Below, piece after piece: positions 1 to 64,000 of a stretch of 64,000 nucleotides of DNA. Numbering within the stretch: the stretch's first letter is position 1; each line of letters opens with the position of its first letter. Position numbers and translations under genes: made by a program. The stretch is from Phreatobacter stygius. Lineage in GTDB: Bacteria; Pseudomonadota; Alphaproteobacteria; Rhizobiales; Phreatobacteraceae. The stretch spans positions 4,415,001-4,479,000 of the forward strand of contig NZ_CP039690.1 in NCBI RefSeq assembly GCF_005144885.1, in the 5' to 3' direction. The notes beneath the pieces are model-generated. The model was not told the origin of the DNA. It saw only the letters and a program-made list of their open reading frames with translations, and searched no databases.

Positions 1-2
1 TG

Positions 3-431
3 CTGGTGGCCGATATTGCCGGCCGCCTCGAGCCCGATCTCGCGCCACGCTGGCATCTGGCGGTGCTGCTGCACGATGCCCCGGAATATGTCATCGGCGA
101 CATGATCTCGCCGTTCAAGGGCGTCATCGGCGGTGATTACAAGGCCGTCGAGGCGCGGCTGATGGCGGCGATCCATATTCGTTTCGGGCTGCCGCCCGAA
201 GCACCGGCGGAGATTGTCGCCTTGACCAAGCGGGCCGACAAGGTGTCGGCCTTTCTGGAGGCGACCCAGCTGGCCGGCTTCGGGCTGGAAGAGGCGTCGG
301 CGATCTTCGGCGCGCCGGTGGGTGTCTTCGGTGGCGAGCGCGGCATCCCGCCGGTGCTGGTGCCCGAGGATGCCGACAAGGCCAAGGAAGCTTTTCTTGC
401 GCGTTTCGCCATGCTGGAGGCACGAAGCTGA
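3..431 (+). CDS. HD-domain phosphohydrolase, 5' end cut by window
   Basis: The frame is open to the left edge of the window, so the true start lies outside; the first internal GTG is at position 6. About 142 residues are visible. The segment LLHDAPEYVIGDMISPFK carries the His-Asp pair typical of HD-superfamily metal-dependent phosphohydrolases of the YfbR/nucleotidase type. Such enzymes usually carry another metal-binding His near the N-terminus, which would be upstream. The C-terminal part is helical with no other recognised domain. The substrate cannot be deduced; nucleoside monophosphates are the usual guess for this class. An 89-bp gap separates it from the next gene on the same strand. 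Confidence 0.75.
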   Translation: MVADIAGRLEPDLAPRWHLAVLLHDAPEYVIGDMISPFKGVIGGDYKAVEARLMAAIHIRFGLPPEAPAEIVALTKRADKVSAFLEATQLAGFGLEEASAIFGAPVGVFGGERGIPPVLVPEDADKAKEAFLARFAMLEARS

Positions 432-520
432 AACCTGCTTGCGGGAAAACCTTATCCGCGCTGTCGCAGAATCGCTGCGAATGCGTGATCTAAGGCAGTC
501 ATTGCCGAGGGCCGGATCCC

Positions 521-1045
521 GTGAACGTTCATGTCTGTTCGCTTGCGCGCATCGCCGACACGGTCGCCGCCACCGGTGCGCGGCATCTGATCACCCTGAT
601 CAACGAGGGCACGGCGGTCGCCCGGCCCGTGACGATCCGGCCGGAAGATCACCTGTTCCTCGGCATGAACGACATCGTTTCGCCAATGGACGGTTATGTC
701 GTGCCCGGCGAAGCGCATGTGGTCCGCCTGCTGGGCTTTGTCGACAACTGGTGGGGCAAGACCGGCGCGGCGAGCCCGCTGGTCATCCATTGCTGGGCCG
801 GCATCAGCCGGTCGACGGCCGCCGCCTTCATCACCAGCTGCGCTATCAATCCTGACCGGGACGAGGTCGAGATCGCCGCCGACCTGCGCCTGAAAAGCCC
901 GAGTGCGACCCCCAACGCCCGGCTGGTGGCCATTGCCGACGGCCTGCTGCGGCGCGACGGCCGGATGATCGACGCCATCGCGCGCATTGGCCGCGGCCGC
1001 GACGCCTTCGAGGGCGAGCCGTTCTGGCTGCCACTCGGCCGCTAA
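521..1045 (+). CDS. tyrosine/dual-specificity phosphatase-like protein
   Basis: A 174-residue cytoplasmic protein with no signal peptide. The segment HCWAGISRSTAAAFI (Cys91, Arg97) is the CX5R(S/T) P-loop of cysteine-dependent protein tyrosine phosphatases, in which Cys attacks the phosphate and Arg binds it. Asp51 in GMNDI is a candidate general acid, but this is a guess. The length fits the small single-domain phosphatases common in Rhizobiales. The GTG at 521 was chosen because the protein begins there without a long unconserved leader; the ribosome site is weak. It could act on phosphoproteins or on small phosphorylated compounds; the sequence does not decide. Confidence 0.8.
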   Translation: MNVHVCSLARIADTVAATGARHLITLINEGTAVARPVTIRPEDHLFLGMNDIVSPMDGYVVPGEAHVVRLLGFVDNWWGKTGAASPLVIHCWAGISRSTAAAFITSCAINPDRDEVEIAADLRLKSPSATPNARLVAIADGLLRRDGRMIDAIARIGRGRDAFEGEPFWLPLGR

Positions 1046-1177
1046 CTCCAGGTCGCTCCGAAACATCCGATTGCCGCGCGCCATCGGGCTGAAACCTTGG
1101 CGGCGCTTCTACCGGGCCGAACCTGCCGCATCGGGCGGTGCTAGGATTGCGAATCGGCTGCCGGAGACCCTGTCGCG

Positions 1178-4015
1178 ATGGAAATCGTCTTTGCTGTGCT
1201 GGCGGGCCTTGGCCTCGTCCTGGTCATTCCGATCCTGGCGATCATCGGGTTCGTCCGTTCGGGCGACCTGCAGCGGCGTTTCCAGAATGCCGAGACGCGG
1301 CTGGCCCAGGCTGAAACCGAGTTGCGCCTGATCCGTCAGGCCATGGCTGCGCCGATCGTGCTGCCGGAGAAAACCGCGATGTCGCCGGCTCCGATCCGGC
1401 CGGCTGTCGACGTGGCGGAGGTCGATGCGGCTGCGGCCGAACCGGCGCCCGAGCCGGTCGCCGCTGCCGAGCCTGCCGGCCCGGCGCGCGCCGCGCGCGG
1501 CACCGTGCCGGTGCTCACCAGTGCCGAGCCGCTCGAAGCGATCGACCCGGTCACCGCTCCGCCGGCGCCGCCGGCACCACCGTCCCCGCCCGGCAATCTG
1601 GGCAATTTCGAAGAAAGCATCGGATCGCGCTGGGCGGTCTGGGTCGGCGCGCTGGCGCTCGGTCTCGGCGGCATTTTCCTGGTGCGCTATTCGATCGAAC
1701 AGGGGCTGGTTGGCCCCGGCATGCGCATCACCCTCGGTGCGCTGTTCTCGGCGGCGCTGCTCGCCGGCGGCGAATGGCTGCGCCGCAGCGACAGGGGCTT
1801 GCCGACCTTGCCCGTCGCCGACATCCCCTCGGCCATCACCGGAGCCGGTGCGGTCGCGGCTTTCGGCACCATCTATGCCGCTCACGCGCTCTACGATTTC
1901 ATCGGGCCGGCGACCGCCTTTTTCATGCTCGGCGCGGTCGGCGTCGGCACGCTGGTGCTGGCCGGCCTGCATGGCCCGCTGCTTGGCGGCATTGGCCTGG
2001 TCGCGGCCTTCGCCGCGCCCTTCCTGGTCGCGACCGACAATCCGAGCCCCCATGTCTTCCCGCTCTATGCCGCTGTCATTACGGCCGCCTGTTTCACGCT
2101 CGCCTGGATCCGCGGCTGGGCCTGGCTGACCATCGCGGCGACCGCCGCTTCCGTCGGGCTCGGCGCACTCATCGTGATCGGCGGCAGCGGCGGCTCGACC
2201 GCGACCCTGGTCCAGGCGGCGGCCGGCCTTCTTGCCGCCGCGCTGTTCCTGGTGCCGGGCATCCGTTTTGCCGCGCCGCGCGAGCGCGGTCTCGATCCGC
2301 TCGCCAGCGCCGTCCTCGTCGCCTTCATCTTCCTGGGGGCCGTGGCTGTGCTCGACGCCCGCCAGGAGACTTTTGCGCTGGTGGTCTTCGCGGCCCTCGT
2401 CGTCGCGATCATGGCGCTGGTCTGGCGGGCGCCGTCCGTGGCGCTGGCCCTTCCGGGGGCTGGCCTGTTCACGCTTCTGGTCATGCTCGCCTGGGTCGCG
2501 GGCCTGAGGCCTTCGCTCAATCTGGATGTCCTGGCCATCCCCGACCCCTTGCCGGCGGTGCTGTCGCGCATCGTCTGGGCCGGGCTCGGTTTCGCGCTGC
2601 TCTATGGCGTCGGGCCGGCGATCCTGGCGGTCTATCGCCGCCAGGCCGAAGCACGCACCGTGCTGATCGTGGCCACCACCTCGGTGGCCATGCCGCTGGC
2701 CCTGCTCGCCATCGTTTATGGCAAGGTCGAAGGTTTCATCATCTCGCCGCGTTTTGCCGCGCTCGCCATGGTGCTGGCGGCAAGCTTCGGCGCGGCGACC
2801 GAGGCGGCCCACCGGCTGCGCTCGGGCCATCGGCCGGGCCTTGCCAGCGCCTCGGCGATCTACGCCATTGGCGCGCTGGCGGCTCTCGCCTTCGCATTGA
2901 CCCTGCTTCTGGAAAAAGCCTGGCTGACGCTCGCGCTCGGCGCGCTGATCGCCGGCATTGCCTGGGTCTATACGCTGCGCCCGCTGCCGGCCTTGCGCTG
3001 GGTCGCGGCACTGACCGCGTTCGGCGTGCTGGCGCGCCTCCTCTGGGATCCGGCCATCAACAGCAGCGATGTCGGCCAGGCCGTCATCCTGAACTGGCTG
3101 CTGCCCGGCTACGGCGTGCCGGCCCTGAGCGCAGCCCTGGCCTCGCTGCTGCTTCGCCATCGTCGCGGTGAGGACACCCCGGTGCAGATCCTCGAGGCGC
3201 TCGCCATGGTGTTTTCGGCGCTTCTGGTCATTGTCGAGGTCCGCCACGCCTTCGGCGCCTATGGCTCGCGGCTGTTCAGCCGGGGCATGGGGTTTGCCGA
3301 AGCCTGCACCCACACCGTCACCATCCTGGCCTTCGGGCTTGGCCTGTCGCGTCTGGCCGGGGTGCGTCAGGGCGCGCTCTGGCAGAACGCCCTGCTGATC
3401 GCGCGCTACGGCTCCTGGGCCTGGATCGTGGTCACCATGGGCGTTCTGATGAACCCGTGGCTGACCGGCGATCCGATCGGCAGCCATCCGGTGTTCAACT
3501 GGGCGCTGCTCGGTTATGGCGGCGGTTCGGTCCTGGCGATCCTGGCCGCCCTGTTCGAACGCCGCGCCGGCCGAGACACCGAGGCCCGGGTCATGGCGCT
3601 GATGGCGCTCGGGCTGATCTTCATCTGGCTCAACACCACGATCGGCGCGCTGTTCCGCGGCACCATCCTGACCGAGGGCGAATTCTCGAACGGCGAACTC
3701 TATGCCTATTCGGCGGCCTGGCTCGTGCTCGGCATTGCGCTGCTCGGCGCCGGTGCCGCCTTCGGCAGCCGCATGCTGAGGCTTGCGTCCGCGGCCCTGG
3801 TCGGGCTCACCGTCCTGAAGGTCTTCCTGTTCGACATGGCGGGTTTGACCGGGCTGTGGCGCGCCTTGTCCTTCATTGGTCTCGGCCTGGTGCTGCTGCT
3901 CGTCGGGCGCATCTACCAGCGCGTGCTCGGCATCACCCAGGCACGACCGCAAATGCCGGCGCCGCCGGCGGCGCCGTTGCCGCCGGCCGAAGACCAGAGC
4001 CCGCGCGGGGCGTGA
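1178..4015 (+). CDS. DUF2339 family polytopic membrane protein
   Basis: A 945-residue protein. It opens with one membrane segment, followed by a short charged helical stretch (about residues 30-55, RFQNAETRLAQAETELRLIR) and a Pro/Ala-rich linker to about residue 140. The rest is a very long run of hydrophobic helices, probably more than 20 transmembrane segments, ending in a Pro-rich tail. This architecture matches DUF2339, a family of large inner-membrane proteins of unknown function. It stands alone between a phosphatase gene and a convergent WD40-type gene. The ATG at 1178 has a GGAG 11 bases upstream. No transport or enzymatic motif is visible. Confidence 0.85.
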   Translation: MEIVFAVLAGLGLVLVIPILAIIGFVRSGDLQRRFQNAETRLAQAETELRLIRQAMAAPIVLPEKTAMSPAPIRPAVDVAEVDAAAAEPAPEPVAAAEPAGPARAARGTVPVLTSAEPLEAIDPVTAPPAPPAPPSPPGNLGNFEESIGSRWAVWVGALALGLGGIFLVRYSIEQGLVGPGMRITLGALFSAALLAGGEWLRRSDRGLPTLPVADIPSAITGAGAVAAFGTIYAAHALYDFIGPATAFFMLGAVGVGTLVLAGLHGPLLGGIGLVAAFAAPFLVATDNPSPHVFPLYAAVITAACFTLAWIRGWAWLTIAATAASVGLGALIVIGGSGGSTATLVQAAAGLLAAALFLVPGIRFAAPRERGLDPLASAVLVAFIFLGAVAVLDARQETFALVVFAALVVAIMALVWRAPSVALALPGAGLFTLLVMLAWVAGLRPSLNLDVLAIPDPLPAVLSRIVWAGLGFALLYGVGPAILAVYRRQAEARTVLIVATTSVAMPLALLAIVYGKVEGFIISPRFAALAMVLAASFGAATEAAHRLRSGHRPGLASASAIYAIGALAALAFALTLLLEKAWLTLALGALIAGIAWVYTLRPLPALRWVAALTAFGVLARLLWDPAINSSDVGQAVILNWLLPGYGVPALSAALASLLLRHRRGEDTPVQILEALAMVFSALLVIVEVRHAFGAYGSRLFSRGMGFAEACTHTVTILAFGLGLSRLAGVRQGALWQNALLIARYGSWAWIVVTMGVLMNPWLTGDPIGSHPVFNWALLGYGGGSVLAILAALFERRAGRDTEARVMALMALGLIFIWLNTTIGALFRGTILTEGEFSNGELYAYSAAWLVLGIALLGAGAAFGSRMLRLASAALVGLTVLKVFLFDMAGLTGLWRALSFIGLGLVLLLVGRIYQRVLGITQARPQMPAPPAAPLPPAEDQSPRGA

Positions 4016-4050
4016 CAATCGGAGCTGGTCGCCCGCGCGGCGACTGAGCG

Positions 4051-5052
4051 TCAGAGCCTGGCGAGGCCGGCTTTGCCGGCTTCGGTGCCGAACGCGACGG
4101 CCTGGCCGTCGGCGCGCCAGGCAATCGCCGTGACGGCATCGCCGTCCGGCTCGCGCATCAGGATCTCGGCGCCGTCATCGATGCGGGCGAGCAGGATCAG
4201 CCCGTCGGCGAAACCGACCGCCACCACCGCCGCGGAGGGATGGCCGGCGACGGTCGTCACCCGCACGCCGGCCTTGGCCGAGGGGGCGATCATGGTCGGA
4301 TTGACGCCCATCGGGCCGTTCTTGCCGCTGAACGGCCAGAGAATGGCTTCGGTGGCGCCGGCGGTTGCCAGGAATTTGGCGCCGCTCGTCCAGGAGAACG
4401 ACTTCACCTTGCCGGGATAACCCGACATGCGCATGTGCTGGCCATCCTCGATCCGCCAGCCATGCAACTGCGGTTCCTGCATGGTGGTGACGACGAAGCG
4501 TTGATCCGGGCTGATGGTGATGCCGAGATGCGAGCCCTTCCAGTCGAGCGAGACGGGTTTGGCCTCGCTGTTCGGATACCAGAAGCTGACCCCGCCGTAA
4601 TGGGCGACGGCGAGCCGGAACCCCTTGGGGAAGAAGGTGAGGCCGCCGGCTGCCGAGACCAGGCTCAACACCTTCGGTTCGCCCTTGCCCTGGCTCGCAT
4701 AGGCCTTGCGCCCGGCGCTCCAGGCCATGCCGCCATTGGGACCGAGCGCCACCCGGTCGATCCAGGTGCCGCCGCTGTCGTGAACCGTCGCGGCACCCGT
4801 CTTCAGCGCGAAGCGGACCACCTTGCCGTCATCGCCGCCCGATATCAGCGTCGTGCCGTCGGCGGCGCTGTCCAGGATGCCGCCGTCATGCAGCGTCACG
4901 CGCCGGTCGGTCTCGCCGGCCAGCACGATCTCGCCGGAAACCAGCGCCAGAACGGCGGTATCGCCAAGGAAGTGCGCGGCAAGGACCGGTTCTCCGGCCT
5001 CGATGGGCCGGACGCGCTCACGAACCGAGGGGCGGGCAGGGGCAGTGCTCAT
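4051..5052 (-). CDS. WD40-repeat-type beta-propeller protein
   Basis: A 333-residue protein made of repeated blade-like segments. Examples are DGTTLISGGDDGKVVRFAL near residue 70 and the C-terminal GDAVTAIAWRADGQAVAFGTE, which have the S/GGDDG and AWRADG signatures of WD40 blades. Roughly seven blades fit the length. There is no signal peptide, so it is probably cytoplasmic. WD40 propellers usually serve as protein-interaction platforms and no partner is evident here. It converges on the DUF2339 gene with 35 bp between stops and is divergent from the histidine phosphatase gene. Similar single propellers are common in Rhizobiales. Confidence 0.8.
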   Translation of the reverse strand: MSTAPARPSVRERVRPIEAGEPVLAAHFLGDTAVLALVSGEIVLAGETDRRVTLHDGGILDSAADGTTLISGGDDGKVVRFALKTGAATVHDSGGTWIDRVALGPNGGMAWSAGRKAYASQGKGEPKVLSLVSAAGGLTFFPKGFRLAVAHYGGVSFWYPNSEAKPVSLDWKGSHLGITISPDQRFVVTTMQEPQLHGWRIEDGQHMRMSGYPGKVKSFSWTSGAKFLATAGATEAILWPFSGKNGPMGVNPTMIAPSAKAGVRVTTVAGHPSAAVVAVGFADGLILLARIDDGAEILMREPDGDAVTAIAWRADGQAVAFGTEAGKAGLARL

Positions 5053-5195
5053 GGCGTCTTGCTAACCGATGCGGACGATGATGGCGAGAGGCAGCTTCGC
5101 CGGGCTGATTGAATGGCCGGCCCTTTGACTCTTCCGCCACACTCGGTCATTGCAGCGCAAAATTGGCAGCACCACCCGAAACCTGGAGCACAGCC

Positions 5196-5822
5196 TTGGC
5201 CGCAGGCACCCCGACCCAAGTCGCCCCGACGCTCGGTTACGAAGCGATCCAGGATCTGACGCGGACCATCCCGTTTCGGCCGCGGCTGACCCGCTTCATC
5301 TTCCTGCGTCACGGCGAGACCGAGGGCAATCGCAAGGGCATCTATCAGGCCGCCGATGTGCCGTTGAATGCCGCCGGCGAAGCCCAGGCGGCGGAAGCCG
5401 CCGACCGGTTGGCGCTGGCCTCCATCGCCCATGTGGCGGCAAGCCCGATGATGCGGGCCTGGCGCACCGCCGCCATCGTCACCGACGGCCGGGGCCTGAC
5501 GCCCGAGCCGGATGGCGGGCTCGCCGAGCGCTATTTCATCGGACTGGTTGGCACCACGGTCGGCCGGATGGACTGGCGCGACGATCCGCCGGCCTGCGAG
5601 ACGCTCGGCGCCTTCGTGCACCGGGCCGGCAATTGCCTGTCGCGCTGGCTGTCCCAGGACGACAACCCGGACGGCGACCTGATGCTGGTCGCCCATGGCG
5701 GCCAGTTGCTGGTGCTGGCGGCGCTCACCGGCGTCGACCTGAATGTCGAGCTGCGCCGCAACGCCACGCCGATCCTGTTCACCCGTTCGACCGCCGGCTG
5801 GGAGGCCGTCGCGGTCAGTTGA
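5196..5822 (+). CDS. histidine phosphatase (phosphoglycerate mutase-like)
   Basis: The motif FLRHGETEGNR (catalytic His39 with this start) and the later LMLVAHGGQ, which holds the second conserved His, identify the histidine phosphatase superfamily, branch 1. These enzymes pass phosphate through a phosphohistidine. I chose the TTG at 5196 because a GGAG lies 7 bases upstream and it gives 208 residues. A reading from the TTG at 5109 adds 29 unconserved residues. Relatives include alpha-ribazole phosphatase, sugar phosphatases and phosphoglycerate mutases; no neighbour specifies the substrate. It converges with the CoA-transferase gene, 15 bp apart. Confidence 0.8.
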   Translation: MAAGTPTQVAPTLGYEAIQDLTRTIPFRPRLTRFIFLRHGETEGNRKGIYQAADVPLNAAGEAQAAEAADRLALASIAHVAASPMMRAWRTAAIVTDGRGLTPEPDGGLAERYFIGLVGTTVGRMDWRDDPPACETLGAFVHRAGNCLSRWLSQDDNPDGDLMLVAHGGQLLVLAALTGVDLNVELRRNATPILFTRSTAGWEAVAVS

Positions 5823-5837
5823 AGGCCGAAAAACCGA

Positions 5838-6971
5838 TCAGCCGAATTCCTTCTTCACCTGATCGGTCTGGGCGCCGAGCGCCGGCACGGGTCCGAATTG
5901 CGGCACTTCGCCGTCATGCAGCGCGCCGGGCGCCAGCATGCGTTTGCGGCCGGCGGGCGTGTCGACCTCGATATAGCGGTTCTGCGGGTGGTTCCTGAGG
6001 TCGTCCAGCGAGGAAACGCGGCCATAAGCGACCTTGGCGGCCTCCAGCCTTGCGGCGATCGTTTCGCGTGGCGCGCCGGCGAAAGCCTTGCCGATGATCC
6101 GGTCGAGCTCCGCCCGGTGCTTCACCCGCGCGACATTGTCGATGAAGCGGCTGTCGCTCGCGATCGACGCATCGCCCAGCACCTCGGCGCAAAGCGAGAC
6201 CCATTCGCGCTCGTTCTGGATCGAGAACAGGATCGGCTTGCCGTCGCTGCAGGGATAGGCGCCATAGGGCGCGATGGTTGGATGGTTGAGGCCCGAACGC
6301 GACGGATAAATGCCGCCATAGGCATATTGCAGATAGGGCACATTCATCCAGTCGGCGAGCGCGTGGAACAGCGATACCGCGATATGCCGGCCCTCGCCGG
6401 TGATCGAACGACCGATCAGCGCCTGCAGGATGGCCTGGAAGGCGGTCATGCCGGCGGCGATATCGCAGACCGAGACGCCGACGCGGGCACGTGATTCGCC
6501 ATCGCCGGTGACTTCGGCGAGCCCGGCTTCGGCCTGGACCAAAAGGTCATAGGCCTTCAGGTCCTTCCACGGACCCTCTTCGCCATAACCCGATATCGAG
6601 CAGGTGATCAGTCGCGGATAGCGCCTGCGCAGGGTTTCTGGATCGAAGCCCAGCCGGGTCAGTGCGCCGGGCGCCAGGTTCTGGATGAACACGTCGGCCT
6701 TGGCGATCATCCGGGCGAGGACGGCCTGATCGGCGGCGTCCTTCAGGTCCATCACCACCGATTGCTTGCCCCGGTTGAGCCAGACGAAATAGGCGCTCTC
6801 ACCATCGACCGCCCGGTCGTAACGGCGCGCGAAATCGCCCTCTTCGCGCTCGATCTTGATGACCCGCGCGCCGGCATCGGCAAGCCGGCTCGCGGCATAG
6901 GGGGCAGCGACTGCCTGTTCGACGGAGATGACGAGCAGACCGGAGAGATCGGTTTGCGAGGCGGTGGGCAT
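5838..6971 (-). CDS. class III CoA-transferase (CaiB/BaiF family)
   Basis: A 377-residue protein matching family III CoA-transferases throughout. The N-terminal VISVEQAVAAPYAASRLADAGARVIKIE segment and the MDLKD segment are typical. The YDLLVQAEAG segment carries the conserved Asp that forms the acyl-aspartyl intermediate. These enzymes move CoA between carboxylic acids, for example from succinyl-CoA or formyl-CoA. The acceptor acid is unknown. It follows the GNAT gene after 6 bp and may be cotranscribed with the toxin-antitoxin locus upstream. A role in activating an acid from the nearby heterocycle cluster is possible but only a neighbourhood argument. Confidence 0.88.
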   Translation of the reverse strand: MPTASQTDLSGLLVISVEQAVAAPYAASRLADAGARVIKIEREEGDFARRYDRAVDGESAYFVWLNRGKQSVVMDLKDAADQAVLARMIAKADVFIQNLAPGALTRLGFDPETLRRRYPRLITCSISGYGEEGPWKDLKAYDLLVQAEAGLAEVTGDGESRARVGVSVCDIAAGMTAFQAILQALIGRSITGEGRHIAVSLFHALADWMNVPYLQYAYGGIYPSRSGLNHPTIAPYGAYPCSDGKPILFSIQNEREWVSLCAEVLGDASIASDSRFIDNVARVKHRAELDRIIGKAFAGAPRETIAARLEAAKVAYGRVSSLDDLRNHPQNRYIEVDTPAGRKRMLAPGALHDGEVPQFGPVPALGAQTDQVKKEFG

Positions 6972-6977
6972 AAGCAG

Positions 6978-7439
6978 TCACTCCGGCGGCAGGGTCTTCT
7001 CCATAAAGACGCTTTCGGGGCTTGGTCCATAGCTGCCGAACGGTCCGCATGGCCTGTACCCTTGTTTCGCATAGAGCTTCAGGGCCGCGTCGTTGCGTGG
7101 CCCGGTCTCGAGCCGAAGCGTCGTCACGCCTTCGAGCCGGGCCAGGTCTTCGATCGCGGTCAGCAGCAGGCGGCCGATGCCGAGCCCACGCGCATCGTCA
7201 TGGACGAACATCCGCTTGATCTCGGCTTGCGCGCCGGCCAGCACGAGACCGACACAGCCGAGCGCGTGGCCGTCGTGGCGGGCCACCAGGAAACGGGCGT
7301 CATCGGCGGTCAGTCGCTCGACGTTGACGCCGTGGCGGTGTTCGGCCGCATAGAGCGCGGCGGAGAAGGCGTCGGACGCCTCGATCAGGGCCAGGGCATC
7401 GGGCTCCAGCGGCGATTCGCGTGCGATGCTTGCCGTCAC
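6978..7439 (-). CDS. GNAT-family N-acetyltransferase, coupled to antitoxin
   Basis: A 153-residue single GNAT domain. The acetyl-CoA binding motif A reads VHDDARGLGIGRLLL (R-x-x-G-x-G type), and the fold ends with LYAKQGYRPCG. The GTG start at 7439 overlaps the stop of the HTH antitoxin gene by four bases (GTGA), so translation is probably coupled. The sequence resembles general small-molecule acetyltransferases more than TacT-type tRNA-acetylating toxins. Its tight link to a toxin-antitoxin pair still deserves attention. The substrate is unknown. Six bases downstream begins the CoA-transferase gene. Confidence 0.85.
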   Translation of the reverse strand: MTASIARESPLEPDALALIEASDAFSAALYAAEHRHGVNVERLTADDARFLVARHDGHALGCVGLVLAGAQAEIKRMFVHDDARGLGIGRLLLTAIEDLARLEGVTTLRLETGPRNDAALKLYAKQGYRPCGPFGSYGPSPESVFMEKTLPPE

Positions 7440-7792
7440 GAAGCCAAGGCGCGGTCGACTGCGTCTCTCTCCAGGCTGATCACCGTGATATAGGCCAGGA
7501 ACGCGCTGTCCGGCATCGTCCGGCCTTGCTCGATGTCTCGAAGTCGCCCGATATTGATGCGGTATCGCTCGGCGAAGGCCGACTGACTGAGGCCAAGCGA
7601 TTGCCGTAGCAGACGGATGCGTCGGCCAACGACTCCGCGGGCGAGTTCTTCGTCGCTCGAAGGCGGATTGTCCGGGTCATCGAGGGCGTTTTGCTCGATT
7701 TCGTCGGGCGTCAGGGCATCCAGGACCGACCGTTCGTCAGGCGTGAGCTTGGGCGGATGAACGGCGTCCAGGGGGAACCTACCTTTCGCCAT
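7436..7792 (-). CDS. HTH (XRE-type) antitoxin of a BrnT-like toxin
   Basis: A 118-residue protein. Residues from about 56 to the end hold a helix-turn-helix of the Cro/XRE type (RRIRLLRQSLGLSQSAFAER, then IGRLRDIEQG). The N-terminal 50 residues are acidic and could wrap a basic toxin. The ATG at 7792 has an AGGAG seven bases upstream. It overlaps the end of the toxin reading frame, the usual toxin-antitoxin layout. A longer reading from 8059 fuses the toxin to it, but I interpret that as a frameshift artefact. It probably neutralises the toxin and represses the promoter at 8065-8093. The GNAT gene overlaps its stop. Confidence 0.8.
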   Translation of the reverse strand: MAKGRFPLDAVHPPKLTPDERSVLDALTPDEIEQNALDDPDNPPSSDEELARGVVGRRIRLLRQSLGLSQSAFAERYRINIGRLRDIEQGRTMPDSAFLAYITVISLERDAVDRALAS

Positions 7793-8059
7793 AGCTGCTC
7801 TCCTCTGCCCTGTTGGCTCGGCGCGCCGATATAGCCAGTGCACGTCGTCGCGCACCGTGTAGACGACCGCAATGAGCTTGCCGTCCAGCATGCCGATCGT
7901 CTTCCGGCGCACCTCTCCGTCCTGCTCTCGCGAGGCGTCGATATCGATCCGCTCGAGGTCCAGAAAGACGCCCCGCGCGTTTTCAAAGCTCAACTTATGC
8001 TTCGTCAGGTTCGACGCAGCCTTGGCATCATGCCAGTCGAACTGACGAACTGATCGCAT
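7779..8059 (-). pseudogene. brnT: BrnT-family ribonuclease toxin gene, frameshifted
   Basis: The first 76 codons give a typical BrnT (DUF497) N-terminus: FDWHDAKAASNLTKHKLSFENA and later the GMLDGKLIAVVYTVRDDVHW strand. At about 7829-7834 the frame leaves the family pattern. In the neighbouring frame the expected C-terminus appears at once (ISARRANRAEESSYGER, then TAG at 7781-7779). Restoring one A (CTATAT to CTAATAT on the coding strand) gives 93 residues, the usual BrnT length, ending just inside the antitoxin start. BrnT is an RNase that inhibits translation. As sequenced the toxin is broken or fused to its antitoxin. A sequencing error or a genuine inactivating deletion would both explain it. 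Confidence 0.78.
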
Positions 8060-8064
8060 GACCG

Positions 8065-8093
8065 ATTATACGGAAGTTCCGTACTTGCTGCAA
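8065..8093 (-). promoter_or_regulatory. toxin-antitoxin promoter with palindromic operator
   Basis: On the coding strand TTGCAG (8093-8088) and a perfect TATAAT (8070-8065) are separated by 17 bases. The spacer holds a 15-bp palindrome, TACGGAA-C-TTCCGTA (8083-8069), which also overlaps the first bases of the -10. The -10 ends five bases before the toxin ATG, so the message should be leaderless or nearly so. The arrangement suits autorepression by the HTH antitoxin. This is inferred from sequence only. Confidence 0.7.
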
Positions 8094-8124
8094 TGAGCCC
8101 GTGTCGGAGCGACCGAAGCCGACG

Positions 8125-8706
8125 TCACCGCAACCCGTCCCATTTGGCGATCGCATCCTGGGTCAAGCCGCCCATGCGCGCATGCGGACGCCCGCCGGTG
8201 GTCATGGCCAGCGCGAACAGGATCTCGTCGGCGCGCGGCGCATCGGCCACCGAAATGGTGATGCCGTCGAAATGGCTGCGCACATAGGCCGCGTCCTTGT
8301 GGTGGATCGGCACGTCGAGAATTGCGCCCATGGCCCCCATCTTGGTCATGGATGGCACGATGGAGAGCGCCTGGCCGAGCAGTTCGCGCATGGCATAGCC
8401 GCCGGGCACGTGCCAGAGCGCACCGTGCTCCAGTTCGCCGCCGGCACCGACCAGCGAGCCCTTGCCATAGGCCTCGATCGCCTTGGGATCGCCGCCGAGC
8501 GCCGCCAGCAGCTTGGTCGAGCATTCGAGCCCGAGCGGCTTCAACGCCTCCATCATGCCGGTGACATCGGCCTCGTAGCGGCCGGCAAAGGGGTTCTTCA
8601 GCACGCAGGCGACGAAGCCTTTCAGGATCGGCCTGTCGAGCTTCGGCCCGCCGTCATGGCGCACTTCCTCGACCCCGACGACTATCTTCCGGACATTGAC
8701 GGTCAT
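8125..8706 (-). CDS. amino acid synthesis family protein (DUF1185)
   Basis: A 193-residue protein recognisable as the DUF1185 / amino acid synthesis family by its opening VRKIVVGVEEVRHDGG, the LKNPFAGRYEADV segment and the GSLVGAGGELEHGALWH stretch. No catalytic role is established for the family; the name comes from an old association. Its start overlaps the stop of the UPF0280 gene by four bases (ATGA), so it is the last member of the heterocycle operon. Repeated co-occurrence with UPF0280 proteins in such clusters, as I recall it, suggests a shared pathway step. The toxin-antitoxin promoter lies just downstream. Confidence 0.85.
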   Translation of the reverse strand: MTVNVRKIVVGVEEVRHDGGPKLDRPILKGFVACVLKNPFAGRYEADVTGMMEALKPLGLECSTKLLAALGGDPKAIEAYGKGSLVGAGGELEHGALWHVPGGYAMRELLGQALSIVPSMTKMGAMGAILDVPIHHKDAAYVRSHFDGITISVADAPRADEILFALAMTTGGRPHARMGGLTQDAIAKWDGLR

Positions 8707-9569
8707 GGTCTCAACTCCCTGAGGCGTGTGAACGGCCCGAGGGTGATGGTCTCACCCTTCAGGCTGAGGGCGGCATCACGAATGAGCCCTCGCTTGCGGA
8801 ACTGGTCGGCGCGGACACGGCCGGCTTCGAGCGCCAGCCCGATCTCTTGCAGGCTGAGGTCGCCGACGCCGACGGTCACCAGCCTGTCGCCGAGATCGCT
8901 GTCGGGGTCGAGATCGCGTGCCGGCCGGCGCTGGATCGCCGGGTGATCGAGGTCGACGGCATTGGCGATCAGTGTGGCTGCGGCATCGGCGGACGCCGCG
9001 TCGCGGGCGAGCACCGTCACGGAATCGGCGATGCCGAGCGAGAACGAACGCCCTTGCGCGCCCGACGTCGCGATGCCGCCAATGCCGTCGCCGTGCTTGA
9101 GCGTGATGCTGCCGTTCAGCGTGGGAATCGCGCCACGCGAGAAATCGGCGGCGAGCGCCACCTCCATGGTCTCGCTCTCGGTCAGAAAGATCGCGATGTC
9201 GCCGCCGTCATTGACGAAAGCGCGGTCGAGCGGCGCGGCCTCGGTCATGATATCCAGGAGCTCGTCGGCGACCGCGCCGGCCACTGCCGCCATCGGCGTG
9301 ACGAAGGTTCCGGCATGGGGCCGGCAGGCCGCCAGCATGCGTTTGGCCACCGCGGTCTCGACCTGCGGCCGGTCGCTCATCGCCTTGCGCAATTCGGTCA
9401 ATTCGCCGGCAAGCTCCGGCAGGATGGTCTGGAACCGCGCGATCGCCGCCTCATAGGCGTCCTTCACCGCGCTCGATGCGCCCCAGGCCCGGGTCACGAC
9501 ATCGATCGGCCCGTGCTGCAGATGCAGCCGGTCGCCGGTGAGCCATTGCACGGAAGGGCTGTCCCACAT
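8703..9569 (-). CDS. UPF0280 family protein (ApbE superfamily)
   Basis: A 288-residue protein. The segments FVTPMAAVAGAVADELLDIM and AFVNDGGDIAI match UPF0280 (COG2122), uncharacterised relatives of ApbE. ApbE itself attaches FMN covalently to flavoproteins, and its NDGGDI-like region binds FAD and metal. It follows the MarR gene by four bases and overlaps the DUF1185 gene. Because the operon includes an Fe-S reductase that may need a flavin, a flavin-transfer or flavin-handling role is an attractive guess. Nothing in the sequence proves it. There is no lipoprotein signal, unlike many periplasmic ApbE proteins, so it is likely cytoplasmic. Confidence 0.85.
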   Translation of the reverse strand: MWDSPSVQWLTGDRLHLQHGPIDVVTRAWGASSAVKDAYEAAIARFQTILPELAGELTELRKAMSDRPQVETAVAKRMLAACRPHAGTFVTPMAAVAGAVADELLDIMTEAAPLDRAFVNDGGDIAIFLTESETMEVALAADFSRGAIPTLNGSITLKHGDGIGGIATSGAQGRSFSLGIADSVTVLARDAASADAAATLIANAVDLDHPAIQRRPARDLDPDSDLGDRLVTVGVGDLSLQEIGLALEAGRVRADQFRKRGLIRDAALSLKGETITLGPFTRLRELRP

Positions 9570-9573
9570 CGTC

Positions 9574-10041
9574 TCAGCCGAGCTTGGTCAAGAGCCGGAC
9601 CAGGGTCTCGGCCTCGTCGGGGGTGAGCGGCGCCAATGTCTTGTCGGTGACCTCGATGCCCCGTGCCTTCATGGCCTCGACTGTCTCGCGGCCGACATCG
9701 GTCAGCTCGAGCAGCACCAGGCGGGCGTCGTTGGGGTCGACCGAGGGTGTCACCAGGCCACGCTTGGCGAGCCGCCCGGCAACCCCGAACATGGTCGCCG
9801 GATCGATGCCGACGAGCCGCCCGAGCGCGTTCTGCGAGGTGGCGCCGAGATCATGCAGTTTGGCGAGCGCCGCATATTGGACCGGCGTCACCTCGAAACC
9901 CGACATGACCTGATCGAAGATCGCGGTGGCGCGCTGATGCGAGCGCCGGATCAGGAAGCCGATCTGGTCTTCCAGCACATAACCCTTCACCGAGGCCGGA
10001 TCGGTGCCGGGCGAAGTTGCGGCCTGCCTGTTTGCGGTCAT
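9574..10041 (-). CDS. MarR-family transcriptional regulator
   Basis: A 155-residue winged-helix protein. The MarR core is clear: VTPVQYAALAKLHDLGATSQNALGRLVGIDPATMFGVAGRLAKRGLV forms the recognition region and DPNDARLVLLELTDVGRE the wing. The ATG at 10041 overlaps the reductase stop by four bases. A frame open for another 765 bases upstream lies antisense-like over the reductase gene and has no family similarity. As the only regulator inside the heterocycle cluster, it is the best candidate for binding the palindromes at 19381-19400 and 24280-24299. The ligand would presumably be the substrate or an early intermediate. Confidence 0.88.
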   Translation of the reverse strand: MTANRQAATSPGTDPASVKGYVLEDQIGFLIRRSHQRATAIFDQVMSGFEVTPVQYAALAKLHDLGATSQNALGRLVGIDPATMFGVAGRLAKRGLVTPSVDPNDARLVLLELTDVGRETVEAMKARGIEVTDKTLAPLTPDEAETLVRLLTKLG

Positions 10042-11546
10042 GCACGGGCTCCCGGGAAAGGCCAGGGATTGTCGGTGTCCCAGCCGTCGATGCGGGCCTG
10101 CGGCGCCACATCGCGCAGGATGTCGCCGATCGACACGACATCCTCCATATGGCCGCCGAGCTTCTCGTAGAGCGCGCGCGGCAAGGTGAATTCGATCGGT
10201 GCGACGATGGCCGGCGTCGGCACGTAACCGAAGGCGTTCTTCGGCAGCTTGGTGACATCGGCCATGACGGTGATGCCGCCGCCCGGCCAGAGATAGACCG
10301 GTGCGCCGCCCATGGTGACGCGGGTTTCGCCCTTGGCGACCGAGCGGGTCAGCAGAACCGGGTTTTCGGTGACGCCGGCGCGCAGCGAACCGCCGGCGCC
10401 GGCCATGAACAGCACGGTGCAGAGCGACGGCTCGCAATTCTCGCCGATGCGGTCGACCACCCTCATCACCGGCTCCGGGATGGCAGCCGGCACCGGCACC
10501 AGATTGTCGTCCAGCACGCAATAGAGGAAATGCTCGCCGGTGGTCGAGGTCATCAACAGGCGAAGCCCGGGCCAGGCGGTTTCCGGATCGATCTTCTGGA
10601 TGATCGACAGGGGATCCTCGATATCCGTGCCGCCCCAGCCGATGCCCGGATTGGCCACCTGGAAATAGCGGCCGGGCGTCGATTTTCGCCCGCGAACGCG
10701 GATGCCGGCCTGTCTCATGTCGAGCACGCGGCCGGCCTGGTGTTCGGTCAGCACGCCGGTGATGTGGTCGTCGACCACGATCACCTCGTCGACATGGCCG
10801 AGCCATTGCTTGGCGAAGATGCCGACGGTCGCCGACCCGCAGCCGACCCGCATGCGCTGTTCCGGCTTGCCGTCGACGATCGGCGCGGCATTGGCTTCCA
10901 CCACCACCTCATGGCCGCCGTCGATCACCATGGTCACCGGTTCGCCGGCGCAAAGCTTGAGCATGGTGTCGCAGGTGACATTGCCCTCTTTCTTGGAGCC
11001 GCCGGTCAAGTGCCGGACGCCGCCGATGGAGAGCATCTGCGAGCCATATTCGGCGGTCGAGACATGGCCGACCTGCTCGCCATTGACCCGTATCGGCGCC
11101 GCCTCCGGGCCGAGGTGCCGGTCGGTGTCGATCTTCACCTTGACGCCGCAATAGCTGAAAATGCCTTCGGTCACGACGGTGACCGTGTCGACGCCCGCGT
11201 GCTCGGCCGAGACGATGAACGGCGCCGGCTTGTAGTCGGGATAGGTGGTGCCGGAGCCGATGCCGGTGACGAAGGTTCGGTTCGGGTCGAGCGCCTGGCC
11301 GTCCCAGTCGTTGCGGCCGAACTCGACCAGCTTGCCGCCGTCCTCGATCGTCTTGGCGAGCAGCACGACCGGATCGGTGCGGACGAGCTGGCCGTTCTCG
11401 TTGGCGTAGCGCGAGCAGGCGCCGGCGCGGCCCGGACGGATCCGGCAGAGCACCGGGCAGGCATCGCAGCGCAGGATGCCGTCGCCTTCGGCGGCACCGA
11501 ATTTTTTCGAACGGGCTTCCCGCGAGAGCTGGTCGGTGGCGGTCAT
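10038..11546 (-). CDS. 6-hydroxynicotinate reductase-like Fe-S protein
   Basis: A 502-residue protein. Near the N-terminus a Cys cluster CDACPVLCRIRPGRAGAC (Cys27, 30, 34, 44) should bind a 4Fe-4S centre; the remaining 450 residues form one conserved domain. I recognise the family annotated as 6-hydroxynicotinate reductase, which reduces 6-hydroxynicotinate to 1,4,5,6-tetrahydro-6-oxonicotinate using reduced ferredoxin in the fermentative pathway. An adjacent molybdenum hydroxylase fits that route. The start at 11546 has GGGAGG seven bases ahead. The MarR gene overlaps its stop. The true substrate could be another hydroxylated N-heterocycle. Confidence 0.75.
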   Translation of the reverse strand: MTATDQLSREARSKKFGAAEGDGILRCDACPVLCRIRPGRAGACSRYANENGQLVRTDPVVLLAKTIEDGGKLVEFGRNDWDGQALDPNRTFVTGIGSGTTYPDYKPAPFIVSAEHAGVDTVTVVTEGIFSYCGVKVKIDTDRHLGPEAAPIRVNGEQVGHVSTAEYGSQMLSIGGVRHLTGGSKKEGNVTCDTMLKLCAGEPVTMVIDGGHEVVVEANAAPIVDGKPEQRMRVGCGSATVGIFAKQWLGHVDEVIVVDDHITGVLTEHQAGRVLDMRQAGIRVRGRKSTPGRYFQVANPGIGWGGTDIEDPLSIIQKIDPETAWPGLRLLMTSTTGEHFLYCVLDDNLVPVPAAIPEPVMRVVDRIGENCEPSLCTVLFMAGAGGSLRAGVTENPVLLTRSVAKGETRVTMGGAPVYLWPGGGITVMADVTKLPKNAFGYVPTPAIVAPIEFTLPRALYEKLGGHMEDVVSIGDILRDVAPQARIDGWDTDNPWPFPGARA

Positions 11547-11616
11547 CAGGACCTCCCGATGGGTTGGGCGACAACTCTCAATATCGGGTTGCGCGGCCGA
11601 GATGAGTGCGAAATCA

Positions 11617-11665
11617 ACCCTCTCCCATAGGGAGAGGGTGCCCGCGTCAGCGCGCGGGTGAGGGG
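11617..11665 (-). repeat. palindromic intergenic repeat unit A
   Basis: The unit starts with a hairpin whose 10-base arms, ACCCTCTCCC and GGGAGAGGGT, flank ATA (11617-11639). A second GC hairpin follows, CCCGCG with CGCGGG (11641-11658), and then TGAGGGG. Read on the minus strand it has the same order of parts as unit B 85 bp away, so the two units face each other. This resembles REP/BIME or Rhizobium intergenic mosaic elements. It sits between the Mo-hydroxylase and the reductase genes. Confidence 0.75.
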
Positions 11666-11749
11666 ACGTCCATATCCGGATAAATCTGGCCCTGGCCGCA
11701 CTCGACGCGCCTGAAGTGAGAGGCGCCGTGCCTGTTCTACGGGCTTACG

Positions 11750-11798
11750 CCCCTCACCCGGCGCCTGCCGGCGCCACCCTCTCCCTATGGGAGAGGGT
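11750..11798 (+). repeat. palindromic intergenic repeat unit B
   Basis: The order is CCCCTCACCC (11750-11759), hairpin GGCGCC-TGCC-GGCGCC (11760-11775), then a perfect hairpin with arms ACCCTCTCCC and GGGAGAGGGT around TAT (11776-11798). It is the inverted partner of unit A. Together they fill much of the 361-bp gap 11547-11907, in which I see no gene. Paired palindromes of this type can stabilise or terminate transcripts, or bind nucleoid proteins. Confidence 0.75.
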
Positions 11799-11907
11799 CG
11801 GTTCGTTAGCGCCCTTCGCTCGCCCCCTGTTGGAGGAGCACTGCGCTGCGGCCGAGCGCCAACGTCCAAGGACGGGTTGTTCTCAACATGGGTCACCGTC
11901 GAACTCA

Positions 11908-14661
11908 TCATTCCGCGGCCTCCCGCACCTGCAGGGCTTCCCAGAGCTTGTGCGGCAGCACCGGCACCTCGCGCATGCGCACGCCGGTGGCGTGACGGAT
12001 CGCCGAGAGGATGGCCGGGGCGGTGGCGACCAGCGCCGGCTCGCCGACGCCCTTGGCGCCGAACGGACCTTCCGGCTCGGGGTCCTCGATCAGCTTGACC
12101 ACGATGTCGGGCATGTCGCCGGCGGTCGGGATCAGGTAGTCGTGCAGGTTCTCGGTGCGGCCGGGCAGATATTCTTCCATCAGTGCCAGGCCGAGACCCT
12201 GGGCGATGCCGCCATGGACCTGGCCTTCGGTCAGCGTCGGATTGATGGCCCGGCCGACATCATGGGCGGCGACGATGCGGGTCACCTTGACGGTGCCGAG
12301 CACCCGGTCGACCACGACTTCGGCGACCTGGGCGGCGAAGCCGTAAGTTGCATAGGGAATGCCCTGGCCCTTGGCGTCGAGCACGGTGGTCGGCGGGTCG
12401 TACTGGCCTTCGCCCGCCAGCACAATGCCGGTCTCGTCGGCCTCGAGGGTGGCGAGGTCGATCACCCGGCCAGCCTCGCCGTCGGCGACGGTCAGCCTGG
12501 TGCCGTCGAGCTTCAGTTTCGCCTGCGGCCCGGCATTGGCGAGCGCCAGGATCTTGGCGCGCAGGTCGAGGCCGGCGAGCTTGGAGGCATTGCCCGACAC
12601 GAAGGTCTGGCGCGAGGCCGAGGTCTTGCCGGCATCATAGGTCCGGTCGGTGTCGCCGATGACGAAGTCGAAATCGGTGGTCGGCAAACCCAGCGCGTCG
12701 GCGGCGATCTGCAAGAGCACCGTGGTCGAGCCCTGGCCAATGTCGACGGCACCGTTGAGGAAGGTCAGCTTGCCCCCGGCGGTCAGCGTGATGCGCATGC
12801 GCGACGGGTTCGACATCGAGGTATTGCCGCAGCCGTACCACATGCAGGCGACGCCGATACCCCTGGCGATGCGGCCGCCCTTGGCGTTCTCGGCTTCAGC
12901 CGCCGCGACCATGGCGTCATAATCGGCTTTGACCGCGTCGAGGCATTGCGGCAGGCCGGCGGAGGCATGCAGCACCTGGCCGGTCGGTGTCCGGTCGCCA
13001 TGGTCGATGGCGTTGATGCGGCGGATCGCCCAGCGGTCGAGCCCGAGCTGCTCGGCGAGATCGTCGATCAATGTTTCGCCGGCGATCGCCGCCTGGGGCA
13101 CGCCGAAGCCGCGGAAGGCGCCGGCCGGCACCTCGTGGGTGTGCACGGCGCGCGTGGCATTCTTCACATGCGGCACCTTGTAGGGGCCGGTGGCATGGAC
13201 CGGCACGCGGTTCGCCACTGTCGGTCCCCAGGAGGCATAGGCACCGGTGTTGAAGTCCCCGGTCATCTCATAGGCGGTGAAGCGGCCTTGCGTGTCGGCC
13301 GAGGCCTTGGCCCAGATTTTCGATGGGTGGCGCTTGGTGGTCGACGCCATGCTCTCGGTGCGCGAATAGATCACGCGCACCGGCTTGCCGGTAAGCCAGG
13401 CCGCGACGGCGATCAGCGGCTGGATCGATACGTCGAGCTTGCCGCCGAAGCCGCCACCGCAGGCGGTCGGCACGATCCGGACGCTGGCCATCGGCACGCC
13501 GATGACGCGGGCGACCTCTTCCTGGTCCATGACCGCGGCCTGGGTGCAGGCGGTCACCTCGATCCGGTCGCCGACACGCAGGGCGTAACCGGCTTCCGGC
13601 TCGATATAGGCATGTTCGACGAAGCCGGTGCGGAAGTGGCCTTCAGCCGTTGCGGCACCCAGCCGATGGCCTGCTTCGACATCGCCGGTTTCGAGATAGC
13701 CGCGGGTCAGCACATTGTCGGGAATATTGGCGTGCAGGGCCGGCGCGCCTTCGGTCAGTCCGGCCTCGACGCCGATCAGCGCGGCATCGACGGTCCAGGC
13801 GATCGGCAGGGCGGCATCGGCAAGGCCTTCCACCGCCTCGCGCGTGCCGACCAGGGCCAGCACGGCCTCGCCGCGATAGCGCACGAAGCCTGGCGCCAGC
13901 ACCGGCTGGTCCTTGATGGTCGGGAAGATGCCGAAGGAGTTGGCACCGGGAATGTCGGCCGCGGTCAGGATGGCGGCAAGGCCGGGATGGGCCGATTTCA
14001 CCGCCTCGAGATCGCCGAACGTGAAGCGGGCATGGGCATGGGGCGAGCGCACCGCGCGCAGCCACAGGGCATCGGCCGGCGCGCTGTCGGCGCCGAACTT
14101 GTCGGTGCCGGCAACCTTGGCGACGCCGTCGGCGCGGGCGATGCGCGCGCCGACCGCCGCGCCGGCTTCGGCCAGTGGCGCGAGACTGTTGGTACCGCGC
14201 GCCACGTCGGCGATCGCTTCGATGATCTTGACATAGCCGGTGCAGCGGCAGAGCACGCCACCGATGCCGTCCTCGATGTCGCGACGGCTGGGGTTCTGGT
14301 TGCGGCCGAGCAGGTCGGCGGCGGCCATGATCATGCCCGGGGTGCAGATGCCGCATTGGGCCGCGCCATGGGCGAGAAAGGCTGCACGCAGCCGGTCGAC
14401 AACCGGATGCTGCGCCTCGATGGTGGTGATTGCCTTGCCCTCGGCCTGGGCGGTCGAGATGAGGCAGGAGCAGACCTGCTCACCCTCCATCAGCACGGTG
14501 CAGGCGCCACAATCGCCGGCGTCGCAACCGATCTTGGTGCCGGTCAGGCCCATGCGCTCGCGCAGCGTGTCGGCAAGCGAGGCGAACGGCGCCGCCGCCA
14601 CCTGATGGACCGCCCCATTCACATGCAAGGTCAGAGCGATCTCGCTCGGCTTGTCGAGCAT
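11908..14661 (-). CDS. fused 2Fe-2S / molybdopterin hydroxylase (xanthine dehydrogenase family)
   Basis: 917 residues in two parts. Residues 1-160 are the small subunit: a plant-type 2Fe-2S site at Cys46, 51, 54 and 66 and a second at Cys103, 106, 138 and 140. From about 170 onward is the molybdopterin subunit, with CGGGFGGK and, near the C-terminus, GAKGVGEPA holding the catalytic Glu. The separate FAD subunit is encoded directly upstream, and the two genes overlap (TGATG). Such enzymes hydroxylate N-heterocycles with water-derived oxygen. With the reductase downstream, nicotinate or a similar ring is the likely substrate. Fusion of the small and large subunits is less common than separate genes. 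Confidence 0.9.
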   Translation of the reverse strand: MLDKPSEIALTLHVNGAVHQVAAAPFASLADTLRERMGLTGTKIGCDAGDCGACTVLMEGEQVCSCLISTAQAEGKAITTIEAQHPVVDRLRAAFLAHGAAQCGICTPGMIMAAADLLGRNQNPSRRDIEDGIGGVLCRCTGYVKIIEAIADVARGTNSLAPLAEAGAAVGARIARADGVAKVAGTDKFGADSAPADALWLRAVRSPHAHARFTFGDLEAVKSAHPGLAAILTAADIPGANSFGIFPTIKDQPVLAPGFVRYRGEAVLALVGTREAVEGLADAALPIAWTVDAALIGVEAGLTEGAPALHANIPDNVLTRGYLETGDVEAGHRLGAATAEGHFRTGFVEHAYIEPEAGYALRVGDRIEVTACTQAAVMDQEEVARVIGVPMASVRIVPTACGGGFGGKLDVSIQPLIAVAAWLTGKPVRVIYSRTESMASTTKRHPSKIWAKASADTQGRFTAYEMTGDFNTGAYASWGPTVANRVPVHATGPYKVPHVKNATRAVHTHEVPAGAFRGFGVPQAAIAGETLIDDLAEQLGLDRWAIRRINAIDHGDRTPTGQVLHASAGLPQCLDAVKADYDAMVAAAEAENAKGGRIARGIGVACMWYGCGNTSMSNPSRMRITLTAGGKLTFLNGAVDIGQGSTTVLLQIAADALGLPTTDFDFVIGDTDRTYDAGKTSASRQTFVSGNASKLAGLDLRAKILALANAGPQAKLKLDGTRLTVADGEAGRVIDLATLEADETGIVLAGEGQYDPPTTVLDAKGQGIPYATYGFAAQVAEVVVDRVLGTVKVTRIVAAHDVGRAINPTLTEGQVHGGIAQGLGLALMEEYLPGRTENLHDYLIPTAGDMPDIVVKLIEDPEPEGPFGAKGVGEPALVATAPAILSAIRHATGVRMREVPVLPHKLWEALQVREAAE

Positions 14662-15527
14662 CAGGCGGCCCTCCGAAGGCTGTCTGCGGCAAGGTCGGAC
14701 AGGCAGTCGCGCACCAGGGCGAGCGCGGCCGCGCGGCGATACGCGCCGGTGGCGCGGACATCGTCGATCGGGGTCAGCCCATCGAGATGGTGGGGCGTGA
14801 CCAGCGATGCCGCCGCCGCGAGCGGCACACCCGCAAGCGTGGCTTCGAGGGCCGTCAGCCGCGCCGCCACCGCCGAGCAGGCGCCGACCGCGATCCGCGC
14901 CTCACTGATCCCGCCGGCCATGTCGACCGCGACGACGCCGGAGACCATGGCGATCGAAATGACCAGGTATTTGCGCGCGCCGAGCTTCTTGAAACAGGAG
15001 CGCGCATTGGCGAGCTTCGGGATGGTCAGCGCGGTGACGATCTCGTCGGCCCGCATCGCAGTGTGCCGATAGCCGTCGATGAACTGGCCGAGCGCCAGGC
15101 TGCGGCTGCCCGCGACGCTCGACAGCTCGACCTGCGCATCGAGCGCCAACAGGTTCGGGATGCCGTCGCCGGCCGGCGAAGCCGTGACGATATTGCCGGT
15201 GAGCGTGCCCAGATTCTGCACCTGCACGCCGCCGACCTCGCGCGCGGCCTGCCGATAGGCATCGAACAATGACGGCAGATCGGCGCGGATGAGATCGGTC
15301 CAGGTGGTCAGGCAGCCGAACCGCCAGTGGCTGCCCTCATCGGTGATGCCGCGCAGGCCGGGAATGGCGGTGAGGTCGAGCACGTCCTTGTGGGTCGGGT
15401 CGCCCCAGGCGCGCCTTGCGGTGCGCACCGGGTAGATGTCGGTGCCGCCGGCCAGGACGACGACGTCGTGGGCGGCGCGGATATTGAGCGCCTCGGCCAG
15501 TGTCGGGGGGCGGTGATAGCAGACCAT
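14661..15527 (-). CDS. FAD-binding subunit of molybdenum hydroxylase (CoxM-like)
   Basis: With the ATG at 15527 the product has 288 residues. I prefer this start because it forms a TGATG overlap with the HyuB stop and has GGAGG five bases ahead; an ATG at 15539 adds four residues. The N-terminal YHRPPTLAEAL and VVLAGGTDIYP are the FAD pyrophosphate-binding signature of the CO dehydrogenase flavoprotein family. QVQNLGTLTGNIVTASPAGD is the second FAD motif. It passes electrons from the Mo/Fe-S subunit encoded immediately downstream to an acceptor. The genes overlap at both ends, so this is a tightly coupled operon. Confidence 0.9.
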   Translation of the reverse strand: MVCYHRPPTLAEALNIRAAHDVVVLAGGTDIYPVRTARRAWGDPTHKDVLDLTAIPGLRGITDEGSHWRFGCLTTWTDLIRADLPSLFDAYRQAAREVGGVQVQNLGTLTGNIVTASPAGDGIPNLLALDAQVELSSVAGSRSLALGQFIDGYRHTAMRADEIVTALTIPKLANARSCFKKLGARKYLVISIAMVSGVVAVDMAGGISEARIAVGACSAVAARLTALEATLAGVPLAAAASLVTPHHLDGLTPIDDVRATGAYRRAAALALVRDCLSDLAADSLRRAA

Positions 15528-17242
15528 CAGGCCCTCCATCCCCAGAGTTTGGCGGCCTGGTCTGCGGTGTAATAGCCGCGCCCCACGTCGCGGGCGACGA
15601 GCGCCGGGTCGCGTTTCGCCGGATCGCCATAACCGCCGCCGCCTGGCGTCATCACCTCGACGCGGTCGCCGGCGCGGATCGCGATATCCTGGTCCTTGGA
15701 CAGGTGCTCGGGGATCGTGGTCGTGCCGTCACGGTGGATCCTGACGACATTGGGCGCGCCGTCGCCGCCACCCAGCACGCCTGGCGGGCCGAAGCGGCCG
15801 TGATCCATGACGAAGGAGGCGCGCGCCTCGCCGCGCAGCAATTCCATCTCATAGTGCACGCCGAAACCGCCGCGTTTCTCGCCGGCGCCGCCCGACCCTT
15901 CGCGCAGGGCGAAACGGCGGAACAGCACCGGGTAATATTGCTCCATCACCTCGATCGGCGCGGTCTTGGAAATGCCGATGGTCGAGCAGCCATTGGTCAG
16001 GCCGTCTTGCGTCGCGTTGCCGCCATAGCCACCGCCGGTGATCTTGTACATGACGTAGCTCGCCTGCTTGACGGGATCGAAGCCGCCGAGCGCGAAATTG
16101 CCGGAGGTGCCGGCCGGCGCCGCGGTCACCTTGTCGGGGATGGCCTGGACCAGGGCCAGGAACACCGCTTCCGCGATCCGTTGCGACACTTCCGCGGCGC
16201 AGCCCGAGACCGGGCGCGGATAGAGCGCATCGAGGAAGGTGCCGACGGGGCGCTTGATGGTCAGCGGTTCGAACGCGCCGGCATTGATCGGTACGTCGGG
16301 GAAGATGTGTTTCACGCCGAGATAGACCGCCGAATAGGTGGTCGCCACCACCGAGTTCATTGGCCCCTTGCAGGGCGGTGACGAGCCGGTGAAATCGAAA
16401 TCCAGGCTCTCGCCCTGCTTGGTCACGGTGAGCGCGATCTTCAGCGGCTCGTTCACCACTCCGTCGGAATCGACGAAGGCCTCGGAACGATAGACGCCGT
16501 CGGGGATCTGGCGGATTTCGGCGCACATGCGTTCGGCCGAACGCGCCCGGATCGCCTTGATCGCGACGTCGAGCGTTGCCGCGCCATATTTGGTCACCAG
16601 GTCCATCAGCCGGGTTTCGCCAACCAGCAGGGCGGCGGCCTGGGCCTTGATGTCGCCGATGCGCTGCTCGGCGATGCGGATGTTGGACGAGATGATCGCG
16701 AAGATCTCCTGGTCCATCTCACCTTTCTTGAACAGCTTGACCGGCGGCAGGCGCAGGCCCTCCTGCTCGACCTCGGTGGCCTTGGCCGAAAAGCCGCCCG
16801 GCACCATGCCGCCGATATCGGGCCAATGGCCGGTATTCTGCAGCCAGCAGAACAGGGCGCCATCGACGAAAACCGGCTTGGCGAAGCGCACGTCCATCAG
16901 ATGGGTGCCGCCGAGATAGGGGTCGTTGACGATATAGATATCGCCCGGTTCCGGCTTGCCGGCCTTGCCCTCGCGGATCAGCCGGATGATCTCCCCGGTC
17001 GAATATTGCATCGTGCCGACGAATACCGGCAGGCCGAATTCGCCCTGACTGATCAGGGCGCCGGTGTCGCGGTCATAGATGCCGTCGGCGCGGTCGTCGG
17101 CCTCGGCGATGACCGGCGAGAAGGCGGAGCGCGAGAAGGCGATGTCCATCTCGTTGCAGACCTGCTGCAGGCCGGCCTGGATCACCGCCAGCGTCAGCGC
17201 GTCAATGGCTTTTGCCTCTGTCGGCAGGCTCTGGAGGGTCAT
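15527..17242 (-). CDS. hyuB: hydantoinase/oxoprolinase subunit B family protein
   Basis: 571 residues matching the hydantoinase B/oxoprolinase family. Typical segments are the N-terminal LQQVCNEMDIAFSRSAFSPVIAEADDRADGIYD, the DIYIVNDPYLGGTHLMDV motif, and the Gly-rich C-terminus with GGGGYGDPAKRDP. Together with HyuA (ATP-dependent) it would hydrolyse a cyclic amide bond such as in hydantoins, 5-oxoproline or a lactam. Here it lies between HyuA and the flavin subunit of the Mo hydroxylase. A lactam made by the reductase pathway is therefore the obvious candidate. The HyuA gene ends 52 bp upstream. Confidence 0.9.
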   Translation of the reverse strand: MTLQSLPTEAKAIDALTLAVIQAGLQQVCNEMDIAFSRSAFSPVIAEADDRADGIYDRDTGALISQGEFGLPVFVGTMQYSTGEIIRLIREGKAGKPEPGDIYIVNDPYLGGTHLMDVRFAKPVFVDGALFCWLQNTGHWPDIGGMVPGGFSAKATEVEQEGLRLPPVKLFKKGEMDQEIFAIISSNIRIAEQRIGDIKAQAAALLVGETRLMDLVTKYGAATLDVAIKAIRARSAERMCAEIRQIPDGVYRSEAFVDSDGVVNEPLKIALTVTKQGESLDFDFTGSSPPCKGPMNSVVATTYSAVYLGVKHIFPDVPINAGAFEPLTIKRPVGTFLDALYPRPVSGCAAEVSQRIAEAVFLALVQAIPDKVTAAPAGTSGNFALGGFDPVKQASYVMYKITGGGYGGNATQDGLTNGCSTIGISKTAPIEVMEQYYPVLFRRFALREGSGGAGEKRGGFGVHYEMELLRGEARASFVMDHGRFGPPGVLGGGDGAPNVVRIHRDGTTTIPEHLSKDQDIAIRAGDRVEVMTPGGGGYGDPAKRDPALVARDVGRGYYTADQAAKLWGWRA

Positions 17243-17294
17243 GGCAGGGGCCTCCGGCCGTGACGATGCGAGGCCTTTTGGGCAGAGATCATTC

Positions 17295-19346
17295 TCATAC
17301 CTTCACCCTCAGATTGCCGATGGGATCGACGGTCGCGACCGCGCCCGGCTCGATCACGGTGGTGGCGTCGATCTGCTGGACGACCGCCGGGCCTTCGATC
17401 CGGGCGCCGACCGGCAGCTTGTCGCGGGCATAAACCTTGGCCTTGTGCCAGCCGCCGTCGGCATGAAGGTCGCGCGTGCCGATCACCGCTGCGTCGACGT
17501 TTGCCACCCGTGCCGCCGGGTCGAGCAGAGCCGAGAGCGGGAAGGATTTGCGCCGGCCGATGACGCTGGTGACAAGGTTGACCAGCACCGCCCTGATCTC
17601 CGGCAGACGCACCTGGAAGCGGTGGAAATAGGCCTTCTCGAAAGCCGCCTGGATCTCCTCGCGCGTCACGTCGGCACCCGGCAGCGCGACCCGGATGAGA
17701 TGGGTCTGGCCGCGGAACTGCATGTCGGCGCCGTGCAGGATGACGGTCTCCTCGATCTCGGCCTTCTCCTCCTCGACCACGGCGAGTGCGCTGCCGCGCT
17801 GGGTGGCGATCAGCCGCTGCACCTCGGCCATGTCGGCCTGGTCGAGCGGGGTGTTGACCGTATTGACCCGGTCCTGGCGGAGATCGGCGACCAGGCAGCC
17901 GAGCGCATTGGTCAGGCCGGGCCTGGCCGGCACCAGCACCTCGGGGATACCCAGTTCGCGGGCGAGCGCGACGGCGTGCAAGGGGCCGGCGCCGCCGAAG
18001 GCGAACAGCACGAAATCGCGCGGGTCGTAACCGCGCGACAGCGACACCATGCGGATGGCACCGGTCATGTGGACATTGCCGAGCCGGATGACCGCGGCGG
18101 CGGCCTCCTCGATGCCCATGCCGAGCGGCTTGGCCAGGTCGCGCTCGAACGCGGCGCGGATCTCGGCAAGCGACACTTTCGACTGCACGGCGGTCAGCCG
18201 TTCCGGATCGAGCCGGCCGAGCACCAGATTGGCATCGGTGATGGTCGGTCGGGTGCCGCCGCGGCCATAACCGATCGGGCCGGGTTCGGAGCCGGCCGAA
18301 TGCGGACCAACCTGCAGCATGCCGGCCTTGTTGACGCTGGCGATCGAGCCGCCACCGGCGCCGACGGTGCGGACATCGACCATCGGCAAGTGGATCGGCA
18401 GGCCGTAATCGATGGTCAGCTCGGCCGAGACCTCGGGCACGCCGCCATGGATCAGCGCGACATCGGTGGAGGTGCCGCCCATGTCATAGGTGATGGCATT
18501 GGCGAGACCCGACTGGGCGAGCGTCGCCGCCGCGGCCATCACGCCCGAGGCTGGACCCGACATGACCGTCTTGGCGGCCTCGCGCGCAACGATGCTGGCC
18601 GGGACTGTGCCGCCATTGCCGTTCATCACAAGCAGGTCGTGCTTGAAGCCCTTGGCGCTCAGGTCGTTCTGCAGCCGCTGGACGTAGCGGTCGAGGATCG
18701 GCTGCACCGCGGCATTCACGCTGGCCGTGGTGCCGCGCTCATATTCGCGGAACTCGGACAGCAGCTGATGGCCAAGCGTGACATAACCGTTTGGCCAGAT
18801 CCCGGCGGCGATCTCACCGGCGCGCAGCTCATGGGCCGGATTGGCATAGGCATGCAGGAAATGGATGACCAGCGCCTCGCAGCCTTCGGCGAGAAGCGTG
18901 CGTATTTCGCGCGCGACGGCCGCCTCGTCGAGCGGCGTGACAACCTCACCTTGGGCATTCAGCCGCTCCGGCACCTCCCGGCGCCATTGGCGCGGGATCA
19001 GCGGCTCGAAGCTGCCGGTCATGCCATAGGCGCTCGGCCGGGTGCGCCGGCCAAGCTCCAGCACGTCACGGAAGCCTTGCGTCGTGATCAGTCCGACCTT
19101 GGCGACCTTGCGCTCGAGCACCGCATTGGTGGTGGCGGTGGTGCCGTGAATGATCAGGTCGAGATCGGCCGGGCTCACGCCGGCCGCCTCGATCGCCTTG
19201 ACCACGCCGACCGCCTGGTTGGCGGCGCTGGTCGGAACCTTGGCGAGTTTGACGCGCACGCCAGCGCCATCCGCCTCGGTCAGGAGGAGGTCGGTAAAGG
19301 TGCCACCCACGTCGATGCCGGCTACGCGCCTCAAGGTCTTCTCCAC
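17295..19346 (-). CDS. hyuA: hydantoinase/oxoprolinase subunit A (ATP-dependent)
   Basis: With the GTG at 19346 the product is about 683 residues. It opens with RRVAGIDVGGTFTDLLL, the phosphate-binding loop of this ASKHA-fold ATPase family. Later hallmarks are HGTTATTNAVLERKVAKVG, DMGGTSTDVALI and FGGAGPLHAVALA. It couples ATP hydrolysis to opening of a cyclic amide together with HyuB. The frame is open up to 19436, but that leader is unconserved and would contain the palindrome 19381-19400, so I favour 19346. The start region has only a weak ribosome site. LivF ends 86 bp upstream. Confidence 0.88.
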   Translation of the reverse strand: MEKTLRRVAGIDVGGTFTDLLLTEADGAGVRVKLAKVPTSAANQAVGVVKAIEAAGVSPADLDLIIHGTTATTNAVLERKVAKVGLITTQGFRDVLELGRRTRPSAYGMTGSFEPLIPRQWRREVPERLNAQGEVVTPLDEAAVAREIRTLLAEGCEALVIHFLHAYANPAHELRAGEIAAGIWPNGYVTLGHQLLSEFREYERGTTASVNAAVQPILDRYVQRLQNDLSAKGFKHDLLVMNGNGGTVPASIVAREAAKTVMSGPASGVMAAAATLAQSGLANAITYDMGGTSTDVALIHGGVPEVSAELTIDYGLPIHLPMVDVRTVGAGGGSIASVNKAGMLQVGPHSAGSEPGPIGYGRGGTRPTITDANLVLGRLDPERLTAVQSKVSLAEIRAAFERDLAKPLGMGIEEAAAAVIRLGNVHMTGAIRMVSLSRGYDPRDFVLFAFGGAGPLHAVALARELGIPEVLVPARPGLTNALGCLVADLRQDRVNTVNTPLDQADMAEVQRLIATQRGSALAVVEEEKAEIEETVILHGADMQFRGQTHLIRVALPGADVTREEIQAAFEKAYFHRFQVRLPEIRAVLVNLVTSVIGRRKSFPLSALLDPAARVANVDAAVIGTRDLHADGGWHKAKVYARDKLPVGARIEGPAVVQQIDATTVIEPGAVATVDPIGNLRVKV

Positions 19347-19380
19347 ATCGCTCGTCCGATCGTCATGGACGACCCCGCAA

Positions 19381-19400
19381 ATCATTCGCCTACGAACGGT
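19381..19400 (-). promoter_or_regulatory. 20-bp palindromic operator upstream of hyuA
   Basis: The plus strand reads ATCATTCGCCTACGAACGGT, two half sites related to RYCRTTCG separated by four bases. It lies 35-54 bases upstream of the preferred hyuA start. The same palindrome is found upstream of the Liv binding-protein gene and of fpr. No good -35/-10 pair aligns with this copy, unlike the other two. Confidence 0.6.
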
Positions 19401-19432
19401 TGCGGCATGCCAGTGCCGCGCCCACCCGGCCG

Positions 19433-20170
19433 TCACATGCTCAAATAGGCTTCCCGGATCTGGTCATTGGCTTCGAGATCCGCTGTCGTCCCCTCGTAGC
19501 GGATCGCGCCTTTTTCGATGACATAGGCGCGGTCCGAGACGGCGGAGGCGAAATAGAGGTTCTGTTCGGAGAGCAGCACGGCGATGCCCTCGGCCTTCAT
19601 GGCGAGCACCGCATCGGCCATTTGCTCGACGATGACGGGAGCCAGGCCTTCGGACGGCTCATCCAGCAGCACCGCGTGGGGATTGCCCATCAAGGTGCGG
19701 GCAATGGTCAGCATCTGCTGTTCGCCGCCCGACATGGCCGAGGCCCGGCGGCCCTTCATCTCGGCGAGGTTCGGGAAGATCGAGAACAGCCTGTCGGTGG
19801 TCCAGGGCTTGGTGTCGCCCTGGCGCTCGCTGGCCGCCGCTTTCCGCCCGACCTCGAGGTTCTCGTAGACCGTCAGGTCGGTGAAGATGCGCCGTTCCTC
19901 CGGCACGTAACCGAGGCCGAGCCGGGCGATCCGGAACGGGTTCATCCGGCTGATCTCCTGGCCCTCGAAAGTGACCGTGCCGCCGCGCGGCGGCACCAGT
20001 CCCATGATCGCCTTGAGCGTGGTCGACTTGCCGGCGCCGTTGCGGCCCATCAGCGCGACCACTTCGCCGGCATGCAGCGCCAGATCGACGCCGAACAGCA
20101 CCTGGGCATGGCCATAGGCGGCCGACAGGCCCTTGGTGTCGAGAATGATGACGGGGGCTGGCGCGCGCAT
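19433..20170 (-). CDS. livF: branched-chain amino acid-type ABC transporter ATPase LivF
   Basis: 245 residues with Walker A GRNGAGKST, the LSGG-type signature AMSGGEQQMLTIARTLM and Walker B HAVLLDEPSEGL, followed by the LSEQNLYFA switch region characteristic of LivF. It powers a LIV-type importer at the inner membrane together with LivG, the fused permease and the binding protein. Its ATG overlaps the LivG stop (TGATG). LIV-type systems carry amino acids but also aromatic and heterocyclic acids, amides and urea. Given the cluster, a heterocyclic acid is more likely here. Confidence 0.92.
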   Translation of the reverse strand: MRAPAPVIILDTKGLSAAYGHAQVLFGVDLALHAGEVVALMGRNGAGKSTTLKAIMGLVPPRGGTVTFEGQEISRMNPFRIARLGLGYVPEERRIFTDLTVYENLEVGRKAAASERQGDTKPWTTDRLFSIFPNLAEMKGRRASAMSGGEQQMLTIARTLMGNPHAVLLDEPSEGLAPVIVEQMADAVLAMKAEGIAVLLSEQNLYFASAVSDRAYVIEKGAIRYEGTTADLEANDQIREAYLSM

Positions 20171-20988
20171 CAGATCGCTCCAGCCTGGTTTTCGCGCGAT
20201 GGGTTCTCGCCGGCCTTGGCCTTGCGGGCGCGCAGCGCCGCCTGCACGCCGTGCTCGCCGAGATAGACCTGCTTGACGCGGGCATTGCCGCGCACCTCGT
20301 CGGGCGTGCCGGAGGCAATGATCTCACCGCGCACCAGCACCAGGATGCGGTCGGAATGGGCGAACACCGAATCCATGTCATGCTCGGTGAACAGCACGCC
20401 GATCTTGTGCGTGCGGGCGATCTCGGCGGTCAGTTCCATCAGCGCGGTGCGTTCCCTCGGCGCCATGCCGGCGGTCGGTTCGTCCATCAGGAGCAGTTTC
20501 GGGTCGGAGGCGAGCGCGATGGCGAGTTCGACCCGCTTGACGTCGCCATAAGCGAGCTCGTTGACCGGCTTGTCGGCGACATCGGCCATGCCGACGCGGT
20601 CGAGGAAGGAGCGGGCCGCCTCGCGGTGCAGGCCGGCGGTGCGCGGCACCACCGCGCGGGTCTGGCCATGGGACGAGATCAGCGCCATCTGGACGTTTTC
20701 GACCACGCTCATCGACACGAAGGTCTGGGCGATCTGGAAGGTGCGGCCGACGCCCTTGCGCCAGACCAGGCGCGGCGGCAGGCCGGTGATGTCCTCGCCG
20801 GCGAGCCGGACGCTGCCCTTGTCCGGTTTCAGCTGGCCGCCGACCATGTTGAAGGTGGTCGACTTGCCGGCGCCGTTCGGCCCGATAATGGCGAGCAGTT
20901 CGCCGGCCTGAAGCGAGAAGGACACGTCCTTCGCCGCGCGCACGCCACCGAAATGTTTCTGCAGGTTCTCGACGACCAGCAAGCTCAT
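20170..20988 (-). CDS. livG: branched-chain amino acid-type ABC transporter ATPase LivG
   Basis: 272 residues beginning MSLLVVENLQKHFGG. It has Walker A GPNGAGKST, the typical LivG insertion with GVGRTFQIAQTF, the degenerate signature ELAYGDVKRVELAIAL, Walker B LLLMDEPTAGM and the FTEHDMDSVF switch. The ATG at 20988 overlaps the permease stop by four bases (ATGA). An open frame extends further upstream in the same phase, but it runs over the permease gene and has no family similarity. The basic tail (RARKAKAGENPSREN) is longer than usual. Confidence 0.92.
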   Translation of the reverse strand: MSLLVVENLQKHFGGVRAAKDVSFSLQAGELLAIIGPNGAGKSTTFNMVGGQLKPDKGSVRLAGEDITGLPPRLVWRKGVGRTFQIAQTFVSMSVVENVQMALISSHGQTRAVVPRTAGLHREAARSFLDRVGMADVADKPVNELAYGDVKRVELAIALASDPKLLLMDEPTAGMAPRERTALMELTAEIARTHKIGVLFTEHDMDSVFAHSDRILVLVRGEIIASGTPDEVRGNARVKQVYLGEHGVQAALRARKAKAGENPSRENQAGAI

Positions 20989-22859
20989 GTCGCCTCCTTC
21001 GGCGCGAAGCGCGCCTTCAGGCCTTCCGCTGCGCCAACCAGGCCACGCGGGAACAAGAGCACCATGGTGATGATCGAGAGGCCGAGGAAGAACCGCCAGA
21101 AGTCGGTGAGCGGCATGAAGAAGTCTTTGATCGAGTGGAAGAAGGCCGCCCCGACCAGCGGGCCCATGACGGTCTGGATGCCGCCGGTGAGGATCATCAC
21201 CAGGAAGTCGATCGACATGGCGATCGAGATCATGGTCGGGTCGATGGTGCCCTTGGAAAAGGCGTAGAGGCCGCCGGCGAGCCCGGCCGCGGCGCCAGCC
21301 AGGGTGAAGCCGAGCCAGCGATGGGTGCGCACGTCGATGCCGATGGCATCGGCCCGGATCGCCGAGTCGCGCGCCGCGCGCAGCGTATAACCGAAGGGTG
21401 CGTAGATGACGTGACGGAGCGCCGCGATGGCGACAAGCGAGAGCACCGCCACCACGTAGAAATAGACCTGCCGGGAGCTTGCCCAGGCCGAGGGCCAGAC
21501 GCCGACCACGCCATTGTCGCCGCCGGTCACCTCGACCCATTGGAAGCAGACCGCATAGGTGATCTGGGCGAAGGCGAGCGTCAGCATGGCGAGATAGATG
21601 CCCGAGAGACGGACCACGAAATAGCCGAACAGCGCCGCCGCCAGGCCGCCGGCGACAGGAGCGGCGATCAGGGCCGCCTCCATCGGCAGCTTCAACGGGC
21701 CGGTGACCAGGAGCCCGGCTGCATAGGCACCGACGCCGAAATAGGCGGCGTGGCCGAAGGAGACGATGCCGCCATTGCCGATCAGGAAGTTGAGCGAGAA
21801 GGCGGCGAGCGCGAAGACCATGATCTCGATGCCGACCTTGATCTTGTAGTTGTCGCCGATGAACGGGATGGCCAGCAGCGCGATGACCGCGAGCGCGACA
21901 ATCACCAACTCGACCTTGGCGAAACGCTTCAGGTTCAGGATGCCCTCGGGCAGCACGGCGCGATTGGCCACCGCATCCGGCTTGCCGAGCAGGCCCCAGG
22001 GTTTCACCACCAGCACGGCGGCCATCAGCAGGAACACCAGGACCAGCGTGATCTTCGGGAAGATCAGGATGCCGAAGGCTTGCAACAGGCCAATGATCAG
22101 GGCGGCGATGAAGGCGCCCGGCACCGAGCCCATGCCACCGATGACGGTCACGACGAAGGCTTCGGTGATGATCGAAAGGTCCATATGCGAGCTGGCGGGA
22201 ATGCGCGGGATCTGCAGTGCGCCGCCAAGCCCTGCCAGGAAGGCGCCGAGGAACAGCGTGCCGGTGAACAGCATGGCCTGGTTGACGCCGAGCGCACCGA
22301 GCATTTCGCGGTCCTGGGTGGCGGCCCGGATCAGGATGCCGAAGCGGGTTTTCTGCATGATCAGGGTGAGCAGGCCGAGCACCACCGGCCCGACGAAGAT
22401 CAGGAACAGCTCATAGGCCGGGAAGCGCTGGCCCATGATCTCGACGCCATGGCGCAGGCCCGGCGCGCGCGGCCCCGGCAGATCGACCGGCCCCCAGATC
22501 TTGAGCACGATGTCCTGGACGATCAGCACGACACCGAACGTGGCGAGCAGCTGGAACAGTTCCGGCACCTTGTAGATGCGCCGGAGCAGCAGCATCTCCA
22601 TCACCACGCCGAGGAGGCCGACGACGGTCGCCGAGATCAGCACGCCGACAAAGAACAGCGTCGGCGAGCGGTCGAAGTCGAGCAGCCAGGGCACGATCGT
22701 CACCGCCAGGTAGGCACCCAGCATGTAGAGCGAGCCGTGGGCGAAGTTCACGATGCGCGTCACGCCGAAGACGATCGTCAGCCCCGACGCGATCACGAAC
22801 AGCGCGGAGGCGCTGGCAAGACCGGACAAGGCCTGGATGACGATGAAGGAGAGGTCCAT
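20985..22859 (-). CDS. fused LivH-LivM ABC transporter permease
   Basis: 624 residues from the ATG at 22859. Residues 1-290 match LivH, with the opening LSGLASASALFVIASGLTIVFGVTRIVNFAHGSLYMLGAYLA. After a cytoplasmic linker, residues 310-624 match LivM, including FGHAAYFGVGAYAAGLL and the GENGV-like GGDNGVVGVW. Normally these are two genes; here one chain would form both halves of the channel, probably with 16 or more membrane helices. The longer reading to 22922 adds an unconserved Arg-rich leader. It sits between the binding-protein gene and LivG. Confidence 0.9.
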   Translation of the reverse strand: MDLSFIVIQALSGLASASALFVIASGLTIVFGVTRIVNFAHGSLYMLGAYLAVTIVPWLLDFDRSPTLFFVGVLISATVVGLLGVVMEMLLLRRIYKVPELFQLLATFGVVLIVQDIVLKIWGPVDLPGPRAPGLRHGVEIMGQRFPAYELFLIFVGPVVLGLLTLIMQKTRFGILIRAATQDREMLGALGVNQAMLFTGTLFLGAFLAGLGGALQIPRIPASSHMDLSIITEAFVVTVIGGMGSVPGAFIAALIIGLLQAFGILIFPKITLVLVFLLMAAVLVVKPWGLLGKPDAVANRAVLPEGILNLKRFAKVELVIVALAVIALLAIPFIGDNYKIKVGIEIMVFALAAFSLNFLIGNGGIVSFGHAAYFGVGAYAAGLLVTGPLKLPMEAALIAAPVAGGLAAALFGYFVVRLSGIYLAMLTLAFAQITYAVCFQWVEVTGGDNGVVGVWPSAWASSRQVYFYVVAVLSLVAIAALRHVIYAPFGYTLRAARDSAIRADAIGIDVRTHRWLGFTLAGAAAGLAGGLYAFSKGTIDPTMISIAMSIDFLVMILTGGIQTVMGPLVGAAFFHSIKDFFMPLTDFWRFFLGLSIITMVLLFPRGLVGAAEGLKARFAPKEAT

Positions 22860-22968
22860 GGTTGAAGCGTTCTCAAGACAAAGTTCGAGCGGGGACCGCC
22901 GAAAACGGCGATCCGTGCGCATGGCTTGATGCCCGGGCGAGACAAACCCGGGCCGCTGAATGGATCGA

Positions 22969-24195
22969 TCAGACCCGGCGCGCGGCGCGCACCTCGGCCT
23001 CGGGGAACATATGATTGGCGCCGTCCTCGTAGCGCCAGTTCTTCATCGTGCCGAGCTTGCCCTTGAGCGTGGTCTCGCCAACCCAGGCGCCGAGCGTCGA
23101 CTGCTGGTCGATCTCGCGCATGACAACCGGTCCGGCCACCGTGTCGCTCTTCAGGCCCTTGAGTGCGGCGATCAGCGCCTCGGTCTCGGTCGACTTGGCC
23201 TTGTTGAACAGGTCGCGGATCATGTAGCCGACGACATAACCGAGCAGCGAGCCGAGCCGGGGCGTGTCGTTGAAGCGGGCGCGATAGGCCTCGACAAAGG
23301 CCTTGTGGCCGTTGGTCTCGATCTGCTCCCAGGGGTAGCCGGTGGTGATCCAGCCTTCCGGGGTCTCCTCGCCGAGCGGCAGGATATATTCCGGTTCGCC
23401 GGTGAGCAGGCTGACCACGGTGCGGCCCTCGAACAGGCCGCGCGTATTGCCCTCGCGCACGAAGGCCGGCAGGTCGGCACCGAACAGCACGTTGAAGATG
23501 CCGTCGGGCTTGGTCTGCAGGAGCGCGCCGACGGTGGCGCCGGCGTCGACGCGGCCGAGTGCCGGGAACTGTTCGCCGACCACTTCGAAGCCGGGCACGG
23601 CGGCGCCCATCAGCTTCTTGAAATTGGCCGCCGCCGACTGGCCGTATTCATAGTTCGGCGCGACGATGGCCCAGCGCTTGATGCCTTTGCCCTTGGCGGC
23701 GTCGACCAGCATCTTGGTCTGCATATAGGTGTTGGCGCGAACCCGGAAGGTGAAGCGGTTGCCGCTGCCCATGGTCAGGGTGTCGGTCAAGGGTTCGGTC
23801 GCGAGATAGAGCACCTTGCGCTGATTGGCGAAATCGGCGAGCGCCAGGCCGACATTCGACAGGAAGGCGCCGGCGATGAACGAGACGTTCTCGCGGGTGA
23901 CCAGTTCCTCGGCGACCCGCACGGCATCACCCGGCGTCGAGCCATCGTCGCGGAACACGATTTCCAGCGGCCGGCCGCCGAGGCCGGCAAGGCCGCCGGC
24001 GCGGTTGATCTCGTCCTGGGCGAGCTGCATGGCATTGCGATAGGGCACGGCGAAGGCGGCCATGCGGCTGTAGGAATTCAGCTCGCCGACACGCACCGGC
24101 GCGCCCTGCGCGGCGCCAGGCCCGGTGGTCATCGCAACACCGGTCGCGGCCAGTCCGCCGACGACCGTGCGACGGGACAGGTTCAGCTTGGTCAT
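22969..24195 (-). CDS. LIV-type ABC transporter substrate-binding protein
   Basis: 408 residues. The N-terminus MTKLNLSRRTVVGGLAATGV carries an SRR-x-V motif followed by a hydrophobic stretch ending near AAQG, so export by the Tat pathway is likely. The mature part is a periplasmic type I binding fold (VRVGELNSYSRMAAFAVPYRNAMQLAQDEINRAGG, then GGRPLEIVFRDDGSTPGDAV). The ATG at 24195 has GGGGAG ahead; a longer reading to 24330 would contain the promoter. It is the first gene of the transport and catabolic block and has its own promoter with an operator over the -10. The ligand is unknown. Confidence 0.9.
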   Translation of the reverse strand: MTKLNLSRRTVVGGLAATGVAMTTGPGAAQGAPVRVGELNSYSRMAAFAVPYRNAMQLAQDEINRAGGLAGLGGRPLEIVFRDDGSTPGDAVRVAEELVTRENVSFIAGAFLSNVGLALADFANQRKVLYLATEPLTDTLTMGSGNRFTFRVRANTYMQTKMLVDAAKGKGIKRWAIVAPNYEYGQSAAANFKKLMGAAVPGFEVVGEQFPALGRVDAGATVGALLQTKPDGIFNVLFGADLPAFVREGNTRGLFEGRTVVSLLTGEPEYILPLGEETPEGWITTGYPWEQIETNGHKAFVEAYRARFNDTPRLGSLLGYVVGYMIRDLFNKAKSTETEALIAALKGLKSDTVAGPVVMREIDQQSTLGAWVGETTLKGKLGTMKNWRYEDGANHMFPEAEVRAARRV

Positions 24196-24279
24196 GGAAG
24201 ATTCTCCCCTCGAGAATGGATGGCGGAGAACCGCCGTTCTGCCTCTGGTGACGCCCCCCGTTAGGTTGTTCCCCGGGAG

Positions 24280-24322
24280 ATCATTCGTAAGCGAACGATA
24301 CCGCGTCCATTGCGGCTGACAA
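24280..24322 (-). promoter_or_regulatory. promoter with overlapping palindromic operator (Liv block)
   Basis: On the coding strand TTGTCA (24322-24317) is followed after 16 bases by TATCGT (24300-24295). The palindrome ATCGTTCGCTTACGAATGAT (24299-24280) begins at the second base of the -10 box. The predicted start point is therefore inside the operator, an arrangement expected for repression. The fpr promoter has the same geometry. Start codon 24195 lies about 85 bases downstream of the palindrome. Confidence 0.72.
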
Positions 24323-24402
24323 GGGGGCATTTGGAATTTATTGAATGTAGCCGGGGTCCATCGCGCAAGATCTTGAAAATGCTGGCAAGGGCCGGCGCAT
24401 GA

Positions 24403-25413
24403 TCAGGCCGCGAGCGGCCCCGCGGCGCGGATCCGGCCGACTTCCATACCGTTCCAGTTGGTCATAACCGGTGCCGAGAAGCGGGCGAAGGCTGCCTGCT
24501 CGGCCTCGCTTATCGGCACGAAGCGCTCGATCAGCGCCGCCATCATCACCTCCGAGGCGCGCGAGGTTCCATCCGCGCATTTGAGCGCGATGCCGAAGCC
24601 CTGGTCGGGGAAGGCCGCGCAGAACACGCCCTCGGCGCCGGTCTTCACGAAAACCCGTGCGCCGAACAGGGTCATCGCCTCGGTGCAGAAGCGCCCGGTT
24701 CCGGCGACCATGAAGGGTTCGGCGGCGCAGGCCGCCCGCAGCCTGGCGAAGGCCCTGGCGCGTTCCGGGCCGACGCCCTGGCCGGTGCCGAGCCGGGCGA
24801 AGCCGCGGGCGAGATGGGTCAGCGGGATGGCATAGGTCGGGATCGAGCAGCCGTCGGTGCCGATGGCGGTCGATGCATCGAGCCTCGCCCCGGTCACCTC
24901 GCCGACGGCTTCGGCGACGAAGCGCTGCACCGGGTGCCCGCGCCCGACATAACCCTTCGGGTCGATATCACCAGCGCAGGCAAAACAGACGAAGCCGGCA
25001 TGTTTGCCGGAACAGTTGTTGTGGAGTGCGCTGGGCGCGCCGCCGGAGCGCGCCAGCGCCTGGGTGGCAGCGGCATTCGATGGCCAGTGGGTGCCACATT
25101 CCAGCGTCTCGACGCTGCGCCCGGCCTTGGCCAGCATGGCCGCCGAAGTCGCGGCATGGCGCGGCTCGCCGCTATGGGAGGAACAGGCGAGCGCCAGTTC
25201 GGCGGCATCGAAGCCGTAGCGGTCGGCGGCGCCACTCTCGACCAGGGGCAGGGCCTGCAGCGCCTTGATCGCCGAGCGCGGATAGACCGGCCTGTCGACG
25301 TCGCCGCAGGCGAAGGCGATCTTGCCGTCGGCATCGACGACCACCGCCGCGCCACGATGGGCGCTCTCGACGCTCGCGCCGCGCAACACTTCGACGAGGA
25401 TCGGGTCGGTCAT
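24403..25413 (-). CDS. asparaginase, Rhizobium AnsA/class 3 type
   Basis: 336 residues of the asparaginase II family (PF06089 type), unrelated to the bacterial type I/II amidohydrolases. The catalytic region shows RSAIKALQ (Ser47, Lys50) and ACSSHSGE (Ser78/Ser79). The expected zinc ligands appear in NNCSGKHAG (Cys134, Lys137) and GTDGCS (Cys189). It hydrolyses L-asparagine to aspartate and ammonia in the cytoplasm. It lies upstream of the Liv binding-protein gene on the same strand with a 207-bp gap. That gap contains the Liv promoter, so it is probably a separate unit. Confidence 0.88.
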   Translation of the reverse strand: MTDPILVEVLRGASVESAHRGAAVVVDADGKIAFACGDVDRPVYPRSAIKALQALPLVESGAADRYGFDAAELALACSSHSGEPRHAATSAAMLAKAGRSVETLECGTHWPSNAAATQALARSGGAPSALHNNCSGKHAGFVCFACAGDIDPKGYVGRGHPVQRFVAEAVGEVTGARLDASTAIGTDGCSIPTYAIPLTHLARGFARLGTGQGVGPERARAFARLRAACAAEPFMVAGTGRFCTEAMTLFGARVFVKTGAEGVFCAAFPDQGFGIALKCADGTSRASEVMMAALIERFVPISEAEQAAFARFSAPVMTNWNGMEVGRIRAAGPLAA

Positions 25414-25501
25414 GGACAGGCGCCCCTGAGATGAGGGGCGCTTATTAACATCAGCCGATACGCCAAGCTACGCGCGGCTGCGCGATGCTCGCGCATGAGG
25501 C

Positions 25502-25759
25502 CTATTCGGCGGGCTGGGCCGCCGGCTCGACCTTGCCTTGCGGCGCATGCATGCGCGCGTCCATGTCGGCGACCATCTTGCGCACCGTGGTCGAGGCGGT
25601 CTTCTCGAACAGGAACGGCAGGAAGGCGTGGACGAAGGCGCAGAACGCGCAGAAGAAGAATGTGCCGGAATAGCGCATGGCTGCGCCGAAATGCTCGAAA
25701 TAGCTTTCGCCGACGGCATGCGGATGGGTGGTGAAGGCGGTCTTGGCGCGGTCGAGCAT
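25502..25759 (-). CDS. DUF6356 family small membrane protein
   Basis: 85 residues from the ATG at 25759. MLDRAKTAFTTHPHAVGESYFEHFGAAMRYSG leads into one hydrophobic helix (TFFFCAFCAFVHAFLPFLF), then a charged tail. This matches the small DUF6356 proteins of alphaproteobacteria, whose function is unknown. A reading from 25909 adds 50 residues without similarity and would run into the Lrp gene. It is divergent from the Lrp/AsnC regulator with 128 bp between starts. Confidence 0.8.
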   Translation of the reverse strand: MLDRAKTAFTTHPHAVGESYFEHFGAAMRYSGTFFFCAFCAFVHAFLPFLFEKTASTTVRKMVADMDARMHAPQGKVEPAAQPAE

Positions 25760-25834
25760 GGCGGCCTCCGAGGCGGGAGCGAAACAGGTGCCAAAGATAG
25801 CCTGGAGCACGAGAGACGGGTTCCCAATCTGAAA

Positions 25835-25851
25835 AGAGAAAAACCTTCTCT
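25835..25851. promoter_or_regulatory. palindrome between DUF6356 and Lrp genes
   Basis: AGAGAA-AAACC-TTCTCT forms a 17-base inverted repeat with six-base arms, 36 bases before the Lrp start. It sits in the A/T-richer part of the shared promoter region and could be a site for the Lrp/AsnC protein. No clear -35/-10 pair was identified. Confidence 0.4.
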
Positions 25852-25887
25852 GGTGGACAAAATCTCTCATTTGCCTAGAATGTTGGG

Positions 25888-26367
25888 ATGTCGTCTCAAT
25901 CATCGCCACTCGACGCCTATGACAAGTCCATCATGCGCGAGATTCAGCGCGATTCCAGTCCGTCGATCGAGACGCTGGCCGAGCGCGTGCATCTGTCACG
26001 CAATGCCTGTTGGCGCCGGCTGAAGAGGCTGGAGGAGGAGGGCTTCATCAAGGCGCGGGTGGCGCTGGCCGATCCGGTCAAGCTCAACCTCGAACTCACC
26101 GTGTTCATCGCGGTGCGCACCAGCCGTCACGAGGCGGACTGGGCCGAACGCTTCCACGCGGCCGTCCAGGACATTCCCGAGCTGGTCGGCGCCTACCGCA
26201 CGGCCGGCGAGATCGACTACATCCTGCACGCCCGCGTGCCCAATGTCGCGGCCTATGACCGGCTCTACAAGAAGCTCACCGCCCGTATCGAAATGCAGGA
26301 TGTCTCGGCGAGCTTCGTCATGGAGGAGATCAAGGAGGTCACGGCGCTGCCGCTGGACTTCATCTGA
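25888..26367 (+). CDS. Lrp/AsnC-family transcriptional regulator
   Basis: 159 residues. The N-terminal helix-turn-helix reads IMREIQRDSSPSIETLAERVHLSRNACWRRLKRLEEEGFI. The C-terminal RAM domain includes the ligand-binding region PELVGAYRTAGEIDYILH and the closing LPL. These proteins form dimers to octamers and respond to amino acids. It is divergent from the DUF6356 gene and convergent with the hydrolase gene, 2 bp apart. The target is unknown; the neighbouring asparaginase is a plausible candidate because of proximity. Confidence 0.92.
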   Translation: MSSQSSPLDAYDKSIMREIQRDSSPSIETLAERVHLSRNACWRRLKRLEEEGFIKARVALADPVKLNLELTVFIAVRTSRHEADWAERFHAAVQDIPELVGAYRTAGEIDYILHARVPNVAAYDRLYKKLTARIEMQDVSASFVMEEIKEVTALPLDFI

Positions 26368-26369
26368 TC

Positions 26370-27281
26370 TCAGGCTGCCCGGAACACCCCATCCAGCGCC
26401 GGCGCGCCGTCGGTCGTGACAAGGCCACGCGCCACCAGATCCTCCAGATGGGCGAAAACGCTCAATCCCGCCGCCCCGGTCAGGCGTGGGTCAAGGCCGT
26501 CATAGATCGCCGCGACAATGGCCGGAATCGTCGTGTCGCCGGCGGCAACGCGTTTCATGATCGAGGCTTCGCGCTGCAGGCGGTGGTGGGCCAGCGCCCG
26601 CATGAAGCGCTGCGGCTCGTGCACCGCGCCGCCATGGCCCGGCCAGAAGATCTGTTCCGAGCGGCCACGCAGCTTGTCGAGCGAGGCCATATAGTCGCCC
26701 ATCGAGCCGTCGGGCGGCGCCACGATCGAGGTCGACCAGGCCATGACGTGATCGCCGGACAAGAGCGCGTTTTCTTCCCTCAGCGAGAAGGCCATGTGAT
26801 TGGCGGTGTGGCCGGGCGTGAACACGCTCTCCACCGTCCAGCCCGTGCCATTGATCACCTGGCCGTCGGTGACCGCGATGTCAGGGACAAAATCCCGGTC
26901 GCCGGACGAATCGAGCACATTGGTCTCGCGGAGATTGAGCGGGCGGGCGGCCCGGTGCGGACCTTCGGCATAGACGATCGCCCCGGTTGCGGCCTTGATC
27001 GCCGGGGTTGCCGGCGAATGGTCGCGATGGGTGTGGGTGACCAGGATCGCCTCGACCGTCTCGCCTTTCACCGCTTCGAGGACGGCTGCGACATGCCCGG
27101 CATTGTCGGGGCCCGGATCGACGATCGCCACCCGGCCATGGCCGATGATGTAGGTCACCGTACCCTTGAAGGTGAACGGGCCGGGATTCGGGCAAAGCAC
27201 CCGGCGAATCAATGGCGACAGCGTCTGCGGACGGCCGGGGACCGCGTCGTCATCGCGTTCGAAGGGGATATCGTCGGCCAT
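26370..27281 (-). CDS. metallo-beta-lactamase-fold hydrolase
   Basis: 303 residues. The metal motif VTHTHRDHSP (His83, His85, Asp87, His88) is complete. Further ligands follow in FTPGHTANHMAF and SGDHVMAW, and WPGHGGAVHEP closes the site. The C-terminal 80 residues form a winged-helix-like tail (IVAAIYDGLDPRLTGAAGLSVFAHLEDLVARGLV), as in LACTB2/glyoxalase II-related hydrolases. The substrate is unknown; thioesters, phosphodiesters and RNA occur in this group. It is divergent from bioY with a 202-bp gap in which I see no gene. Confidence 0.88.
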   Translation of the reverse strand: MADDIPFERDDDAVPGRPQTLSPLIRRVLCPNPGPFTFKGTVTYIIGHGRVAIVDPGPDNAGHVAAVLEAVKGETVEAILVTHTHRDHSPATPAIKAATGAIVYAEGPHRAARPLNLRETNVLDSSGDRDFVPDIAVTDGQVINGTGWTVESVFTPGHTANHMAFSLREENALLSGDHVMAWSTSIVAPPDGSMGDYMASLDKLRGRSEQIFWPGHGGAVHEPQRFMRALAHHRLQREASIMKRVAAGDTTIPAIVAAIYDGLDPRLTGAAGLSVFAHLEDLVARGLVTTDGAPALDGVFRAA

Positions 27282-27483
27282 TTTGCCTCTGTCGAAACGG
27301 GGACGGGTGCGCGCCTTGCGGCCACCCGGTGCCTCGGATAGGACCGTGAACGATCATCACAGGGCGGCGGCGATGACAAGCCGTCCGTCCGGCGGGCGCC
27401 CATGACGTGAGGTGCCGGCTTTGAGTTTTCGCCAAGCCCCGCCGGGGCGGGCGAACAGGCGCAGACATGAACAGGAGCCGATC

Positions 27484-28059
27484 ATGGCAACCGAAACTCT
27501 CGCAGCGACGCTTTGGCCCTCGGCTACGCGCAGCCTGACCCGCAACGTGGTCCTGGCCTTTGCCGGCGTCTGCCTGATCACGCTCGGCGCCAAGGCGAGC
27601 GTGCCGTTCTGGCCGGTGCCGCTGACCTTGCAGACGCTGGCCGTCTCGGTCGTCGCTGCGGCCTATGGCCTGCGCCTCGGTGTCGCAACCGTCGCGCTCT
27701 ATCTGCTGACCGGCCTGCTCGGCGCGCCGGTGTTCGCCGGCATGAGCGTCGGCGTCGCTCCCTTCCTCGGGCCGACCGGCGGCTTCCTTGCCGGCTTCCT
27801 GGTGATGGCCGCAATCATCGGCGCCGCCGCCGACCGCGGCTGGGACAAGGCCTGGCCGAAGATCCTCGGCGCCATGGCGCTCGCCAATGTCATCGTCTTC
27901 GTGCCCGGCCTGATCTGGCTCGGCACGTTCACCGGCTACGGCGCCAAGCTGCTGCAGGCGGGCGTTGCACCCTTCGCCTTCGGCACGCTGGTCAAGACCG
28001 CGCTCGCCGCGGCGATCATGCCGTTTGCCTGGGGCCTGGTGCAGCGCTTTCGTGGCTGA
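27484..28059 (+). CDS. bioY: biotin transporter BioY (ECF S-component)
   Basis: 191 residues, strongly hydrophobic with about six membrane helices. The family features are AKASVPFWPVPLTLQTLAV near the N-terminus and the GPTGGFLAGFLV loop that helps bind biotin. The ATG at 27484 has AGGAG six bases ahead. It captures biotin at the inner membrane; in many alphaproteobacteria it works alone or with BioMN, and neither of those genes is adjacent. No BioR-like operator (TTATCTATAA) was seen in the 202-bp upstream region. Confidence 0.92.
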   Translation: MATETLAATLWPSATRSLTRNVVLAFAGVCLITLGAKASVPFWPVPLTLQTLAVSVVAAAYGLRLGVATVALYLLTGLLGAPVFAGMSVGVAPFLGPTGGFLAGFLVMAAIIGAAADRGWDKAWPKILGAMALANVIVFVPGLIWLGTFTGYGAKLLQAGVAPFAFGTLVKTALAAAIMPFAWGLVQRFRG

Positions 28060-28075
28060 CTGAGGCCTGGCGGCT

Positions 28076-28987
28076 TCAGTCGATGACGAAGCCGCCGTCG
28101 AAATAGCAGGCGATGCGGGCGAGTGCCGCCCGCGTCGCCTCGTGGCCGGGCTCCGCATCGGCCGGCAGGATGGCCGCGAGGTCCGCCGCCTCCATGGCGT
28201 TGAGGCGGGCAAAGCAGCCCGGATCGATCCGCTGCGCCAGCGCGTGGTCGGGATGGGAAACATCCCGGTGCGCCGGGCCATATTCGCCGAGATGCAGCAC
28301 CGCATCCCAGGCCGTTGGCACTCTTGGCAGGCGCTCGGCGAGATCCAGGCCATCCTCGGGCATGTAGAACCGGTTGAGATTGTCGAAATAGACCTCGCGA
28401 TAGCCGGCCTCGGCGAGGATCGGCGCGAAACTTGCCGAGGCGTCGGCCATGGTCCAGGGCGTCACGGCTTCCAGCAGGATGACGCGCGGCCGGAACCGGG
28501 CCCAGTCATTGCCGGCAAGCACCTCGGTTTCGGCGCCCTCGACATCCACCTTCAGGAAATCGATCTGGCCGGGCGCATGGGCCGCGCAGAGCTCGGCCAA
28601 GGTCACCGTCGGCAGCCGCCTGAGCCTGGTGGTGATCCCGGCTGCCGCCGCGGCATCGGCATGGGCGCTCGATGTCGTGGAGAGGCCGTGGAAGCGGTCG
28701 GCCTCGAAAAAGTCAGCCTCGCCGGCGGTCCGCCCGCACAAGGCTTCCACAACGATGTCGCGTGGCCGGACCTGGCGATAGGCCGCCGCAAGCATCGGCT
28801 GCGGCTCGACCACGATGCCGTGCCAGCCTTTCTCGTAAAAGCCGAAGCTGACATTGTCGGCGACCACATGGCCGCCACCGACATCGATATAGAAACCGTC
28901 GCGCTGGCCGGCGAAGAGCAGCGCCAGGTGATAGTCCTCCAGGTTCTGTGCATAGGACAGGAAGGCCGGGGCGGCGCGAACGGTCAT
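28076..28987 (-). CDS. FkbM-family methyltransferase
   Basis: 303 residues from the ATG at 28987. The N-terminal FLSYAQNLEDYHLALLF and DGFYIDVGGGHVVADNVSFGFYEKGWHGIVVEPQP give the S-adenosylmethionine site of FkbM methyltransferases. IDFLKVDVEGAETEVLAG is the second hallmark. Such enzymes O-methylate sugars or secondary metabolites; those beginning with SYAQNLED are often associated with surface polysaccharides. No polysaccharide genes flank it here. The gene converges with bioY, 16 bp apart. Confidence 0.87.
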   Translation of the reverse strand: MTVRAAPAFLSYAQNLEDYHLALLFAGQRDGFYIDVGGGHVVADNVSFGFYEKGWHGIVVEPQPMLAAAYRQVRPRDIVVEALCGRTAGEADFFEADRFHGLSTTSSAHADAAAAAGITTRLRRLPTVTLAELCAAHAPGQIDFLKVDVEGAETEVLAGNDWARFRPRVILLEAVTPWTMADASASFAPILAEAGYREVYFDNLNRFYMPEDGLDLAERLPRVPTAWDAVLHLGEYGPAHRDVSHPDHALAQRIDPGCFARLNAMEAADLAAILPADAEPGHEATRAALARIACYFDGGFVID

Positions 28988-29076
28988 GGCGATCCCCGGA
29001 GGATATCGGCGGCGGGCCTTCAGCGTCGCGTGCCTCTGCCCGGGCGTCAAGGCGGCCCCCGCCTTGGCGCCGGCCG

Positions 29077-30495
29077 TCATCGCGAGGCCGTGATGCCGAA
29101 GGCGAGGCGCGCCTGCTCGATATGGGCGAGCTTGGCGTGGAACAGGCCCCAGTCGTCGCGCTCGGCGATCGGCCCCCACAGGCCCTCGACCTCTTCGATC
29201 AGCAGCGTCGCCGGTCCGTCGCTCTCGAAATAGCGTGATGCTTCAGGCGTCCAGTCGCGCGGCCCATGCGCCTCGAGCGCCGCCAGCAGCCGGTCGAACG
29301 GCTCGCCGGCATAAAGGTCCTTCTGCGGGCCGGCGAGTGCGAAAGCGCGTCGCGCCGCGCCACCGTGCCAGTCGAAGATCGTCCGCTCGAAGCCGGCCTG
29401 CGACTTGTGCTGGAACTGGAAGAAGGCCGCCAGCAACTCATCGTCGGCGGCCTCATCCACGGGCTTCACTCCGAGCCGCAGGCAGACCATGCGGCGCAGG
29501 TTCACGTTGAAGGCCGGGCCATAGGCTTTCAGCGCGTCCTCGAGATCGGCGATCGGCGCGACCAGGGTGAGGCATTCGGCAAAGCGTTCCAGGTTCCAGG
29601 CGATGGCGCCTGGCTGGCGGCCATAGGCATAGAGCCCGTATTCGTCGAAATAGGCGGCGGTGAAGCCGGGTTCATAGCGCGGCAGGAAGCGCCAGGGGCC
29701 GTAATCGAAGCTCTCGCCGGTGATGACGGTGTTGTCGGTGTTGAGCACGCCATGGACGAAGCCGGCGAGCATCCATTCGGCCACCATGGCGCCGGAAGCC
29801 TTGGCGACCGCTTCGAGCAGGGCAGGGGCCTCTTTCGCGACATCGCCGTCGCGGGCGGCCTGAGGGTGATAATAGTGGATCGCATGCGTCACCAGGCGCG
29901 CGATGCGGGTCGCATCGTTCTCAGCCAGCAGCCGCTGGAACGTGCCGAACCGGATATGGCTGTGCGACAGACGCACCAGCACCGAGGAGCGGGTGGGCGA
30001 GGGTTCGTCGCCGCGGGTCAGCGCCTCGCCGGTCTCGATCAGCGAAAAGCTCTTCGAGGTATAGACGCCCAGCGCCTCCAGCATTTCGGTGGCCAGCACC
30101 TCGCGCACGCCGCCCTTCAGCGTCAGCCGGCCGTCACCGAAGCGCGAATAGGGCGTCTTGCCGGAGCCTTTGGTCGCAAGGTCGAGCAGCCGATCCTGGT
30201 CATCGAGGACCTGGGCGAACAGGAAACCGCGCCCGTCGCCGATATCGGGATTGTAGGAGCGGAACTGGTGGCCGTGATAACGCAGGGCCAGCGGTTCGGG
30301 GATATTGCCGGCAAGCGGCTCGAACCGGCCGAAATGGGCGATCCATTGCTGCGGCGTGAGATTGCCGAGACCAACCCTTTCCGCCCAGCGCTGGTTGCGG
30401 TGGCGCAGGATCGTCTCGGGAAAGGCCGCGGCGGCCACGGCGTCGAAGAAGCCGGGACCGAGTTCGGTATGGGCTGATGACGGGCGATAGCTCAT
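29077..30495 (-). CDS. selO: protein adenylyltransferase SelO/YdiU
   Basis: 472 residues of the SelO pseudokinase family, which transfers AMP to Ser, Thr or Tyr of proteins. The ATP-binding Lys lies in DLATKGSGKTPYSRFGDGRLTLKGGVREVL. The metal and catalytic regions are GVLNTDNTVITGESFDYGPW and the downstream FDEYGLYAYGRQP. The C-terminus ends in a short FGITASR without the Sec-containing tail of the animal proteins. Full length and no broken motifs. It precedes the FkbM gene on the same strand by 89 bp. Confidence 0.93.
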   Translation of the reverse strand: MSYRPSSAHTELGPGFFDAVAAAAFPETILRHRNQRWAERVGLGNLTPQQWIAHFGRFEPLAGNIPEPLALRYHGHQFRSYNPDIGDGRGFLFAQVLDDQDRLLDLATKGSGKTPYSRFGDGRLTLKGGVREVLATEMLEALGVYTSKSFSLIETGEALTRGDEPSPTRSSVLVRLSHSHIRFGTFQRLLAENDATRIARLVTHAIHYYHPQAARDGDVAKEAPALLEAVAKASGAMVAEWMLAGFVHGVLNTDNTVITGESFDYGPWRFLPRYEPGFTAAYFDEYGLYAYGRQPGAIAWNLERFAECLTLVAPIADLEDALKAYGPAFNVNLRRMVCLRLGVKPVDEAADDELLAAFFQFQHKSQAGFERTIFDWHGGAARRAFALAGPQKDLYAGEPFDRLLAALEAHGPRDWTPEASRYFESDGPATLLIEEVEGLWGPIAERDDWGLFHAKLAHIEQARLAFGITASR

Positions 30496-30526
30496 GACCT
30501 GGCCATCATGGACCGGCCGCGGCGCG

Positions 30527-31534
30527 TCACGCCACCGCCTTTTGGGATTTCAGGCTTTTCGCCACCTCGGCCAGGATCTCGTAGGAGCGCAGCCGCGCCC
30601 GGTGGTCGTAGATCGCCGCCACCACCATCAGTTCGTCGACCCGGGTGTTGGCGATGAAATGCTCCAGCCCGCGCCGCACCGTCTCGGCCGAGCCGACGAA
30701 GGAATAGGTCAGCGTCCGCTCCGCCTGGATCTTTTCCGAAGGCGTCCAATAGGTCTCGATATCGTCGATCGGCGGCGCCAACTGGCCGCGCGTGCCGCGG
30801 AACATGTTGGCGCGCTGCTGCTGCGACGAGGTGAACAAGCGCCGGGCCTCGGCATCGGTCTCGGCGGCGATGACGTTGATGCCGGCCATCGTATAGGGCT
30901 TGTCGAGCTGTTCGGAGGGCGCAAATTTGGCGCGGTAGACCTCGAGCGCCTGCATCAGCGCGTCGGGCGCGAAATGCGAGGCGAAAGCATAGGGCAGGCC
31001 GAGCATGGCGGCGAGCTGGGCGCCGAACAGGCTGGAGCCGAGGATCCAGATCGGCACATTGGTGCCGGCGCCGGGCACCGCCTGGATCGCCTGGCCGGGC
31101 TGGGCGGGGGCCAGGAAAGCCTGCACCTCCAGCACGTCCTGGGGAAAATTGTCCGCCTCCATCGGGTCGACACGCAGGGCGCGCAGCGTCCGCTGGTCGG
31201 TGCCGGGCGCCCGGCCCATGCCGAGGTCGATGCGGCCGGGATAAAGCTCTTCCAGCGTGCCGAACTGCTCGGCGATCACCATGGGCGCGTGGTTCGGCAG
31301 CATGATGCCGCCCGAGCCGACCCGGATCGTGCTGGTGCCGCCGGCGACATAACCGATCGCCACTGCGGTCGCGGCACTGGCAATGCCGACCATGTTGTGA
31401 TGTTCAGCCAGCCAGAAGCGCTTGTAGCCGAGCCGCTCGACATGGCGGGCGAGATCCCGCGAGTTGCGCAAGGCGTCGCCCGGGGTCGCTCCCTGCACGA
31501 CGGGGGCGAGGTCGAGAACCGACAATTCGGCCAT
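30527..31534 (-). CDS. LLM-class flavin-dependent oxidoreductase (YhbW/TIGR03558 type)
   Basis: 335 residues with the bacterial luciferase-like fold. [22 protein letters not shown] at the start, [22 protein letters not shown] and [21 protein letters not shown] are the typical elements of the TIGR03558 subgroup. These enzymes use reduced flavin and oxygen, or act as F420/FMN oxidoreductases; the substrate here is unknown. The stop is 31 bp before selO on the same strand, so the two could be cotranscribed. The 127 bp upstream hold no visible gene. Confidence 0.9.
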
Positions 31535-31661
31535 TCTTGGTGTCTCCGGGCTGGCTGCGCCCGGTTCAGATAGGCGCGCGTCACGGCCATCACAATGCGC
31601 GCCGGGCGCAGACGAGCCCGGCAGCCAGGGATGGGGTGGAGGCGGCGCCGACGCGGCTGCG

Positions 31662-32339
31662 TCAGGCGCGGGCGCTATCCAGCTGGCGCAGCGCCTCGTG
31701 CACCATATCGGCCTTGTGACGCAGGTGTTCGCGCATCACCGCCGACAGTGCCGCGCCATCGCGCGCCCGCAGCGCCGTCATCATGCGCTCATGGTCATCG
31801 ACCGCCTCGGCCCAACGCTCCGCCGACTTGCGCGCGACGAAGCGCACGGCATGGATGCGCACCAGCAGGCTCTGATAGAGCGCCGACAGTGTGGCATTGC
31901 CGGCGACCGCGAAGATCGCCTCATGAATGTCCCGGTTGAGCCGGGAATAGGGGATCCATTCATCGCTCTTCCAGTGCCGCACCATGGTCGCATGCATGGT
32001 CTCGAGCCGCTCCAACGCCTCTGGCGTCAGCCGCGCGCAGGCGAGTTCGCCGGCCAGCGCCTCCAGCATGCCCATGATCGGGAACAGTTCCTCGATCTCG
32101 GCGGGTTCGATGCGCGCGACCGTCGAGCCGCGGTTGGGATTGAGCTGCACCAGGCCTTCCGCCGCCAGCACCTTCAGGGCTTCCCGGAGCGGCGTGCGCG
32201 ACACGCCGAACAGGTCGCAGAGGTCCGGCTCGGAGATCTTGTCCCCGGGCTTCAGCGTGCCTTCGACGATCATGTCGCGCAGCCGCCCGACCAGTTCGGT
32301 CGACAGCGAGCGGCGAGCGATCAGCGGGTGTTCGTTCAT
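31662..32339 (-). CDS. GntR-family regulator with FCD domain
   Basis: 225 residues from the ATG at 32339. The N-terminal winged helix ([50 protein letters not shown]) is of the FadR subgroup, and an all-helical FCD ligand domain follows ([16 protein letters not shown] and [12 protein letters not shown], with likely metal-binding His). It starts one base after the aminotransferase stop, so both belong to one transcript. The palindrome TGAATGCAAAATTCA at 33601-33615 in the shared promoter is its probable operator. The inducer may be a small hydroxy- or keto-acid such as glycolate or glyoxylate. Confidence 0.9.
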
Positions 32340-32340
32340 G

Positions 32341-33546
32341 TCACGCGGCTTTGGCCGCCGTCCCCTTCTTGGTCTCGGCGAGATAGGCCATGGCGGCTGT
32401 GACACCACCGGCCTGATGCGGCACGCCGGCAAGGCCCAGGCCCATTTCGACACCCGCCAGCGCGCCGACAATGGTCAGGTCGTTGGTATCGCCGAGATGG
32501 CCGATGCGGAACACCTTCTTGGCAACCTTCGACAGGCCGGTGCCGAGCGACATGTCGAAGGCATCCAGGATGACGGCGCGTAGCGCATCGGCGTCATGGC
32601 CTTCCGGCATGACCACGGCGGTCAGCACGGAGGAGTAATATTTCGGGTCGCGGCAGAGGATGTCGAGGCCCCAGGCCCGCACTGCCCGGCGGGTCGCCTC
32701 GGCATGGCGGTCGTGGCGGGCGAAGACATTGTCGAGGCCCTCCTCGTGCAGCATCTGGATCGCTTCATCGAGGCCGTAGAGCAGGTTGGTCGCCGGCGTG
32801 AACGGGAAATAGCCGGTTGTGTTGGAGGCGATCATGTCGTCCCAGCTCCAGAAGCTCTTCGGCAGTTTCGAGGCTTTGGAGACAGCGAGCGCCTTGTCCG
32901 AGACGGCGTTGAAGGACAGGCCCGGCGGCAGCATCAGGCCCTTCTGCGAGCCGGCGACGGTGACGTCGACGCCCCATTCGTCATGGCGATAGTCGATGGA
33001 GGCGAGCGAGGAGATGGTATCGACCATCAAGAGGGCAGGGTGCCTGGCCGCGTCGATCGCCTGCCTGACCTCGTCGATCCGCGAGGTGCAGCCGGTCGCC
33101 GTCTCGTTATGGACGACGCAGACCGCCTTGAAGGCATGCGCCTTGTCGTCGCGCAGCGCCGCTTCGATCGCCGCGGCATCCGCGCCGGTGCGCCAGTCCG
33201 AGGCGATGAAGGTCGGCTCGATGCCGAGCTTTGCCGCCATGGTCTTCCACAGCGTGGCGAAATGGCCGGTCTCGACCATCAGCACCTTGTCGCCCGGCGA
33301 CAGCGTATTGGCGAGCGCGGCCTCCCAGGCGCCGGTGCCCGAGGCGGGATAGATGACCACGTGGCTCTTGGTCTTGAAGATCGACTTCATGCCGTCGAGC
33401 ACGCGCTGGCCGAGCTTGCCGAAATCCGGCCCGCGGTGGTCGATGGTCGGCATGGCGATGGCGCGCAGGATGCGGTCCGGCACCGGCGTCGGGCCGGGGA
33501 TCTGCAGGAAATGCCGGCCGGCGATACGGGGCGCGTTCTGGGCCAT
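32341..33546 (-). CDS. serine-glyoxylate aminotransferase-type PLP enzyme
   Basis: 401 residues from the ATG at 33546, with GAGGAG ahead. It is a class V aminotransferase: QIPGPTPVPDRILRA at the start, PASGTGAWEAALAN for cofactor phosphate binding, and VTVAGSQKGLMLPPG with the PLP Lys at residue 202. The family includes serine-glyoxylate and alanine-glyoxylate aminotransferases used in glyoxylate recycling and the serine cycle. The divergent 2-hydroxyacid dehydrogenase could supply a keto-acid partner. Serine-pyruvate activity cannot be excluded. The GntR gene follows immediately. Confidence 0.87.
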   Translation of the reverse strand: MAQNAPRIAGRHFLQIPGPTPVPDRILRAIAMPTIDHRGPDFGKLGQRVLDGMKSIFKTKSHVVIYPASGTGAWEAALANTLSPGDKVLMVETGHFATLWKTMAAKLGIEPTFIASDWRTGADAAAIEAALRDDKAHAFKAVCVVHNETATGCTSRIDEVRQAIDAARHPALLMVDTISSLASIDYRHDEWGVDVTVAGSQKGLMLPPGLSFNAVSDKALAVSKASKLPKSFWSWDDMIASNTTGYFPFTPATNLLYGLDEAIQMLHEEGLDNVFARHDRHAEATRRAVRAWGLDILCRDPKYYSSVLTAVVMPEGHDADALRAVILDAFDMSLGTGLSKVAKKVFRIGHLGDTNDLTIVGALAGVEMGLGLAGVPHQAGGVTAAMAYLAETKKGTAAKAA

Positions 33547-33584
33547 GGAAGTCTCCTCGGGCGAGGGCGGCTCACCAAGCCCTC

Positions 33585-33621
33585 TTGCCAGAATGAATAA
33601 TGAATGCAAAATTCAAGTCAA
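33585..33621. promoter_or_regulatory. divergent promoters with candidate GntR operator
   Basis: On the minus strand TTGACT (33621-33616) and TATTCA (33599-33594), 16 bases apart, would drive the aminotransferase-GntR operon. On the plus strand TTGCCA (33585-33590) and CAAAAT (33607-33612), also 16 apart, could drive the dehydrogenase. The palindrome TGAAT-GCAAA-ATTCA (33601-33615) lies in the minus-strand spacer and over the plus-strand -10. One bound dimer could therefore silence both directions. Confidence 0.55.
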
Positions 33622-33711
33622 GGCCAAGTTGCGATCGCCGACCGGCGGTCTCGGCGAAACGGCTTCACTGCGGCGGCTGCCGGTCGGCAGGTCGTTCATG
33701 GGACGGAATGC

Positions 33712-36666
33712 ATGGCAGGCTCGGCGGCTCGATCGGCTGGAACCCTGGAAAAGCGCCTTGCCGCGGAGGTGGCCGGCAGCGTGCTGTTCGATACCTTCTC
33801 GCGCGGCCGCTACGCCACCGATGCCTCAATCTACCAGATCATACCCATCGGTACGGTCATTCCCGAGACCATGGACGATGCGATCCGCGCCATAACGCTC
33901 GCCCGCGAGGAAGGCGTCACCGTGCTGCCGCGCGGCGGTGGCACGTCGCAATGTGGCCAGACGGTCAATGCCTCGCTGGTGGTCGACTGCTCGAAAAAGC
34001 TGAACCGCATCCTCGATCTGGACGTCACGGGACGCTCGGCGCGGGTCGAGCCTGGTATCGTGCTCGACGACCTCAACCGCCAGCTCAAGAAGCACGGCCT
34101 GTGGTTCCCGGTCGACGTCTCCACCGCCTCGCGCGCCACCATTGGCGGCATGACCGCCAACAATTCCTGCGGCGGCCGCTCGCTGCGTTACGGCACCATG
34201 CGCAACAATGTCGTGCAGGTAGAGGCAGCCCTTGCCGACGGCACGCGCCGCTGGTTCGGCGCGGTCTCGCGCGCCGAGGCCGCGCGCAACGATGCCGATC
34301 TCCTGACCCGCGACCTGCTGGCGCTCGGCGAGCGTGAGGCTGCCGAGGTGGCCGCGCGCTTTCCGAAAGTCCAGCGCCGGGTCGGCGGTTACAATCTCGA
34401 TGCGCTGGTGCCAAACGGCCCGACCAACAACATGGCCCATATCCTGGTCGGCTCGGAGGGGACGCTTGCCTTCACCACCGCCGTTGACCTCAAGCTCTGG
34501 CCGCTGATCGGGCCGAAAGTCTTCGGTGTCTGTCATTTCGGCGCCTTCCACCAGGCCATGGATGCAGCCCAGCATCTGGTGACGCTGAACCCCATCGCGG
34601 TCGAACTGGTCGACCGCACCATGATCGGCCTTGCCCGCGACATCGCCATGTTCCGCCCGACCGTCGAACGGGTGGTGCGCGGTGATCCCGATGCGCTGCT
34701 GGTGGTCGAATTCGCTGAGGCGAGCGAAGCCGAGAACCTCGCCAAGCTTAGGGATCTGGAGGCCCTGATGGGCGATCTCGGTTTCGGCTGGGACAAACCG
34801 GGCGCGCATTTTGGCGGCGTCGTGCCGGTGATCGAACCGGCCTGGCAGGCGGCTGTCACCGAGATGCGATCGTCCGGCCTCAACATCATGATGAGCATGA
34901 AGGAGGCCGGCAAGCCGGTGTCCTTCGTCGAGGATTGCGCGGTGCCGCTGCCGGATCTCGCGGCCTATACCGCTGGCCTCACCGAGATCTTCAAGGCGCA
35001 TGGCACCACCGGCACCTGGTATGCCCATGCTTCCGTCGGCTGCCTGCATGTGCGTCCCGTGCTCAACATGAAGCTCGATGTCGACGCCAGGCGCATGCGT
35101 TCCATGGCCGAGCAGGCCTTCGCGCTGGTGCGCCAATACAAGGGCTCGCATTCCGGCGAGCATGGCGACGGCATCGTCCGCTCGGAATTTCACGAGCAGA
35201 TGTTCGGCACCCGGCTGGTGCGTGCTTTCGAGGAGGTCAAGGACCGTTTCGATCCGGCCGGCCTGTTCAATCCGGGCAAGATCGTCCGCGCGCCGCGCAT
35301 GGATGATCGCAGCCTGTTCCGTTACCCGCCTGGCTATCAAGGCGAGGAGATCGAGCCGGTACTCGACTGGTCGGCCTATCCCGGAGCGTCGAAGGGTTTT
35401 CTCGGCGCCATCGAGATGTGCAACAACAACGGCACCTGCCGGAAGCTCGACGGCGGTGCCATGTGCCCGAGCTATCGGGCCACCCGTGACGAGCAGCATG
35501 TCACGCGTGGCCGGGCCAATACGCTCAGGCTGGCGCTGACCGGCCAGCTCGGTCCCGGTGCCTTCACGTCACCGGAGATGGAGGCGAGCCTCAAGCTCTG
35601 TGTCTCCTGCAAGGCCTGCAAGCGTGAATGCCCGACCGGCGTCGACATGGCCCGCATGAAGATCGAGGCGACCGCCGCGCGCTACGCGTTCCACGGCGCG
35701 AAGCTGCATGACCGGCTGGTGGCCCATTTGCCGCGTTATGCGAGCCTCGCCGCCAAGGCACCCTGGCTCCTGAACCTGCGTGACAAGCTGCCTGGCCTCG
35801 CCAAGCTCTCCGAGAAGATCGCCGCCTTTTCCGCCCGCCGGTCGCTGCCGAAATGGCGCTCCGACGTCTTCGCGCCGAAACAGCCAAGCGAAGGTGCGGC
35901 GGGTGGTCGCGACGTCGTGCTGTTCGCCGACACGTTCAACCGGGCCTTCGAACGCGAGAACCTCGATGCCGCAGTGGCGGTGCTGACGGCCGGCGGCTAT
36001 CGCATCCACCATGCGGTTCCAGCCGACGGCACGAAACGCAACCTCTGCTGCGGCCGCACCTATCTGTCGACCGGCATGATCGACAACGCGCGCATCGAGG
36101 CCGAGCGGCTGGTTGCCGCGCTCGAGCCCTTCGCCATACGCGGCGTGCCGGTCATCGGGCTCGAGCCATCCTGCCTGCTCACCCTGCGCGACGAGATCCC
36201 GGCGCTCCTGAAGTCTGCCGCCAGCGAAACCGTGTCGCGGAATGCCGTGCTGTTCGAAGAATTCATCGCGGCCGAAGCCAAGGCCGGACGGTTGGCGCTG
36301 CCGCTGAAGGCCTTGCCGCAGGCGAAAGCCCTGCTGCACGGCCATTGCCATCAGAAGGCGTTCGACGCCATGGGCGCGGTCGAGGGCACGCTGCGGCTGG
36401 TGCCGGGCCTGGCGGTCGAAACCGTCGAGAGTTCCTGCTGCGGCATGGCCGGCGCCTTCGGCTATCATCGCGACACGATCGATGTGTCCCTGGCCATGGC
36501 GGAATTGTCGCTTTTGCCGGCGGTGCGCAAGGCCGATGCGGACGCGATCATCGTCGCCGACGGCACGTCCTGCCGGCATCAGATCGCCGACGGCGCGGGC
36601 AGGGAGGCCGTCCATGTCGCGCGTGTGCTGGCGGCCAGCATCGCGGCCAGCGAGGCGAGGCCATGA
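33712..36666 (+). CDS. FAD- and Fe-S-containing 2-hydroxyacid dehydrogenase (YdiJ/D-lactate dehydrogenase-like)
   Basis: 984 residues. The N-terminal half is a FAD_binding_4 domain (LPRGGGTSQCGQTVNASLVVDCSK, RATIGGMTANNSCGGRSLRYGTM) with the oxidase C-domain containing the SHSGEHGDGIVR region. Then come two 4Fe-4S clusters (CNNNGTCRK...MCPSYRAT and CVSCKACKRECPTGVDM) and CCG-type heterodisulfide-reductase-like domains. The whole resembles E. coli YdiJ and D-2-hydroxyglutarate/D-lactate dehydrogenases. It would oxidise a D-2-hydroxyacid and feed electrons to the quinone pool or a carrier. An upstream ATG at 33604 is possible, but its leader is unconserved. Confidence 0.88.
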   Translation: MAGSAARSAGTLEKRLAAEVAGSVLFDTFSRGRYATDASIYQIIPIGTVIPETMDDAIRAITLAREEGVTVLPRGGGTSQCGQTVNASLVVDCSKKLNRILDLDVTGRSARVEPGIVLDDLNRQLKKHGLWFPVDVSTASRATIGGMTANNSCGGRSLRYGTMRNNVVQVEAALADGTRRWFGAVSRAEAARNDADLLTRDLLALGEREAAEVAARFPKVQRRVGGYNLDALVPNGPTNNMAHILVGSEGTLAFTTAVDLKLWPLIGPKVFGVCHFGAFHQAMDAAQHLVTLNPIAVELVDRTMIGLARDIAMFRPTVERVVRGDPDALLVVEFAEASEAENLAKLRDLEALMGDLGFGWDKPGAHFGGVVPVIEPAWQAAVTEMRSSGLNIMMSMKEAGKPVSFVEDCAVPLPDLAAYTAGLTEIFKAHGTTGTWYAHASVGCLHVRPVLNMKLDVDARRMRSMAEQAFALVRQYKGSHSGEHGDGIVRSEFHEQMFGTRLVRAFEEVKDRFDPAGLFNPGKIVRAPRMDDRSLFRYPPGYQGEEIEPVLDWSAYPGASKGFLGAIEMCNNNGTCRKLDGGAMCPSYRATRDEQHVTRGRANTLRLALTGQLGPGAFTSPEMEASLKLCVSCKACKRECPTGVDMARMKIEATAARYAFHGAKLHDRLVAHLPRYASLAAKAPWLLNLRDKLPGLAKLSEKIAAFSARRSLPKWRSDVFAPKQPSEGAAGGRDVVLFADTFNRAFERENLDAAVAVLTAGGYRIHHAVPADGTKRNLCCGRTYLSTGMIDNARIEAERLVAALEPFAIRGVPVIGLEPSCLLTLRDEIPALLKSAASETVSRNAVLFEEFIAAEAKAGRLALPLKALPQAKALLHGHCHQKAFDAMGAVEGTLRLVPGLAVETVESSCCGMAGAFGYHRDTIDVSLAMAELSLLPAVRKADADAIIVADGTSCRHQIADGAGREAVHVARVLAASIAASEARP

Positions 36667-36756
36667 TGTCGACACGCAAGCGGTTTGAATTCCGGGTCGG
36701 CGGCAGTAGAATCCGACCAACACAACAAAAAAGAACTTCCAGACGAGGAAAACCCG

Positions 36757-38832
<2,076 letters not shown>

Positions 38833-38921
38833 GGCTCACGCCGTCACCCGATCCCGCCCAACCGTCAAACCCGAGACCAAAAAGACGGCTCAAGCCGCCG
38901 AATGCTGGAGGAAGACATCTG

Positions 38922-40511
38922 ATGATCCGACATCTCGCCCTGGGGCTCGCCCTTGCCCTGACCACCGCCACCCAGGCCTTCGCGCAGGCACCACAACCGA
39001 CGCGCGGCGGCACGCTGAACTTCGCCGTGGTTTCCGACCCGCCGAACTATGATTGCCACGGCCACGAGACCTATGTCGTGGTGCAGTCGGTCGGGCCGTT
39101 CTATTCGACGCTCCTGAAGTTCGACATGTCCAGATATCCCGAGGTCAAGGGCGATCTGGCCAAGTCCTGGAGCGTTTCGGCCGATGGCCTGACCTATACG
39201 TTCGAGCTCAATCCCGGCGTCACCTTCCACGACGGTTCGCCGCTCACCTCGGCCGACATCAAGGCAACCTATGAACGGCTGCGCGCCCCGCCGGCCGGTG
39301 TCGTCTCCTTGCGCCAGGCGACCTTCGCCGATATCGCCTCGATCGAAACGCCGTCGCCGACGCAGATCGTCTTCAAGCTGTCGGCGGCCAATCCGGCCAT
39401 GCTGCAGAATTTCGCAAGCCCCTATAACTGCGTCTATTCGGCCGCCAAGCTCGCCCAGGATCCGCGCTTTCCCGTGCAGAACATCCTCGGGTCGGGGGCT
39501 TTCCGCTTCGTCGAACATGTCCGCGGCTCGCACCTGGTCGGCCAGCGCTACGACAAATATTTCGTCGACGGCCGGCCTTATCTCGACGGCTTCCGCATTG
39601 CCTTCATCCCGCAAGCCACCGCCATGCTGAACGCCATGCAGGGCGGCCAGATCCAGGCCGAATTTCGCACCGTCGGTCCGGCCGATCGGGCCCGGCTCGA
39701 ACAGGCGCTCGGCAACAAGATCAAGTTCTCCGAGGCGACCTGGTCGACCGGCCTGATCGTTGCATTCAACACCGAGAAGCCGCCGTTCAACGACGTCAGG
39801 GTCCGCCGCGCCTTGTCCATGGCGATCGATCGCAATGCCGGCAGCGTCGGCCTGCGGCGGACCTCGATCCTGCGCGCCGTCGGCGGCCTGGTGCGGCCCG
39901 GCGCGCCGTTCTCGGCCTCCGCCGAGGAGCTCGCCAGCCTGCCCGGCTTCGGTCGTGATATCGCAGCCTCCCGTGCCGAGGCGCGCAAACTGCTCGCCGA
40001 GGCCGGCGTTTCCAATCTGACCTTCGCCCTGGTCAACCGGGCCGTGCCGCAGCCCTATACGCCGGCCGGCATCTTCCTGGTCGACCAGTGGCGCCAGATC
40101 GGCGTCACCGTCGAGCATCGCCAGCTTGAGACCAGTCCCTATGTCCAGGCGGTGCGCGCGGGCAATTTCGACGTCGCGCTCGACTTCCAGAACCAGGTCC
40201 TGGAAGACCCGACCTATACGCTGCTGCGTTATATCTCGGCGGACAAGTCACCGGAAAATCCGTCCAAGGGCATCGATCGCCAGCTTGATCAGACCTTTGA
40301 GCGGATCACCCGCGAGACCAATGTCCAGGCGCGCACCCAGTTGATCCGTGCCTTCGAAAAGCGGGTGATGGAACAGGCCTATCAGGTGCCGTTCCTGTGG
40401 TGGAACCGCCTGGTCGCCATGGACACCCGGGTGATGGGCTGGAACATGTCGCCGAGCCATGTTCACGGCCAGGATCTGGTCGACGTCTGGCTGGCGCCGG
40501 CGACCAATTGA
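38922..40511 (+). CDS. dipeptide-type ABC transporter substrate-binding protein (SBP_bac_5)
   Basis: 529 residues. A Sec signal peptide (MIRHLALGLALALTTATQAFAQA) ends near residue 21. The mature protein is a family 5 binding protein: TRGGTLNFAVVSDPPNYDCHG, SWSVSADGLTYTFELNPGVTFHDGSPLTSADIK and FNDVRVRRALSMAIDRNA are the usual landmarks. Such proteins bind peptides, nickel, opines, sugars or haem. The ligand cannot be read here. GGAGGA precedes the ATG. The next gene is separated by a 123-bp gap containing a strong hairpin. Confidence 0.92.
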   Translation: MIRHLALGLALALTTATQAFAQAPQPTRGGTLNFAVVSDPPNYDCHGHETYVVVQSVGPFYSTLLKFDMSRYPEVKGDLAKSWSVSADGLTYTFELNPGVTFHDGSPLTSADIKATYERLRAPPAGVVSLRQATFADIASIETPSPTQIVFKLSAANPAMLQNFASPYNCVYSAAKLAQDPRFPVQNILGSGAFRFVEHVRGSHLVGQRYDKYFVDGRPYLDGFRIAFIPQATAMLNAMQGGQIQAEFRTVGPADRARLEQALGNKIKFSEATWSTGLIVAFNTEKPPFNDVRVRRALSMAIDRNAGSVGLRRTSILRAVGGLVRPGAPFSASAEELASLPGFGRDIAASRAEARKLLAEAGVSNLTFALVNRAVPQPYTPAGIFLVDQWRQIGVTVEHRQLETSPYVQAVRAGNFDVALDFQNQVLEDPTYTLLRYISADKSPENPSKGIDRQLDQTFERITRETNVQARTQLIRAFEKRVMEQAYQVPFLWWNRLVAMDTRVMGWNMSPSHVHGQDLVDVWLAPATN

Positions 40512-40549
40512 CGGCGGTCTGGCCGCCGCCGCTCGTGCCGCCTCTTTAT

Positions 40550-40573
40550 CCCCGGCCCGACGATGGGCCGGGG
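40550..40573 (+). terminator. intercistronic stem-loop between binding protein and permease
   Basis: CCCCGGCCC (40550-40558), six loop bases, GGGCCGGGG (40565-40573): a perfect nine-pair GC stem. There is no T-tract, so full Rho-independent termination is unlikely. Such hairpins after binding-protein genes usually protect the upstream message and lower permease expression. Confidence 0.65.
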
Positions 40574-40634
40574 AACGTCAAGGGCATCCTGACCTCGCGC
40601 AGCGCGAGGGGTCATTGAACCGTGAGAGTTCGCC

Positions 40635-41594
40635 ATGGGCGCCTATCTCGCCAAACGTATCCTGACCATGATCCCGACCTTGCTCGGGGTGGCGGTGCTG
40701 ATCTTTCTCATGCTGCGGGTCGTGCCAGGCGATATCGTCGAGCTGAAGATGAGGGGCGACGGCGGCGCGCCGACGGTCGAGCAGGTGCAGGCCGAACGGG
40801 TACGCCTCGGGCTCGACAAGCCGCTCTATCAGCAATTCGCCGGCTGGATGGTCGGGCTGGTCACGCTCGACCTCGGCAAGTCCATGTGGACGGAGCAACC
40901 GGTCACCCAGGAGATCGCCGGCCGCCTCGGCCTGACGCTGCAGGTCGCCATCATGGCGACCATCATCGCCATTCTCATCGCCCTGCCGCTCGGCACGCTT
41001 TCGGCGCTCTACAAGGACAGTTGGATCGATCAGGCGATCCGCATCGTCACCATTGGCGGCCTCGCCATTCCCTCGTTCTGGCTCGGCATGATGATCATTG
41101 TCGGCCTGCTGTTCGCCTTCAACTGGATCCCGCCCATGCAATATGTGCCGATCTGGCAGGATCCGCTGGCCAACCTCTCGCAATTGATCTGGCCGGCGCT
41201 GGCGGTCGGCTACCGCTTCTCGGCCGTGCTCGCCCGCATGGTGCGCTCGTCGATCGTCGAGGTCATGCGCGAAGACTATATTCGCACCGCTCGCGCCAAG
41301 GGTGTCTATGAGCGTCTGGTCGTCGGCCGCCACGCGCTGCGCAACGCCATGCTGCCGGCGGTCACCGTCATCGGACTCGAATTCGCCTTCCTGATCGGCG
41401 GCCTCGTCGTCACCGAACAGGTGTTCAATCTGAACGGCCTCGGCCGGCTGTTCGTGCAGGCCGTGACGCGCTCCGATTTCACCATGGTGCAGGGCATCGT
41501 CATGGTGATCGCCGTGGTGTTCATCGTCACCAATCTGATCGTCGACCTCGCTTATGCCTGGCTCGATCCGCGCATTCGCTACGGAGGCAAGTGA
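40635..41594 (+). CDS. dipeptide-type ABC transporter permease (DppB-like)
   Basis: 319 residues with six predicted membrane helices. MGAYLAKRILTMIPTLLGVAVLIFLMLRVVPGD is the standard N-terminus of the first permease of these systems. The EAA loop appears as RTARAKGVYERLVVGRHALRNAMLPAVTVIG, the contact point for the ATPases. Its stop overlaps the start of the second permease (TGATG). It forms the membrane channel with that protein for the substrate captured by the binding protein encoded upstream. Confidence 0.93.
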   Translation: MGAYLAKRILTMIPTLLGVAVLIFLMLRVVPGDIVELKMRGDGGAPTVEQVQAERVRLGLDKPLYQQFAGWMVGLVTLDLGKSMWTEQPVTQEIAGRLGLTLQVAIMATIIAILIALPLGTLSALYKDSWIDQAIRIVTIGGLAIPSFWLGMMIIVGLLFAFNWIPPMQYVPIWQDPLANLSQLIWPALAVGYRFSAVLARMVRSSIVEVMREDYIRTARAKGVYERLVVGRHALRNAMLPAVTVIGLEFAFLIGGLVVTEQVFNLNGLGRLFVQAVTRSDFTMVQGIVMVIAVVFIVTNLIVDLAYAWLDPRIRYGGK

Positions 41595-42478
41595 TGACCC
41601 TCGCCATCCCGCAGGTGCCGGTCCGCCGTCTCAATGGCCTGCTGGCCTTCGCCAAGGCGCAGCCGGTGGGCGCGGCTTGCCTCGGCTTCATCTCGGCCTT
41701 GATCCTGGCGAGCGTCTTTGCCGACTGGATCGTGCCCAATGACCCGTTTACCCTCGACTTCGGCGCGCTGCTCATGCCGCCGAGCTGGCAATACCCGTTC
41801 GGCACCGACAATATGGGCCGCTGCGTGTTCTCGCGTGTCGTCTACGGCGCCCGCACGGCGCTGGTGATCGGCATTCTGTCGTCGCTGGTCGGTTCCGTCG
41901 TCGGCGGCCTTGTCGGCGTCGTCCAGGGTTATTTCGGAGGTCGGTTCGACTTCTATGTCAGCCGCTTCATCGACGTGCTGCTGTCCTTCCCGATCATCGT
42001 GCTGGCCGTGGTGGTGGTGGCCATGCTCGGCAAGCGCGTGGTCGGCGGCGTCGACCTGAACCTGGTCGTGGCGATCGCCATTCCGATTGTTCCGAAGGTT
42101 GCGCGGGTTGTCCGCTCGGCGGCGCTCTCGATCCGCGAAATGCCCTATATCGACGCGGCTCGCGCGGCCGGCTTCACCCATCAGCGCATCGTGCTGAAAC
42201 ACATGGTGCCGAACGTCTTCGCACCCTTCATCATCATGTTCACCGCCTTCGTCGCCCAGGCGATCCTGCTCGAGGCGTCCCTGTCCTTCCTTGGCCTCGG
42301 CGTCACCGAGCCGACGCCGGCCTGGGGCCTGATGCTTGCCGGCAATGCCGCCGATTTCTACCGCGAGGCGCCGTGGATGATCATCTTCCCCGGCCTGGCG
42401 ATCTCGCTTTCGGTCTTCGCCTTCAACCTGTTCGGCGATGCCCTGCGCGATCACCTGGATCCGCGCTTCAAGCTGTGA
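41594..42478 (+). CDS. dipeptide-type ABC transporter permease (DppC-like)
   Basis: 294 residues. The N-terminal helix is followed by the conserved PFGTDNMGRCVFSRVVYGARTALVIG segment that marks DppC proteins. Five further helices and the EAA loop (DAARAAGFTHQRIVLKHMVPNVFAP) follow. The ATG at 41594 is preferred over a GTG at 41591 because it overlaps the previous stop and has GGAGG in position. It completes the importer. The operon probably ends here or continues into the acetyltransferase gene 61 bp on, which has its own strong ribosome site. Confidence 0.92.
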   Translation: MTLAIPQVPVRRLNGLLAFAKAQPVGAACLGFISALILASVFADWIVPNDPFTLDFGALLMPPSWQYPFGTDNMGRCVFSRVVYGARTALVIGILSSLVGSVVGGLVGVVQGYFGGRFDFYVSRFIDVLLSFPIIVLAVVVVAMLGKRVVGGVDLNLVVAIAIPIVPKVARVVRSAALSIREMPYIDAARAAGFTHQRIVLKHMVPNVFAPFIIMFTAFVAQAILLEASLSFLGLGVTEPTPAWGLMLAGNAADFYREAPWMIIFPGLAISLSVFAFNLFGDALRDHLDPRFKL

Positions 42479-42539
42479 GGCCGCGCTGGCCGCACCTCGG
42501 GCGCTCTCGATAAGGGGATCTCCGGCGAAGGAGGCGAGC

Positions 42540-43103
42540 ATGACGCTCACGATCCGCCCGCTCACGCCGGACCTGTGGCCGGCGCTCGCGGACCTGTTCG
42601 GCGAGGCCGGCGCCTGCAACGGCTGCTGGTGCATGTATTGGCGGATCGGCCGGGCCTATCGCGACGCGCCGCGCGCCACGAACAAGGCGGCATTTTACGA
42701 GGTGGTCAAGCAAGGTCCGCCGCCGGGGCTGGTCGCCTTCGACGGCGAGGTCGCGGTCGGCTGGTGCCAGCTGACGCCGCGCGATGCATTGCCCTGGCTC
42801 GATCGCAGCTGGCGGCTCAAGCGCGTCGACGATGTGCCGGTCTGGTCGCTGTCCTGCCTCTATGTGCGCAAGGGTCACCGCCGGCAGGGTATCACCTCGG
42901 CGCTGATCGCGGCGGCCCTGAAAGCCGCCCGTCAGGCGAAGGCACCGGCGCTCGAAGCCTATCCGGTCGACCGGGCCGAGACGCCAAGCGCGACGGGCAC
43001 GGGCCTTGCCTCCACCTTCGCGCGCGCCGGGTTCAGGACGGTGGCGCGCCGGGGGCCACCGCGCCCCATCATGCGGCACGACCTCACGTCGATCGTGCCA
43101 TGA
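42540..43103 (+). CDS. GNAT-family N-acetyltransferase with CNGCWCMYW motif
   Basis: 187 residues. The acetyl-CoA binding segment is LYVRKGHRRQGITSALIAAAL. Near residue 20 a Cys-rich CNGCWCMYWRIG stretch is typical of one uncharacterised GNAT subgroup. The ATG at 42540 has AAGGAGG at ideal distance; readings from further upstream lack similarity. The substrate is unknown. It follows the ABC importer on the same strand and converges with the aspartate dehydrogenase-like gene, 42 bp apart. Confidence 0.88.
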   Translation: MTLTIRPLTPDLWPALADLFGEAGACNGCWCMYWRIGRAYRDAPRATNKAAFYEVVKQGPPPGLVAFDGEVAVGWCQLTPRDALPWLDRSWRLKRVDDVPVWSLSCLYVRKGHRRQGITSALIAAALKAARQAKAPALEAYPVDRAETPSATGTGLASTFARAGFRTVARRGPPRPIMRHDLTSIVP

Positions 43104-43145
43104 CCAGGCCCGGAAACGGCCACCGGCGCGTGAACCGCAGCCCGA

Positions 43146-43955
43146 TCAGGTGCCGACGCGAAGCGGTGCGCGCAATTTGCGCAGCGCCGCGATCACCGAA
43201 AGCGCGGTGATCCGGCCGGTCTTCGGGTTCTCGGAGGGAATGTTCTCGATCCTCAGCGACAGTTTGGCCGAATCGGCGTCGACTTCGATTTCATGGCAGT
43301 TCCGCGTCACCGACGGGTCGGCCCAGATGTCGATGGTCGTCCGGTCCGGGCCGATGCCGGCGAGCGACAGCGCCACCGCGACATTGACATTGGCCGGGAA
43401 GCCTTTGGCGGCTTCGCGCGCCGACCCGGAAAAGATCAGCGTCGGCGCGGTGATCTTGTCCATGTCGAGGCCCTTCTCGATCAGATAGGGCGCGCCGATG
43501 AGGCCGCGCGGCGGCTTGCGCGTGGTCATCTTGACCGAATGGATGGTGCCCTCGGCCGCCGCCGTCACCGCATCGAGGCCAAGCAGGGCGCCGGTCGGCA
43601 CGATGATCTGGCCGCCATGGGCCTTGGCGAGCTCTATGATCTGCGGACGCGGCAGCAGCGCTCCGCAGGACAGCACCATCACCGTCTTGCCGGCCTTCAG
43701 CATGGGCCCGCAGATCTCTTCGATGATCGCCGACGGCGCGCATTCGACCGCCAGGTCGGCATGATCGGGAAACGCCGCGAGCTCGACCACCGGCGCGGTG
43801 ATGCCCTCGCTGTCGAGCCAGGCGCGCGCCTTGGCGGCATCGCCGGACGCGACGCAGGCAAGCGTGGTGCCGGGAATGGTGCCGCCGGCAATGCGTTTCG
43901 CCAAAGTCTTGCCAATGGCGCCAAGGCCCGCGATGGCGATACGTGTGGTGGTCAT
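43146..43955 (-). CDS. nadX: aspartate dehydrogenase-like protein
   Basis: 269 residues from the ATG at 43955. The Rossmann motif IAIAGLGAIGKTLAKRIAGG opens the protein. AVECAPSAIIEEICGPMLKAGKTVMVLSCGALL and IIVPTGALLGLDAVTAAAEGTIHSVKMTTRKPP match the L-aspartate dehydrogenase/DUF108 family, and FPANVNVAVALSLAGIGPD is the conserved C-terminal helix. The enzyme makes iminoaspartate from aspartate with NAD(P)+, feeding NAD synthesis, or works in amino acid breakdown. No nadA or nadC is adjacent, so the catabolic reading is open. It is divergent from the Bug-type binding-protein gene. Confidence 0.83.
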   Translation of the reverse strand: MTTTRIAIAGLGAIGKTLAKRIAGGTIPGTTLACVASGDAAKARAWLDSEGITAPVVELAAFPDHADLAVECAPSAIIEEICGPMLKAGKTVMVLSCGALLPRPQIIELAKAHGGQIIVPTGALLGLDAVTAAAEGTIHSVKMTTRKPPRGLIGAPYLIEKGLDMDKITAPTLIFSGSAREAAKGFPANVNVAVALSLAGIGPDRTTIDIWADPSVTRNCHEIEVDADSAKLSLRIENIPSENPKTGRITALSVIAALRKLRAPLRVGT

Positions 43956-44110
43956 GGTCGGCTCCCGGTGAAGTGGGCAGGCACCATAAGCACTCCTGGC
44001 GGCGGGACCAGTCCCCGGGCTCATGGCGGTCATGCCATATCGTCGGCTATAAGGACTTGAAGCCGGGCGATCCGGCGCCATGATCAAAAAGCCACCAAGG
44101 AGGCTCTCTG

Positions 44111-45094
44111 ATGCTCGTCCGCCTGTCCCGCCTTGCTGCTCTTGCCTTAGCGCTGCTCGTCGTTCCGGTCGTCGCCTCGGCCCAGACCTGGCCGACCCGG
44201 CCGGTGACCATGATCATTCCCTTCGCGGCTGGCGGGCCGACCGATGTCCTCGGCCGGATCATGGCCGAACAGATGTCGCAGATCCTCGGGCAGCAGGTCG
44301 TCGTCGAGAATGTCGGCGGCGCGGGTGGCATGACCGGCACGGCGCGTGTGTCGCGCGGGGCCAATGACGGCTACCAGTTCGTGCTCGGCACAGTTGGCAC
44401 CCACGCGGTCAACCAGACGCTCTACAAGAACCCGCTCTACAATGCCGCGACCGATTTCGCGCCGGTGACGCTGATCGCCGAAGTGCCGTTGATCCTGATC
44501 ACCCGCAAGGATTTCCCGGCGGCGAACCTGCAGGAATTCATCGCCTATACCAAGGCCAACGAGGCCAAGCTGCAGTTTGCCTCGGCCGGCGCCGGTTCGG
44601 CGGTTCATCTCGGCTGCCTGCTGCTGAATTCGGTGCTCGGAACCACCAATGTGACGCATGTGCCCTATCGCGGTTCCGCGCCGGCCATCCAGGATCTGAT
44701 CGGCGGCCGGGTCGACTTCATGTGCGAGATCTCGTCGACCGCGCTGCCGCATGTTCAGGGCGGCACCGTCAAGGCGCTGGCCACGCTGACCTCGGCGCGC
44801 GCCGCGGTGCTGCCGCAACTGCCGACCGCTCAAGAGCAGGGCCTCGCCGGCTTCGAGGCCTATACCTGGAACGCCTTCTTCATGCACAAGGACACGCCCC
44901 CGGCGATCGTGGAACGCCTGCGTGCGGCGACCATTCAGGCCATGGACACCCCGTCGGTGCGCGATCGCCTGACCGGGCTCGGTGCGATCATGACCGTGCC
45001 CGAGCGTCGCGGCGGCCCCTATCTCGAGCGTTTCGTGCGCAGCGAGATCGACAAATGGGCAGCCCCCATTCGCGCCAGCGGCGTCAGCGAATAG
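44111..45094 (+). CDS. Bug/TctC-family periplasmic binding protein
   Basis: 327 residues with a clear signal peptide (MLVRLSRLAALALALLVVPVVASAQ). The Bug fold starts with WPTRPVTMIIPFAAGGPTDVLGRIMAEQMSQILGQQVVVENVGGAGG, the signature of tripartite tricarboxylate transporter receptors. THVPYRGSAPAIQDLIGGRVDFM is the second landmark. Usual ligands are carboxylates such as citrate, nicotinate or glutamate, bound through two loops. No TctA/TctB membrane genes lie nearby, which is common for orphan Bug proteins. It converges with the GMC oxidoreductase gene, 16 bp apart. Confidence 0.92.
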   Translation: MLVRLSRLAALALALLVVPVVASAQTWPTRPVTMIIPFAAGGPTDVLGRIMAEQMSQILGQQVVVENVGGAGGMTGTARVSRGANDGYQFVLGTVGTHAVNQTLYKNPLYNAATDFAPVTLIAEVPLILITRKDFPAANLQEFIAYTKANEAKLQFASAGAGSAVHLGCLLLNSVLGTTNVTHVPYRGSAPAIQDLIGGRVDFMCEISSTALPHVQGGTVKALATLTSARAAVLPQLPTAQEQGLAGFEAYTWNAFFMHKDTPPAIVERLRAATIQAMDTPSVRDRLTGLGAIMTVPERRGGPYLERFVRSEIDKWAAPIRASGVSE

Positions 45095-45110
45095 GCCGGC
45101 GCTCCGGCTC

Positions 45111-46811
45111 TCAACCGTCGATCAGGCTGGCGATGCGCTCGGCCACCATGATGGTCGGCAGGTTGATATTGGCCGAGGGGATGGTCGGGAACAGCGAGGC
45201 GTCGCAGACGCGCAGTCCGGCGACGCCATGGACCCGGCCCTGGCTGTCGGTCACCGCCCCGATATCGTCGGCCCGGCCCATGCGGCAGGTGCCGGAGGCA
45301 TGCCAGACGCCGGTGACCACCTCGTCGAGATAGGCGGACAGCGCGCCGTCGTCGGCGACCAGATCGGTTAGCCTCGTGCCGTCGCCGACCAGCCGCTCGA
45401 ACAGCCGCGTCGCGAACGGGCCCGAGCCGTCGACCGCCAGGCCGCCGAGGCCGGTCAGCAGGGCGTTCTTGAACGTCGGCGCGCCGAAGCGCCTGGCCCG
45501 GTCGGACATGCGGGCCGGCAGCGGCGCGCCGATCCGGCCGCCGGCCGCGACCGCCTGCAGCACCGAGGCCGCCTGACGCATCGCATCCATGAGCCGGAGC
45601 CGGTCGCGCTCATCGGACAGCATGCGGAAATCGACCTTTGGCCGGCCGGCGGCATCGTCGCCGAGCGTCACCTCGCCGCGGCCATAGGCCTTGTTGACCC
45701 AGAAATAGAGCAGCCCCATGCGCCGGCCCATGCCGTGCCACGAACCGCGTGTGACGATGGCGACATGCATGTCGCCGGCCGGCGTGCCGGCAAGGCCGGA
45801 CGAATAGCGCCAGATCGCCGGAATGTGGTGGCGGGGGGTGAGCCATGGCTGGCGCGCGCCCGGCCGCAGAAAGGCCGCGACGCCGGCGGAGGGGTGTTCC
45901 ATCAGGTTGTGGCCGACGCCGCGACGCGCGACCACCACCTTGATGCCGCGCTCGGCAAGGTGCTCGCCCGGCCCGATGCCGGAACGCATCAGCATGACCG
46001 GCGAATGCAGCGCGCCGCAGGCCAGAATGGTCTCATCGGCCGTGATGGTTCGCTCGCCTGCGACGTCGCGAATGACCGCGCCGGTGACGCGTGTGCCGGC
46101 CAGGACGAGCTTGAGCCCTTCGGCCCGCGTCATGATCGTCAGGTTCGGCCGGGCGCGCACGGCCGGCGTCAGATAGCCGGTCGCGGTCGGAACGCGCCGG
46201 AAATCCTCGTCGAGATTGGCGGCGAGCGGAAACACCCCGTCCTCCCAGACGCCGTTCTGGTCGGGGCGCTCGGCGATGCCGCGGCGCGCCAGTTCGGCAA
46301 CGACGTCGGCGGCGAAAGCAGAGCGCTGGCTTTTCGGGATGCGCCGCACCGGGATCGGTCCGGTCTTGCCGTGCAGCGATCCGTCGAGCTCGAGGTCGCG
46401 CTCGAGTTTCCGGAAGAACGGCAGCACGCTGTCCCAGCGCCAGCCGGCGGCACCCGCGGCCTCCCACTCGTCATAGTCGGACGGTGCCCCCCGGTTGGCG
46501 CCGATGCCGTTGATCGCCGAGCCGCCGCCGAGCACGCGGGCCTGGGTATAGGGCATGGTCGGACGTGTATCGGGGTCGTTGCGGCCGGTGCCGCCGGTGG
46601 TCACATCAAGGCCTTGCCAGATCAGGCCGGGATCGAAATAGGCACGGCCGGGATAGGCGCTCGCCACCGCCTTGGGCAGGCTTTCCGCGACGAGATCGCC
46701 GCCAGCCTCGACCAGCAGCACCTGGCGCGATGACCGCTCGGACAGCCGGGCGGCGAGCACGCTGCCAGCCGATCCACCGCCGATGATCAGGACGTCGACG
46801 GCATCCGCCAC
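45111..46811 (-). CDS. GMC-family oxidoreductase (choline dehydrogenase-like)
   Basis: 566 residues. VDVLIIGGGSAGSVLAARLSERSSRQVLLVEAG is the FAD dinucleotide site, and GGGSAINGIGANRGAPSDYDEW and ACGALHSPVMLMRSGIGP are the two GMC signatures. HASGTCRMGRADDIGAV carries the catalytic His. Alcohols such as choline, sugars or polyethylene glycol are the usual substrates; the substrate here is unknown. The start is GTG at 46811, three bases after the sugar kinase stop, so the two probably form one operon acting on a sugar-like alcohol. Confidence 0.9.
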   Translation of the reverse strand: MADAVDVLIIGGGSAGSVLAARLSERSSRQVLLVEAGGDLVAESLPKAVASAYPGRAYFDPGLIWQGLDVTTGGTGRNDPDTRPTMPYTQARVLGGGSAINGIGANRGAPSDYDEWEAAGAAGWRWDSVLPFFRKLERDLELDGSLHGKTGPIPVRRIPKSQRSAFAADVVAELARRGIAERPDQNGVWEDGVFPLAANLDEDFRRVPTATGYLTPAVRARPNLTIMTRAEGLKLVLAGTRVTGAVIRDVAGERTITADETILACGALHSPVMLMRSGIGPGEHLAERGIKVVVARRGVGHNLMEHPSAGVAAFLRPGARQPWLTPRHHIPAIWRYSSGLAGTPAGDMHVAIVTRGSWHGMGRRMGLLYFWVNKAYGRGEVTLGDDAAGRPKVDFRMLSDERDRLRLMDAMRQAASVLQAVAAGGRIGAPLPARMSDRARRFGAPTFKNALLTGLGGLAVDGSGPFATRLFERLVGDGTRLTDLVADDGALSAYLDEVVTGVWHASGTCRMGRADDIGAVTDSQGRVHGVAGLRVCDASLFPTIPSANINLPTIMVAERIASLIDG

Positions 46812-46814
46812 GGC

Positions 46815-47741
46815 TCAATTCCCAGCGCTGGCGAGGGCCTCGAGCACCGCCGCGCGCCGCGGCAGGGGCGCCACCGCGCCATAGCCTGTCGTCGAGAGGG
46901 CGGCTGCGACGCAGGCATAACGGCCGGCGCGGTAGGGATCGCGTGTCTCCAGCCATTCGGCCAGGAAGGCGCCGTCGAAGCAGTCGCCGGCGCCGGTCGC
47001 ATCCCGGGCGGTGACCGGGATCGAGCCAACCACCTGGCGTCCCTCCGGCGTCGCGATCAGCGCGCCGTCCTTGCCGAGCGTCAGCGCCACGATCTTCGAG
47101 CCGCCCTCCAGATAGAAGTCGGCGATCGCGTCGGGCGTCTCCCGGCCGGTCAGTTGGCGCGCATCGTCGAGACCGGGCAGGGCGATGTCGGCGAGCCGCA
47201 TGGCGGCATTGGTGATCGCCCTGGCGCGATCGAGCGACCAGAGGCGCAGTCGCAGATTGGTGTCGTAGGAAACCGTCACGCCGGCCGACTTGGCCGCTTG
47301 CAGCGCGACGAACACGGCATCGCAGGCGCTGTCCGAGATCGCCTGCGAAATGCCGGAGACATGCAGCACCTTGGCGGTACGGATGGCGGTCAGGGACAGG
47401 TCCTGGGGCGTAACCCTGGCCGAGGCCGAGCCGGCGCGCCGATAGCTGAATTCATGGCCCTCCGGGCCGTGGGTGACGAAATAGAGCCCGGTCTGCAGGC
47501 CGTCGGCGAGCCGCATATAGCTCGTGTCGATGCCCTCGCCCTGCCACAGCTCGAAGAAGGCGCGGCCGAAACTGTCGTCGCCGACCGCGCCGATCACCCC
47601 GACCCGGGCACCGGAGCGCGCGGCCGCGATCGCGCAATTGGAAACGTCGCCGCCGAAACCGAAGAGATAGCCGGGCTCGTCGGGCCTGGTCTGGTTGAAT
47701 TCGCCGAGCGGTTCGCCGAAGCAGAGGATGTCGGTGGGCAT
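46815..47741 (-). CDS. PfkB-family sugar kinase (KDG kinase-like)
   Basis: 308 residues from the ATG at 47741. DILCFGEPLGEFNQTRPDEPGYLFGFGGDVSNCAIAAARSGARVGVIGAVGDDSFG is the substrate-binding N-terminus and VTARDATGAGDCFDGAFLAEW holds the catalytic Asp and anion hole. Closest in style are 2-keto-3-deoxygluconate kinases. It phosphorylates a sugar or sugar acid with ATP in the cytoplasm. Coupled to the GMC oxidoreductase three bases downstream. It is divergent from fpr; the 209-bp gap holds the fpr promoter. Confidence 0.88.
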   Translation of the reverse strand: MPTDILCFGEPLGEFNQTRPDEPGYLFGFGGDVSNCAIAAARSGARVGVIGAVGDDSFGRAFFELWQGEGIDTSYMRLADGLQTGLYFVTHGPEGHEFSYRRAGSASARVTPQDLSLTAIRTAKVLHVSGISQAISDSACDAVFVALQAAKSAGVTVSYDTNLRLRLWSLDRARAITNAAMRLADIALPGLDDARQLTGRETPDAIADFYLEGGSKIVALTLGKDGALIATPEGRQVVGSIPVTARDATGAGDCFDGAFLAEWLETRDPYRAGRYACVAAALSTTGYGAVAPLPRRAAVLEALASAGN

Positions 47742-47871
47742 GGATTTACGGAACGGAACCGGGATCAGGAGAGCTTGAGCATAGGATGCCCGTGCCCAGG
47801 GGCAAGCGCCATGCAAAAGACATGGTCTGGCAGCTTACGAAAAGAACCGTGACAGGAAGGCGTATTACCTC

Positions 47872-47914
47872 TTGTCATAAAAGCGCGATGCGGTATCATT
47901 CGTGTACGAATGAC
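47872..47914 (+). promoter_or_regulatory. fpr promoter with overlapping palindromic operator
   Basis: TTGTCA (47872-47877), 16 bases, TATCAT (47894-47899). The palindrome ATCATTCGTGTACGAATGAC (47895-47914) starts at the second base of the -10. The -35 hexamer, spacing, the -10 bar one base and the operator offset are the same as at 24280-24322. The fpr start codon lies 37 bases downstream of the palindrome. Confidence 0.75.
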
Positions 47915-47950
47915 ATTCGGCGCAGCGCAATCTTTCTTCCAGGGAACGCC

Positions 47951-48724
47951 ATGTCCAACCTGAATACCGAGCGCGTCCTCGAGGTTCGTCACTATACGGA
48001 CCGGCTGTTTTCGTTCAAGACCACGCGCGACCCGGCCTTCCGTTTTCTCAACGGCCAGTTCACGATGATCGGCCTTCAGGTCGAGGGCAAGCCGCTGTTG
48101 CGCGCCTATTCCATGGCCTCGTCGAATTACGAGGAGAACCTCGAGTTCTTCTCGATCAAGGTGCAGAACGGTCCGCTGACCTCGCGCCTGCAGAACATTC
48201 AGGTCGGCGACGAGGTGCTGGTCGGGCGCAAGCCGGTCGGTACGCTCGTCCAGGACAGCCTGTTGCCGGGCAAGACGCTTTACCTCTGCGGCACCGGCAC
48301 CGGCCTTGCACCGTTCATGAGCGTGGTGAAAGACCCGGAAGCCTATGAGCGCTTCGACACGGTGGTGCTCATCCACGGCACACGCTTCATCAATGAACAG
48401 GCCTATGGCGACTTCATCGAACATGCCCTGCCGGAAGACGAGTTCATCGGCGAGGCGGTCAAGGCCAAGCTGAAATATTACCCGACGGTGACCCGCGAGC
48501 CCTATATCCACAATGGCCGGATCACCGAGCTCCTGGACTCGGGCAAGCTGCCGGCCGATCTTGGTCTGCCGCCGCTCGACAAGGACAATGACCGCGTCAT
48601 GATCTGTGGTTCACCGGCCTTCCTGAAGGACATGGTGACCATGCTGGAACAGCGCGGCTTCGACGAAGGCGCCAACAATCGGCCCGGCCATTTTGTCGTC
48701 GAGAAGGCCTTCGTCGAGAAATAG
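47951..48724 (+). CDS. fpr: ferredoxin-NADP+ reductase
   Basis: 257 residues from the ATG at 47951, the standard length of bacterial Fpr. The FAD site is LLRAYSMASSNYEENLEF (R-x-Y-S). The NADPH site is LYLCGTGTGLAPFMSVVKDPEAYERFDTVVLIHGTR, and the protein ends in VVEKAFVEK, typical of the subclass I bacterial enzymes. It moves electrons between NADPH and ferredoxin or flavodoxin. A frame open upstream to 47786 would include the promoter and is rejected. Its promoter shares an operator with the heterocycle block, suggesting it could supply reduced ferredoxin to the Fe-S reductase at 10038-11546. Confidence 0.93.
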   Translation: MSNLNTERVLEVRHYTDRLFSFKTTRDPAFRFLNGQFTMIGLQVEGKPLLRAYSMASSNYEENLEFFSIKVQNGPLTSRLQNIQVGDEVLVGRKPVGTLVQDSLLPGKTLYLCGTGTGLAPFMSVVKDPEAYERFDTVVLIHGTRFINEQAYGDFIEHALPEDEFIGEAVKAKLKYYPTVTREPYIHNGRITELLDSGKLPADLGLPPLDKDNDRVMICGSPAFLKDMVTMLEQRGFDEGANNRPGHFVVEKAFVEK

Positions 48725-48991
48725 ATCCCGGTCCGGCTGCATGATCGCCGGACCCCGCAGCGCCGGAATTCGCTCCGCCTCGGCGTGAAGCAAGGGCATG
48801 CGCCGACGGCAGCCAGTGCTGCCTCGGCCTCTGCGCGTTCGCCTTGAACCTTTCCGGCTCTCGTCGCGACCCATTGCCAAGTCGTCCCGTTGGGCCGTGC
48901 CGATCGCATCGATCGGCAGGTTCGTCCGGGATTGGTCACCTCGGCCTCCCGGCCGATCCCTTGGCAAGGCGAACGGATCGCGTTCCACACC

Positions 48992-49750
48992 ATGACGGCG
49001 GACGCACAACGGCCCGAAGCCGGCGATGTCGTACCCAGCAGGCCGCGCCTGCTGCCGCTCATCACCGTGACCGCCATTGGCGGCATGGTGCTGGGCGCCA
49101 CGGTTGTTTTGACCTCGGTCGGCATTGCCGCGGATCTTCTCAGGCTCGGCACTGCCAAGGATCGCCTGGGTGTCGCGCTCCTCGCGGCCCTGTGGGGCGC
49201 TCCGGCCGGCGCATTTACCCTGTTGTGGCTGGTCCTGCGCGCCATGGCGCCGGATCTGAGTGCGGTCGCCCGGGTCCTGGCTGGCGCCGGCGGCATTTGC
49301 GTGTCGGTCATCGCCGCGGTCATCGTCTCCTATATCCAGACCACCAGCCCGCCGCCTCAAACGATCTATCTGAGCTATGAGATCCGCTTGCCGGTGCCGG
49401 CCGGTGCCGCGGAGGACGGCCAGCGCGAGCTATTGGACATCCTGGTGGTCAGCGGCATCGTCGGCCGGTCGGGCACGGCCGGGCCGACCTGGTCGCGCGA
49501 TGCCGCCGGCAGGACGGTGGTAACCGGCAAGTTCTGGCTGTCGCGGCGGGATCAGGCCGACATCATCGTGGTCTACCGGCAAAGGCAGGCTGCGCTCCAG
49601 TTCACGCTGGCATTGCCACCGGATCCGCCGGCGACATCGGGTTTCGAGGCTTGGCGCCCCGCGGACCGGCAGCTCGGCCGCGGCCATGCGCCGGCGCCGG
49701 ACCTTCAGGCGGCCGAACTGCGCCTGCGCATCGATCGTGTCGACGGCTGA
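48992..49750 (+). CDS. uncharacterised membrane protein
   Basis: 252 residues from the ATG at 48992. Three hydrophobic segments lie at about residues 22-45 (LLPLITVTAIGGMVLGATVVLTSVG), 58-80 and 97-115. After them comes a soluble C-terminal domain of about 130 residues rich in beta strands (IYLSYEIRLPVPAG and TVVTGKFWLSRRDQADIIVVY). I do not recognise the family. The soluble part is probably periplasmic. The 267-bp region before it (48725-48991) shows no gene; the frame stays open to 48890 but without a convincing start. It converges with the carbonic anhydrase gene, 23 bp apart. Confidence 0.65.
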   Translation: MTADAQRPEAGDVVPSRPRLLPLITVTAIGGMVLGATVVLTSVGIAADLLRLGTAKDRLGVALLAALWGAPAGAFTLLWLVLRAMAPDLSAVARVLAGAGGICVSVIAAVIVSYIQTTSPPPQTIYLSYEIRLPVPAGAAEDGQRELLDILVVSGIVGRSGTAGPTWSRDAAGRTVVTGKFWLSRRDQADIIVVYRQRQAALQFTLALPPDPPATSGFEAWRPADRQLGRGHAPAPDLQAAELRLRIDRVDG

Positions 49751-49773
49751 ACCCCGCGCGGCGCGTCCGGTTC

Positions 49774-50355
49774 TCAGCCCTTGCGGTGCAGCCCGAATTG
49801 TTTGGCCGCCGCGGCCAGATCGGCCTCGTCCCAGAAGCGATGCTCGCCACGGCAATAGGCCGCCGCGTTCTCAGCGTAGAGCCAGGCGTTGAACCGGTTG
49901 GCCGCGCCGCTGTCGCGGCTCGCCTTCACCGCGGCCGGAACGCCTGCGACGATCGAATTTGGCGGCACGATGGTGTTTTCCTTCAGGAACGAACCGCCGG
50001 CAACGATCGAATTCTCGCCGATCACGCAGCCGTCCATGATGGTCGCGCCAATGCCGACAAGCACGTTGTCGCCAAGCGTGCAGCCATGCAGCGTGACGTG
50101 ATGGGTGACCGAACAATCGGCGCCGACGATCGTGCCGCTGGCGTTGCCGACATGGATCATCACGAAATCCTGGACATTGGAGCGCGGCCCGATCACCACC
50201 TCGTGGAGTTCGGCGCGGATCACCGCATTGGGCCAGACCGAAGCTCCCGCGGCGATCGTGACCTTGCCGTAGATCTGTGCGCTCGGATGGATGAAGGCCT
50301 GGTCGTCGATCGTCACATGCGCGCTGGTGCGCGGCACTTCCGGGCCTTTGAGCAT
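49774..50355 (-). CDS. gamma-carbonic anhydrase family hexapeptide-repeat protein
   Basis: 193 residues forming a left-handed beta-helix of hexapeptide repeats (for example AAGASVWPNAVIRAELHEVVIGPRSNVQDFVMIHV, GDNVLVGIGATIMDG). The His residues expected to bind the metal are present (MIHVG, SVTHHVTLHG). The family contains gamma-carbonic anhydrases as well as CaiE/PaaY-type thioesterases and uncharacterised trimeric proteins, so enzymatic carbonic anhydrase activity is not certain. It converges with the membrane protein gene upstream. A short tandem repeat lies before its start. Confidence 0.85.
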   Translation of the reverse strand: MLKGPEVPRTSAHVTIDDQAFIHPSAQIYGKVTIAAGASVWPNAVIRAELHEVVIGPRSNVQDFVMIHVGNASGTIVGADCSVTHHVTLHGCTLGDNVLVGIGATIMDGCVIGENSIVAGGSFLKENTIVPPNSIVAGVPAAVKASRDSGAANRFNAWLYAENAAAYCRGEHRFWDEADLAAAAKQFGLHRKG

Positions 50356-50387
50356 GGCGGTTCCTCATGCGGGCCGCTGTTGCCGCG

Positions 50388-50432
50388 GCCATGTCGATCG
50401 AGGCCATGTCGATCGAGGCCATGTCGATCGAG
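50388..50432. repeat. three perfect 15-bp tandem repeats
   Basis: GCCATGTCGATCGAG occurs three times in succession. It sits in the 143-bp gap between the carbonic anhydrase start and the small coupled gene. Each copy contains the palindrome TCGATCGA. In one plus-strand frame it would encode AMSIE repeats, but that frame shows no family similarity. Confidence 0.85.
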
Positions 50433-50498
50433 GACGACCATGCCCGCCGTGCCGGAGCGCGGCAAGCCGGCCGGTCGGCGGATCGGGTTACGAACGGG

Positions 50499-50651
50499 TC
50501 AGTTCGGGTGGGCGGTTCCGGCAGGCGTTTCCGCCATCGGCTGGGCCAGCCATTCCGCGTCATAGGCGACAGCGACGTCGATGTCGAAGCTCGCATCGCC
50601 GGCCAGCGGCGGCGCGATCATCACAGGCAGCGGCGAAGTCTCCGGTGTCAT
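50499..50651 (-). CDS. small protein coupled to upstream exported protein
   Basis: 50 residues, beginning MTPETSPLPVMIAPPLAGDA. The ATG at 50651 overlaps the stop of the upstream gene by four bases (ATGA), as expected for coupled translation. There is no signal peptide or recognised domain; the middle is slightly acidic (ASFDIDVAVAYDAEWL). The codon choice looks like that of neighbouring genes, but no homology can be asserted. It may be a real small gene or a chance frame. Confidence 0.4.
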   Translation of the reverse strand: MTPETSPLPVMIAPPLAGDASFDIDVAVAYDAEWLAQPMAETPAGTAHPN

Positions 50652-51106
50652 CGGGTCGAGCCTGTGGTGCGGCTGCCGGCCTGGTCGGCGAGCTGGAAGA
50701 ACAGCGCCCGCATGACCGCGGCGTTCTCCTGTTCGGGCAGGGCGCGCAGATGTGGGTAGAGCTTGTCGAAAGCGCCTTCGAGCAGGCTGATCAGGACGGC
50801 CGGGCTCTGCGGGATCTCGTCGGCGGCATAGCTTGCCAGCGTGCTGCGGCCGGCGATCGTGGCGATCTGCGCCAGCACGCGATCCTCGATCTCGCCGGTG
50901 ACGCGCTGCTGGTCGCGGGCAAAGCCGGCGCAACGCTCGAGCGCGGCGGCGGCCTGCGCGCGCATCTCGGCGTCGGCAACCATGGCTTCGGTGGTATGGG
51001 TTTCCAGGATGCCGGGCACGCAGGCGTCCTGCGCGGCGAGAGGCGTCGCGGCGATGAGAAGGGCGGCCAGGGCAAAGCCGGCAGGGGCCGGGAACAGCGC
51101 GCGCAT
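50648..51106 (-). CDS. exported protein of unknown function
   Basis: 152 residues from the ATG at 51106; an ATG at 51121 adds five residues. The N-terminus MRALFPAPAGFALAALLIAATPLAAQ is a clear Sec signal peptide cleaved after AAQ or nearby. The mature 125 residues are helical with two Cys (CVPGILE and ALERCAG) that may pair in the periplasm. I do not recognise the family. It follows the beta-helix protein gene by 64 bp on the same strand. The gap contains a short hairpin TCAAGG...CCTTGA. Confidence 0.6.
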   Translation of the reverse strand: MRALFPAPAGFALAALLIAATPLAAQDACVPGILETHTTEAMVADAEMRAQAAAALERCAGFARDQQRVTGEIEDRVLAQIATIAGRSTLASYAADEIPQSPAVLISLLEGAFDKLYPHLRALPEQENAAVMRALFFQLADQAGSRTTGSTR

Positions 51107-51170
51107 TGGCGCCTCCGTCAAGGCGGAAAACCTTGATCGGGGACCGTGGACTGATCCGCTTAAGACTTGG

Positions 51171-52502
51171 TTAACGCACCCGGTTGCCGGAAACCGTCAG
51201 TTGCGCGAAGCGGCCGACACCGTCGCGGGCGAGATCGCCGGTCACCGGCCGTTTCCATTCCATGCCGACAACCGCGCCCTGGCTTGCGCCCTGCACCAGA
51301 TTGTCGGTGATCAGCGCATGGCCGGCGCCCGGCGCGACCGACACCGCGATGCCGACCGGCGCGCCCTTGATGACATTGCCGGTGACCGAGACATCACGCA
51401 GATATTGGCCCCAGCCGAGCTGGATGCCGGCGCTCGGCGCGCCCTCGATAATATTGCCCGAAATGGCCGCGTCGGCCTCCACCGCGATGCCGACGCCGGC
51501 CGGATCGTTCGGATCGGTGCCGGCCGGCCGGCGGTTGGTGAGGTTGCGGATCAGGTTGCCGTGAATGGCCGCGAGCCGGCCGCCATGGTTGAAATTGGTC
51601 GCGACCACGCCGAGCGCCGCGCCGTCGATAATGTTGTTGGCGACGACAGCGCCTTCGAAGCCGAATTCGATATAGAGCGCGGTTTCGCCGAGGCCGGAGC
51701 AATTATTGCCGGTCACGGCAATGTTGGCGGCGGCATTGGCGCGCACCGCCGAGAAGGCGCAGCCGCGGATGCGATTGCCGCTGACCGTCACATTGCCGGC
51801 GCGATAGACGTTGATGGCATTGCCGTTCTGGCCGGAGCCGCCGTCGCGGGCGGCAATGTCTTCGATCCGGTTGCCTTCGACCATGGTGCCGTCGTCGCCG
51901 GCAAGCGTACGCCAGACCAGGATGCCGTTATTGGCGGCCGAGCGGACCGTGTTCTGGCTGATCGTCAGGCCCTTGCTGTCGAGTGCCACGATGGCCGCCT
52001 TGGCCGCACCGGTCACCAGATTGCCACGCACCATGCCCTCGACCCCCTCCAGCACCAGGCCGTGATGGCTCGAGCCGAGGATCTCGCAATCCTCCACCCT
52101 GACGCCGCGGCCATGGCTCAGCGTCACCAGGCCACGCCGGTCGGGCAGCGGCTTGGCGCCGCCGTCGATGACCAGGCCCGACAGTGTCACCAGATCGGCG
52201 CGCGGGCTGACGAGGCAGGCGGTTCCGCCCTGGAACACCAGCCGGGTCTGGCCGCGCACGCCCTGGATCTGGCAATTGGCCGGCAGCCGGATCTCGCCGA
52301 TCCGATAGCTGCCGGGCGCCAGCCTGAGCGGCAAACGCGAGCCGGCCGCGGTTTCGACGGCGCGCTGGAAGTTGCGGGTCTGGTCGTCGCCGGCATCCGG
52401 CTTCAGTCCAAAGGACGCGCTGTCGAGGGTCGCGGCGCTGGCCGCGACCGGCAGGGCAAGCGATGCGGCGGCGAGAAAGAACGAACGGCGATCGAGCGGC
52501 AC
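51171..52502 (-). CDS. TIGR03808-type Tat-exported beta-helix protein
   Basis: 443 residues from the GTG at 52502, which has GGAG eight bases upstream. The N-terminus VPLDRRSFFLAAASLALPVAASA has the twin-arginine motif (DRRSFF), so it is folded before export. The rest is a right-handed parallel beta-helix of about 20-residue turns with repeated N-x-I/V elements (for example ISQNTVRSAANNGILV, VSGNRIRGCAFSAVRANAA). This is a repetitive family restricted, as I recall, to Rhizobiales-type bacteria. Its function is unknown; the fold suggests polysaccharide binding or cleavage. A longer frame to 52625 has no similarity. Confidence 0.85.
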   Translation of the reverse strand: MPLDRRSFFLAAASLALPVAASAATLDSASFGLKPDAGDDQTRNFQRAVETAAGSRLPLRLAPGSYRIGEIRLPANCQIQGVRGQTRLVFQGGTACLVSPRADLVTLSGLVIDGGAKPLPDRRGLVTLSHGRGVRVEDCEILGSSHHGLVLEGVEGMVRGNLVTGAAKAAIVALDSKGLTISQNTVRSAANNGILVWRTLAGDDGTMVEGNRIEDIAARDGGSGQNGNAINVYRAGNVTVSGNRIRGCAFSAVRANAAANIAVTGNNCSGLGETALYIEFGFEGAVVANNIIDGAALGVVATNFNHGGRLAAIHGNLIRNLTNRRPAGTDPNDPAGVGIAVEADAAISGNIIEGAPSAGIQLGWGQYLRDVSVTGNVIKGAPVGIAVSVAPGAGHALITDNLVQGASQGAVVGMEWKRPVTGDLARDGVGRFAQLTVSGNRVR

Positions 52503-52703
52503 GCGGAATACTCCGAACAGGGTGCAATCCGGATCGCAAGGGCCGTGCCGCCCCGAACTGTGCCGGAATGGGAAGCTTGGCCGGCTCTGCGATCCATTCG
52601 CGTCCTGGACAAAGGCCCGTCGCATCCGACATCCTCCGAGCCCGGACGGCGGATCGCGCGGTCCGCCGGTTGGGACGGATCAGGATCGAAAGCGAGGCCC
52701 GTG

Positions 52704-52979
52704 GTGTCGAATGCAGTGCGCAACAATCCGGAGCTCAACCGTTATGAACTCGCTGTCGAGGGCCATGTCGCCGCCGCCTATTACCAATTGAAGCCGGGCA
52801 TCATCACCTTCGTCCACACCGAGGTGCCGAACGAGCTTGCCGGCAAGGGCGTCGGCTCGGCGCTGGCGCGCGGCGCGCTCGACGACGCGCGGGCGCAGGG
52901 CCTCAAGGTGGTCGCCCAATGTCCGTTCATCGGCGCCTATATTGCCAAGCACGGCGAATATGGCGACCTGCTGCTCTGA
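52704..52979 (+). CDS. small GNAT-like N-acetyltransferase (COG2388/YjdJ type)
   Basis: 91 residues from the GTG at 52704 (a GTG at 52701 is possible; GAGG lies six bases before the former). The fold is the short GNAT variant: YELAVEGHVAAAYYQLKPGIITFVHTEVPNELAGKGVGSALARGALDDARAQGLKVVAQCPFIGAYIAKH. The GKGVGSAL loop binds acetyl-CoA, and the CPFIGAYIAKHGEY ending is the hallmark of this subgroup. Its substrate is unknown. It is divergent from the beta-helix gene. Confidence 0.85.
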   Translation: MSNAVRNNPELNRYELAVEGHVAAAYYQLKPGIITFVHTEVPNELAGKGVGSALARGALDDARAQGLKVVAQCPFIGAYIAKHGEYGDLLL

Positions 52980-53073
52980 CCGGCCGACGGCCTGACCGCC
53001 TCGGTGCGCCTTGCGTGTCGCTGATGGAGCGGTCCACCATGCTGCGCCATCCTCGCAATGTTTTGGAGCTTCC

Positions 53074-53832
53074 ATGCGTTTTGCCGTGATCGCCGACGTC
53101 CACGGCAATGTGCTGGCGCTTGATGCCGTGCTGGCCGATATCGCCACCCGGGGTGTCGAGCGCATCGTCAATCTCGGCGATTGTGTCTCGGGCCCGCTCT
53201 GGCCGCGCGAGACCTGCGAGCGGCTGCGTGGCCTTGGCGTCACCACGGTGCGCGGCAATCACGACCGCTGGGTCGCCGCAGGCGAGCCGGCCGAGATGTA
53301 CCCATCCGACCGCTATGCCCATGACGCGTTGGACGACAGCCATCGCCACTGGCTCGGCGGCCTGCCGCATATGGTCGATTTCGATGTCGGCGGCGTCCTG
53401 GTCCGCGCCTTTCACGCAACACCCGCCGATGACAACGTCTATCTGACCGAGGAAGTCGTCGGCGGACGGCTGGCCTTGGCTTCGCCGGCCGACATCGCCG
53501 CGCGGCTCGGCGATATTCAGGGCGCCGGCCTGGTGCTCTGCGGCCACAGCCACGTGCCGCGCCTGCTGCAGGCGCCGGAGAGCCCGGCGCTCATCGTCAA
53601 TCCCGGCAGTGTCGGCGGCCCTGCCTATGACGATCCGACCGAACCGCACCCGCATGTCTCCGAAGCGGGCTCGCCGCACGCCCGCTACGGGTTGATCACG
53701 GTCGAGGGCGGGACGGTGACGGCGGCCGACCTGATCGCGGTGACCTATGACTGGACGGCGGCCGCCGACCGTGCCGCCGCCAATGGCCGCGCCGAATGGG
53801 CACGCGCGCTCGCCACCGGCTTCATCCGCTGA
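53074..53832 (+). CDS. metallophosphoesterase (YfcE/DUF2437-like)
   Basis: 252 residues from the ATG at 53074, with GGAG six bases ahead. The calcineurin-like metal motifs are complete: AVIADVHGN, VNLGDCVSGPLWP, VRGNHDRWV, and CGHSHVPRL near residue 155. Such enzymes cleave phosphodiesters or phosphomonoesters, and PrpE-like members act on nucleotides; the substrate is unknown. The C-terminus (TYDWTAAADRAAANGR) is the usual helix of this group. It converges with the aminotransferase gene, 24 bp apart. Confidence 0.88.
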   Translation: MRFAVIADVHGNVLALDAVLADIATRGVERIVNLGDCVSGPLWPRETCERLRGLGVTTVRGNHDRWVAAGEPAEMYPSDRYAHDALDDSHRHWLGGLPHMVDFDVGGVLVRAFHATPADDNVYLTEEVVGGRLALASPADIAARLGDIQGAGLVLCGHSHVPRLLQAPESPALIVNPGSVGGPAYDDPTEPHPHVSEAGSPHARYGLITVEGGTVTAADLIAVTYDWTAAADRAAANGRAEWARALATGFIR

Positions 53833-53856
53833 CCGGCCCGAGCGGGCACGGGCCGG

Positions 53857-55035
53857 TCACCCGAGCCATTTCGTCAGCCGCTTCACCGCCTCTTCCATGT
53901 CCGGGGTCGAGCCGGCGAAAGAGAAGCGCATCGCATGCATGCCGTTGAACGGATCGAAATCCGGTCCCGGCGTCGCCGCGACCCCGGTTTCGGCCAGCAT
54001 GCGGCGGGCGAAATCCAGGCTGTCATTGGTCAGGTGCCCGACATCGGCATAGATGTAGAAGGCGCCGTCGACCGGCAGCAGCCGGTCGAGCCCGGCCTTG
54101 GGCAGGCCCTCCAGAAGCACTTTGCGGTTGGCCGCGTAGCCGGCCTTGATCAGCTCCAGGTCCGCGGTCGCCTCGAAGGCGGCGAGGGCTGCGACCTGGC
54201 TGAGCTTGGGCGCCGAGATGAACAGGTTCTGCGCCAGGCATTCGATCGAGCGCACCAGGGTCTCCGGCACCACCATCCAGCCGATCCGCCAGCCGGTCAT
54301 GCAGTAATATTTCGAGAAGGAATTGATCACCACCACGTCGTTGGAGGTTTCCAGCGCGGTGGCGCAGGGCATGTCATAGGACAGCCCGTGATAGATCTCG
54401 TCCGAGATGAAACGGATGCCGAGATCCCGGGCCGCGCCGATCAGGGCCGAGAGCGCCTGCGGTGTCATCATCGTGCCGGTCGGATTGCCGGGGCTTGCCA
54501 CCAGGAGGCCGTTCAGCGGCTTCTTGGCATGTTCCGCCGCCAGCATGTCGGGCGTGATGGCGTAGCGTGTCGCGGCCGTGGTCTCGATGAACACCACCTC
54601 GCAGCCGAGCGCTTCCAGGATGTTCTTGTAAGCCGGATAGCCAGGGCTTGCGATCGCCACCCGGTCGCCGGCCTCGAACAGGGCCAGGAAGGACAGGATG
54701 AAGGCCGAGGACGAGCCCATGGTGACGGCGATGCGCTCGATCGGCACGGCGACGCCATGCGCATCGGCGTAATAGCGGGCGATCTGCTGGCGCAGTTCCG
54801 GGATGCCGAGCGCCAGCGTATAGCCGATCTGGCCCTCCATCAGCGCGCGCGCCGCGGCTTCGCGCACCACCAGCGGGGTGGGCGCGGCCGGTTGGCCAAC
54901 CTCCATATGGATGACGCTGCGCCCCTCGGCTTCGGCCTTGGCGGCCGCCGTCATCACGTCCATGACCAGGAACGGCGCCACCGATCCGCGCCGGGTCGGG
55001 GTAAGCAGCGATCGGGCAATGCCCTCGCGGGACAT
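53857..55035 (-). CDS. class I/II PLP-dependent aminotransferase
   Basis: 392 residues from the ATG at 55035 (GAGG six bases ahead); an ATG at 55050 is an alternative. The family landmarks are HMEVGQPAAPTP at the start, YTLALGIPELRQQIA, ASPGNPTGTMM and INSFSKYYCMTGWRIGW, in which SFSK holds the PLP Lys. It resembles the aspartate/aromatic aminotransferase fold I branch found in alphaproteobacteria. The donor and acceptor are not deducible. It is divergent from the M48 protease gene with a 228-bp gap that contains a 7-bp-arm inverted repeat. Confidence 0.88.
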   Translation of the reverse strand: MSREGIARSLLTPTRRGSVAPFLVMDVMTAAAKAEAEGRSVIHMEVGQPAAPTPLVVREAAARALMEGQIGYTLALGIPELRQQIARYYADAHGVAVPIERIAVTMGSSSAFILSFLALFEAGDRVAIASPGYPAYKNILEALGCEVVFIETTAATRYAITPDMLAAEHAKKPLNGLLVASPGNPTGTMMTPQALSALIGAARDLGIRFISDEIYHGLSYDMPCATALETSNDVVVINSFSKYYCMTGWRIGWMVVPETLVRSIECLAQNLFISAPKLSQVAALAAFEATADLELIKAGYAANRKVLLEGLPKAGLDRLLPVDGAFYIYADVGHLTNDSLDFARRMLAETGVAATPGPDFDPFNGMHAMRFSFAGSTPDMEEAVKRLTKWLG

Positions 55036-55147
55036 GGGTGACCTCGTCATGGTTTTGCCCGGATGGCCCAGCATAGCCATTCCGAGACTGGGATCGGCGG
55101 GGGCTGGCCTCCGCCGGAAACGGTTTTGCAACAGAGCTTTTCGCAAC

Positions 55148-55169
55148 AGCGCTTGGAGCGGGAAGCGCT
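55148..55169. repeat. inverted repeat in divergent promoter region
   Basis: AGCGCTT, eight bases, AAGCGCT. It lies 113 bases before the aminotransferase start and 95 bases before the protease start. It may be an operator or part of a dispersed palindrome; no second copy was noticed in the window. Confidence 0.4.
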
Positions 55170-55263
55170 CTAACATACCGTCTTGTCGAGGTCACGGTTC
55201 TCCCCCGAACGTGATCGGTAGCGCGTTGACCCTCGCGCATACGCTACGTAGGTTCCCGTCACG

Positions 55264-56646
55264 ATGACGTTTCGCCCGTTTCGCAGCCGTTTCGCAGCAT
55301 CGGCGCTCGCAGCTCTGGTTGCCGTCTCGACGGCAGCGCCGGCGCTTGCCCAGCCGCGCGGCTTGCCGATCGTTCGCGATACCGAGATCGAGAACCTGCT
55401 GCGTGACTATGCGCGGCCCTTGTTTCGGGCCGCCGGCGTCGGCGGCAGCCAGACCAATGTGGTGATCATCAACGATCGCGGCTTCAACGCCTTCGTCGCC
55501 AATGGCCGGCGCATCTTCGTCAATGCCGGCGCGATCATGGATTCCAGGACGCCGAACGAGCTGATCGGCGTGATGGCGCACGAGACCGGCCACATCGCCG
55601 GCGGCCATCTGGCACGCCTGCGCGAGGCGGTCGAGCGCGCCCAGATCATCGCCGTCATCGGCATGCTGGCCGGCGCCGGAGCGGTGGCCGCGGGCGCGGC
55701 CACCGGCGGGCGCAGCGGCATCGGCGAGGCGGCGCCCGGCGTGCTCATGGGCGGCCCGCATATCGCCATGCGCTCGCTCTTGTCCTATCAGCGCGGCGAG
55801 GAGGCCGCCGCCGACCGCGCCGCGATCAATTACCTCAATTCCACCGGCCAGTCGGCCAAGGGCATGGTCGAGACCTTCCGCCGGCTGCAGGACCAGACCA
55901 TGTTCGCCGCGCGCCAGGCCGATCCCTACATGATCAGCCATCCGATGCCGGCCGATCGTGTCGCCAATATCGAGCCGCTGGCCAAGGCGAGCCCGCATTA
56001 CAACGCGACCGATCCGGCCGACCGGGTCGCCCGCCATGATCTTGCCCGCGCCAAGCTTGCCGGTTTCGTCGAGCGCACCGACGCCATCACCCGGCGCTAC
56101 CCGCCAAGCGACACTTCGCTGCCGGCGCGTTATGCCCGCACCATCCAGATGTTCCGCTTCGGCGATCGCAACCGGGCGGCGGCGCTGGCCGACGACCTGA
56201 TCAGGTCGCAGCCGAACAATCCTTATTTCCACGAGATCAAGGGGCAGATCCTGCTGGAGACCGGCCTGCCCGGCCAGGCGCTCCCGCCGCTGCGCCGGGC
56301 CGTGTCGCTTGCGCCCAATTCCGGCCTGATCCGCATCATGCTCGGCCACGCCCTGGTCGCCACCGGCAACAATGCCGTGCTCGACGAGGCGATCCGCGAA
56401 TTGCGCCTGGCGCTGCAGCGCGAGCCGGAAGCCGCCGACGGCTACCGCCAGCTGGCCATTGCCTATGGCCGCAAGGGCGACCGCGGCCAGGCCGACCTTG
56501 CCGCGGCGCAGACCTCGCTCTACGAGGGCGACCTCGGGGCCGCGCGCGGGCTTGCCCGCCGGGCCCAGGCATCGCTTCCCGCCGGCTCGCCCGGCTGGCT
56601 TCGCGCCGAAGATATCGTCGCCCAGCGGCGCAACCAGCAGAACTGA
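55264..56646 (+). CDS. M48-family periplasmic metalloprotease with TPR domain (BepA-like)
   Basis: 460 residues. A Sec signal peptide covers about the first 28 residues (ending APALAQ). The zinc motif is MAHETGHIAGGH (HExxH) with the third ligand in SYQRGEEAAADRAAINYL. From about residue 270 the protein is made of tetratricopeptide repeats (HEIKGQILLETGLPGQALPPLRRAVSLAPNSG, then HALVATG). This arrangement matches BepA/YfgC, which checks outer-membrane protein assembly in the periplasm. The DsbA-type gene follows after 11 bp, so the two may act together on exported proteins. Confidence 0.9.
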   Translation: MTFRPFRSRFAASALAALVAVSTAAPALAQPRGLPIVRDTEIENLLRDYARPLFRAAGVGGSQTNVVIINDRGFNAFVANGRRIFVNAGAIMDSRTPNELIGVMAHETGHIAGGHLARLREAVERAQIIAVIGMLAGAGAVAAGAATGGRSGIGEAAPGVLMGGPHIAMRSLLSYQRGEEAAADRAAINYLNSTGQSAKGMVETFRRLQDQTMFAARQADPYMISHPMPADRVANIEPLAKASPHYNATDPADRVARHDLARAKLAGFVERTDAITRRYPPSDTSLPARYARTIQMFRFGDRNRAAALADDLIRSQPNNPYFHEIKGQILLETGLPGQALPPLRRAVSLAPNSGLIRIMLGHALVATGNNAVLDEAIRELRLALQREPEAADGYRQLAIAYGRKGDRGQADLAAAQTSLYEGDLGAARGLARRAQASLPAGSPGWLRAEDIVAQRRNQQN

Positions 56647-56657
56647 AGGCTTCCTCC

Positions 56658-57464
56658 ATGGATTTCCGTCCAATCGCTCTTGCCTTTGCCGCAGCGCTGA
56701 GCCTTGCGACCTCCGCCTTGGCCCAGACATCGGCCGCACCGCCAATGTCGACGGCGCCGGCCGTCCAGGTGACGCCCGAGGAACGCGCGCGGATCGAGGT
56801 GATCATCCGCGATTATCTCCTGAAGAATCCCGAAGTACTGCAGGAGGCGCTGGTCGAACTGGAGCGCCGCCAGGCGGCCAACGAGGAGCGCGCGCGTGGC
56901 GAGGCCTTCCAGGCCAACCGCCAGCAGCTCTACCGTTCCGCCAACCAGGTCGTGCTCGGCAATCCCCAGGGCGACGTCACCATCGTCGAGTTTTTCGACT
57001 ACAATTGCGGTTTCTGCAAACGCGCCATGGTCGAGACCATGGAGCTGGTCCGCCAGGACCGGCGCATCCGTCTGGTGCTGAGGGATTTCCCGGTGCTCGG
57101 ACCCGGTTCGGTCGAGGCATCTCAGGTGGCGCTCGCCCTCAAGATGCAGCTGCAGGGGCCCAAATATGAGGAATTTCACACCAAGCTGCTCGGCGGCCGC
57201 GGCCAGGCCAATCGCGCCCGCGCGCTCGAGGTCGCCCGTGAGGTCGGCGCCGATATGGCCCGCCTCGAGCGTGACATGAATGCCCCGCAGATCCGGGCCG
57301 AGCTGGCCGAGACGGCACGCCTGGCCGACCTCCTGCGGATCAACGGCACGCCGACCTACATCATCGGCGACGAGGTGGTGATCGGTGCCGTCGGCGTCGA
57401 GAAGCTGCGCGAAAATCTGGTGCGGGCCCGCGCCGGCTGCGCCCGCGAGGCCAATGTCTGCTGA
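56658..57464 (+). CDS. DsbA-family thiol-disulfide oxidoreductase
   Basis: 268 residues with a signal peptide (MDFRPIALAFAAALSLATSALAQ). A helical N-terminal segment (VTPEERARIEVIIRDYLLKNPEVLQEALVELERRQAANEERARGE) precedes the thioredoxin fold, as in ScsC- and BdbD-like proteins. The active site is FFDYNCGFCKRAM (C-G-F-C), and INGTPTYIIGDEV gives the cis-Pro loop. It forms or isomerises disulfide bonds in periplasmic proteins. It shares an operon with the M48 protease and is closed by the terminator at 57511. Confidence 0.9.
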   Translation: MDFRPIALAFAAALSLATSALAQTSAAPPMSTAPAVQVTPEERARIEVIIRDYLLKNPEVLQEALVELERRQAANEERARGEAFQANRQQLYRSANQVVLGNPQGDVTIVEFFDYNCGFCKRAMVETMELVRQDRRIRLVLRDFPVLGPGSVEASQVALALKMQLQGPKYEEFHTKLLGGRGQANRARALEVAREVGADMARLERDMNAPQIRAELAETARLADLLRINGTPTYIIGDEVVIGAVGVEKLRENLVRARAGCAREANVC

Positions 57465-57510
57465 AGCGGACCTGCCGCGCGACGTCGGCTGAGGGCCGTC
57501 ATGATGGTGT

Positions 57511-57542
57511 CTTGGCCGGCCCTGGGGCCGGCCAAGTGTTTT
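57511..57542 (+). terminator. strong Rho-independent terminator after the protease/DsbA operon
   Basis: CTTGGCCGGCCC (57511-57522), a two-base loop, GGGCCGGCCAAG (57525-57536), then TGTTTT. Twelve perfect stem pairs followed by a T-rich tail on the plus strand. It lies 47 bases after the DsbA-type stop and before the convergent NTF2-like gene. Confidence 0.85.
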
Positions 57543-57579
57543 GCAAGTGCATTGGACCGATCGCGACGGGTGGCGAACC

Positions 57580-57954
57580 TCAGTCGTGCGTCTCGTAGCG
57601 GTAGGATTTCGACACGACCTGCCAGCCGCTGTTGAGCTTCATCAGCACGAGATAGTCGGTGAAGAAGCGCGGCGGCAGCGCACATTTGACCTTCACGAAG
57701 GCGGTCGTTTCGTCCGAGCGGTCGACGGTCACGACGAAGTCGTGGCGCGGATGGCCCTGCGACTTGGGCGAGGTGCGCTGCCGCACCCGCTCGAGCCAGT
57801 CGGCATAGCTCAGCACGTTGAGCTCGCCCTTCTCGTGCCAGCGCAGGTCGGCGGACGGATGGAAAGCCTGGCCGAGCTTGTCGGCATCACATTCGTAGAG
57901 ACCATCGAGATAGAGCTGGATGACGGCTTCGGCGGTCGAACGGTCATAAGACAT
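57580..57954 (-). CDS. NTF2-like fold protein
   Basis: 124 residues. AEAVIQLYLDGLYECDADKLGQAFHPSADLRWHEKGELNVLSYADWLERV followed by FVVTVDRSDETTAFVKVKCALPPRFFTDYLVLMKLNSGWQVVSKSYRYE is the cone-like fold of the nuclear transport factor 2 superfamily (putative lumazine-binding subgroup). These small domains bind or isomerise small molecules; no catalytic residue can be named. It is monocistronic and transcribed against the protease operon. The next gene on the plus strand starts 278 bp upstream of its start. Confidence 0.85.
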   Translation of the reverse strand: MSYDRSTAEAVIQLYLDGLYECDADKLGQAFHPSADLRWHEKGELNVLSYADWLERVRQRTSPKSQGHPRHDFVVTVDRSDETTAFVKVKCALPPRFFTDYLVLMKLNSGWQVVSKSYRYETHD

Positions 57955-58232
57955 GGAATCGGCTCCGGAGGATGGTTTCGACGGTCTTGCCCAGGGCGCG
58001 TGGACATTCGCCCGGCGCGAAGACGCAAGCGAAACGAGATGTGGACGGTTGCGTCGTCAAAGCTCGGCGCAACCGTTCCGGGCCGGAGCAAATCACAAAG
58101 ACCGGCGCTTAGAAACAGCCGACGCGGCATGTTGCCTGCTTGCCGCGCGCACCCCTGGCAGCCATATTGCCGCAACTTGCGGGGGATCGACCGATCGCGC
58201 CCGGAGCCGTTCTTGCGTCTGGGAGACAAGAC

Positions 58233-58616
58233 ATGATCGAAGACCTCATCACCCGCGTGGCCGGCGCGGCGGGAATTGACAACGGGCTTGCCTCCAAGGC
58301 GGTCGGGCTCATTCTCGGCTTCCTGCAGAAGGAAGGTCCGGCCGAACCCGTCCAGCAGATGCTGGCGGCCCTGCCGGGCTCGACCGAACTGATCGACCAG
58401 GCCTCGGGTGGCGGTGGCGGCCTGATGGGCATGGTCGGCGGCATGATGGGCGGCGGCATCATGGGTCTCGGCGCCAATCTGATGGGTGCCGGCCTCGACA
58501 TGGGCCAGATCTCCACGGTCGGCAAGGAACTGGTTGCCTTCGGCCGCGAACATGCCGGCGAGGATGTCATGGGCCAGATCGTCGGCGGCACGCCGGGATT
58601 GTCGCAATTCGTTTGA
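58233..58616 (+). CDS. helical protein with Gly/Met-rich segment, unknown function
   Basis: 127 residues from the ATG at 58233 (GGAG eight bases ahead). The first 65 residues form amphipathic helices (MIEDLITRVAGAAGIDNGLASKAVGLILGFLQKEG). A stretch of Gly and Met follows (GGGGGLMGMVGGMMGGGIMGLGANLMGAG), then another helical part. The layout is reminiscent of DUF2780/DUF937-like proteins, but I cannot assign it firmly. The Gly/Met part might insert in membranes. The stop overlaps the next start (TGATG), so the two are coupled. The 278 bp between 57955 and 58232 contain no other gene that I can see. Confidence 0.65.
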   Translation: MIEDLITRVAGAAGIDNGLASKAVGLILGFLQKEGPAEPVQQMLAALPGSTELIDQASGGGGGLMGMVGGMMGGGIMGLGANLMGAGLDMGQISTVGKELVAFGREHAGEDVMGQIVGGTPGLSQFV

Positions 58617-59161
58617 TGGCTGGCTTATCCAAGGCGATCGCCTTCACGGCCGTGGCGCTGCTCGCCACGGCCACCACGGCCCTCGGCCAGACCGAACCCG
58701 CCGGTTGGCGCAACAGCGAGACCGACGGCCAGGTCCAGGCCTTCGTCTCCGCGCAGATGGGTGAGGGCGCGTCGGCCGCCACTGTCTATCTCGGCTTCTT
58801 TTGCGGGGCGCGGCCGGCGGTCCGGCTGCGCGGCCCGGTTGCCGGTGTTCGCCCGGGCGGCAAGGCCGAGCCGGTGTCGATTGCCTTCGAGGCGGGCGAC
58901 GACCTGTTCGTCACCAGTCTGGATGCGAGCTTTGGCGCGGCCGGGCCCGAGCGCGCTGAACTCGTCGCCGAGCGCGGCGTGATCGAGGCTGCCGATGTCG
59001 ACACGCTGCGCGACCTCGCCACCTTCCTGCGCGAGGCGACCGGCAGTGAGTTCAGTCTGCGCAGCGCCGCTCCGCCACTGGCCTTCAAGCTGTCCCTTGA
59101 GGGCGCCAAGGCGGCGCTCAGCCGCTATCTCGGCGCCTGTACGGCGCTGGCCAGGCAATAG
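58616..59161 (+). CDS. exported protein of unknown function
   Basis: 181 residues from the ATG at 58616. A signal peptide (MAGLSKAIAFTAVALLATATTALGQ) is followed by a mature domain with a strand-rich middle (ATVYLGFFCGARPAVRLRGPVAGVRPGG) and a helical end (DTLRDLATFLREATGSEFSLRSA, then GAKAALSRYLGACTALARQ). Two Cys (FFCGAR and GACTAL) could pair. No family is recognised. It is translationally coupled to the Gly/Met-rich protein gene and ends 81 bp before folP, so it may share transcription with the folate genes. Confidence 0.65.
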   Translation: MAGLSKAIAFTAVALLATATTALGQTEPAGWRNSETDGQVQAFVSAQMGEGASAATVYLGFFCGARPAVRLRGPVAGVRPGGKAEPVSIAFEAGDDLFVTSLDASFGAAGPERAELVAERGVIEAADVDTLRDLATFLREATGSEFSLRSAAPPLAFKLSLEGAKAALSRYLGACTALARQ

Positions 59162-59242
59162 TGCAACGCACGGCGTTCGCCGGCAGCTCCATGCTGTTGC
59201 GGGCGGGTTGACAGGTTGCGGGCGGGCGCTCAAAGCACCGCC

Positions 59243-60091
59243 ATGGCCGAGACATCGCCTTCAACAGCCGACGCGCCCGTGGGGCTGCTTGCAGCCCTGC
59301 TGGCGCTCGGGCGGCCGGCGGTCATGGGCATTCTCAACGTCACGCCCGATTCCTTTTCCGACGCCGGACAGTTCTTTGCGCCGGAGCGCGCGGTGGCTCA
59401 GGCCGCGCGCATGGCGGCGGACGGCGCCGACCTCCTCGATATCGGCGCCGAATCGACCAGGCCTTATGGCGGCGCCAGGCCGGTTTCGTTCGATGAGGAA
59501 ATCGCCCGGCTCGCGCCGGTGCTGCCTGATGTCATTCGCCTCGGCCGGCCGGTCTCGATCGACACGATCAAGGCCGGCGTCGCCCGCTGGGCGCTCGGCC
59601 AGGGCGCGGCCCTTGTCAACGATGTCTGGGGCCTGCAGCGCGATCCGGACATGGCCCATGTCGTCGCCGATCACGGCGTGCCTGTCATCGTCATGCATAA
59701 TCGCGACGGGGCCGATCCGGCGATCGACATCATGGCCGATATCGAGGCCTTTTTTCACCGCTCGCTCGCCATTGCCGACAAGGCCGGCATTCGGCGCGAC
59801 CGCATCGTGCTGGATCCTGGCATCGGCTTCGGCAAGACCCCGGCGCAGAGCATCGAGACCCTTGGCAAGCTCGACCGGCTGAAGCCCTTCGGCCTGCCCA
59901 TGCTGGTCGGCGCCTCGCGCAAGCGGTTCATCGACAGCGTGTCGCCGGCGCCGCCGGACCAGCGCATCGGCGGCTCGCTGGCGGCGCACCTGATCGCCAT
60001 GCAGGCGGGCGCGGCGATCATCCGGGCCCATGACGTGGCCGAAACCCTCCAGGCGCTGAAAGTCGCCCAAGCCATTGGCGAGGCACGATGA
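59243..60091 (+). CDS. folP: dihydropteroate synthase
   Basis: 282 residues from the ATG at 59243. VMGILNVTPDSFSDAG is the first pterin-binding signature and ADLLDIGAESTRPYGGARPVS the second, with the flexible loops 1 and 2 intact. DPGIGFGKTPAQSIETL and GASRKRFI follow. It joins dihydropterin pyrophosphate to p-aminobenzoate, the target of sulfonamides. The next gene, folB, overlaps its stop by four bases (ATGA). The ribosome site is weak. Length and motifs are standard. Confidence 0.95.
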   Translation: MAETSPSTADAPVGLLAALLALGRPAVMGILNVTPDSFSDAGQFFAPERAVAQAARMAADGADLLDIGAESTRPYGGARPVSFDEEIARLAPVLPDVIRLGRPVSIDTIKAGVARWALGQGAALVNDVWGLQRDPDMAHVVADHGVPVIVMHNRDGADPAIDIMADIEAFFHRSLAIADKAGIRRDRIVLDPGIGFGKTPAQSIETLGKLDRLKPFGLPMLVGASRKRFIDSVSPAPPDQRIGGSLAAHLIAMQAGAAIIRAHDVAETLQALKVAQAIGEAR

Positions 60092-60456
60092 CCGATCAGA
60101 TTTTCATCAAGGGGCTGGTGATCCATGCCCATCACGGCGTGATGGAACACGAAGGCAAGGTCGGCCAGCGCTTCGTCATCGATCTCGACCTGACCTGTGA
60201 CCTCAGCGAGGCGGCGCGGAGCGACCATCTGGCCGACACCGTATCCTATGCGGCGATCGCGGCTGAGACCGAACGGGCCTTCACGACGCGCAATTTCAAG
60301 CTTCTGGAGGCGGCGGCCGGCGCGGTTGCCGACGCCGTGCTCGACCATTTCCCAAAGATCCGCACCGTCCGTGTCACCGTTCACAAGCCGCACGCGCCGA
60401 TCGCCGCCATTTTCGACGATGTCGGGGTGGTGCTGACCCGCGGCCGGCATGATTGA
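60088..60456 (+). CDS. folB: dihydroneopterin aldolase
   Basis: 122 residues. DQIFIKGLVIHAHHGVMEHEGKVGQRFVIDLDLTCDL is the characteristic start, with Glu for the pterin ring in HHGVMEHE and the catalytic Lys expected in VTVHKPHAPI. It cleaves dihydroneopterin to hydroxymethyldihydropterin in the tetrahydrofolate route. Its start overlaps folP, and folK follows after 22 bp (or overlaps if the earlier ATG at 60449 is used). Confidence 0.95.
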   Translation: MTDQIFIKGLVIHAHHGVMEHEGKVGQRFVIDLDLTCDLSEAARSDHLADTVSYAAIAAETERAFTTRNFKLLEAAAGAVADAVLDHFPKIRTVRVTVHKPHAPIAAIFDDVGVVLTRGRHD

Positions 60457-60478
60457 GCGGCCGGAGGCCGGGAGCGCC

Positions 60479-60991
60479 ATGACCGAAGCGCTGGTCAGTC
60501 TCGGCGGCAATGTCGGTGACGTGCGCGCGACGCTCGACCGCGCGGTCCAGCTGTTCTGCGACGGCGTCGAGGTTCGGCTCGTCGCGCGTTCATCCGATTA
60601 CATGACGCCGCCCTGGGGCGTCACCGACCAGCCCGCCTTCGTCAATCTCTGCCTGGTGGTCAAGACCGCGCTGTCGCCGCGCCGGCTGCTCGAGCGAGCC
60701 CTAGCGGTCGAGGCGACGCTCGGCCGCGACCGCGCCCGGGCGCTCCGCTGGGGGCCGCGGCCGGTCGACATCGACCTGATCGCCTATGGCGATGTCAGCC
60801 TCGACGAACCGGACCTGCATTTGCCGCATCCGCGTCTGAGAGAACGCGCCTTCGTGCTGGTGCCGCTGGCCGAGATCGCGCCCGACCGGATCATTGACGG
60901 GGTCAGCGTAGGTGCCATGCTCGGCGGCATCGACGCCGGCGGCATCGACGCCGGCGGCATCGAGCGCCTGCCGCCACGGATCGCCCCCTGA
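60479..60991 (+). CDS. folK: HPPK, hydroxymethyldihydropterin pyrophosphokinase
   Basis: 170 residues from the ATG at 60479, chosen because GGGAG lies before it; the ATG at 60449 adds ten residues. ALVSLGGNVGDVRATLDRAV opens the fold. GPRPVDIDLIAYGDVSLDEPDLHLPHPRLRERAFVLVPLAEIAPD is the family signature with the two magnesium-binding Asp. It transfers pyrophosphate from ATP to the pterin for folP. The C-terminus is odd: a GGIDAGGIDAGGIE repeat produced by a 15-bp tandem duplication (60928-60960 region). Confidence 0.93.
   Translation: MTEALVSLGGNVGDVRATLDRAVQLFCDGVEVRLVARSSDYMTPPWGVTDQPAFVNLCLVVKTALSPRRLLERALAVEATLGRDRARALRWGPRPVDIDLIAYGDVSLDEPDLHLPHPRLRERAFVLVPLAEIAPDRIIDGVSVGAMLGGIDAGGIDAGGIERLPPRIAP
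60928..60962 (+). repeat. 15-bp tandem repeat inside the folK 3' end
   Basis: GGCATCGACGCCGGC occurs twice, with a third partial copy (GGCATCGA), and encodes repeated G-I-D-A-G near the protein end. It adds a flexible tail beyond the usual HPPK fold. Confidence 0.75.
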
Positions 60992-61073
60992 TTTTGCGAT
61001 TTGCTCCATCGACTGTCCTGATCCGTCCAAAGGCCGCCTTTCGAAAGTCACGTCTTCGTGGCATCGAAGCTGC

Positions 61074-63044
61074 ATGACGTCGCCCATGTCCCTGTCGCTT
61101 GCCGCCGAATTCCCAAGAGCCACCGAAGCGCAATGGCGCGCCGCGGTCGATGCCGTGCTGAAGGGCAAGCCCTTCGACAAGACGCTGGTCGGCCGGACCG
61201 CAGACGGCATTGCCATCCAGCCGCTCTATCCGCGCGTCGCGGACGCGGCGCCGCTCGCCGGCCGGGCCGGCGGTGCGCCCTGGACGATCGTTCAGCGCGC
61301 CGACCAGCCGGATCCGCGCGATGCCAATGTCCAGGCGCTCGACGATCTGACCAACGGCGCCTCGGGTCTTGCCATCGTCACCCGCGGCGCGATCGGCGAT
61401 CACCGCGGCGACGGCCTCGTCCTCGACAGCCTCGCCGACCTCGACCAGTTGCTCGACGGTGTCATGCTCGACCTGATCCCGCTGCGCGTCGATGCCGGCA
61501 CGTCGGCCGGCCATGTCGCGGCGCTGCTGGCCGCCAAGGTGGCGCGCGACAAGCTAGACCCGGCGAGCCTCACCATGGCCTTCGGCATCGATCCGATCGG
61601 TGCCTTTGCCCGGCGTGGCACGCTGGAGAACTGGAACGGGGCGGCGGCCAAGGCGGCGGACATGGTTCTCGGCCTGCGCAAGCGTGGCTTTGCCGGTACC
61701 CAGGTGATCGCCGACGGCCGGGTGATCCATGATGCCGGCGGTTCGGAGGCCCAGGAGCTTGCCTTCGCGCTTGGCGCGGCCGTGCAATATCTCAGGGTGC
61801 TCGAACAGGCGGGTCTCAGCCTCGACGAGGCGCGCCGCGCCATCGCCGTGCTGGTCGCCGCCGATGCCGATCAGTTCCTCACATCAGCCAAGCTGCGCGC
61901 CATCCGCCAGCTCTGGGCGCGGGTCGAGACGGCTTGCGGATTGTCGCCCTCGCGGCTCGAACTGCATGCCGAAACCGCCTGGCGGATGACCACCAAGGTC
62001 GACCCGGCGGTCAACTGGCTGCGCACCACCATGGCCTGTTTTGCCGCCGGCATCGGCGGCGCCGATCATGTCACGGTCCAGCCCTGGACCGCGGCGATCG
62101 GCCTGCCCGATGCCTTCGCCCGGCGTATCGCGCGCAACACCCAGCTGATCCTGATCGAGGAATCGAACCTGCACCGGGTCGCCGATCCGGCAGCCGGTTC
62201 CGGTGGTGTCGAAGCGCTGACATCGGAGCTTTGCGAGGCGGCCTGGGCGCTGTTCCAGGACAGCGAGCGGGCCGGTGGCGTGGTGGCGGCGCTTTCCGGT
62301 GGAACCATTCAGGTGGCGGTGGCCAAGGCGCGCCTGGCGCGCCAGGCCGCCATCGCCAAGCGGCGCGAACCGCTGACCGGCACCTCCGAGTTTCCCAACA
62401 TTCACGAACTGACGCCCGAGGTGCTGCATCCCGTGCCGCGCCTCGCCAACAGGCAGGTGGCGCCGGTCGAGCTGCCCGAGGCGGCCAAGGGTGAGCGTTT
62501 CGAGGCAACGGTTGCGGCTTTCGACGCCGGTGCCTTCAGGGCCGCGCTGTCGCGGCCGAAGACCGACACGATCTTTGTCGATCCGCTTGCCCCGATCCGC
62601 CTTGCCGAACCCTTTGAGGCCCTGCGCGCCGCGCTCGACGCCGTCACGGCCAAGACCGGCAAGCGGCCGCAAGTCTTCCTGGCCGTGCTCGGGCCGGTCG
62701 CCGCCTTCACGCCGCGGGCAACCTTTGCCCGGAACCTGTTCGAGGCCGGCGGCTTCGAGGCGCCGATCCCGGAAGCCTTCGCCGACGGAGCCGGTCTGCT
62801 GGCAGCCTTCAAGGCCTCGGGGGCCAGGATCGCCTGCATCTGTTCGTCCGACGAACTCTATGCGACGAATGCCATCCCGACCGCCGAAGCGTTGACGACG
62901 GCCGGCGCCGCCCAGACCTGGCTCGCTGGCCGGCCGGGCGAACAGGAAGACGCACTGAAATCGGCCGGCGTCGGCGGTTTCGTCTTTGCCGGCTGTGACG
63001 TGATAGACTGTCTGAACGCCGCGAAAGCGGCGCTGGGCGAGTGA
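61074..63044 (+). CDS. mutA: methylmalonyl-CoA mutase small subunit
   Basis: 656 residues from the ATG at 61074 (61086 is an alternative). It resembles the MCM catalytic barrel domain with motifs [41 protein letters not shown] and [40 protein letters not shown]. The C-terminal part shows the B12-binding-like fold but without the DxHxxG cobalamin His. This is as expected for the non-catalytic beta subunit. It pairs with the large subunit encoded 10 bp downstream. The enzyme interconverts methylmalonyl-CoA and succinyl-CoA in propionate metabolism. The 82 bp before it hold no gene. Confidence 0.92.
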
Positions 63045-63054
63045 GGAGAGGCCC

Positions 63055-64000
63055 ATGACCTCTATTCCCGATTTTTCCGGCCTGCCGTTCTCCAAGGCCG
63101 CCCCGGCCGCTTCCGGCGGCGAGGCCTGGCTGACGCCCGAGGACATCCTGGTGCAGCCGGTCCATGGCGAGAGCGATCTTGCCGGCATCGATTTCCTCGA
63201 GACCTATCCCGGTATCAAGCCGTTCCTGCGCGGTCCCTATCCGACCATGTATGTCAACCAGCCCTGGACGATCCGGCAATATGCCGGCTTCTCCACGGCC
63301 GAGGATTCCAACGCCTTCTACCGGCGCAATCTGGCCGCCGGCCAGAAAGGCCTGTCGGTTGCCTTCGATCTCGCCACTCACCGGGGTTATGATTCCGATC
63401 ATCCCAGGGTGTCGGGCGATGTCGGCATGGCCGGTGTGGCGATCGATTCGATCTACGACATGCGCACGCTGTTCTCGGGCATTCCGCTCGGCGAGATGAG
63501 CGTGTCGATGACCATGAACGGTGCCGTGCTGCCGGTGCTGGCGCTCTATATCGCGGCGGCCGAAGAGCAGGGCGTGCCGCAGGCCAAGCTCTCCGGGACC
63601 ATCCAGAACGACATCCTCAAGGAGTTCATGGTCCGCAACACCTATATCTACCCGCCGATCCCCTCGATGCGGATCATCTCGGATATCTTCGCCCATACCG
63701 CGAAGCACATGCCGAAATACAATTCGATCTCGATTTCCGGCTATCACATGCAGGAGGCCGGGGCGACGCAGGACCTCGAGCTGGCCTATACGCTCGCCGA
63801 CGGCGTCGAATATATCCGCGCCGGCATCGCCGCCGGCATGACGGTCGACCAGTTCGCGCCGCGCCTGTCGTTCTTCTGGGCCATCGGCATGAATTTCTTC
63901 ATGGAGGTGGCGAAGCTCCGGGCCGCCCGGCTGCTCTGGGCGAAACTGGTCAAGGAGTTCCATCCGAAGACCGACAAGAGCCTGCCCTTGCGCACCCACT
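63055..64000 (+). CDS. methylmalonyl-CoA mutase large subunit, 3' end outside window
   Basis: The first 315 codons are visible. [37 protein letters not shown] leads into [80 protein letters not shown]. This contains the catalytic Tyr in [17 protein letters not shown] and the R-x-Y-D substrate region. [19 protein letters not shown] and [31 protein letters not shown] continue the barrel. GAGGAG lies seven bases before the ATG. The B12 domain would be beyond the window. Confidence 0.95.

Follow-up and report, generated by a model that had tools for sequence, protein, structure and literature searches.

Three palindromes as probable operators of one MarR-family repressor in a reductive nicotinate-type gene cluster of Phreatobacter stygius

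Three related palindromes in a 64,000-nucleotide stretch of the Phreatobacter stygius chromosome (contig NZ_CP039690.1, the window in the following) are, judged from sequence and comparison, very probably operators of a single MarR-family repressor. This protein, encoded at 9574-10041, would locally control a reductive nicotinate-type regulon that includes fpr, the gene for a predicted ferredoxin-NADP reductase.

Palindromes and promoters in the window and in the genus

Operator 1 (ATCATTCGTAAGCGAACGAT, 24280-24299, minus strand) lies on the livK side and operator 2 (ATCATTCGTGTACGAATGAC, 47895-47914, plus strand) on the fpr side, each covering the -10 element of a promoter. The third palindrome (ATCATTCGCCTACGAACGGT, 19381-19400, minus strand) is situated between livF and hyuA. 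All three coordinates given in the first-pass annotation were confirmed. The livK promoter (24295-24322, minus strand) consists of TTGTCA (24322-24317), a 16 nt spacer and TATCGT (24300-24295), the fpr promoter (47872-47899, plus strand) of TTGTCA (47872-47877), the same spacer length and TATCAT (47894-47899); both are predicted from sequence consensus only. The pattern TTGTCA-N16-TATC[AG]T is thus matched exactly at both places, and in both the 20-bp palindrome begins with base 2 of the -10 hexamer. The common promoter-operator architecture that had been proposed therefore holds for livK and fpr in hexamers, spacing and offset, but not for the hyuA copy, since by reading no -35 or -10 element is visible at this position in the window or in the genus sequences.

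The consensus RYCRTTCG-N4-CGAAYGRY has three zero-mismatch sites in the 7,354,671-bp chromosome, all of them in the window and spanning 28.5 kb, and the reversed pattern, which served as control, has none. From the base composition about 0.12 motif matches and 0.003 matches of the composite promoter-operator are expected per genome, which bears out the earlier view that the resemblance is unlikely to be due to chance; hundreds of sites scattered within genes were not found. When one mismatch is allowed genome-wide, eight further sites appear, and the total of 11 is at chance level (17 for the reversed control). With a matrix derived from the genus these eight sites score 0.2-11.6 compared with 27.5-31.6 for the three exact ones. 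Likewise, allowing three mismatches within the window yields 17 matches against 15.8 expected, again the chance level.

Conservation was examined in the 12 genomes of the family, which represent one genus, Phreatobacter. Every one of them contains at least one exact consensus match. The 21 forward matches are located at livK (12), hyuA (4), fpr (2) and elsewhere (3), compared with four matches of the reversed control, one in each of four genomes. If deviations from the strict pattern are allowed in the orthologous upstream regions, the site is present at livK in 12/12, at fpr in 12/12 and at hyuA in 11/11 genomes, one genome (G004) being left out of the last count because its contig ends in livF. 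Conservation at orthologous promoters, named beforehand as a check, is accordingly found across the genus. The fpr gene itself is present in all 12 genomes; it lies near the cluster on the contig of livK in about 9-10 of them and on another contig in two fragmented assemblies, G004 and G007, and in G011. By reading, the hyuA site ends at most about 20 bases from the gene start in 8 of 11 genus sequences.

The three exact genus sites outside the cluster were inspected and left out of the regulon. Two of them (L024 and L021, both 1501-1520) are near-identical palindromes (ATC[AG]TTCGTTCGCGAACGAT) with a centre unlike the operator core, preceding a short reverse-strand frame that by reading resembles a DUF1127 protein. 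The third (L023, 1501-1520), an exact match to the consensus, lies just past the 3' end of a frame resembling MoaA (molybdenum cofactor synthesis) and is probably a chance occurrence.

Gene content, probable substrate and ligand

Downstream of operator 1 the genes are all on the minus strand. A livK-type binding protein (22969-24195) comes first, followed by the liv permease (20985-22922, BPD_transp_2 in two matched stretches) and the ATPases livG (20170-21540) and livF (19433-20170). The frame of livG is open to 21540, but its true start is probably near 20985 because the ATPase domain begins near 20931. Next are hyuA (hydantoinase A/oxoprolinase, 17295-19340, with an inferred TTG start at 19340; scanned as 17295-19436) and hyuB (hydantoinase B/oxoprolinase, 15527-17242), whose best NCBIfam match, caprolactamase beta, is under the cut-off. 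Pfam matches identify the FAD subunit (14661-15539) and the large subunit (11908-14661) of a molybdenum hydroxylase, the latter of the xanthine-dehydrogenase type with a fused 2Fe-2S part. Every NCBIfam match of the large subunit is under its cut-off, and we propose that the enzyme is a nicotinate hydroxylase. The gene hnr (10038-11546) belongs to the 6-hydroxynicotinate reductase family: its product had no match in the Pfam scan and is 60-82% identical, at a coverage of at least 80%, to 26 plasmid loci, 17 of which are annotated as 6-hydroxynicotinate reductase. The series continues with the marR gene (9574-10041), a UPF0280 (PRK04334) protein (8703-9569, NCBIfam 1.4e-113), also a neighbour in annotated Hnr plasmids, and a protein of the amino acid synthesis family AA_synth (8125-8706, Pfam PF06684, 1.4e-68). 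On the plus strand fpr (47951-48724) follows operator 2. Its product has FAD- and NAD-binding Pfam domains, the best NCBIfam match being PRK10926 (1.2e-46, 159 bits, under the cut-off of 390), and the sole other fpr match in the genome is weak (28% identity, 1e-9).

The genes for Hnr and for the hydroxylase large subunit are separated by about 360 bp (11547-11907); this spacer contains a low-complexity frame and lacks conservation across most of the genus. The small open reading frame in this place (11546-11911) was rejected as a gene, being of low complexity, lacking a Pfam match and being seen within the genus only in G006 (60%). Directly downstream of the AA_synth gene a 207-residue frame (7436-8059, minus strand) matches BrnT_toxin (residues 9-72) and a helix-turn-helix (residues 145-191).

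Molybdenum hydroxylase and transporter genes adjoin hnr, the arrangement by which an Hnr cluster is recognised. In six of seven plasmid Hnr regions that were opened a MarR of the same clade is present (annotated in five, found by tblastn in Methylobacterium), and a ferredoxin-NADP reductase is annotated near hnr in four of the seven. In Neorhizobium the region that contains fpr, liv, marR, hnr and hyuAB also has annotated nicA and nicB genes next to them. According to the accessible part of PMC3511419, nicotinate is degraded via 1,4,5,6-tetrahydro-6-oxonicotinate (THON), and a cluster marked by an Hnr homologue (42% identity to the Eubacterium barkeri enzyme) is assigned to this route in a strain which degrades nicotinate and 6-chloronicotinate. 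The THON clusters of Azorhizobium, Bradyrhizobium and SG-6C likewise combine Hnr and an ABC transporter in a conserved cluster; the same part of the text names no regulator, operator or Fpr, and the window cluster adds HyuAB, the operator and a putatively co-regulated fpr. In its predicted gene content the window cluster is a match to these reductive nicotinate clusters of other bacteria and unlike a generic amino-acid block. Nicotinate or a close relative is the most likely substrate, and not a branched-chain amino acid or hydantoin.

The best PDB sequence match of the window MarR is 2NNN, a 'probable transcriptional regulator' (8.8e-29), and the second and third are structures of the MarR-family protein BpsR (6PCP and 6PCO, 1.8e-20 and 2.9e-20). 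BpsR of Bordetella represses the nic genes and is relieved by 6-hydroxynicotinic acid, a ligand that it contacts through Tyr15 (6-hydroxy group), Arg26 (carboxylate), His23 and His32 (PMC6837509, accessible part). It differs from the window MarR in that it controls a maleamate-type nicotinate pathway. Among 16 aligned MarRs of the clade the equivalents of Tyr15 and Arg26 are kept in all, that of His23 in one and that of His32 in seven. At the four contact positions the window MarR has Tyr, Phe, Arg and Ala, both histidines thus being replaced. This pattern fits a related carboxylated pyridine as ligand without proving it. NicR of Pseudomonas putida is also a MarR-like repressor of nicotinate genes and, by the same partial source, is without the ligand residues of BpsR; the likeness to NicR is one of description only.

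The same MarR and operators could also serve another N-heterocycle, such as a substituted pyridine, a pyrimidine or a lactam. Neither the molybdenum hydroxylase nor HyuB is above a curated equivalog cut-off, two of the four BpsR ligand contacts are replaced, and the Hnr function is assigned here by homology alone. Nevertheless, we consider such a substrate unlikely, since an Hnr homologue marks the cluster of the nicotinate-degrading strain in the accessible part of PMC3511419, nicA and nicB are annotated beside the Neorhizobium cluster, and the Tyr and Arg contacts are invariant.

The putative operator at Hnr loci outside the genus and its pairing with a MarR clade

Outside the genus 84 Hnr loci were scored, i.e., the best 80 of 595 matches plus seven plasmid loci, minus three loci of the genus itself. 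A matrix built only from 35 genus sites gave 57 matches scoring at least 15 in 43 of these 84 listed loci, compared with a mean of 1.95 and a maximum of 13 matches for 100 position-permuted matrices. A second matrix was built from 42 sites of the same 84 loci scoring at least 17, leaving out the hits in L126, L131 and L149, which were judged false. At a threshold of at least 18 it detected 76 matches (75 non-overlapping) in 46 of the 84 loci; 200 permuted versions gave a mean of 1.4 and a maximum of 24, reached by one matrix. The site class was also found in other families, orders and classes. The cross-species consensus is roughly ATYRTTYGTRYACRAAYRAT, with T5, G8, C13 and A16 invariant among the 42 training sites.

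Of the 76 second-matrix matches at the 84 listed loci, 71 are followed by a mapped cluster gene within 300 bp. These genes, with divergent sites counted twice, are those for the FAD subunit (28), hnr (12), livK (11), hyuA (10), marR (8), fpr (8) and the large subunit (1). Nine fpr genes occur at these loci, and seven have a site at most 300 bp upstream; the two others are those of L071 and L132. L071 (10115-10870), a betaproteobacterial plasmid, shares the Hnr gene set and also has fpr, but a TetR-type gene takes the place of MarR and there is no operator. Four loci from Methylobacterium, on one plasmid and in three genomes, have 12 bases between the end of the hyuA site and the matched start. 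At L135 (6422), L137 (6467), L141 (6396) and L153 (3095) the operator runs right up to the ATG of the gene for the hydroxylase FAD subunit, which suggests very short or leaderless transcripts.

Of 78 site-gene rows, 43 have the triplet TTG at a distance of 23-28 bp ahead of the site, compared with 4-14 in eight other six-base bins; TTGAC is present there in 28 rows, compared with 0-4 in the other bins. The layout of livK and fpr, in which the site covers the -10 element, is therefore general. An operator over the -10 element is the usual layout for blocking transcription, not for activating it. We inferred the direction of control only from this layout, and MarR could instead be an activator, or the palindromes could be targets of a global regulator. 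Both ideas appear improbable, as the site overlaps the -10 element with a TTGAC-type -35 element 23-28 bp upstream in many species, and as a global regulator would have to make do with just three exact sites in 7.35 Mb, all in the cluster region.

Which regulator recognises the site was approached through co-occurrence. The window MarR, scanned as a longer frame (9574-10806), matches the Pfam MarR family (1.9e-10, 40.9 bits, cut-off 24.6) and is the top clade match of its own genome with 200.9 bits compared with 97.7 for the next. A clade MarR is encoded within 39 of the 84 listed Hnr loci, and the site (second matrix) is found in 36 of these 39 compared with 10 of the 45 others. Among the records of the latter, 44 genomes and one plasmid (L071), 21 have a member of the clade (E<=1e-40), and these include all 10 with a site. 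At the genome level the site is thus present in 46 of 60 listed loci with the MarR and in 0 of 24 without it, kinship being ignored and L071 among the 24 being a plasmid, not a whole genome. With no training exclusions the count, likewise ignoring kinship, becomes 46/60 and 1/24, because L131, from a genome without the MarR, then scores as a site of at least 18; with the genus-only matrix at a threshold of at least 15 it is 41/60 and 2/24, kinship again ignored. The 14 loci from MarR-bearing genomes without a site include several short contigs, and six exceed 17 kb.

For 17 of the 21 MarR genes outside the fetched Hnr stretches the surroundings were examined. Seven have a site upstream, two of these being MarR-fpr pairs (L166 and L172). 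Three have a site only on the 3' side, in one case preceding a hydroxylase FAD gene, and seven have no site in the stretch. The first-pass annotation had suggested one repressor and had named the MarR at 9574-10041 as a candidate. The conservation in the genus, the tracking of the palindrome with one MarR clade and the rank of this protein as the best clade member of its genome strongly support both proposals, as far as sequence comparison can tell. A GntR-type regulator, considered because of the GT-N2-AC core, was dropped since it is the MarR clade that co-occurs with the site.

A regulator of the Lrp/AsnC type (25888-26367) would also be well placed to bind the sites: it is encoded closer to livK than the MarR, adjoins an asparaginase gene and livK, and lies beside the cluster in 12/12 genus genomes. 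Yet tblastn (E<=1e-6) found a relative in none of the 87 listed Hnr loci, and 46 of the 84 loci outside the genus carry a site of at least 18. The lack of a relative in the listed Hnr loci rules the AsnC protein out as a general partner of this operator; it was rejected as regulator, and we give very little credence to its binding the sites. That the resemblance arose by chance or by recent duplication of a promoter segment, as the several bases shared around the -10 elements of livK and fpr might suggest, is practically negligible given about 0.12 sites expected per genome and is contradicted by the fact that each site is kept at its gene throughout the genus and that the site class recurs in further families, orders and classes.

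The BpsR-type operator was also considered as the same element and rejected. Of 182 records matched, four plasmid loci that have BpsR-like MarRs next to maleamate-type nicotinate genes were examined; they lack the operator, their best scores being 9.8-12.4 and so below 15. The only hint of kinship to the BpsR-type operator is the 12.4 site, found at L154 (7515) between two pathway genes.

Proposed mechanism and significance

The sites, their conservation, the pairing with the MarR clade and the gene content come from sequence and comparison, and from them we infer the following for DNA binding and repression, the extent of the operon, the inducer, the electron route and the order of the enzymes. 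Without inducer, a MarR dimer bound to the palindrome would cover the -10 element and the start region at both livK and fpr and block RNA polymerase. The livK promoter would drive livK, the other liv genes, hyuAB, the molybdenum hydroxylase genes, hnr, marR and the UPF0280 and AA_synth genes. As marR is situated inside this putative operon, the repressor would control its own gene too. MarR would be released by a compound of the pathway, the most likely candidate being 6-hydroxynicotinate or something closely related to it. The operator at hyuA is probably an internal roadblock or a second contact.

The Hnr of Eubacterium barkeri takes electrons from ferredoxin. In P. stygius Fpr would pass electrons from NADPH via ferredoxin to Hnr, and this supply would be the reason for the presence of fpr in the regulon. 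Hnr would reduce the pyridine ring, and HyuAB would then open the resulting lactam.

MarR repressors of catabolic operons, including those for nicotinate, are already known. The accessible part of the regulon survey PMC5343134 contains no such nicotinate/MarR regulon, and a search of open-licence literature, in which most subscription journals are missing, found no account of the operator, the role of the MarR clade or the place of fpr in a nicotinate regulon. On balance we favour, by a narrow measure, the broader view that a widespread and hitherto unnamed MarR regulon ties Fpr to a nicotinate repressor, so that the NADPH-to-ferredoxin supply would rise in an aerobe together with a ferredoxin-type ring-reducing enzyme that was originally found in an anaerobe, with the hyuA operator as a second, roadblock-like control point.

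The resemblance of two promoters 24 kb apart thereby leads to a regulon that can be tested, for which a regulator, an operator and a probable substrate class are named. Fpr is a likely physiological partner of 6-hydroxynicotinate reductase in aerobic bacteria, and the operator and the MarR clade may be used together to annotate Hnr clusters across the Proteobacteria.
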